From: a virus
DNA length: 29,684 bases
Virus record (IMG/VR): IMGVR_UViG_3300027834_000278
Coordinates: 1 to 29,684 of that record
Strand: one strand, 5' to 3'
Shown here: positions 1 to 29,684 of the stretch, piece after piece
How the letters are laid out: the number at the start of each line of letters is the position of its first letter
How positions within the stretch are numbered: position 1 is the stretch's first letter
Position numbers and translations under genes: made by a program
Notes under the pieces: model-generated
What the model was told of the DNA's origin: nothing
Seen by the model: the letters and a program-made list of their open reading frames with translations, nothing else
Databases searched by the model: none

Positions 1-1611
1 ATGTTAGGTATCTACGCAAGAAAATCTACTGATAAACAAAAATCCATTGAACTTCAAATTGCACTTGGTGAGTCGTTCGCTAAAGATAAAGGATGGGATT
101 ACATTATATATTCTGACGAAGGGTTAAGTGGTACCGGAGACATTTCAAATAGACCACAGTTTGAAAAAATGCTCGGTGATATTGTTAGTGGAAAGATTAC
201 TAAAGTCCATATATGGTCACAAAATAGGGCAGAGCGTGAACCCCTAACTTTCTTCACACTTGCAAAAATTGTCCAAGACCATAACACAAAACTTTATGAG
301 AATGGTGTTGAGATAGACCTTAACAATGAAGATACTTTCTTTATGCGTGGCATCCAGTCTATGCTTAATAGGATGGAAGTTAAGAAAAGGAATGTAATGA
401 TTACCGATAAATTACGCTACAATGCAGAACAAGGTAAAGTACATTCCAGACCACCATTAGGTTACACAAAATCAGAAACCAATCACATAATTATAGATGA
501 AGATGATGCTAAACTTGTAAGACGTATATTTCAATTAAGCGAAGAAGGTAAAGGTGGTAAAGTAATAGCAAGAATGTTTACCCTAGAAGGTATTCCAACA
601 ATGAGGGGCGCAAAACAATGGTCATCCAATACAATCTTAGATATTATCAAAAATCCGTGGTATAAAGGAGAAAGAAATTTTAGTGGTAATATTTACGAAG
701 TGCCAGTTATTATTCCCAAAGACAAATGGGAACGTGCGCAAAAAAACTTGAAAAAGAATAGAAGATACAGTGGAAAAATAACAAGACACAACTATCTTCT
801 AAATAAAGGGTTAATTAAGTGTGCAAGATGTGGTAAGAGTTTCCAAGGGAAAAGAAATGCTAACTATGGCTACGCTTATTATAGATGCGCAAGCGAAGCA
901 AAACCTCATAAATGTGGAAACAGCGGAATAAGAATTGAATACATTGAAGAAGCTATATGGATACATTTCTTTTCAAATAACAAATTACTTAACAAAGTAA
1001 AAAAGCTTAACAATAACACTGATAATAGTGCAAAACAGAAGGAACTTGAAATTGAGCTTGAAAAACTCAAAGCCGAGGTTTCAAAACAAAATAGTAAAAG
1101 AAAAAACGCTGCGAGATTAGCTTTCGACCAAATTCTTTCAGATGATGAAGTGAAAGAAGAATTAAAATCTATTGATTCTGCAAAACTAAAACTAAATAAC
1201 TCAATTATAAATATTGAAGAACAGTTAAACTACCTAAAGAAATTAGAGCAAAAGGAAAAAATCGATAATTCCTCCTTGGAGAACCTTTATAAAAACTTAC
1301 CCTTCAAAAAGAAAAAAGAAATTGTAAAAAAGATTATTAACCATATATCTATTAATAAAGAAAACGGTTATTTTACAATTGAAATAAAATACAATATGTT
1401 CCCACTACCAAACGAAAGATTTATTGTGGATGAATTATATAACGAAACAATTTTGGTTGATATTGAAGCCGATAATAAAGCAAGAGCAAAAGGATATGAT
1501 AATATACTAGGTTGGGAGAAAGATGTTTTAAAAAATGATGGAAAAATACCTAAAGAGCTAGAGTATGCAATAACAGTCCTTCTGGATGTACATCCGCCGG
1601 GGAAGAAATAA
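1..1611 (+). CDS. Large serine recombinase (phage integrase)
   Basis: A 536-aa large serine recombinase, the class that joins attP and attB without host factors. Seen: an N-terminal resolvase domain with YARKSTDKQ, catalytic Ser9, and an R-x-x-R pair in NRAER (about residues 75-79) where most relatives have DRLSR; a recombinase domain around residues 150-260; a zinc ribbon with Cys274, Cys277, Cys296 and Cys305; and a Lys/Glu-rich coiled coil at about 340-425, as expected for the arm that controls synapsis. The ATG is the first base of the window, but the catalytic domain begins within five residues of it, so the gene is probably complete. Its position at the window edge fits a prophage end. 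The stop overlaps the upstream reach of the next reading frame. Whether it is phage integrase or belongs to another element is not proven. Confidence 0.95.
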   Translation: MLGIYARKSTDKQKSIELQIALGESFAKDKGWDYIIYSDEGLSGTGDISNRPQFEKMLGDIVSGKITKVHIWSQNRAEREPLTFFTLAKIVQDHNTKLYENGVEIDLNNEDTFFMRGIQSMLNRMEVKKRNVMITDKLRYNAEQGKVHSRPPLGYTKSETNHIIIDEDDAKLVRRIFQLSEEGKGGKVIARMFTLEGIPTMRGAKQWSSNTILDIIKNPWYKGERNFSGNIYEVPVIIPKDKWERAQKNLKKNRRYSGKITRHNYLLNKGLIKCARCGKSFQGKRNANYGYAYYRCASEAKPHKCGNSGIRIEYIEEAIWIHFFSNNKLLNKVKKLNNNTDNSAKQKELEIELEKLKAEVSKQNSKRKNAARLAFDQILSDDEVKEELKSIDSAKLKLNNSIINIEEQLNYLKKLEQKEKIDNSSLENLYKNLPFKKKKEIVKKIINHISINKENGYFTIEIKYNMFPLPNERFIVDELYNETILVDIEADNKARAKGYDNILGWEKDVLKNDGKIPKELEYAITVLLDVHPPGKK

Positions 1612-1633
1612 AATAACCATAATAAATATAAAT

Positions 1634-2128
1634 ATGGCACTACCAACATTACCATCTTTACCAACAGATAACCTTTATAAATTCTTAGCAATTTTTGGTT
1701 TAATATTATTTGTATTATCTATTTATTTGGTATTTGAAAAAGCAAATGAAACTATTGAAAATGCTGATAAAAAATTAGAAGATAGCTTAAATGATTTATT
1801 TACTCTGAGAAGTAATCATAATTTATCAGAAGCTCAAATTCAATTAGATAAATTGAAAGAGTCTGACCCACTAGCAAATCAATGGGAAAGACAACTTGAA
1901 AATATTAGAGAAGAAAATTATAATGCCAAAGAAAAAATACAAGGAATAATTAATTACCTTTTATATATAATGTTAATTTCTGGAATTGTAATGATGTCAA
2001 CTGGTTTTTATTATTGGTACTATAGAGTACAGAAACCCTTGGACGAATTAACCAAAATGGAACTTGCTAAAATGAAAATAGACCTAATAAAATCTAACCC
2101 AACAGAAACCAAAGAAGAAAATAAATAA
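1634..2128 (+). CDS. Two-helix membrane protein with coiled-coil loop
   Basis: A 164-aa protein of unknown function. Two hydrophobic helices (about residues 15-34 and 104-127) flank a charged, probably coiled-coil segment of about 65 residues; the C-terminal 35 residues are charged. Both ends should lie on the same side of the membrane. The frame is open back to 1586, which would overlap the integrase stop, but the added residues (MYIRRGRNK...) are unlike the rest, and the ATG at 1634 follows an AT-rich leader typical of this region, so I choose 1634. Next to an integrase, a membrane protein of this kind could be a superinfection-exclusion or other lysogenic-conversion factor, but that is only a guess from context. 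Confidence 0.7.
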   Translation: MALPTLPSLPTDNLYKFLAIFGLILFVLSIYLVFEKANETIENADKKLEDSLNDLFTLRSNHNLSEAQIQLDKLKESDPLANQWERQLENIREENYNAKEKIQGIINYLLYIMLISGIVMMSTGFYYWYYRVQKPLDELTKMELAKMKIDLIKSNPTETKEENK

Positions 2129-2131
2129 ACT

Positions 2132-2139
2132 TAAATTTG
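2132..2139 (+). promoter_or_regulatory. Bacteroidota -7 element (TAAATTTG)
   Basis: TAAATTTG matches the Bacteroidota consensus TAnnTTTG. No TTTG is found 19-21 nt upstream, so the match is partial. It lies 5 bp upstream of the 5' stem of a candidate structured RNA. Confidence 0.4.
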
Positions 2140-2143
2140 TAAT

Positions 2144-2231
2144 GCTCCATTGCTTAATAGATGTAATTATTTATTAAATTGTTTGACGACTAAATGGAGT
2201 ATCTGGGCTATCATTATGGTAGCCCTTTTTT
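2144..2231 (+). ncRNA. Candidate small structured RNA 1
   Basis: An 88-nt stretch that can fold into three helices. P1 pairs 2144-2151 (GCTCCATT) with 2193-2200, eight pairs including one G-U. P2 inside it pairs 2154-2159 (TTAATA) with 2172-2177. P3 is a GGGCTA/TAGCCC terminator stem followed by six T. A TAnnTTTG element sits just upstream at the right distance for a start near 2144-2146. No ORF covers it. It matches no family I recognise. Alternatively the P1/P2 dyad could be a recombination site near the integrase, with only P3 acting as a terminator. Confidence 0.4.
2205..2231 (+). terminator. Rho-independent terminator
   Basis: Stem GGGCTA (2205-2210) with TAGCCC (2220-2225), 9-nt loop, followed by a T-run at 2226-2231. 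It could end the membrane-protein transcript or candidate RNA 1. Confidence 0.75.
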
Positions 2232-2287
2232 ATTTGCCTTGTTGATAAATCTTGTTAATTTTAATAAAATTTTTTATTATTTAAACA

Positions 2288-2463
2288 TACTTTTGTAAAT
2301 GAAAAAAGGGAGCTGTTGTTACACTAACTCCCTATAATAAAAAAACGGTAATCCTATAAAGTGTATCTTAATGAAAGACCTTACTTTTAAGAAGCATATA
2401 AATTGGTGCTATCCCGTTTAGTAAGAAGATAAAAGGAATGTATTTAGACGTGCATTCCTTTTT
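2288..2463 (+). ncRNA. Candidate small structured RNA 2 with its promoter and terminator
   Basis: TACTTTTG at 2288-2295 matches TAnnTTTG (no -33 TTTG at standard spacing). Downstream are a hairpin AGGGAG/CTCCCT (2307-2312 with 2328-2333), a long-range helix AAACGG/CCGTTT (2343-2348 with 2414-2419) enclosing about 65 nt, and a 10-bp terminator hairpin at 2431-2462. No convincing ORF is present. This organisation repeats that of candidate RNA 1 just upstream. It could also be a chance set of helices in AT-rich DNA; no known RNA family is recognised. Confidence 0.3.
2431..2463 (+). terminator. Strong terminator hairpin
   Basis: Ten perfect base pairs, AAAAGGAATG (2431-2440) with CATTCCTTTT (2453-2462), 12-nt loop. 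The flanking A and T runs make it potentially bidirectional. Confidence 0.75.
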
Positions 2464-2840
2464 ATTTATCTACATTTCAAAGATACTGCATATACACAAT
2501 CTCCTAAAACTAACTTATTCACAATAAAATGGGGTTTTCATTTATTTACTGTAAGCCATTGTTATAACGTGATTTACATATTGGGTAACACAATTTTATT
2601 TGTCCAGAGTAAATAAAAAACTTTATACTTCATAAAATATTTTATGCGATTGTTAATAACTCTAGTTTAGAATATGAAACTAAAACGCAGATTTTAAAAA
2701 AATAGATTGTAGGGTGATATAAAAGGGTAACTATAAAACCTACCCAAAGTATAGCGACAAAACCTACCAAAAGTATAGCCACAGCACGCAAATTAGACCC
2801 CCTGCACCCCTCTTTCTTCTACAACCATAGAACAACCCAT
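2464..2840. other. Gene-free AT-rich stretch with palindrome and tandem repeat
   Basis: No ORF is supported here. Visible structure: a perfect 16-bp palindrome CATAAAATATTTTATG at 2631-2646, and a 24-bp tandem repeat at 2735-2782 (listed separately). It lies between the terminator at 2463 and the end of the small minus-strand gene. Confidence 0.5.
2735..2782. repeat. 24-bp tandem repeat, two copies
   Basis: Copies at 2735-2758 and 2759-2782 differ at two positions. Each starts AAAACCTACC and contains AAGTATAG. They abut with no spacer. They could be a binding site for a recombinase or replication protein; there are too few copies for a CRISPR, and the sequence is unlike the iterons at 8357-8554. 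Confidence 0.7.
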
Positions 2841-2981
2841 TTAAGCTTGTTTCTGTAACCTATTTACTTCTTCTTTCAATCTGTTCAACTCCCTGTATAA
2901 ACCTCTTAAAATGATAGGATATGACTTGATAACCATATCTAGTGAGGTTCTTAGTTCTAGTATGTTTTTTTCGTATTTCAT
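2841..2981 (-). CDS. Small 46-aa coiled-coil protein
   Basis: Minus strand, ATG at 2981-2979 and TAA at 2843-2841. It encodes 46 aa, starting MKYEKNILELRTS and ending in an amphipathic, Glu/Lys/Leu-rich helix with leucine heptad spacing (LNRLKEEVNRLQKQ). The frame lacks the Ile/Asn/stop-rich look of random AT-rich DNA and has biased codon choice, so I believe it is a real small gene. Function is unknown; a dimerising helix could act as a small regulator or antitoxin-like partner. The upstream DNA (2982-3060) has no clear promoter. It is oriented opposite to all neighbours from 1 to 5.5 kb. Confidence 0.5.
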   Translation of the reverse strand: MKYEKNILELRTSLDMVIKSYPIILRGLYRELNRLKEEVNRLQKQA

Positions 2982-3058
2982 AGTATTTATTTGGTGGTAA
3001 AATTACGGTGGTAGAATAGACCTCACAAAACCATAATAAATTTTGTTATGCTGAAAAT

Positions 3059-3070
3059 AGGGCAAGCCCT
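3059..3070. repeat. Short inverted repeat AGGGC-AA-GCCCT
   Basis: Perfect 5-bp inverted repeat with a 2-bp centre in the gap between two divergent small genes. It may be a protein-binding site. Confidence 0.3.
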
Positions 3071-3170
3071 AACCCTATCACATTTAATATATTTTATTGA
3101 ACCAAACCACTTAAATAAAAGCGTACTAAAAATAACCACCCTAAAATTAGCACAGTAATTTGTAATTGCT

Positions 3171-3178
3171 TAGATTTG
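3171..3178 (+). promoter_or_regulatory. Bacteroidota -7 element (TAGATTTG)
   Basis: TAGATTTG matches TAnnTTTG; the -33 box is not clear. Transcription would begin around 3185, downstream of the ATGs at 3166 and 3181, which favours the ATG at 3208 as the start of the following gene. Confidence 0.45.
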
Positions 3179-3207
3179 TAATGTCAAACAATTTAAATAA
3201 TTACATT

Positions 3208-3549
3208 ATGAGTAAATTAAAATTCAATGCAGATTTTATTGCTGTGTATGCTGAAAGAGAGTTCAACCCACAAGAAACGTGGCAATGGCTCAAAATCAAT
3301 CCAATCCTTCCAATGTCTTGGGGGTTGAGTAGAAAGGTTAATATGGATAACAAAGGTTTGTTATTGCGTGTTAATGGTAATCACTTAAACGGTTGGGTAC
3401 TTATTACCTTAGCTTGGGATGATACCTATACAGTACGTTATTTTACAAGTCATTTCAATCCAACAAAGGAAACACAAACTAACATCTATTGTGATGTATT
3501 AGCTGAAACGATTGATAATGTGATTGAACGCATAGACGATTATAACTAG
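3208..3549 (+). CDS. Conserved-looking hypothetical protein, 113 aa
   Basis: Small soluble protein of unknown function with a mixed alpha/beta look and several Trp residues (ETWQWLKINPILPMSWG, and NGWVLITLAWDD). No membrane helix, signal peptide or metal motif is seen. The frame is open from 3166, with ATGs at 3166, 3181 and 3208. I choose 3208 because the -7 element at 3171-3178 would place the transcript start after the first two, and because MSKLKFNADF begins the well-structured part. It precedes the small serine recombinase, separated by a hairpin. I cannot name a family. Confidence 0.65.
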   Translation: MSKLKFNADFIAVYAEREFNPQETWQWLKINPILPMSWGLSRKVNMDNKGLLLRVNGNHLNGWVLITLAWDDTYTVRYFTSHFNPTKETQTNIYCDVLAETIDNVIERIDDYN

Positions 3550-3558
3550 AAACTAACC

Positions 3559-3580
3559 AAGGGGGTGTAACAGCCCCCTT
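3559..3580 (+). terminator. GC-rich hairpin between genes
   Basis: AAGGGGG (3559-3565) pairs perfectly with CCCCCTT (3574-3580) across an 8-nt loop. Only two T follow, so termination may be weak. It lies 15 bp upstream of the next ATG and may also act as an attenuator or operator for the recombinase gene. Confidence 0.55.
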
Positions 3581-3595
3581 AAATTATAAAACATT

Positions 3596-4195
3596 ATGAA
3601 ATCACGATACGTAAGAATTTCCACGCCAGACCAAAAATATGAAAGGCAGTTAGTAACTAACCATCCAGATGAAAAGCTATATATAGATGTTTGTAGCGGT
3701 TCAATACCATTTGAAGAACGTGAGCAAGGTTCTTTGTTATTTGAAGCTGTAAAGTCTTCTAAGATAGATTATTTGAGTGTTAATGCTGTAGATAGGTTGG
3801 GTAGAAATCTATTAGATATATTAACCACACTTCAAACATTGGATAAATTGAATGTTACCGTGAAGGTAGATAATCTAGGTATTGAATCTAGGGTTAAGAA
3901 TAAGAGTAATCCAGCATTCAAATTAATTATTAGTGTATTGGCTAACATTAGTGAAATGGAACGTGAAACAATGTTAGAAAGGCAACGGGAAGGTATTGCT
4001 ATTGCCAAAGCTTCTGGAACTTATAAGGGTAGGGTAAAGGGTAGTACTGAAAGTGATAAAGAATTTTTGAGTAAGTATAAGGAAGTTATAAAATATCTCA
4101 ATCAAAAACAATCATTACGAAATACTGCAAAGCTATCTGGTGTATCATTGGCAACTGTTCAGAAGGTTAAGAAGATAGTTAAGGAAAATAAATAG
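3596..4195 (+). CDS. Small serine recombinase (resolvase/invertase family)
   Basis: A 199-aa recombinase of the Tn3-resolvase/DNA-invertase family. Seen: YVRISTPDQ with catalytic Ser9, VDRLGRN with Arg67 and Arg70, the long E-helix region (ISVLANISEMERETMLERQREGI), the typical GRVKGS linker, and a C-terminal helix-turn-helix (SLRNTAKLSGVSLATVQKV). Length is normal for the family. It could resolve multimers of an extrachromosomal form, or invert a segment. No obvious invertible flank is visible beside it, but the following ~1 kb without genes could hold its site. It is independent of the large integrase at the window start. Confidence 0.92.
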   Translation: MKSRYVRISTPDQKYERQLVTNHPDEKLYIDVCSGSIPFEEREQGSLLFEAVKSSKIDYLSVNAVDRLGRNLLDILTTLQTLDKLNVTVKVDNLGIESRVKNKSNPAFKLIISVLANISEMERETMLERQREGIAIAKASGTYKGRVKGSTESDKEFLSKYKEVIKYLNQKQSLRNTAKLSGVSLATVQKVKKIVKENK

Positions 4196-4221
4196 AACGT
4201 TTCTTAGAACGCTTTTAAATG

Positions 4222-4250
4222 ACCCTGCATAGAAATATGTGGGGTTTTTT
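4222..4250 (+). terminator. Rho-independent terminator after the small recombinase
   Basis: ACCCTGCATA (4222-4231) pairs with 4236-4245 across a GAAA tetraloop, ten pairs including two G-U, followed by T6. A textbook terminator 26 nt after the recombinase stop. Confidence 0.85.
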
Positions 4251-5106
4251 ATTGAAATAGTTCAGTTAAACCTTCATCAAGTGGCAACAACCAGACATTA
4301 CTAGACATTAGTATGGACAACTAAGTACTCTTGAAAAATTTTTAAAATTAAAATTATCAATTTTGAAAGTGTTGCAGGGATTAATGCAAGGCTTGCGCTA
4401 TTTGCACAGAATGACCAATTAGGTGCTTAAATTTTTTTCAAATGATTATAGCCCTGTTCCACTAACACTGTTAGAGAACGTTCGTAGGAAGTGATGGGTT
4501 TGTTTTGTGGTGCAGGTGGAACCAAGATGGATTCTATGCGTTTATGAAGTAAGAAGTCAACAATGTTGACCAACAAGATTTAGTTGATTTGGTAATTTAG
4601 AAAATGTAACAATGTCATCATTAATATTTACGTGACTGAGTTAAATTGAAAAATATAAAACAATGTTGACATCGAAATGAAAAGTTTGGTGATAATATGT
4701 ATGAATAAAATGTGCTTACGTTATGTCCACTTATTTAGAGTTTATAGACCATTTTTCTGGGATAGGTGGTATGTCGTGTAAAACCAATATTATTTAATAC
4801 CCTCAATGCTTATAGGGGTTTAAAATGATTTATTTGTACTGTCCACATAGCTTTTATAGGATTGACTTATGTTTGTCACGGTTAAATAAAATGTGCATTT
4901 ATAGATTAGCAAATACAAGTTCAAAAAGTGATGTCCTTTTTTTTATTTGGGGTATATCATATACTTGAAGAATGTTCATTATGAGTGTTTTGTTTATCAA
5001 GATATAAAATTAAGAAACCATTGATTTCATTGATGTGACTTCATGTCACATCAATTCATAATAACCTTTAATACATTGCAAATTATTAGTTTACGTTCTT
5101 AAAAAT
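4251..5106. other. Long gene-free region downstream of the small recombinase
   Basis: About 850 bp with no supported ORF on either strand. Visible elements: complementary GTTCCAC (4454-4460) and GTGGAAC (4517-4523); a short hairpin GTCAAC-AAT-GTTGAC at 4556-4570; a second ACAATGTTGAC about 90 bp further on; two TGTCCAC boxes at 4724-4730 and 4840-4846, each followed by a TTTATAG-like run; an isolated TATGTTTG at 4868-4875; and an 11-bp dyad at 5029-5055. It could contain the recombination site of the resolvase, an untranslated RNA, or decayed DNA; the sequence alone does not decide. Confidence 0.4.
5029..5055. repeat. Perfect 11-bp inverted repeat
   Basis: ATTGATGTGAC (5029-5039), loop TTCAT, then the exact reverse complement (5045-5055). 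No T-run follows, so it is not a standard terminator. It may be an operator or recombinase-binding dyad, upstream of the promoter at 5107. Confidence 0.6.
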
Positions 5107-5137
5107 TTTGAGGTTTTAGAAATTAGTTTTAAATTTG
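5107..5137 (+). promoter_or_regulatory. Complete Bacteroidota-type promoter
   Basis: TTTG (5107-5110), 19-bp spacer, TAAATTTG (5130-5137). This is the full consensus (-33 TTTG, -7 TAnnTTTG) with standard spacing. The start would be about 5143-5145, just before an ATG at 5151; it should drive the small peptide and the membrane protein at 5324. Confidence 0.65.
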
Positions 5138-5150
5138 TAACGGATAGACG

Positions 5151-5213
5151 ATGATAACAATTGTTGTTGAATTATTCGGATTACTTACCTACGCAAATAT
5201 CGTATTGGGATAA
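5151..5213 (+). CDS. Possible 20-aa hydrophobic leader or small peptide
   Basis: ATG at 5151, TAA at 5211-5213; 20 aa, sequence MITIVVELFGLLTYANIVLG. It starts 14 bp after the -7 element of the best promoter in this arm, so it would be the first ORF on that transcript. The peptide is almost wholly hydrophobic, as in leader peptides, small membrane peptides and type I toxins. The short length makes chance occurrence quite possible. Confidence 0.3.
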   Translation: MITIVVELFGLLTYANIVLG

Positions 5214-5323
5214 CGCAAAAGGAAAACTTTAGGACTAAACATTCTATCCACCTAACAAGTTTTTAGAGCCATTTTAGGCTAACAATTTTGCTTAATGACC
5301 TTTTGGTCTAAACACCTATTGCG

Positions 5324-5572
5324 ATGGAATTTATACAAGAACACCCTTGGATTTTAATTTACCCAATAACAATAATTATTGGTTGGTTTGGTTTTTTGAC
5401 GCTCGTTGTCATTAGAATTATAGAAAAGCATTTGATGATATATAGATTACTTTCTATGAATAGAGAAGATGCTATTTTTATAGACAATTCAAGATTATTG
5501 AATGGTAAGCCACCAAATGATAAATCTAAAGTAATTAAACTTCCATCAAAGAAAGATATTGATAGTGCTTAG
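5324..5572 (+). CDS. Small single-pass membrane protein, 82 aa
   Basis: One hydrophobic helix (about residues 9-33, WILIYPITIIIGWFGFL...) and a basic, Lys/Asp-rich cytoplasmic tail. Unknown function. It lies about 185 bp downstream of the promoter at 5107, with short hairpins in the leader (GACC-TTTT-GGTC just before the gene). Its stop directly abuts the stop of the convergent methyltransferase with no space for a terminator, so the two transcripts should overlap. A phage small membrane protein (exclusion or holin-like) is possible, but there is no direct support. Confidence 0.55.
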   Translation: MEFIQEHPWILIYPITIIIGWFGFLTLVVIRIIEKHLMIYRLLSMNREDAIFIDNSRLLNGKPPNDKSKVIKLPSKKDIDSA

Positions 5573-6361
5573 TTACCACCAAAGACCTTTCCAATCAAAA
5601 TTCACAACCTCGCAAGTTGGGCTAACACCCTTCCATTCTTTCTTATAATATCCGGTATCTATTCCAACATTAAAGATAGGGTCATATCCTGTTTCCTTTA
5701 AGAACTTCTTTACCTTCTGCATTGGTTCCTGTCCATAAGGATTATATCCTTTACTTTCCATTCTCAAATCACAAAATCCTACTTTCATTGTATCATTAGA
5801 ATACTTAAATGGTGTGCTACCTTGTGGTATTAAAAACGTTCCATAATCAGCAATCTTTTCACCTACTTCAATTGTTAGAAATTCAAATTCTTTACCCCTG
5901 TATTTGAAATCCTTTAGTACATCGGCATCCAATCCTGTTTTAATTTTTCCGAATGGTGGGTTAGATATTACTTGGTCAAAGTGTCCAAAGTTTTTGTAAT
6001 CAAATATGCTTGCGTTTATCCACTTAGCTTCTGGAAGTAGTTTTCTACCTACTCTTACGTATTCAGGATTAAGTTCTATACAGGTAACATCACATTTTTT
6101 GTAGTGGTGTGCATAGAATGATAACATTCCAATCCCTGCGCATAGGTCAATTACATTTGATTTATCTATTATTTCTAGTGAAAAGTCTGCTGCTAATCCA
6201 AGAGGTGTGAAGAATGCCCCTGCTTGGCTATTTATTGAAGTTGCTGATTCATTCCAGTTTTCGTAAACGAATAATTTGTCATTCCAAGTAAGGGTATCTT
6301 TTTCTAATAGTTCTTCAGCTTGGTTATGGAGTTTAAATTGTGCTTTTGTAAGTTTTGCCAA
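5573..6361 (-). CDS. Adenine-specific DNA methyltransferase (class I SAM-dependent)
   Basis: A 262-aa SAM-dependent methyltransferase, probably N6-adenine-specific. Seen: an FFTP motif near residues 50-53 (motif X-like), motif I DLCAGIG at 72-78, an acidic ribose-binding residue Glu96 at the end of strand 2 (VTCIELNPE), and motif IV NPPF at 134-137. No target-recognition domain of a restriction system and no linked nuclease are visible, so it looks like an orphan phage methylase that could protect phage DNA or mark replication or transcription sites. It is the last gene of a minus-strand operon, 14 bp after the sigma-like gene. Confidence 0.85.
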   Translation of the reverse strand: MAKLTKAQFKLHNQAEELLEKDTLTWNDKLFVYENWNESATSINSQAGAFFTPLGLAADFSLEIIDKSNVIDLCAGIGMLSFYAHHYKKCDVTCIELNPEYVRVGRKLLPEAKWINASIFDYKNFGHFDQVISNPPFGKIKTGLDADVLKDFKYRGKEFEFLTIEVGEKIADYGTFLIPQGSTPFKYSNDTMKVGFCDLRMESKGYNPYGQEPMQKVKKFLKETGYDPIFNVGIDTGYYKKEWKGVSPTCEVVNFDWKGLWW

Positions 6362-6375
6362 TGTATCATAGTTCT

Positions 6376-7062
6376 TTATTTATCTGTTATTAATTTCAAG
6401 GCCTGGACAAAACTTTGATTTTGTTGAAGCTTCTTTATGGATGTGTGGAATATATTTGAAATTGCCTGATGTGTCTTTCCTTCCTTTTCAGCCATAACCA
6501 CAAAGCTTATCTTTTCACCATCTTTTAACCCCAAATGATTGATAACTATATTGGCTTGACGTTCTTTCTTTAAACAGGCTCTAATTAGTTTAATTAAAGC
6601 TTCATTATTATTAACTTTTGGATTGTAATTATAACTTATTGAACTTTCCAATGGGTTGTAATCATCATCTGAATAGAATGTTGAAAAGGTTGTAGCGGAT
6701 GCAAAGTATTGGTCTTTGTTTTGTGTAGGTTGTCTAATAATATCCCTATCATTAGATTGGACATTAAGTTTATACATTTCGTTTCTTATTAGATAGCTTG
6801 CAAAGGTGGTGAAAGATGTTTTACACTTCCTTTGTTGGTAGGTGTCAACTGCTCTTAAAAGACCTTCAAAACCATAGCTAACGCAATCTTCAAGAGAATA
6901 ACCAGTATTGAAGCTAAATTTTTTTGCAAGGTGTAGAACAAGTGCAAGGTGGGATTTAACAATTTCATTTTTGTTTGCTATCCTGTCTTGTATCAGTAGG
7001 TTTACTTTTTCCTTTGAAAGTTTGGTGGAGTTTTGGGTGATGTAGGTAATTATATTATTCAA
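6376..7062 (-). CDS. Phage-encoded sigma-70-family factor
   Basis: A 228-aa sigma-70-like protein. Residues about 33-100 carry region 2: IVKSHLALVLHLAKKF, then a GYSLEDCVSYGFEGLLRAVDTY-type core-binding helix and a TSFTTFASYLIRNEM -10-recognition helix. Residues about 160-215 look like region 4 (a helix-turn-helix around KEGKTHQAISNIFHTSIKKL). The middle is Asn/Ser-rich and poorly conserved looking. The start is TTG at 7062; an in-frame stop lies just upstream and no other Met occurs before residue 97, so TTG is forced. The TTGA overlaps the stop of a 39-codon ORF, implying translational coupling. Likely role: directing host RNA polymerase to phage promoters. Confidence 0.8.
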   Translation of the reverse strand: MNNIITYITQNSTKLSKEKVNLLIQDRIANKNEIVKSHLALVLHLAKKFSFNTGYSLEDCVSYGFEGLLRAVDTYQQRKCKTSFTTFASYLIRNEMYKLNVQSNDRDIIRQPTQNKDQYFASATTFSTFYSDDDYNPLESSISYNYNPKVNNNEALIKLIRACLKKERQANIVINHLGLKDGEKISFVVMAEKEGKTHQAISNIFHTSIKKLQQNQSFVQALKLITDK

Positions 7063-7178
7063 TTTCTTTCATAGTCATTATTTAAAATGTTATTCAATAG
7101 ATTCATTGTTGTTTTTTGCTTTTCTGCAAGTGCGTTTATTCTATCTATAATTTTTGTTTCGTAGTTTTTTGTTTTCAT
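7059..7178 (-). CDS. Coupled 39-aa small ORF between HTH and sigma genes
   Basis: Minus strand ATG at 7178-7176, overlapping the TAA of the upstream HTH gene (TAATG), and TGA at 7061-7059, overlapping the TTG start of the sigma-like gene (TTGA). The 39-aa product starts MKTKNYETKIIDRIN and is charged and helical (a central AEKQKTTMNLLNNIL stretch). The overlaps at both ends strongly suggest a real translated ORF. It may work as a small regulator of one of its neighbours, such as an anti-sigma peptide, or only serve ribosome re-initiation. Confidence 0.65.
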   Translation of the reverse strand: MKTKNYETKIIDRINALAEKQKTTMNLLNNILNNDYERN

Positions 7179-7834
7179 TAATTCATAATTGCTTTAAGGT
7201 TTCCCAGAATATTTATTGTTTCGGTTAAAGAGTATTCTTTCCCTTTATCCATTTCTCCAACATTGATAAGATGTTTTTTGATTGTTCCAATAGTATTTGG
7301 ATTCATTGGAAGGTTAAGAATTCTGTCATCAATCTCGGTGTTGCTTATGTTAGAATTGATAGTGCAACTTAATACGGCTGTATCATTTGTTTGAAAGCCA
7401 TCAGAGTGCATCAATCTTGTTGGTGGTGTATATGTTGTGGTTTTCACATAACCTTCATCCCAAGGCAATAAATCTTCATTAATAATTTCTTCCGGTTGGA
7501 CAGCTTCAGTTATATTAATTTCCTTTGGTTTAACTTCACCTTCAACATACATTGTAGCTTTTCTGTTTTTGTATTGATTCTTTTCTAATCCCAATTCTTT
7601 AAATGAACCTCTTTTAATCAACCCCACTTTTTCCATATTGGCAAGGGTTCTTTTCATAGTTGAAAGTGGTATGCCAAGTTCAAAACTTAGTTCTTCAGCG
7701 GTTTGGTGGCATACTTTGATATTTTCTTGGAAGCTTAGTAAGTAACCAATAATTAATTTTTGAGTTGGGTTTAAATCAGTTCTTCTTCTCAATGATTGTG
7801 ATGTTTTGTGAAATATTATATTTTCGTTTTTCAT
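7178..7834 (-). CDS. Winged-helix HTH protein, possible replication initiator/loader
   Basis: A 218-aa protein with an N-terminal winged helix-turn-helix: LNPTQKLIIGYLLSF, ETAEELSFELGIP-like helix, STMKRTLANMEKVGLIKRGS (about residues 20-80). This layout resembles the HTH_36 type seen at the N-terminus of phage and plasmid replication proteins, and also some repressors. The middle is acidic and Pro/Thr-rich, the C-terminus helical. It is the first gene of the minus-strand operon (HTH, small ORF, sigma, methylase). Upstream, 85-102 bp before the ATG, lies one GTAAC-N8-GTTAC dyad and beyond it a repeat-rich region. A role as initiator binding the iterons is plausible; a repressor role binding the dyads is the alternative. 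Confidence 0.65.
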   Translation of the reverse strand: MKNENIIFHKTSQSLRRRTDLNPTQKLIIGYLLSFQENIKVCHQTAEELSFELGIPLSTMKRTLANMEKVGLIKRGSFKELGLEKNQYKNRKATMYVEGEVKPKEINITEAVQPEEIINEDLLPWDEGYVKTTTYTPPTRLMHSDGFQTNDTAVLSCTINSNISNTEIDDRILNLPMNPNTIGTIKKHLINVGEMDKGKEYSLTETINILGNLKAIMN

Positions 7835-7918
7835 AGTTAATTTTTATTCTACATTTTATTATTTCTACTTGGTTGGGGTGTAGAAGAAGGTGGTAGCTAA
7901 TCCCCACCTTCAACCCCT

Positions 7919-7936
7919 GTAACTGAGTGATGTTAC
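7919..7936. promoter_or_regulatory. Operator-like dyad GTAAC-N8-GTTAC, left copy
   Basis: Perfect 5+5 dyad, extended by a T-A pair at 7918/7937. On the minus strand it lies directly downstream of ACTATTTATATAT, where transcription should start, so a bound protein would block the minus-strand operon. An identical half-site pair with the same spacer length lies before the rightward operon. Confidence 0.6.
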
Positions 7937-7966
7937 ATATATAAATAGTCTTCATTTTAAGAAAGT
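7937..7966 (-). promoter_or_regulatory. Phage promoter-like element, left
   Basis: Minus strand: ACTTT, 12 nt, ACTATTTATATAT. The same pattern with the same 12-nt spacing is found facing right at 8619-8648. The start site would fall in the adjacent dyad, about 100 bp upstream of the HTH gene. It is not a TAnnTTTG host promoter, so it may be read by a phage sigma factor. Confidence 0.5.
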
Positions 7967-8137
7967 ACGATTTACAATTGTTAAATAAATGTTAAAATGT
8001 TTTATTTTTAATCAATTTTACAGGTGTAATGCGATAATAGTAAATAAAAGCTCAAGTTGCAAGTGGATTTGAATAATTATTTCCAATGGGGGTGGAGCGC
8101 AATTGGGGGTTTTAAACAAAGAAGGGTTGAAGGTGTG

Positions 8138-8200
8138 TTTATTTTATTTAAAATGAAATTTAAAAATAGAAATCAGTTGAAGATTTATTTTATTTAAAAT
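8138..8200. repeat. 17-bp AT-only direct repeat (possible unwinding element)
   Basis: TTTATTTTATTTAAAAT occurs exactly at 8138-8154 and 8184-8200, each preceded by TTGAAG within 10 bp. This composition is easily melted and would suit a DNA-unwinding element beside the iterons. Confidence 0.6.
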
Positions 8201-8320
8201 AATTATCAAATAGAATTATGGTTGGAGATTGTTTTTCATATAAAATATTATTCTCAAAAATTCATTTATCAAAAAACGTTTCTTCTATTAATAATACTAT
8301 TATATATATTTCTTTATAGT

Positions 8321-8349
8321 TATAATCTAGTTAGATATAATCTAGTTAG
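8321..8349. repeat. 15-bp tandem repeat TATAATCTAGTTAG
   Basis: Two copies (8321-8334 and 8336-8349) with a 15-bp period, immediately left of the iteron block. Confidence 0.7.
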
Positions 8350-8356
8350 TTAAGAA

Positions 8357-8554
8357 GTATCAAAATGAACCTTCTTAAACGTATCAAAATGATACTTCTG
8401 CATTAAAAATATGTATATCAACAAGTAACCTGGTTTTTTTTAGTTGATAAATAGGGTATCAAAATGATACTTTTAGAATTAAGAGACATCAAAATGAGCC
8501 GATTTGTATTCTTCAGCTACTATAAATACTTAGAAGTATCAAAATGAGCCTTCT
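8357..8554. repeat. Five iteron-like repeats, GTATCAAAATGANNCTTCT
   Basis: Copies start at 8357, 8381, 8456, 8486 (most diverged) and 8536, all in the same direction, about 19 bp each. The core ATCAAAATGA is kept in all five. Copies 2 and 3 contain the dyad GTATC-AAAAT-GATAC; copies 1 and 5 are flanked by AGAAG and CTTCT, giving a longer dyad. Spacing is irregular (24, 75, 30, 50 bp between starts). Likely binding sites for an initiator or a regulator. Confidence 0.75.
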
Positions 8555-8618
8555 TAAAGGTAGCTGTACGGATTCCGTCCTTTTGAAAAAAATTGGAAAT
8601 AATTTCTTCAACTATTGA

Positions 8619-8648
8619 ACTTTTTGGTTTTTGGTACTATTTATATAT
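8619..8648 (+). promoter_or_regulatory. Phage promoter-like element, right
   Basis: ACTTT (8619-8623), 12 nt, ACTATTTATATAT (8636-8648), mirroring the left element. The expected start falls within the dyad at 8651-8668, leaving a leader of only about 20-25 nt before the GTG of the next gene. Confidence 0.5.
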
Positions 8649-8650
8649 AA

Positions 8651-8668
8651 GTAACCTTCAAATGTTAC
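8651..8668. promoter_or_regulatory. Operator-like dyad GTAAC-N8-GTTAC, right copy
   Basis: GTAAC (8651-8655), 8 bp, GTTAC (8664-8668), 10 bp upstream of the GTG start at 8679. Same half-sites and spacer length as the left copy at 7919-7936. Confidence 0.6.
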
Positions 8669-8678
8669 CAAATGAATA

Positions 8679-9152
8679 GTGACCGAAACAGAAAAGACAA
8701 AATTAATCCAAAAGATAATATTCAAATTTCCCAAACAATACAGTGAAGATTTGTTTAATGAATGCTATATCCAACTAGATGCAATTTTAAAGCGTTTCAA
8801 TAACGATATAGCTAGTATTAATACTTACAGCTACAAAAGACTTTATTACACCTGTATTGACTTCTTAGAAGCTAATCAACTTAATCAACCATCACTTGAT
8901 GAATTGGTAATTGATGAAGAAGGTAATGAAGAAAGAAAGATTGATTTGATTAAATCAGAATTGGATTTGGATTCCCAACTTGAAACTGATGATTACATAA
9001 GCAAGCACAATCAAAATTTATCTGAAGTAGAAAAATTCATTCAGAACAAATATTATAATGAAGGAGTTAGCGTAGCAACAATAATAAAGGTTTATCAACC
9101 CTATCACTTAATCAAGAGTGAAAAAACGATTTATAAAATTTTAAAAAAGTAG
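8679..9152 (+). CDS. Second sigma-like protein
   Basis: A 157-aa protein with a sigma region-2-like stretch at residues 8-65: EDLFNECYIQLDAILKRF followed by a SINTYSYKRLYYTCIDFL helix, closely parallel to core-binding and -10-recognition helices. An acidic linker (71-110) leads to a C-terminal segment (about 113-157) that could be a region-4 HTH. The start is GTG at 8679, overlapping the TAG of a 5-codon ORF (MLPNE), so re-initiation is possible. It heads a three-gene rightward operon directly behind the right promoter and dyad, the position of an early regulator. The similarity is to the fold pattern only; it could have become a sigma-derived regulator. Confidence 0.6.
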   Translation: MTETEKTKLIQKIIFKFPKQYSEDLFNECYIQLDAILKRFNNDIASINTYSYKRLYYTCIDFLEANQLNQPSLDELVIDEEGNEERKIDLIKSELDLDSQLETDDYISKHNQNLSEVEKFIQNKYYNEGVSVATIIKVYQPYHLIKSEKTIYKILKK

Positions 9153-9386
9153 ATGAATGTATATCAATTATTAAATCAACCGGATAACTTAAATACCATT
9201 GTAAAATTAATTAGAAACAAGATAGTACTTGATAGTTCGGTGATAACTCAAATATCAATCTATGACAAATTCTATCAGTTAGAAGGAAATAAAACTGAAC
9301 GTTATGAATTATTATCGAATGAATTCAGAGTATCACCAAAAACAATCCAAAGAATAATCAAGAAATTAAATAAAAAAGCAAAATGA
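9153..9386 (+). CDS. Small HTH DNA-binding protein, 77 aa
   Basis: Starts on the base after the preceding stop. The C-terminal half has a helix-turn-helix pattern (ERYELLSNEFRVSPKTIQRIIKKLNKKAK), with the basic recognition helix at the end. Likely a small transcription regulator or an accessory to the sigma-like protein. Its stop overlaps the next ATG (ATGA). No repressor of the cI class is otherwise visible, so this is one candidate for the protein that binds the twin dyads. Confidence 0.55.
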   Translation: MNVYQLLNQPDNLNTIVKLIRNKIVLDSSVITQISIYDKFYQLEGNKTERYELLSNEFRVSPKTIQRIIKKLNKKAK

Positions 9387-9697
9387 TAACTTGTAATGAA
9401 CTGCAAACAAATATGTATACCCTTAAAGGTAATTTAAAGGGCGTTAAACTCTTTTCCAAGTATGCACATAGCGATAACTTAGAACGAATGATTGAGCGTG
9501 ACATAACGTCTAATTTCAATCAGATTAATAAATTGAATATTGATGTGCAGATTGAAGATTATGAAGATGCAACTGAAATAAAACAATGCTCACTTTTCAA
9601 TTTTGAAATCTTAATTCAATTTAAGAACAAGAATAAAAATGATATGGAAGTATTGGAGTTTTTGGGTAAGTATCTAAGTGAAACTTTTGTAAAATGA
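9383..9697 (+). CDS. Hypothetical protein, 104 aa
   Basis: Soluble alpha/beta protein of unknown family, translationally coupled to the HTH gene by a 4-bp ATGA overlap. It begins MITCNELQTNMYTLKGNLKG and has alternating beta-like and helical segments (NLERMIERDITSNFNQINKLN; FNFEILIQFKNKN). It ends 10 bp before the stop of a convergent gene with no terminator between. No motif gives a function. Confidence 0.55.
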   Translation: MITCNELQTNMYTLKGNLKGVKLFSKYAHSDNLERMIERDITSNFNQINKLNIDVQIEDYEDATEIKQCSLFNFEILIQFKNKNKNDMEVLEFLGKYLSETFVK

Positions 9698-9707
9698 TTA
9701 TTTACCT

Positions 9708-10004
9708 TTAATTAATACGATTGAATGAATGATATTCATTTATTTCATTCATTGCATTTGGAGATAATTTAAATGCTACAATTATTTGATTAAATAATTC
9801 TTTTCTTGCTTCATTCTCAATTCTATATTGAATTTCTGGTTCAGCACCTAAATAATCATCCTCAAAATGTGGGTGATGGAAAACATCTAATACTTTACCA
9901 TTTCTTTTGTCTATTACACGGGTTCTAAAATTAACAATATTTTTAATTTTTTCTGAACCAGCGAAAAAGCACATTTTTTCACTTAAAAATTCTTTTTTAG
10001 TCAT
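9708..10004 (-). CDS. Hypothetical protein, 98 aa
   Basis: A small gene on the minus strand between two rightward units. It encodes a charged soluble protein with an F-H-H-P-H-F-E-D-D cluster near residues 42-50 that might bind metal. No family recognised. A TAGATTTG (TAnnTTTG) lies on the minus strand at 10037-10030, about 25 bp upstream of the ATG, at a good distance for a host-type promoter. Independent transcription from a host-type promoter would suit a gene expressed in the lysogen. Confidence 0.55.
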   Translation of the reverse strand: MTKKEFLSEKMCFFAGSEKIKNIVNFRTRVIDKRNGKVLDVFHHPHFEDDYLGAEPEIQYRIENEARKELFNQIIVAFKLSPNAMNEINEYHSFNRIN

Positions 10005-10022
10005 AATTGAAAATTTTTTAGT

Positions 10023-10048
10023 CGTTTCCCAAATCTAATACTATTTAT
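10023..10048 (+). promoter_or_regulatory. Third phage promoter-like element
   Basis: CGTTT (10023-10027), exactly 12 nt, then ACTATTTAT (10040-10048), the same geometry as the left and right elements of the control region. It lies 17 bp upstream of the ATG at 10066. No GTAAC dyad accompanies it. Confidence 0.4.
10030..10037 (-). promoter_or_regulatory. Host-type -7 element for the minus-strand gene
   Basis: TAGATTTG on the minus strand, about 26 bp before the ATG at 10004. A clear -33 TTTG is not seen (only a T-run). It overlaps the rightward phage promoter-like element at 10023-10048. Confidence 0.4.
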
Positions 10049-10065
10049 TATAAAAAGATAGTAAA

Positions 10066-10548
10066 ATGACATTTGAAGAACACATTAACACCGAAACAGA
10101 AACGATAGAATTTTTTGATTTAATCAATGAAGAAATTACAATTACAGAAATCAAAAATGAAGGATTTTCCAGATACGATTTTGAATTTTCATCCGGCACC
10201 ACAAAATCCCCACTCACCAAAAAAGGAATATGTGAGGTTAAGACCAGAACCAAATCTAAATCTAATTATGGTGATGGTATATTGATTGAATTGGATAAAC
10301 TCAATTCATTATTCCAAATTCTCAAACAGAAGAAAAGGGAAAATATTAATGATACGACAGGAGCATATTATCTATCAAAATTTGAAGACAAAACTTACTT
10401 GTTTGATTTAGGTGATTGTAAATTTGGAAATATACATTTTATCAGTTGTCCTGTTTCAAGTTCAGAAAATGGTTCTTCAGAATGGGTTTACAAACCTTGT
10501 TTTCTTTTAAAAGAAGCTGATGCGATAATGACAATCTATGAAGATTAA
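10066..10548 (+). CDS. Possible PD-(D/E)XK-type nuclease
   Basis: A 160-aa protein. Seen: RYDFEFSS (Asp38) followed after 18 residues by CEVKTR (Glu57, Lys59), then YGDGILIELDKLNSL, a helix-forming segment that resembles the element after the E-x-K strand in restriction-endonuclease-like folds. This D-(x18)-E-x-K pattern is compatible with a PD-(D/E)XK active site. The rest includes a beta-rich half (AYYLSKFEDKTYLFDL). It stands alone behind the third promoter-like element and is closed by a strong terminator before the virion operon. A recombination or host-DNA nuclease role is possible; the fold call is tentative. Confidence 0.4.
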   Translation: MTFEEHINTETETIEFFDLINEEITITEIKNEGFSRYDFEFSSGTTKSPLTKKGICEVKTRTKSKSNYGDGILIELDKLNSLFQILKQKKRENINDTTGAYYLSKFEDKTYLFDLGDCKFGNIHFISCPVSSSENGSSEWVYKPCFLLKEADAIMTIYED

Positions 10549-10571
10549 TTAGTTGACTACTAATTGATATA

Positions 10572-10598
10572 AAGCACTCTTAATGGGGTGCTTTTTTT
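10572..10598 (+). terminator. Rho-independent terminator before the virion operon
   Basis: AAGCACTC (10572-10579) pairs with GGGTGCTT (10586-10593), including one G-U, 6-nt loop, with a T-run through 10598. It separates early/accessory from late transcription. Confidence 0.85.
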
Positions 10599-10602
10599 AT
10601 TA

Positions 10603-10620
10603 AGGACAACCAAGTGTCCT
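10603..10620. promoter_or_regulatory. Inverted repeat AGGACA-N6-TGTCCT
   Basis: Perfect 6+6 dyad just after the terminator and about 40 bp before the first virion gene. No TAnnTTTG promoter lies in this gap, so the dyad may be part of a late promoter or operator. Confidence 0.45.
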
Positions 10621-10635
10621 ATTCTACCAAAACAG

Positions 10636-10667
10636 GCTCAATACTGCTGATATAGTAGTATATGAGC
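10636..10667 (+). promoter_or_regulatory. Hairpin enclosing the start codon of the first virion gene
   Basis: GCTCA + ATACTGCT (10636-10648) pairs with AGTAGTAT (10654-10661) and TGAGC (10663-10667): 13 pairs including one G-U, a GATAT loop, and a single bulged A at 10662, which is the A of the ATG. The T and G of the start codon are in the stem. It may mask translation start until something opens it, or be a DNA operator dyad. Confidence 0.55.
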
Positions 10668-11768
10668 AATAAAGCTACAATTTATATAACTGGTGAAATA
10701 GGTGTTGATGTTGAATTAATCGACGTTGTACGCCAATTTAAATCTTTTGACAATCCAACCGAAGCCGAAATAATTATTGACAGTAACGGGGGATTTGTAA
10801 ATGTTGGTAAATCTATACACAATTATATAAAATCATTAGACATCTCAACTACTACCATAGCAAAAGGAATGTGTGCTTCAATAGCATCATATATCTTTTT
10901 CGCAGGTGATACAAGACAGATGTATGAAGATGCAGAAATAATGATACACCTGCCTAGCGGTCAAGTTGGTGGTACTGCTCAAAATATAGAAGATTATTCA
11001 AAAACATTAAGGGATTTAGAAGCTGAATTAGCAGCATTCTATACGCCCTTTTTCAATTTAGATGATAAAACAATCTATGCTTTGCTAGAACAGGAAACTT
11101 GGATTGATAGCGGAACAGCGATGGATATGGGTATTGTGAATTCAATTCTTGTTCCACTTAAAGCTGTGGCAAAATTTGATAATAACAAAGAAGATAAAAA
11201 TGACAAAATGAATAAAAAAGAGAAATCATTTTTCAAGGCATTCAAAGATTTTTTCACTGAACAATTTGAAGAAACTGAACCAACAAATTTAATGGTTCAA
11301 GATGCAAATGGTGATGAAATAAACTTTCCAGAATTGGATGTAGATGATACACCTACTGTAAAAGATGGTGAAACAGCAGGAAGTAAAGCTGTGGATTCTG
11401 ATAACAACCCAATCGAAGGTGAAAGAACAGCAATTAATGGTGATGTATGGGTTTTTGAAGCAGGTGAATTAATTGAAATCAAGAAAGCTGAATCAGAAGA
11501 AGAAACTGAAGAAGCAGAAGTTGAAGACAAGGTAGAAGAAGAAATTACTGATGAATTCGATGCCGAAGCTTTAATAGAACAAATTACAGACGGTGTAGTT
11601 GCAAAGGTTACTGCAATGTTTACCGAAGAAAATAAGGCTGTAAAAGCTGAATTAAATAGCCTTAAAAAGCTAGTTGGAAGTGAAGATACTTCAATTGCTC
11701 CAACGAATATGAATAACAATACCAATTCTAAAAGCACAACAAATTATTTAAGTGCGCTTAGAAAATAA
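10662..11768 (+). CDS. ClpP-type prohead protease fused to scaffold domain
   Basis: A 368-aa capsid maturation protease. Residues 1-165 form a ClpP-like (S14) serine protease: IIIDSNGG, the nucleophile elbow GMCASIAS with Ser73, and IMIHLPSG with His96; Asp149 in the following WIDSG segment is a candidate third residue. Residues about 175-368 are acidic, Glu/Ala-rich and low complexity (EEETEEAEVEDKVEEE), ending in a helix and an Asn/Thr-rich tail, as expected for an internal scaffold that the protease digests. It directly precedes the capsid gene, the usual order. Its start codon lies in a hairpin. In some relatives protease and scaffold are separate genes; here they are one chain. Confidence 0.88.
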   Translation: MSNKATIYITGEIGVDVELIDVVRQFKSFDNPTEAEIIIDSNGGFVNVGKSIHNYIKSLDISTTTIAKGMCASIASYIFFAGDTRQMYEDAEIMIHLPSGQVGGTAQNIEDYSKTLRDLEAELAAFYTPFFNLDDKTIYALLEQETWIDSGTAMDMGIVNSILVPLKAVAKFDNNKEDKNDKMNKKEKSFFKAFKDFFTEQFEETEPTNLMVQDANGDEINFPELDVDDTPTVKDGETAGSKAVDSDNNPIEGERTAINGDVWVFEAGELIEIKKAESEEETEEAEVEDKVEEEITDEFDAEALIEQITDGVVAKVTAMFTEENKAVKAELNSLKKLVGSEDTSIAPTNMNNNTNSKSTTNYLSALRK

Positions 11769-11792
11769 TAGAAAAAAAATACTAACTAAAAA

Positions 11793-12707
11793 ATGGCTTA
11801 CAATGTTTCAAATTTTAGCGAATACATCACAAAGGAAAATGCAGTATTAACTAGCATTTTGTTTGCAGGTGGTGATACAGGAAAATTCGCAATGCACATT
11901 ACAAATGTGAAAGGGAGTACAAAAGTACCTCACTTATCAAAGGATGCAACCTTACAAAAAGGTAGCTGTGTTAACCCTAGCGGTTCAGCAAACCTTAACG
12001 AAATAACACTTTCAGTAGAACCTTTTACAGTATTTGACGATTACTGTCAAGACGATTTAGAAAACCTTTTACCTAACACGGTATTGGCTCCCGGTTCTAA
12101 TAATGGTGATACACTTACTTGGGAAGAAAAGTTGGTTGAAACTACAATCGCTTCTATCCAAGAACAATTAGAAATGAACTACTGGCAAGGTAATTCTACT
12201 GGTGGAACTCACAACTTATTTGATGGTTTCATAGTAAAAGTAGATGCTGATAATAACGTAATTGATGGAAATACTTCAAGTGCATCTACCATTACTACTT
12301 TAAATGTAAAATCTTTAGTAGAAGATATGAGAATATCTGCACCTGCTAAAGTTAAAAGAAGTGCTGATTATGTAACACTTGTTGGTGATGATGTATTCGA
12401 TATGTACATAGCAAAAGAAAAAGCTGACAATTTATATCACTACAAACCAGAACACGACAATGGAGTTTACTCAATCGGTGGTGGTCAAGGTAAATTAATC
12501 AGAGTTTACGGATTAAATGGTACTGACAGAATGTTTAGTGGATTAGGTTCTTCTTTCATTGTTGGTTCAGATGTAGAAAATGAATCAAATGTTGCAGAAG
12601 TATTCTATGACCAAACAACTGATAAAATGTACATCAGAGTGAAAGCTAAAGCAGGTGTTGCAATAAGCAATGCAGATGAAATAGTTGAATTCACAGTATC
12701 AGCATAA
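11793..12707 (+). CDS. Major capsid protein (HK97-like fold expected)
   Basis: A 304-aa protein with the size, position (right after the protease/scaffold) and beta-rich composition of a major capsid protein. It has an N-terminal helical part, a middle with a VETTIASIQEQLEMNYWQG helix (spine-helix-like) and a C-terminal segment of alternating strands (YIRVKAKAGVAISNADEIVEFTVSA). No single diagnostic motif exists, so the call rests on context. The leader ACTAACTAAAAA before the ATG closely matches that of the terminase small-subunit gene. A 13-bp hairpin follows the gene. Confidence 0.8.
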   Translation: MAYNVSNFSEYITKENAVLTSILFAGGDTGKFAMHITNVKGSTKVPHLSKDATLQKGSCVNPSGSANLNEITLSVEPFTVFDDYCQDDLENLLPNTVLAPGSNNGDTLTWEEKLVETTIASIQEQLEMNYWQGNSTGGTHNLFDGFIVKVDADNNVIDGNTSSASTITTLNVKSLVEDMRISAPAKVKRSADYVTLVGDDVFDMYIAKEKADNLYHYKPEHDNGVYSIGGGQGKLIRVYGLNGTDRMFSGLGSSFIVGSDVENESNVAEVFYDQTTDKMYIRVKAKAGVAISNADEIVEFTVSA

Positions 12708-12732
12708 TAACTGATAATTAATAATAACAATA

Positions 12733-12766
12733 ATAGGGAAGTGGTGCTAAACCCACCACTTCCTAT
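12733..12766 (+). promoter_or_regulatory. Long stem-loop after the capsid gene
   Basis: ATAGG-G-AAGTGGTG (12733-12746) pairs with CACCACTTCCTAT (12754-12766), 13 pairs with one bulged G and a 7-nt loop. No T-run follows, so it is more likely an mRNA-stabilising or processing hairpin than a full terminator. Confidence 0.7.
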
Positions 12767-12785
12767 ACTATAAAAAATAAAATAA

Positions 12786-13361
12786 ATGGCTTGTAATAAA
12801 AAATTAACCGAAGATATATTATTTGGTTGTGCTGATGCCGGTAAAGCATTCTTAGCTGATGGTACAGCAGTACTAATCAACTATGAAGATATTGATTGGA
12901 CATCAACAACTACTAGCGGTGCAACTGTTACAGAATTAACACTTAAAAGTGGTTCTACTGGATATAAGTTGGAATGGTACAGAAACTTAGGAAATGTTTC
13001 TTCACAATTTAATAAAGACACAGAAAACTATGATGGATTTGGACACAGTTTCATCTGTAGATTACCAAATTCTAGTGCTGCAAATGCAGAAAGAGCAACC
13101 GAATTAAAGGGTGGAAAATATGCAGTTGTTGTTAAGACCAACTACAAAGGTGTTGATAATAAGGATGCATTCAAAATGTACGGATTTGAAGGTATGGAAC
13201 TTTCTGAAATGACCAATGCTACTAACGAAAATGCAGGTTCTACTTTATATACTTTAGCAACTCCTGAACAGGTGGTTGAAGAATACTTATACAGAGTACT
13301 ATTGGAAACTGATTATGCTACAACTCAGGCATCATTTGATAGCTTGTTTGTAGAAGCATAA
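12786..13361 (+). CDS. Virion structural protein, probable major tail (tube) protein
   Basis: A 191-aa beta-rich protein following the capsid gene. It starts MACNKKLTEDILFGCADAGKAF and has strand patterns (ATVTELTLKSGSTGYKLEWYRN; GGKYAVVVKTNYKGVD) in keeping with a tail-tube-like sandwich. It is bracketed by hairpins at 12733-12766 and 13387-13414, as often seen for highly expressed structural genes. A head-decoration protein is the alternative. The call is by position and composition. Confidence 0.5.
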   Translation: MACNKKLTEDILFGCADAGKAFLADGTAVLINYEDIDWTSTTTSGATVTELTLKSGSTGYKLEWYRNLGNVSSQFNKDTENYDGFGHSFICRLPNSSAANAERATELKGGKYAVVVKTNYKGVDNKDAFKMYGFEGMELSEMTNATNENAGSTLYTLATPEQVVEEYLYRVLLETDYATTQASFDSLFVEA

Positions 13362-13386
13362 TCAATCAAATTAACTAAAGAAAAGA

Positions 13387-13414
13387 GGTGGGAAGGGGTA
13401 ATACTTAACCCACC
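13387..13414 (+). promoter_or_regulatory. Stem-loop after the structural gene
   Basis: GGTGGG (13387-13392) pairs with CCCACC (13409-13414); an inner GGGT/ACCC pairing is an alternative. No proper T-run (only ATTTTC). Like the hairpin after the capsid gene, it could set mRNA levels or stability. Confidence 0.5.
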
Positions 13415-13428
13415 ATTTTCAATTAATT

Positions 13429-13932
13429 ATGATACACGAAATAATAAATCTTCCAGACCATAAGCTGAAAAATCATATTGATTTATTGGCGATAGACTAC
13501 AAAGAAAAAACTGGAAGAACTGTCTGCAAAAGTTGCCCTAGTGACCTTCAGCAGATGGTATTGACACTAAAGAAAATATATAATATGACACAATTTGAAT
13601 TGAAGAAACCATTTGTAATTTATAAACTTCAAAAGCATAATCCCCAAACCATTAGTAATGATAAAATGACTGATGAATTGGCTATTGCATTTTTAAAGAT
13701 TAATCCAAATAGAATTGAATTGTTTGGAAAATATCCTGAGAATTGGAAAGAACTTATTGGTGATGAATTTAATGTTTCAACCGAAAAGAAACCTTGTAGT
13801 GATTGCAAGAAAAAATCTAAGCTTTTAAATACTAATATGAATGATTTAAGGGAGCAATACCCATCAATAAAGGCAACTTCTAAAGCAGATTTTGTTGACC
13901 AGATATTAACCCTTAATAATGAAAATTTATAA
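13429..13932 (+). CDS. Hypothetical virion-region protein with CxxC pairs and SAP/HeH-like end
   Basis: A 167-aa protein just upstream of the portal. Two CxxC pairs (CKSC near residue 38, CSDC near 123) could bind a zinc ion. The C-terminal 35 residues (LNDLREQYPSIKATSKADFVDQIL-like pattern) resemble a helix-extended-helix SAP/HeH motif common in phage head genes. Its stop lies 14 bp inside the portal gene. Possibly a head-tail adaptor or minor head component; I do not recognise the family as a whole. Confidence 0.5.
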   Translation: MIHEIINLPDHKLKNHIDLLAIDYKEKTGRTVCKSCPSDLQQMVLTLKKIYNMTQFELKKPFVIYKLQKHNPQTISNDKMTDELAIAFLKINPNRIELFGKYPENWKELIGDEFNVSTEKKPCSDCKKKSKLLNTNMNDLREQYPSIKATSKADFVDQILTLNNENL

Positions 13933-15043
13933 TGATGTTAGACATACCATACTTGACGTTAAAATCGATAAACGTACTGAAGTTTATAATTGGGGGCTTG
14001 ATAACAAATTTCCGAGCCTTATTGAAACACTTATCAATTTAAGTGTCACTTCATCAACTTGTATTCAGAAAGTAAGTAAAGCAGTATACGGTAAGAGTTT
14101 CGGAGATATTGGGAAGGTAATTGTAAATTCTGATGGTCAAACATTGAATGAAGTTTTACGTATTGCTTCAAGAGAATACTCTAAGCACAACAACCTTTTT
14201 ATTCACATAGGTTACAATGCACTTTTAGAAATTAAATCTATTAAAGTTATTCCCTGTAAATCTGTTAGAATTGGTAAACAAGATGATTTAGGATATAGCG
14301 GAAAATATATCGTTGCAGATTGGGAAGATAGACCAAAACCAGAAGAATTCAGAATTTATGACCGTTACAGCCCAATTCAAACAGTTATACAATCTCAAAT
14401 TGAAAAAGCAGGTAGCATTACAAGTTACAAAGGTCAAATCTTACATCTTCAAAAAGACACTAATAGTATTTATTCACTACCAGATTTGAACCCTGTTATG
14501 AGTGAAGCGTTATTGGAACATAATTCACAACTTTTTAGGTCAAATTCTAGCGAAAGAGGTTTCACAAATACTAAGCTTTTAACTATTAAACCATTTTCGA
14601 GCGATGATGAAAGAAGGCAATTTCATAATAAGTTGAACGAACTACAAGGTACAAAGAACAGTGGTTCCGTACTTCTTATGGAAAGTACAAATGTTTCTGA
14701 CAATTTAGATAATGAAATAAAATTATCTGATTTAACAAGTGAATACAATGATGAACTATTTGCTTATTCAGATAGCCAAGCCGAAAAGAATATCTGCAAG
14801 GCATTTGGGGTGCCTGTGGTGCTTGTTGATAGTTCAAATGATGGATTATTTGGAAATAGTGGTGAAATGCTTCTAGAAGCTAAAAAACAACTGTATGAAA
14901 GCAGGGAAGAAGAACGAGATATGATTGAAGAAATGTTTCAAAAATTACTATCCAATTTTCATAAACCAATTGAAGGTGAGTTAAAAATTATTTCACCATT
15001 TCAAGAGCAAATAACATCACCGGAACAAACAATTTCAGAATGA
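13919..15043 (+). CDS. Portal protein
   Basis: A 374-aa protein with portal features: an N-terminal wing start (VYNWGLDNKFPSLIETL), a central GQILHLQKD / NSIYSLPDLNPVMSEALLEHNSQLFRS segment, and the strongly portal-like C-terminal helices (AEKNICKAFGVPVVLV, LFGNSGEMLLEAKKQLYE). It is somewhat shorter than typical 400-500-aa siphovirus portals. The portal forms the dodecameric DNA entry ring and docks the terminase. It overlaps its upstream neighbour by 14 bp and its downstream neighbour by 4 bp (ATGA), so it is translated in a coupled series. Confidence 0.8.
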   Translation: MKIYNDVRHTILDVKIDKRTEVYNWGLDNKFPSLIETLINLSVTSSTCIQKVSKAVYGKSFGDIGKVIVNSDGQTLNEVLRIASREYSKHNNLFIHIGYNALLEIKSIKVIPCKSVRIGKQDDLGYSGKYIVADWEDRPKPEEFRIYDRYSPIQTVIQSQIEKAGSITSYKGQILHLQKDTNSIYSLPDLNPVMSEALLEHNSQLFRSNSSERGFTNTKLLTIKPFSSDDERRQFHNKLNELQGTKNSGSVLLMESTNVSDNLDNEIKLSDLTSEYNDELFAYSDSQAEKNICKAFGVPVVLVDSSNDGLFGNSGEMLLEAKKQLYESREEERDMIEEMFQKLLSNFHKPIEGELKIISPFQEQITSPEQTISE

Positions 15044-15552
15044 ATTTAATACTAACACCTGAACAGTTTGCAACCTACCGTGACGTAGGTAGTAAGTTAG
15101 ATAAAGATAAAATTAATGAGTGCATCAAACTATCACAAAATATAGATTTATATGATGTATTAGGTGATTTCTTATTTGAAGTGATTGAGAATTCAGAAGA
15201 AACAGATTTTAATGATTTAATGAGTGGTTCAACCTTCACAATAGATAACCAAGACTATCATCAAGAGGGTATAAGAAGCGTTTTAAGCGACCTTGTTTAT
15301 TCAAGGTATGTCTATCTAGTTAATACCAATTTTACACCATTTGGAGCAACACAAAAATTTGGTCAAGACAGTTCACCAGTTGATAGGAACCTATTAAAAG
15401 ATATTTCAAAGCAAGCACAAATAGATGCTAGTATAAAGTTTCAAATGGTAGACAAATTTTTGAAATCAAACAGAACCCAATTCCCTAGATATAAACAGGG
15501 AAACAACCCAAACATCAACACAAATTCACAAAGATTTTCTGTGATAAAATAA
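15040..15552 (+). CDS. Head-tail connector protein
   Basis: A 170-aa helical protein immediately after, and overlapping, the portal gene (ATGA). Its N-terminus (LTPEQFATYRDVGSKLDKDKINECIKLSQN) and internal SDLVYSRYVYL helix fit the short helical connector proteins (gp6-like / DUF6712-like) found after the portal in Bacteroidota phages. These form the ring below the portal. Recognition is by pattern and context. Confidence 0.55.
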   Translation: MNLILTPEQFATYRDVGSKLDKDKINECIKLSQNIDLYDVLGDFLFEVIENSEETDFNDLMSGSTFTIDNQDYHQEGIRSVLSDLVYSRYVYLVNTNFTPFGATQKFGQDSSPVDRNLLKDISKQAQIDASIKFQMVDKFLKSNRTQFPRYKQGNNPNINTNSQRFSVIK

Positions 15553-15577
15553 CAAAGAATACAACCCCAAATTTTAA

Positions 15578-16324
15578 ATGGATTACAATAGTTCAATCAT
15601 TGAAGTATTTAGAAAAATAACAAGAAAACAAGCATTCATAATTGCGATTCTAGCAAGCATATTTCTATTTGGATATTTCATAGCACCTACAGTTTTTGAT
15701 TACATAAATAAATCTGATGAGCGTAAGGAAAAAAGGATTGAACGAGAAATAGATGTGGAAAAGGAAGTTAATAGAAGGTTGGATTCCATTAACGATGAAA
15801 AAAAGAGAGTGGAAGCTGAATTATTCATTTTTAAAAACAACCAGATTGTTGATTTAATGGCTTATTTGGAAAGAAGAATTACTACTTCAACACATATAAC
15901 CATTTTTTCAATTCATAATGGTGGGGGAACACCTCGTACCGGTGGCGAAGCAAAAGTTTCAGTTCTATATACAACAGATAATATTAGGGGTGTTGACTTG
16001 AAGAAGGATTGGGAAAACAGAGAACTTTATGATGGAGTGGCTGATTATGCCTACGAAATGCTTAGAAGAAAGGGAAAACCATTCTATGTTAATGCTGTAA
16101 AAAAATATCCATCCATTTATGAAGGGAAAACTAAAATCTATATGAACTCCATTGGTACAAAATCAATGTATGGAATGTGGATTAAAACGGGAACCACAGC
16201 AACCTACTACATTTCAATGAGTTTTGATGAAGAATATGGTGTTGATATAGAAGGTGTTGAAAGGGTTTCAAATCTAATGGAAAACGCTAGAACTAGACTG
16301 ATTTCCCTATTAGATGTAAAATAA
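15578..16324 (+). CDS. Membrane-anchored protein with coiled coil and C-terminal sensor-like domain
   Basis: A 248-aa protein. One transmembrane helix at about 19-38 (AFIIAILASIFLFGYFIAP), a charged coiled coil at 45-85, and a globular domain at 86-248 (STHITIFSIHNGGGTPRTGGEAKVSVLY...) whose strand/helix order recalls GAF-like sensory folds. It lies in the virion operon between connector and tail fibre, an odd place for an anchored protein. It may be a lysis accessory, an inner-membrane injection factor or a moron. No holin motif is present; function is unknown. Confidence 0.6.
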   Translation: MDYNSSIIEVFRKITRKQAFIIAILASIFLFGYFIAPTVFDYINKSDERKEKRIEREIDVEKEVNRRLDSINDEKKRVEAELFIFKNNQIVDLMAYLERRITTSTHITIFSIHNGGGTPRTGGEAKVSVLYTTDNIRGVDLKKDWENRELYDGVADYAYEMLRRKGKPFYVNAVKKYPSIYEGKTKIYMNSIGTKSMYGMWIKTGTTATYYISMSFDEEYGVDIEGVERVSNLMENARTRLISLLDVK

Positions 16325-16345
16325 CATAAGAATTAAAGAATATGA

Positions 16346-18808
16346 ATGGCAGTAATAATAAATTCAACAGGTGACAACACTTTCAGCCTAAATAATACAA
16401 CCTATGCAAAGATTTTTCAACCCTTAAAATTGGGATTGGAAAATATTGCTATTTATAACAAATATGACACCAAACAACAAATTTTAGGTAGTACTAGATA
16501 TGATGAAGTTTCATTAAATGGTCAAACCTACAATAATCAAGATGAACTTTTAACAGCATTGGTAAATTCAATTACTAATCCAGATTTACCTGCAATAATA
16601 GATGATGTTTTAAGCCAATTGGAAGGATTACAAAGCGGTTTCCAAGGGGCAATTGATAGTACTGATACTTTACCAAGCGATGGGTATTATTTAGCATCAG
16701 CAAATGGTACATATAGTAATGCAGGTGGAATTGTAGTAAACTTAAATAACGGTATTCATTATATCACAAAACAGAATGGTTCTTTTGATTTAGTTGTTGT
16801 TCCAATCTCTATTCAAACTACAGATAATATTATAAAGGATAGTACGAGACTAATTGAATCTGGTGGGTTATACAAGTTTAAAAAGGATTTTGATTTATTG
16901 AATAAAGTTGGAAAAAACTTATTTGATAAGGAATTTATTATCGATGGAAAGGGACTTTCAAATGATGGTACATTTTTTAGTAATGCTACAAGAAATGTAA
17001 CTGAAAGAATAATTGTTTCTGCAAATACGACTTATGCTTGTACCGATGTTAGGAAAGTAAGTTTTTATGATTTCTTGGGTGTACACTTAGAGCATTTTAG
17101 CCCTGCATCAGTTATAACTAGTCCTGCTAATTCTGTATATGCAGTCCTAAGTGTAGATGATTCTAATTTAGATTCAGCACAATTTGAAGTTGGTAGTGGT
17201 ACCACAACTTATGAACCATATAAAAGAGAATTAAAAGCAAATACAGTTAATGCTGAAAGTTTGAATGACTTATCAGTAAATACTGAAGCAATCAATAAGG
17301 ATGCAGTACAACCTTGGCAATTCAAGGATGTTGGATTCTTAAATATGCACGATGGAACACTAATTAGTGGTACTTCTATAAACTTAAATGATGGTGTCAC
17401 ATTGTTAACTAATGCATCTTTAGATTGTACATATTTTATACCGTGTCAACCATTAACTGAATATTCCGCAGGGGAAATGAGCAGGGTATTATTCTATGAT
17501 GAAAATAGAAATTGGTTGTCTGTAGGTCAAAACCTAACTTTTACAACTCCTAGTAATTGCCACTGGTTGAGATTTAACCTTTCCGCAGCAGTAAGTTATA
17601 GATTCCAATTAAATGAAGGTAGCGTAGCAACAACACCATTTCCACAACCTTATAAATTCTTTTTCAAAAATCAATTTATAAATCAGACTAAGCAAGATTT
17701 AACTGAAATCACCAAAAGGAAATACAACCTTGTAGATGCTTATTATCATTGGTTGGATGGACAAAAATTTCCAGTTGCAATATTAGGTGATAGCACCACA
17801 AACGGTAATGATACAACTGACCATACATATAGACCTGCTGAACCAGAATATTATGATGATTTTTTAACCTCACCAAACAGTTACTGTTCAGTACTTCAAA
17901 ATTTATTACGTGAAGAAACTGGTAATGACATTTTAAGAATATACAACGCAGGTTTTAGTGGTAGAAATAGTGGTTGGGCGTTAACCAATATTGAAACAAT
18001 CTTTGGTGGTGATTATAGTGATGTTAAGATGGTTGGTATTAGTCACGGTATCAATGATAGGACTAACGATTACAAATTTATGTCTGAACTATTTTATGAT
18101 AGAATTGAAGGGATAATTAAATGGTGTCTTGATAATGATATTCAACCTTTTCTTATGACCTCACAACCAGTTATACAACCCTTTAATTCAGTTGCGGTTG
18201 GTAAAGATTCTGAACACGTTGTAACTGTCAGTAATAGAATTAAAAAAGAATTAGCTGATAAATGGGGGTTAGAATTAGTTGATGTTCACGATATGTCAAC
18301 CAATTTGATGTCTAATTCATTGATACCATTAAAAAATCAAATCTTCGGTCTAGGGGAAAATATTATTCATTTCGGTGATGCCGGACACAAATTCACAGCG
18401 GAGTTATTGTTTTCTCATTTCTGCCCTAGGGTTATATGGAGTGAAGGTGGTGAGATTTTAGATTTTTCCACACAGGGTATTAAGAGTACAGTTAGCTATT
18501 TGGATGTATCATTGTTGGACACATTCGATAATGGTTTTAAAATCAAAGCTAACTACATCAAGGATAATTCAGATGATGAATTGTTACAAGATTTTCTTGT
18601 ATTCAATACCTCAAAAAAACAATACAATCTAAACGCATTTGGTACAGGTAATTTGGAAGATGCCTATGTAAAGGTAAATGGTGTTGATAATACTATGACT
18701 TCTTTAAATACTTCAATGGGTGTTTTAGATATTGGTTTACACAAGTTGCAAGTATGGTCTGGACTTACAGATAAAGTGAAGTGGTTAGGTTTAAAATTGA
18801 CCGATTAA
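16346..18808 (+). CDS. Tail fibre/spike with SGNH (GDSL-like) hydrolase domain
   Basis: An 820-aa protein. The N-terminal ~110 residues look like a virion-attachment region, followed by beta-rich repeats including two similar carbohydrate-binding-like segments (about 180-295 and 325-430). Residues about 470-700 form an SGNH hydrolase: block I ILGDSTTNG with Ser483, GISHGINDR with Asn570, and DAGH with Asp678 and His681. The C-terminal ~120 residues are beta-rich. SGNH enzymes deacetylate surface glycans, so this is probably the receptor-binding and surface-modifying protein. An overlapping ATG four bases upstream (16342) is out of frame. Confidence 0.85.
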   Translation: MAVIINSTGDNTFSLNNTTYAKIFQPLKLGLENIAIYNKYDTKQQILGSTRYDEVSLNGQTYNNQDELLTALVNSITNPDLPAIIDDVLSQLEGLQSGFQGAIDSTDTLPSDGYYLASANGTYSNAGGIVVNLNNGIHYITKQNGSFDLVVVPISIQTTDNIIKDSTRLIESGGLYKFKKDFDLLNKVGKNLFDKEFIIDGKGLSNDGTFFSNATRNVTERIIVSANTTYACTDVRKVSFYDFLGVHLEHFSPASVITSPANSVYAVLSVDDSNLDSAQFEVGSGTTTYEPYKRELKANTVNAESLNDLSVNTEAINKDAVQPWQFKDVGFLNMHDGTLISGTSINLNDGVTLLTNASLDCTYFIPCQPLTEYSAGEMSRVLFYDENRNWLSVGQNLTFTTPSNCHWLRFNLSAAVSYRFQLNEGSVATTPFPQPYKFFFKNQFINQTKQDLTEITKRKYNLVDAYYHWLDGQKFPVAILGDSTTNGNDTTDHTYRPAEPEYYDDFLTSPNSYCSVLQNLLREETGNDILRIYNAGFSGRNSGWALTNIETIFGGDYSDVKMVGISHGINDRTNDYKFMSELFYDRIEGIIKWCLDNDIQPFLMTSQPVIQPFNSVAVGKDSEHVVTVSNRIKKELADKWGLELVDVHDMSTNLMSNSLIPLKNQIFGLGENIIHFGDAGHKFTAELLFSHFCPRVIWSEGGEILDFSTQGIKSTVSYLDVSLLDTFDNGFKIKANYIKDNSDDELLQDFLVFNTSKKQYNLNAFGTGNLEDAYVKVNGVDNTMTSLNTSMGVLDIGLHKLQVWSGLTDKVKWLGLKLTD

Positions 18809-18835
18809 TAACATTGAAGAAAAAGATTATGAGAA

Positions 18836-19282
18836 TTGAAAATTTCAAAAGAGGGTTTAGACCTAATTAAAAAATACGAAGGATTTAGAAACCATCCATA
18901 CTTATGTAGTGCTAATGTACCTACAATAGGTTACGGTAATACATACTACCCAAACGGAAATAAGGTCACACTAAATGACCCACCAATCACAAAACAAAGA
19001 GCAGAAGAACTACTATTGATTATTGTTGCATCCTTTGAAAAAGGTGTTAACAGATTGGTTAAATCTTCAATAAATCAAAATCAATTTGATGCATTGGTTT
19101 CATTCGCTTACAACTTAGGGGTAACAGCATTATCTACTTCAACTTTACTTAAAAAAGTAAATGTTAATCCAAATGACCCATCAATTAAAAATGAATTTAA
19201 AAAATGGGTTAATGCAGGTGGAAAAAGATTGAAGGGATTGGTGAGAAGAAGAAATGAAGAAGCTTTTCTTTATTTCAAATAA
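18836..19282 (+). CDS. GH24 lysozyme (phage endolysin)
   Basis: A 148-aa T4-type lysozyme of normal length. Catalytic Glu15 lies in KKYEGFRNHPY, with Thr30 and GYGNT following; NQNQFDALVSFAYNLG and RRRNEEAFL are family hallmarks. The E-x8-D-x5-T triad has Cys24 at the Asp position, a variant known in other phage lysozymes. No signal peptide or SAR anchor, so a holin should be needed, and none is certain here. The start is TTG at 18836; the ATG at 18829 is in another frame and opens only a short peptide. It lies between the fibre and terminase genes. Confidence 0.9.
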   Translation: MKISKEGLDLIKKYEGFRNHPYLCSANVPTIGYGNTYYPNGNKVTLNDPPITKQRAEELLLIIVASFEKGVNRLVKSSINQNQFDALVSFAYNLGVTALSTSTLLKKVNVNPNDPSIKNEFKKWVNAGGKRLKGLVRRRNEEAFLYFK

Positions 19283-19303
19283 CAGAGAATATTAACTAAA
19301 AAA

Positions 19304-19864
19304 GTGGCAAATAAAGAACCAAAATTTCAAAAAGGGGAAAAGGCAAAAGTTTTTATGTACAAGATGAAAGAAGTTCTTGAAGATGAGAATACAACATTAT
19401 TATCTGATAGAGATATTTTCTACCTAGTTAACTCTAAACTAACTCCAGAACTTAGAATCTCGATGAGTTACTTTGAGTTTCTTAAAAGTCCAAATCAATC
19501 AAACCCTAGAAGTATAAGTAGTAACCAATCTCTTTCAGATGAAGAAAAAGAAGAGTTTTTAAACATTCTAAATGTTGGTAGGGTATTACAAAAAATGAAT
19601 TTAACTGCTAAAGCTTTTGATGATGAAAAGAAAAACGCATATCCGTATTTGTGGGCTTTAGAAAGAAAAAATTCACACTTACAGTTAAAACAAAATCTGC
19701 AAATAGGGAACGGAAATATCACACTTCAAATTGAAGGTGCTGATGCAAAATTGATTGATGCAATAGACATCGATTATGATGAATTAGAAGAAGAAAAAGA
19801 ACAACTATTAATAACGAAAAAAGATAAAGATGATGGTATAAGTGAAGCTAACAACGGCATTTAA
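19304..19864 (+). CDS. Terminase small subunit (probable)
   Basis: A 186-aa helical, charged protein directly upstream of, and overlapping by 23 bp, the large terminase gene. It would recognise the packaging site. The N-terminal part (about 10-60) could be the DNA-binding helical domain; residues about 135-150 (NGNITLQIEGADAKLIDAIDIDYDEL) form a beta/acidic segment that may contact the large subunit. The start is GTG at 19304, supported by its leader, which matches that of the capsid gene (AATATTAACTAAAAAA before the start). No conserved signature; called by position. Confidence 0.6.
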   Translation: MANKEPKFQKGEKAKVFMYKMKEVLEDENTTLLSDRDIFYLVNSKLTPELRISMSYFEFLKSPNQSNPRSISSNQSLSDEEKEEFLNILNVGRVLQKMNLTAKAFDDEKKNAYPYLWALERKNSHLQLKQNLQIGNGNITLQIEGADAKLIDAIDIDYDELEEEKEQLLITKKDKDDGISEANNGI

Positions 19865-21017
19865 TAAGATTGCAAAATTAAAAGATAGAACTAGAATTGT
19901 TCAGGGTGCCGGGGGTTCTTCAAAAACCTATTCCATTCTACAATACTTAATAATTCTTTGTACTAAAGCGAAAAGACCATTAACAATATCAATTGTTTCA
20001 GAGTCATTCCCACACCTTAGAAGAGGTGTTGCAAAAGACTTAATAGATATTCTTCAAGATAATAACCTATATGATGAAAAACACCACAATAAAACAAACA
20101 ATAGTTACAAATTAAACGGCTGTACAATTGAATGGTTTGGTGTTGAAGATGGTGCAAAATTAAGAGGTGCTAGAAGGGATATATTATTTGTTAATGAAGC
20201 GAATAATATTAATAGGGAAGCATTCACACAGCTATCTATTAGAACAAAGGAATTTATATTTCTTGATTATAACCCTAGTCACTTAGGTTTCATTAGGGAA
20301 TATATAAAACCCGATAAATCCAACTTTGTAAAACTTACTTATTTGGATAATGAATTTTTATCTAAAGCTGTAATACAAGAATATCAAAATGCAATTATAA
20401 AGGCTCAAAATGGTAGTTCTTATTGGCAAAATTTTGTTGATGTATATGTGTATGGTGAAGAAGGGCAGGTAGAAGGTTGTATATATGATTATACAGTAAT
20501 TGATGAAATACCTGACAACTGCAAATATTTGGGAGCAGGTCTGGATTTTGGTTTTAATGACCCAAGTGCAATTTCCAAAATCTACCTAAGAGGTGAAAAA
20601 GATTTAATAATTGATGAATCACTTTACAAAAGTGGATTGTTAAATACCCAAATAGTAAAACACATTCTTCAGGATGTCGAATTAAGTCAAAATATAATTA
20701 TTGCTGATAGTGCCAGACCTGAAATTATTGCAGAATTAAGAAATAATAGAATACCTGCAAAAGCTGTAAAAAAAGGTGCAGGTTCAATTTTGGACGGTAT
20801 TTCAATTCTACAGGGTTACAATCTATTTGTTACCAAAAGAAGTGAAAATATTATTTCTGAATTGAATAATTACACTTGGGAGAAAGATAAAAATGGTGAA
20901 AAATTAAATACACCGATTGATAAACATAATCACGGCTTAGATGCTGTTAGATATTTTGCAATGGAAAGATTATCGAGTAGGAATAACAATTACAATAGTT
21001 TAAGATGGGTCAGCTAA
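19842..21017 (+). CDS. Terminase large subunit (PBSX-type)
   Basis: A 391-aa packaging ATPase-nuclease. Walker A-like GAGGSSKT at residues 22-29; Walker B DILFVNE at 113-119 with Glu119; motif III-like FLDYNPS at 140-146. The RNase-H-like nuclease has Asp235 in GLDFGFNDPSA, Asp289 in IIADSARPE and Asp367 in HGLDAVRYF. The start is GTG at 19842, inside the small-subunit gene, so it is translationally coupled; the Walker A motif 21 residues later agrees with it. Unusually, packaging genes lie 8 kb downstream of the capsid genes. Confidence 0.95.
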   Translation: MKLTTAFNKIAKLKDRTRIVQGAGGSSKTYSILQYLIILCTKAKRPLTISIVSESFPHLRRGVAKDLIDILQDNNLYDEKHHNKTNNSYKLNGCTIEWFGVEDGAKLRGARRDILFVNEANNINREAFTQLSIRTKEFIFLDYNPSHLGFIREYIKPDKSNFVKLTYLDNEFLSKAVIQEYQNAIIKAQNGSSYWQNFVDVYVYGEEGQVEGCIYDYTVIDEIPDNCKYLGAGLDFGFNDPSAISKIYLRGEKDLIIDESLYKSGLLNTQIVKHILQDVELSQNIIIADSARPEIIAELRNNRIPAKAVKKGAGSILDGISILQGYNLFVTKRSENIISELNNYTWEKDKNGEKLNTPIDKHNHGLDAVRYFAMERLSSRNNNYNSLRWVS

Positions 21018-21557
21018 ATGGAAACGATTAAGAATTATAGGTTAAAAGACTTTCTTACAAAAGACAGGGAATTGATTGCAGAGTATATGAATGTATTACA
21101 ATTCACAGCACCCGTCTTCACCAAAAAGAAAGTATTCCATTTAAAATTGAAACAAGTTGAATTCATCAAACAGAATTTAAACAGCAATGATGATAAAGCA
21201 ATAATAAAAATTATCTCAATTGTTCAGAAATGTAAAAAAAAGGAAATCTTAAAAATGCCAATTGTCAAGTTCTTTGGATTGTATAACAGCGTAAAAGAAC
21301 AGATTGAAAAAATATCTAATGCGGAACAAAATAGCTTAACAACAGAAATTACTAATATCAAATGGGAAGCTGTTAACGGAAGTGAGCGTATGCAAAAATA
21401 TGCGATTTACAACACTTTAGATGCACTAGCGGAAGGGGATATATTAAAATATAATAAAATAATGAATTTACCATATTCAGAGGTTTTTACGAAGCTTCTA
21501 ATGGAAAAGGAAAAGAAAGCACTTCAAGATGAAATGAATGCGATTAAAACAACTTAA
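21018..21557 (+). CDS. Hypothetical helical protein, 179 aa
   Basis: Begins on the base after the terminase stop. Almost entirely helical and Lys/Glu-rich (e.g. IKIISIVQKCKKKEILKMP; NKIMNLPYSEVFTKLLMEKEKK). The LPYSEVFTKLLM pattern near the C-terminus is reminiscent of tail-assembly chaperones, but I see no frameshift site with a second ORF. Position between terminase and neck genes suggests a virion assembly role. Family not recognised. Confidence 0.5.
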   Translation: METIKNYRLKDFLTKDRELIAEYMNVLQFTAPVFTKKKVFHLKLKQVEFIKQNLNSNDDKAIIKIISIVQKCKKKEILKMPIVKFFGLYNSVKEQIEKISNAEQNSLTTEITNIKWEAVNGSERMQKYAIYNTLDALAEGDILKYNKIMNLPYSEVFTKLLMEKEKKALQDEMNAIKTT

Positions 21558-21562
21558 AACGA

Positions 21563-21973
21563 ATGTACGATGTATTAAAAACCATAGCAACTATTAATAA
21601 TTGGGTATTCCAATACGCAAGAAAAGACTATGCAAATCTATTTGATGAAGCTGAACAAATTGGCGTACCTCATATTTTTTTAGACCCGGTTCAGATTGAT
21701 ACAGTTTTTGATGAATTTAATGAACCAATTTCAACTAGTTATGAAGGTTCTTTTATGTGCTTGGTGTCCAGTGATATTGATGAAGAAAACTATGATTACA
21801 AGTATCAAACCCATATCAAGCCATTAGCTACTACAGCCCTAAATAATATCAAGGATTATGTAAGATGTAATACAGATATAAGTATAACAAATTGGCGTGA
21901 AGTAGAAGTTATCAATGTATTCGATTATAACCTAGATGGGATTTTAGTAACCTACAAATTAGATGAACAGTAA
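21563..21973 (+). CDS. Probable neck/head-closure protein
   Basis: A 136-aa protein, MYDVLKTIATINNWVFQYARKDY..., with mixed strands and helices (STSYEGSFMCLVSSDIDEENYDYKYQTHIKPL). It lies immediately before a gp10-like gene, which it overlaps by 11 bp, the arrangement of stopper/tail-completion genes in siphoviruses. Assigned by size and position; no motif is decisive. Confidence 0.45.
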   Translation: MYDVLKTIATINNWVFQYARKDYANLFDEAEQIGVPHIFLDPVQIDTVFDEFNEPISTSYEGSFMCLVSSDIDEENYDYKYQTHIKPLATTALNNIKDYVRCNTDISITNWREVEVINVFDYNLDGILVTYKLDEQ

Positions 21974-22415
21974 TGATATCATCAAACAGGAAATTGAAGC
22001 CATTTTAGATGATATTAGGTTGTTATATAACAATAGTGGTAAAAGAACGTCTGGGCAGTTTGAACAGGGCTTAAAAGCCACTTATTCAGATAATAGGGCA
22101 ATATTAGAAGGTCACTTTTATTTGGCAGGTAGAAGGGCAGGGAAGATGCCACCAATTGAGAATATAAAGCAATGGATAACACAAAAGGGTATTCAACCAA
22201 TCAAGGATAATATAACAGTAACATCATTGGCTTGGGCTATTGCAAAAAAGATAGCAAAAGATGGTACCAACAAAGAATACCATTTAAAGGTATATGAAAA
22301 GATAATTACACCTAGAAGGATTGAGGAAGTAATAAATAAGGTTTCAGAATTTAATGTGAATTTGTTTGTGAATGAGTTGACAACCAGTTTAAAAATTCTA
22401 ACAAAAAATATATAA
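21963..22415 (+). CDS. HK97 gp10-like neck/tail-completion protein (probable)
   Basis: A 150-aa protein with the sequence LAGRRAGKMPPIENIKQWITQKGI followed by VTSLAWAIAKKIAKDGT, a pattern seen in gp10-like minor structural proteins that join head and tail. It overlaps the preceding gene by 11 bp. The C-terminus is helical (EEVINKVSEFNVNLFVNEL). It would sit at the neck or the top of the tail tube. Confidence 0.55.
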   Translation: MNSNDIIKQEIEAILDDIRLLYNNSGKRTSGQFEQGLKATYSDNRAILEGHFYLAGRRAGKMPPIENIKQWITQKGIQPIKDNITVTSLAWAIAKKIAKDGTNKEYHLKVYEKIITPRRIEEVINKVSEFNVNLFVNELTTSLKILTKNI

Positions 22416-22417
22416 TA

Positions 22418-23554
22418 ATGGCAATATCATTTACTAAACAACCTACAGGAGTATATCCAGTTTTCAATGAAAGCTATATTGAATTCACTTCAACATTAGC
22501 AAATAATAATAGGGCTACTATTACTTTGAATGAAAACTTATTGGTTATAGGAGATTACTTTGAAATTTATCCAAATAAGGATGGTGTATATCAATTTAAT
22601 TTAAAGGAAATTATTAGTGAAAAACTAACCCAAAACGGATTTGTTGACCAATGGAGTGAAACACCTTCAAATCAAAATATAAATACTTTTGGTGAAACCA
22701 TCGATGGTTCATATTTATCACAAGAATTAACCATAAGGGTTTATAGTAATATAACTAATGAATCCGTGATTAAGACTTACAACTTTTTCAAATATGTGGT
22801 GCAAGTTGGTGAAGGATATAATTTCAATACTTCAAGAATATGTAACCCATCAAAAAATAAATTTGATTATAACATTACGTATTTCGAGGGTTATCCATTT
22901 GCAATGGATATGATGAGGGTGTCAAATAATATAGATATTTCAATTAAAAATAATAATACAGGATTTATATCAGATACCATATCAACATCTGAACTTAATA
23001 CTTTTAGATTATATGTTGATACTGGAACTTCCAATTGGACTACACAAGGATTCTTACCTTTAAATGATATTCTAAATAGATTAGAAATTAGGGCTAAATC
23101 TGGTCTAGGAACATTTGTAACATCTAATGTTAATCTAAAAAAAATATCATCAAAATGTGGTGTATATCTTAAATGGTTCAATAATCAAGGTGGATATTCC
23201 TATTTCCTATTTGATGAATTCTATAAGAATAATATTAAATCAAACCAACTAAAACTGATTTCCAATAATCAATTCAATAATGCAAATGAATTAAAGAACT
23301 TGACATCCCCAATTGGTAAAGAAGGGTATGAAAGCCTTGTAATTAATGCTAACGTAGATGAAAATGAATCTTACTTTTTAAAGAATCTTTTTACATCACC
23401 ATCAGTACAAATGTGGTCACAAAACGAGCCATTTATTGAAGGTGAATGGATTGATGTTGAATTATCTGGTAGTTATGAAACCAATAACAAATCCAGCAAG
23501 AATAAAATAACGGTAACACTTGATTTACCGAAGCTATTAACCCCAACATTATAA
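22418..23554 (+). CDS. Tail structural protein, 378 aa
   Basis: Beta-rich protein starting MAISFTKQPTGVYPVFNESY, with repeated Ig-like or sandwich strand patterns and a YLKWFNNQGGYSYFLFDEF stretch near residues 252-270 that I associate with Bacteroidota phage tail proteins. It starts 2 bp after the previous stop, and its stop shares a base with the next ATG (TAATG). It may be a distal-tail or baseplate-hub component placed before the tape measure, not after it. Family not firmly known. Confidence 0.5.
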   Translation: MAISFTKQPTGVYPVFNESYIEFTSTLANNNRATITLNENLLVIGDYFEIYPNKDGVYQFNLKEIISEKLTQNGFVDQWSETPSNQNINTFGETIDGSYLSQELTIRVYSNITNESVIKTYNFFKYVVQVGEGYNFNTSRICNPSKNKFDYNITYFEGYPFAMDMMRVSNNIDISIKNNNTGFISDTISTSELNTFRLYVDTGTSNWTTQGFLPLNDILNRLEIRAKSGLGTFVTSNVNLKKISSKCGVYLKWFNNQGGYSYFLFDEFYKNNIKSNQLKLISNNQFNNANELKNLTSPIGKEGYESLVINANVDENESYFLKNLFTSPSVQMWSQNEPFIEGEWIDVELSGSYETNNKSSKNKITVTLDLPKLLTPTL

Positions 23555-25437
23555 TGGTTGAAAAAATTACAGTAAATGGAAAGGAACTTGATTTATACGA
23601 AAATGAAAAAATAAACCTTAACCTTCAACTTAACAATATCAATGATATAAGTACTAGAAATAGTTATTATTCTAATACTATTTCAGTTCCCAGAACAGCT
23701 AAGAATACTAAAGCATTGGATTACTTGGGTGTTGTTGGTAATACAAGTAGAATACCATACAAGAGGGTAAAATGTACCTATACACAAAATACGATTCCGT
23801 TAATCCGTGAAGGATATATTCAAGTAACAGATACAACAGAAGATTCATTTAAAATAGTCTTATTCGATGGAGTTATTGACCTGTCCGAAAGGTTAAAGAA
23901 TAAAACTTTATCTGACCTAAATTTAATTGAATACAACCACTATATAAATATTCCAGATTATTTAGATAGCTTCACAAATACTGAAGGTTATATCTACGCA
24001 TTAGCGGATTATGGTGCTTATAGCCCAGATGATATTTATAGAATAGAATACCAAGCACCTGCATTATTTGCACATACTGTATTTGATAAAATATTAACCG
24101 ATGCAGGTTTTAGTTATTCTGGTGCTATTTTCAATTCACCAGATTATAAAGATTTATTATTAAGTCCTACAAACGGCTATGTAGTGGAAGATGAAAGTGC
24201 CGTGTTAACAGAATTAGCAACAATAGAATCTGAACCAATTGCTGTATATATTGAAGAGCAACAAGAAACTACATACCATTACGATTTAGAGTGGGAATAT
24301 GATACTACACCTGTAAGTGGATTCACCATAACTGACCCTAATACAATAACTGTAAATTTTGATGGAAGTATTAAGATAGATATTCAAAATATAGTGGGAA
24401 TTACGGCAGGTACTGTTAGGGTTGAAATTTGGAAAAATAACACCTATATCAAACAAATTACGTTTGACCAAACAGGAAGTAATACGGATGAAAATGAAAT
24501 ATTTATTCAAGTTCTTGATGGTGATACTATCTATGGATTTATTGATGCTACATCGGAATTAGCATTTGATACAACCTATGTACTAGAATTCACCAATTCC
24601 AATTCACTTACATTTTCACAGCAAACAGGTGGACAGATAGTTGACCTGAATAATTTATATCAAGATGTTGCACAAGACAAAATCATAAAAGACATAATGC
24701 AACACTTTGGTATGATACTTACCAAAACATCAGAAAATCAATTGACCTTCATAACAATGGAAGAATTGTTACAAAGTCATAATACTGCTGAGGATTGGAC
24801 TTCTAAAATTATTGACCAGACAAATGAAGAATATGATTTGAAAGGTTATGGAATCAACAATTTTATGAAGTATAAATATGATGAAGCGTACAGGGAAAAT
24901 TTTTATTTCGATGGTACTATGGAAGTTGATAATGAACATTTCCAATTTGAAAAAACTTTGTTCACATCAATATTTGAAATGAAACCAAGACCTTATAAAA
25001 GGTTTAATGTTCCAGTTGCCTTAATACCTATTTGGGAAGAAAATGATAATGGTGGTTCCATTACAGTAACACCAAGAGAAACCCAAATAGGACTATTCAG
25101 ATTAAGAAAATATAACCAATCAACACAATTCAAACTATATGAGAATGGACAGAATTATGTTCATAGCGGTGATATACCTTATATGAGTTATGTTAATATT
25201 GGATATCAATACTTTATAAATAACTACTACAGCGAATTTAATAAACTACTTGATACAAGCAAGATACTAACATTCAATGCTAATCTTTCAAGAATGGATT
25301 TATACAATCTTGATTTTTTCAGATTAAAATATTTAAAGCAAACGGGAAAGTATTACTACTTAAATTCTGTAAAAGTAACCGCAAACAAAACCAAGGTTGA
25401 AATGGTGGAAATCAATCAACCATTTAATAACATATAA
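23554..25437 (+). CDS. Large tail/baseplate protein, 627 aa
   Basis: Coupled to the preceding gene (TAATG). The N-terminal 120 residues carry LNNINDISTRNSYYSNTISVP and repeated GYIQV/FDGVIDL beta patterns, fitting a baseplate-hub-like fold. An insertion at about 225-365 (YHYDLEWEYDTTPVSGFT...) looks like a separate beta-sandwich. The C-terminal third again is beta-rich with many Tyr. It could be the tail-tip (Tal-like) protein. No peptidase motif seen. It lies 19 bp upstream of the tape measure. Confidence 0.5.
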   Translation: MVEKITVNGKELDLYENEKINLNLQLNNINDISTRNSYYSNTISVPRTAKNTKALDYLGVVGNTSRIPYKRVKCTYTQNTIPLIREGYIQVTDTTEDSFKIVLFDGVIDLSERLKNKTLSDLNLIEYNHYINIPDYLDSFTNTEGYIYALADYGAYSPDDIYRIEYQAPALFAHTVFDKILTDAGFSYSGAIFNSPDYKDLLLSPTNGYVVEDESAVLTELATIESEPIAVYIEEQQETTYHYDLEWEYDTTPVSGFTITDPNTITVNFDGSIKIDIQNIVGITAGTVRVEIWKNNTYIKQITFDQTGSNTDENEIFIQVLDGDTIYGFIDATSELAFDTTYVLEFTNSNSLTFSQQTGGQIVDLNNLYQDVAQDKIIKDIMQHFGMILTKTSENQLTFITMEELLQSHNTAEDWTSKIIDQTNEEYDLKGYGINNFMKYKYDEAYRENFYFDGTMEVDNEHFQFEKTLFTSIFEMKPRPYKRFNVPVALIPIWEENDNGGSITVTPRETQIGLFRLRKYNQSTQFKLYENGQNYVHSGDIPYMSYVNIGYQYFINNYYSEFNKLLDTSKILTFNANLSRMDLYNLDFFRLKYLKQTGKYYYLNSVKVTANKTKVEMVEINQPFNNI

Positions 25438-25456
25438 ATAATACGCCTATGTAGAA

Positions 25457-28084
25457 ATGCCTGAAACTATTAAAATTGCTGAAATAGCAATAGACAACAA
25501 AAAATTATTAAAATCAATTTCTGATACTAAAAAGGAAATCGATGACCTTACCAAAAAACAGAAGGAATTAAAACAAGCCGGTGACACCAATTCTGAAACT
25601 TTTGTACAGAATGAAGTTGCACTTAAAAACTTAAAATCTGAATACTCTAAACAATCAAAGGTATTACAGACCACTACACAAGCTAGTCAAAAACTAACTT
25701 CTGAAATCAAGAAAGAAATCCTTTCACTTGACCAAGCTTCTTCCAACAATAAAGAATTGAGAAAAATACGAGGTCAAGTCAATACGGAAACGGTTGAGGG
25801 TGCGCAAACATTAGATGAAATCAATTCTAAGATTGATGCAAACAATGATTATATAGAACAAAATGCTTCCGCATTAGAACAACAAAAGATTGCCATTGGT
25901 AACTATAAGGATGGCATCAAGGATGCATTCCAAGAGATGAATGTTTTTAATGGTGGTATCGAAGGATTTACCCAAAGGGCTAAAGATGCAGGTGGAGTAG
26001 GTAACCTATTGAAAGGTAGCCTTGCAGGTATGGCACAAGGTTTTGTTGGATTAACCAAAGCATCCTTAGCATTTATTGCTACACCAGTTGGTGCTGTTAT
26101 AACAGCATTGGTTGCTGTTTTCTTACTTGTTAAGAATGCAATGAATAGAAGTGAAGAATCTACCAATAAAATCAAAAAAGCATTTAGTGCATTTGAAGGT
26201 ATTATGAACGCAGTTTTAAAGATACTTGAACCAGTAGGTGACTTTCTTATTGATGGTATTGTAAAAGGGCTAGAATTGGCTGAAAAAGCAGTTTATGAAG
26301 CACAGGATGCTTTTGCAAGTTTTCTTGATTTCTTAGGGTTTGAAGAAGCTGCAAAAAATGTACGTGATTTCAATGAAGCATTAAAAGAAGGTTCTGCTAA
26401 TGCAAAAGAATTAGCAGATGCACAAGCAGAACTTACCAAAAACCAACGTGAAGCGCAGAAGGTAATGCTCGATGCACAACGTTCGGCTGAGTTGCTCAGA
26501 CAACAACGTGACAATGAAAACCTTTCAATACGTGAAAGAATACAAGCCAATGATGAATTGGGTAAGGTTCTACAATTACAATTAGCTAAAGAATTAGAAA
26601 TAGCTAACCAAGCCTTAATAGTTGCAAATCTTAGAATTAAAGCCGAAGGTGAAACAAGAGAAACTTTGGATGCCCAAGCTGAGGCACTTACAACCATTGC
26701 AGATATTCAAGAACGTATTACCGGACAAGAATCTGAACAACTTACCAATAGAGTTAGTTTACAAAAAGAAGCTAATGAAAAAGCAAAGGAGATAGCAAAC
26801 AAAGCTATTGAAAGACAAAAAGCAGAATTGGATTTATTCATTGCTCAACAAGGTATTAGAGCAAAGACTTTAAAGGAACAATTAAAAATAGAAGAAGAAG
26901 TAGCTAATAAATCTATTGAAATTCTTGATGCTGAATTAAAGAACAAAAATATACTTCAAGCTGAATATGATGCTGAATTACTCAATATCAAAAATGAGTT
27001 ACTTAAACGTAATGCAGAAATAGCGGTTGAGAATGCAGAATTTGAACTTCAACAATATCTACAAAATACTGAAAGAAAGATTGATACAGAAAAATTCTTT
27101 TCTGATGAATCACTTAGAATTGAACAGGAAAGACTTGATGCCATTGCAGAAAAGCAAAGGGAATTTGCAAAGCTTCAATTCGATGAAGGTATAATAAATC
27201 AAACTGAATATAATTCAGCAATTAATGCTATTAATGAAGAAAACAGAATTGCTAATGAAGAAGCTGAATTAGAAAGAGAAGAAGCAAGGAAAGAACAAGA
27301 ATTAATTGACTTTGAAAATAAGCGTGCAATTGATGATGAAAGAAGGGGAGATGAAATTGAAAGGGCTTATGAAAGATTAGAAGAAGACAGATTACAGGAA
27401 GTTACTAATGCTGAAAAAACGGGTGCTGATGTTGATTTAATTAATCAGAAATATGCACAACGTAAAAAACAACTAGACCAAGCTGTAGGACAAGCTAAGT
27501 TAGATGCTTATGCAGGTGTGTTAGGGCAAATAAAAGGATTATTTGGTGAAGAAACTGCTGTAAGTAAGGCAGCAGCAATTGCAGAAACAACTATCAATAC
27601 TTATAAGGCAGCAACCGCAGCTTATAGTGCATTAGCAGGTATTCCAATTGTGGGGCCTGTTCTTGGTATTGCAGCAGCAGGTTTAGCAGTTGCAAGTGGT
27701 TTATCTAATGTAGCAAAGATTACAAGTACAAATACTAAGTATGCTGATGGTGGTATCTTAGTAGGAGCATCACACGCAAGAGGTGGTATAAGAACACCCT
27801 ACGGTGAATTAGAAGGTGGTGAAGCTATAATTAATAAAAGGTCAACCAGAATGTTTGCACCTATTTTAAGTCAATTAAATGAAGCAGGGGGTGGTAGGAA
27901 ATTTGCCGATGGTGGTATACTCGGAAGTACAAATAATTCACCTACCCAATTATTAGATTATGATTTATTGGCTTCAAAAGTAGCAGAAGCAAATATGAGT
28001 TTACCTGCACCTAGAGTAGGGGTAGATGAAATTTCAACAGTATCAAATAGGGTACAGACAATTGAAAGTTCTGCATCTTTTTAA
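25457..28084 (+). CDS. Tail tape-measure protein
   Basis: An 875-aa protein: long N-terminal coiled coil (residues 20-150), a hydrophobic segment at about 185-227 (FIATPVGAVITALVAVFLLV), a very long Glu/Ala/Gln/Arg-rich coiled coil (290-690), a second hydrophobic Ala/Gly-rich segment around 715-755 (AGIPIVGPVLGIAAAGLAVASG), and a glycine-rich C-terminus with two FADGGI/YADGGI-type motifs. These are standard for tape-measure proteins. By the rule of about 0.15 nm per residue the tail would be about 130 nm, supporting a siphovirus. It ends the contiguous virion operon. Confidence 0.9.
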   Translation: MPETIKIAEIAIDNKKLLKSISDTKKEIDDLTKKQKELKQAGDTNSETFVQNEVALKNLKSEYSKQSKVLQTTTQASQKLTSEIKKEILSLDQASSNNKELRKIRGQVNTETVEGAQTLDEINSKIDANNDYIEQNASALEQQKIAIGNYKDGIKDAFQEMNVFNGGIEGFTQRAKDAGGVGNLLKGSLAGMAQGFVGLTKASLAFIATPVGAVITALVAVFLLVKNAMNRSEESTNKIKKAFSAFEGIMNAVLKILEPVGDFLIDGIVKGLELAEKAVYEAQDAFASFLDFLGFEEAAKNVRDFNEALKEGSANAKELADAQAELTKNQREAQKVMLDAQRSAELLRQQRDNENLSIRERIQANDELGKVLQLQLAKELEIANQALIVANLRIKAEGETRETLDAQAEALTTIADIQERITGQESEQLTNRVSLQKEANEKAKEIANKAIERQKAELDLFIAQQGIRAKTLKEQLKIEEEVANKSIEILDAELKNKNILQAEYDAELLNIKNELLKRNAEIAVENAEFELQQYLQNTERKIDTEKFFSDESLRIEQERLDAIAEKQREFAKLQFDEGIINQTEYNSAINAINEENRIANEEAELEREEARKEQELIDFENKRAIDDERRGDEIERAYERLEEDRLQEVTNAEKTGADVDLINQKYAQRKKQLDQAVGQAKLDAYAGVLGQIKGLFGEETAVSKAAAIAETTINTYKAATAAYSALAGIPIVGPVLGIAAAGLAVASGLSNVAKITSTNTKYADGGILVGASHARGGIRTPYGELEGGEAIINKRSTRMFAPILSQLNEAGGGRKFADGGILGSTNNSPTQLLDYDLLASKVAEANMSLPAPRVGVDEISTVSNRVQTIESSASF

Positions 28085-28235
28085 AATATAATGTGAATAA
28101 CTATTTAAGACCCTATCCCACCAAGTCGCAAGGTTTTTCTAGTTTTACTGAAATTTTGTTACATTTCTATTATATAACTAGTTAAAGGAACATCATTAAT
28201 AGTGTAATTTATATTTAATGTTTAAATAATTTTTT

Positions 28236-28583
28236 ATGACATATACTCTAAAAGAAATTTTTACCTATTTGGATGAATCTACAAAAGATATTATTGAAGA
28301 TATAATAAAAAAAATAAATGATTCAGACACATTGGATGAGCTTAGTGATAATTATTTTAATTCTATGTCTATTTTTTACGATAAAAGTGACGAGGCAATT
28401 GAAAATTTCTTTAAGATAAAAGACATTAGGAGATTTGATGAAGCTCTTCTAATTTCTCTTACAAATACATATTCTGCCAGGGATATTTTTGAGATTGTCA
28501 ATACTTCTTTTGGATTGAGTAAAAAAGAATTATTGAATAATATTTATAAAGAAAAAAGGAAGGAATTAGAAATTGAAGATTAA
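28236..28583 (+). CDS. Hypothetical acidic helical protein, 115 aa
   Basis: A soluble, mainly helical and acidic protein (IEDIIKKINDSDTLDELSDNYFN; FEIVNTSFGLSKKELLNNIYKEKRKELE). It follows the tape measure after a 151-bp AT-rich gap, so it may be transcribed separately. The gap contains no good TAnnTTTG promoter. Function unknown; immunity or moron-type cargo at the end of the operon is possible. Confidence 0.6.
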   Translation: MTYTLKEIFTYLDESTKDIIEDIIKKINDSDTLDELSDNYFNSMSIFYDKSDEAIENFFKIKDIRRFDEALLISLTNTYSARDIFEIVNTSFGLSKKELLNNIYKEKRKELEIED

Positions 28584-28611
28584 TTTGTCTATCGTATTAA
28601 TTCTTTAAGAA

Positions 28612-28638
28612 AAAACAAATTATATATATAATTGTTTT
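28612..28638 (-). terminator. AT-rich terminator for the leftward gene pair
   Basis: AAAACAA (28612-28618) pairs with TTGTTTT (28632-28638), extended by three inner pairs after a bulged A. On the minus strand it is followed by a T-run (complement of 28607-28611), so it likely ends the SRAP/80-aa transcript. Confidence 0.5.
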
Positions 28639-28651
28639 GGTCTATATAATC

Positions 28652-28669
28652 TTATCTTTAAGAAGATAA
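28652..28669. terminator. Short hairpin between convergent genes
   Basis: TTATCTT (28652-28658), loop TAAG, AAGATAA (28663-28669). It lies between two convergent genes; it could help end transcription from the left, but no T-run follows on the plus strand. Confidence 0.4.
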
Positions 28670-28715
28670 TAAACTTGGAAAATTAAAAATCTTGACCAAC
28701 TTTTCAACAACTAAA

Positions 28716-28958
28716 TCAATATAAAATACTGGAAATATAACCTGAATACTTATCGATTAAGTAACCAGATTTAAAAGAATTTATTTCTTTAACAATCAAA
28801 CTATCAGCATAGCAAATCGCTTCAATAAAGAATTTATCTTTTGCATATAAACTATGCTTTTCATTATCGATGGTTTGAACACATAAAAATTCAGACTGTT
28901 CAAAAACAACCGTTTCTTTTTCTTTATTCGGTAACATATTGAATTCGTAGAGTGTCAT
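28716..28958 (-). CDS. Small hypothetical protein, 80 aa, coupled to SRAP gene
   Basis: Starts MTLYEFNMLPNKEKETVVFEQSEFL; compact alpha/beta protein with LYAKDKFFIEAICY and a YLIDKYSGYIS end. Proteins of this size and pattern are common in Bacteroidota and their phages, without known function. Its ATG directly follows the TAA of the SRAP gene (TAAATG), so both are in one minus-strand operon. A host or phage role in DNA-damage response by association is possible but unproven. Confidence 0.65.
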   Translation of the reverse strand: MTLYEFNMLPNKEKETVVFEQSEFLCVQTIDNEKHSLYAKDKFFIEAICYADSLIVKEINSFKSGYLIDKYSGYISSILY

Positions 28959-29684
28959 TTAAAATAGGGTTTCTTTATCCGCAGGTTGTAATATGTTTTC
29001 ATTGTTAGTATCAATACCCCTTTTGTATAAATTACGGCTTACGGGGTACGCATTAAACGTTTTAGAGGTGAAACCGTGCTTCATTAGTTCCATTACATTA
29101 TCTTCTTTCAAACCATCGTTAAACCATTCACTAAATAGTTCATCATCTAATACTAATGGCATTCTTTTTTTTACATTATGAACTTCTGCAAAGAAATCAT
29201 TTGCTTCCATTGTTAAGATGGAACAAGTATAGCTTTCAGAGTATTCTTCAACTTCACTGTAAATACCTGCAAAGCAAAATATATCACGACCATCTTTATA
29301 ATTATTAGTTGGTATATGGCAGAAGTAAGGAATGCTAACACCATTTTCTTTGTGTGGTTCAAAAAAACCATCTGCAAGAATTAAACATCTTTTATCAATT
29401 GCTGAACCTTTAGATAACCCACTAAATAGTGTTTCTGATTTGGTATTAAGCGTATTGTATTTTTTTCTGAATACATCAATATCTTTCATTCCCCATTCTG
29501 GAACCAATCCCCAACTTGCAGGGTAAATTATATCTGGTTCATCCATTTTTAGTATTTGTAGATTGGGATGACCGAAACCAGTCTTATGAAAATATGGTTG
29601 ATATTTATGTGGTAAAGCAAAATCGGCACGGGCATAATCTTCCATTGCTTCCTTCATTTTTGTTGAAGATGTTTCGTAGCACAT
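28959..29684 (-). CDS. SRAP-domain protein (YedK/HMCES family)
   Basis: A 241-aa SOS-response-associated protein. It forms a stable thiazolidine crosslink through its N-terminal Cys with abasic sites in single-stranded DNA, shielding them. Seen: Cys2 directly after the Met, YNTLNTKSETLF with Asn80, ADGFFEPH with Glu109, and VHNVKKRMPLVLD with His169 and Arg174, all family active-site positions. Length is normal and the start at the last base of the window is certain, since Cys2 must follow Met. In phages such proteins probably protect replicating DNA. It reads outward from the right edge; it may be prophage cargo or the first host gene. Confidence 0.93.
   Translation of the reverse strand: MCYETSSTKMKEAMEDYARADFALPHKYQPYFHKTGFGHPNLQILKMDEPDIIYPASWGLVPEWGMKDIDVFRKKYNTLNTKSETLFSGLSKGSAIDKRCLILADGFFEPHKENGVSIPYFCHIPTNNYKDGRDIFCFAGIYSEVEEYSESYTCSILTMEANDFFAEVHNVKKRMPLVLDDELFSEWFNDGLKEDNVMELMKHGFTSKTFNAYPVSRNLYKRGIDTNNENILQPADKETLF

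Follow-up and report, generated by a model that had tools for sequence, protein, structure and literature searches.

The DNA analysed here is a virus record of 29,684 bases (IMGVR_UViG_3300027834_000278), called the window in its full length; W denotes the window's copy wherever related phages are compared. Serine-recombinase genes and a replication-like gene are present, together with a virion block (10662-28084) whose genes all lie on the plus strand. The first ORF of this block encodes a ClpP-like head maturation protease, in agreement with the first-pass annotation, which had placed a capsid protease at the head of a 17-kb virion operon; an operon of this extent is a reasonable prediction. 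The features that precede and overlap the protease start are collected in Table 1. From the end of the terminator T-run to the protease ATG there are about 65 nt in W and about 34 nt in the related phage L002, which leaves little room for another promoter. Elsewhere in the window, four direct repeats of GTATCAAAATGAnnCTT (at 8357, 8381, 8456 and 8536; 8357-8552) lie between the replication-like gene and the sigma/HTH operon and are possibly iterons or operators, and two resolvase-family recombinase genes (1-1611 and 3596-4195) are present in the one phage. An Rfam RNA-family search of the whole window gave no match, and a tRNA search of the window found none.

Table 1 Features upstream of and at the start of the virion block
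Feature	Position	Strand	Basis or remark
Sigma-factor-like gene, 157 aa, GTG start	8679..9152	+	Opens the operon that precedes the late block
77-aa helix-turn-helix (HTH) protein, Mor/C-like candidate late activator	9153..9386	+	Pfam Mor, PHROG, co-occurrence
'up' gene, last before the proposed late promoter	10066..10548	+	Homologues at the same place in 7 other phages
Intrinsic terminator closing the upstream operon	10571..10594	+	Relatives have dyads at the same place
Upstream dyad AGGACA-accaag-TGTCCT, proposed activator site	10603..10620	.	Centre 10611.5, 50.5 nt before the A of the ATG
13-bp hairpin	10636..10667	+	Register not conserved
Palindrome, family register, TGCTGATATA-gtag-TATATGAGCA, one mismatch	10645..10668	.	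Shuffle tests
-10-like element TGATATAGT, hexamer TATAGT 10651-10656	10648..10656	+	Dyad-centred alignment
ClpP-like head maturation protease gene	10662..11768	+	Transcript predicted, from the -10 spacing, to begin at the ATG or no more than about 2 nt from it

Relatives were found with the portal gene and portal alignments, and more were added with alignments of the 'up' gene and the protease; the protease alone or the 12786 gene alone retrieved no relatives as a query, and wider genome searches yielded few more. Thirteen phages share the region type of the window (group A: W, L037, L010, L011, L014, L015, L026, L002, L062, L064, L065, L066 and L067), and seven have another region type (group B: L005, L007, L008, L009, L004, L019 and L024). 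L037 is the nearest relative of W, with a protease 62% identical, while L010 sits in a Tamlana genome and L011 in a Mariniflexile genome. Duplicates were removed before counting (L003 and L013, equal to L010; L012 to L002; L052 to L037; L061 to L062; L063, the same region as L064; L016-L018 and L022, equal to L005 and L007-L009; L020 to L019), as were four loci in which the start of the protease gene is absent (L006, L021, L023 and L025) and the distant L027. Nine loci drawn by the 'up' alignment (L043-L051) do not have this late block after the gene and were excluded, and six distant prophage loci (L053 and L087-L091) served as an outside test.

The first-pass annotation had described the protease start codon as locked in a 13-bp hairpin with the A of the ATG as its only bulge. 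Direct reading confirmed this: GCTCA (10636-10640) pairs with TGAGC (10663-10667) and ATACTGCT (10641-10648) with AGTAGTAT (10654-10661), giving 13 pairs with one G10646.U10656 and with A10662 bulged. RNAfold placed the hairpin in both the MFE and the centroid structures of 10590-10720 (z -2.42; 3 of 200 shuffles were equally good). When the upstream 45 nt were shuffled, the cost of opening the ATG (4.98 kcal/mol) had p=0.020 and that of opening -10 to +12 had p=0.007. The hairpin is real and moderately unusual for AT-rich DNA. Its register was examined in an ungapped alignment of eight of the 13 group A phages with 500 shuffles. In the 13-bp register 59.6% of cells pair, a value that 21 of the 500 shuffles reach, and the register is not conserved in L037, the nearest relative. 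Compensatory changes, proposed as a check of the helix, did not bear it out, as seven pairs changed on both sides and 136 of 500 shuffles reached that number. On the other hand, opening the ATG costs at least 3 kcal/mol at 8 of 13 group A protease starts versus 8 of 170 other ORFs (rank test, p 0.0004), and the start codon is paired, in unlike sequences, in L037, L010, L011, L002, L064, L065 and L066; the cost is below 3 kcal/mol in L014, L015, L026, L062 and L067. Something is selected or shared at protease start codons, but it is not the 13-bp register of W. In L067 a 9-bp hairpin is predicted (3045-3075) that has the protease ATG in its tetraloop, not in the stem.

A second dyad lies between the terminator and the hairpin, and its inner part (10604-10619 in W) is a 16-bp inverted-repeat site, GGACA-N6-TGTCC, with 5-bp repeats and without a host TAHHTTTG element. 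Relatives carry stems of quite different sequence at the same distance from the ATG. The dyad centre is 50.5 nt from the ATG in W, L037, L010, L011, L015, L062, L066 (where the dyad is an A/T run) and L067, and 49.5 nt in L002, L064 and L065; the dyad is thus within 1 nt of the common place in 11 of 13 group A phages. In L014 and L026 the ATG is 13 and 28 nt further down, and the dyad, at 63.5 and 78.5 nt from it, is still 39 nt from the -10-like element. Summed over the 13 phages, the dyad score peaked at 72, 49.5-50.5 nt before the ATG, compared with shuffled maxima of mean 25.6 (sd 3.5, highest 38), so that 0 of 300 shuffles reached it; the sum was 81 if L014 and L026 were measured from the -10. 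In L064, L065 and L067 dyads elsewhere scored as high or higher, the highest being at 53.0, 57.5 and 59.0, and their dyads at 49.5-50.5 were used for the dyad-centred alignment. No dyad at 50.5 was found in the six distant prophage loci, one of which has a weak HTH relative.

When the group A sequences were aligned on the dyad centre only, the best-conserved eight columns lay 42-49 nt rightward, with 4.06 bits against 1.98 (sd 0.28) in shuffles, none of 500 of which reached that value. Together with the preceding two or three columns they hold TATAGT, TATAAT, TATAAC, TATGAG and similar hexamers. An exact TATARY is found 39 nt from the dyad centre in W, L037, L010, L011, L062 and L026 and at 36 nt in L067. 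The element is TATGAG in L014, is poor in L002, L015, L064 and L065, and is not evident at the expected place in L066. Five bases separate the hexamer from the ATG in W, L037, L010, L011 and L062. In L026 TGATATAATAGTATATG is retained, even with a protease start that is 28 nt further down; in that phage (2308-2347) the block is followed by a six-codon ORF (MGYLNP) and then by the protease start. The combination of dyad, 39 nt and TATARY is not unique in a single-genome scan, where a minus-strand site of W at 2566 scores higher.

The spacing of the hexamer bears on where the message begins. For the phage sigma factor gp36 of phiEco32, the part of PMC8948821 used here describes promoters with one element, 6-8 bp downstream of which transcription starts; a gp36-like start at that distance would fall on the ATG. 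Since the message has to include the ATG, only about 0-2 nt would be left for a leader. The predicted start is at or within about 2 nt of A10662, and the message would be leaderless or nearly so. Leaderless mRNAs make up 5.5% in F. psychrophilum, i.e. they are rare in such hosts (PMC9723704).

The upstream operon encodes two proteins that could act at such a promoter. Members of the HTH family match Pfam Mor in 8 of 12 cases at E up to 1 (best 5.1e-5), the W copy reaching 0.023, below the curated cut-off of 24.9 bits, and PHROG families of late transcriptional activators gave weak matches in 6 of 12 and 5 of 12 members. In a comparison with the Mor/C fold by VIA-align, the HTH model matched 1rr7 (Z 5.1, 52 aligned, 3.2 A) and 9l0x (Z 5.0, 51 aligned, 3.7 A), with which HetR and Mu transposase rows tie; a Foldseek search with the model gave nothing significant, and the HTH profile had no match in PDB. 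All 13 group A phages have the gene, which in L067 lies at another place in the record. None of the 7 group B records has it; two of these are short fragments. There is a hint that HP[NK] recognition helices go with the dyad half-sites AAC..GTT in L010, L011, L014, L015 and L062, and S[PA][KR] with GACA..TGTC in W and L026. The W copy of the sigma-like protein is by itself below detection, and its region 2 homology rests on the family: in the family alignment (A6) 10 of 11 members match phrog_351, RNA polymerase sigma factor (best 2.2e-15), 9 of 11 match Pfam Sigma70_r2, and all 14 matches of the A6 profile in PDB are sigma factors (best 9.9e-7). The model (pLDDT 74) had sigma factors on top in Foldseek (best E 7e-3). 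Sigma70_r4 was matched in 1 of 11 members at 0.2, and the model aligns over residues 1-157 to many sigma rows with high rmsd. The A6 gene occurs in 11 of 13 group A and 0 of 7 group B phages; it is missing from the 20-kb record of L015, and in L067 a different sigma-70 gene lies 0.6 kb away from the HTH gene. A second sigma-like gene lies at 6376-7062 on the minus strand (Sigma70_r2, 1.8e-10) and is also found in the L037, L002 and L011 records and twice in L014, indicating that these phages can carry at least two sigma-like genes.

Group B served as a control. Its summed dyad score, 19, does not form a peak, since 205 of 300 shuffles reach that value, and the housekeeping Bacteroidota -7 element TAHHTTTG is found within 60 nt of the protease ATG in 7 of 7 group B and 0 of 13 group A phages. 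Ahead of the protease gene, group B thus has housekeeping TTTG / TAHHTTTG (sigma ABfr) promoters at a position where no such element is found in any of the 13 group A phages. The distance from TAHHTTTG to the ATG is 5-6 nt in L008, L019, L024 and L004 and 17-27 nt in L005, L007 and L009. In F. johnsoniae, 4-5 nt separate the element from the start, according to the part of PMC6847099 used here, and with this spacing transcripts of L008, L019 and L024 would likewise begin on the ATG or beside it. Part of the sister group would accordingly have a promoter at nearly the same place, with a start on or near the codon.

We consider it likely that a temperate Bacteroidota phage has the late promoter of its virion operon at this site, served by the phage's own activator and probably a phage sigma factor, with a start at about the ATG. 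The upstream operon (8679-10548), ending at the terminator, would make the sigma-like and the 77-aa Mor/C-like proteins. The latter would bind the dyad at 10603-10620 as a dimer, centred at about -50.5, and RNA polymerase, probably with the phage sigma factor, would open the DNA at TATAGT. The virion mRNA would then be translated with no leader or almost none, and the 5' arm of the hairpin would be promoter DNA, not message. The first-pass annotation had named a transcript start downstream of 10640 as telling against an RNA hairpin, and the predicted start, at about 10660-10662, would lie there. Its second suggestion, a DNA dyad read by a late regulator, is supported in general form, but the likely regulator dyad is the one 50 bp upstream, and the hairpin region would be the -10 and the start.

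On this account, which is the simplest, the hairpin would arise incidentally from an AT-rich -10/start region that is partly palindromic. If transcripts read through from upstream by antitermination at 10571-10594, the leader would carry the helix, the start codon would be hidden and protease synthesis would await its opening. We regard this as unlikely. The helix is part of the MFE structure, and protease start codons are buried in excess, in seven relatives within unlike sequences; but relatives do not keep the 13-bp register, and the ATG opens at low cost in five phages. Furthermore, the spacings of the dyad and the -10 hardly vary by a nucleotide, a precision that RNA hairpins do not require, and L026 retains the promoter block away from its protease start. 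A helix that restrains protease translation, as had been proposed, is unsupported in its own register, and the element looks like a promoter. What speaks for that earlier reading, besides the excess burial, is a weak covariation of the palindrome in another register. In this family register, with a 4-nt centre, pairing is 76.3% and five pairs changed on both sides, each reached by 2 of 500 shuffles. Excess predicted RNA structure at start codons is not explained by a promoter alone and counts against the late-promoter model, as do the rarity of leaderless mRNAs in such hosts, the poor or missing -10-like element in several group A phages, the competing dyads in L064, L065 and L067, the A/T run in L066, the offset from the Mu Pm position and the lack of the dyad at this position in the six distant prophage loci.

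The same palindrome could be an operator, bound by a repressor or by the HTH protein itself and overlapping the -10 and the start, a rather unlikely reading that is compatible with the late-promoter model. Besides the family-register pairing, it is favoured by ungapped dyads over the ATG, which reach p<0.05 in W, L037, L010, L011, L065 and L066, the first five with a 4-nt centre. However, about half of the phages are without the extended palindrome (p<0.05 was not reached in L014, L015, L026, L002, L062, L064 and L067), and the inner pairs follow from TATA conservation in TGATATA..TATATG. In addition, in W, L026 and L062 the commonest left half, TGATATA, and its mirror TATATGA bring two Gs face to face, where the G of the ATG would need a C. 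What remains puzzling is that palindromes over the start are in excess in about half of the phages; this may reflect an overlapping operator or, in some phages, a true RNA helix. Highly improbable is chance, that is, an AT-rich intergenic stretch with two unrelated dyads. The hairpin in W alone has only p 0.007-0.02, and sites like TGATATARTAGTATATG with up to three mismatches are expected 0.77 times per window, but the comparative signals were reached by 0 of 300 and 0 of 500 shuffles. Chance is contradicted by these shuffles for the upstream dyad and the -10 block, and not so contradicted for the 13-bp hairpin.

The proposed late promoter resembles several known systems. The P2 Ogr late system has an activator dyad near -55 and no -35, and the T4 gp55/gp33 late system joins a sigma-like protein and a partner at a -10-only promoter. 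The phage sigma-like proteins gp36 of phiEco32 and gp47 of 7-11 are a further likeness, but those phages are unrelated, and here an upstream dyad and an HTH protein are present. At the Mu promoter Pm, a 16-bp site whose two 5-bp repeats are bound by a dimer of Mor replaces the -35, and like the Mu middle and late promoters (Mor, C) the present site would combine a small HTH activator with a -10 and no host-type second element, as far as the part of PMC4390567 used here describes them. Unlike at Pm, the dyad is centred at -50.5, 7 bp further upstream than -43.5, assuming a start at the ATG. The protein has 77 instead of 129 residues and matches Pfam Mor under the curated cut-off, a sigma-like gene accompanies the activator, and the host is a Bacteroidota bacterium. 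The site offset and the accompanying sigma-like gene argue for a variant of activator-dependent phage late promoters and not for a member of the Mor system. Among the papers listed in the literature searches of this analysis, none describes late promoter control in flavobacterial phages.

If the late-promoter reading is right, it also calls for caution with hairpins predicted over start codons, since the DNA in question can belong to a promoter. In a broader reading, which we hold to be evenly poised, a Bacteroidota phage family has swapped the host virion promoter for a private one, in which a sigma-like and a Mor/C-like protein act on the -50.5 dyad and TATARY, and the start codon is the transcript start. 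If this is true, a leaderless message would head the whole virion operon in hosts where such messages are rare, and in the sister group a host promoter would lie almost equally far from that codon. If the late-promoter model is right, it would provide a case of a promoter coinciding with a start codon, and a compact activator-plus-sigma switch with its late promoter for a phylum whose promoters are unlike those of E. coli.
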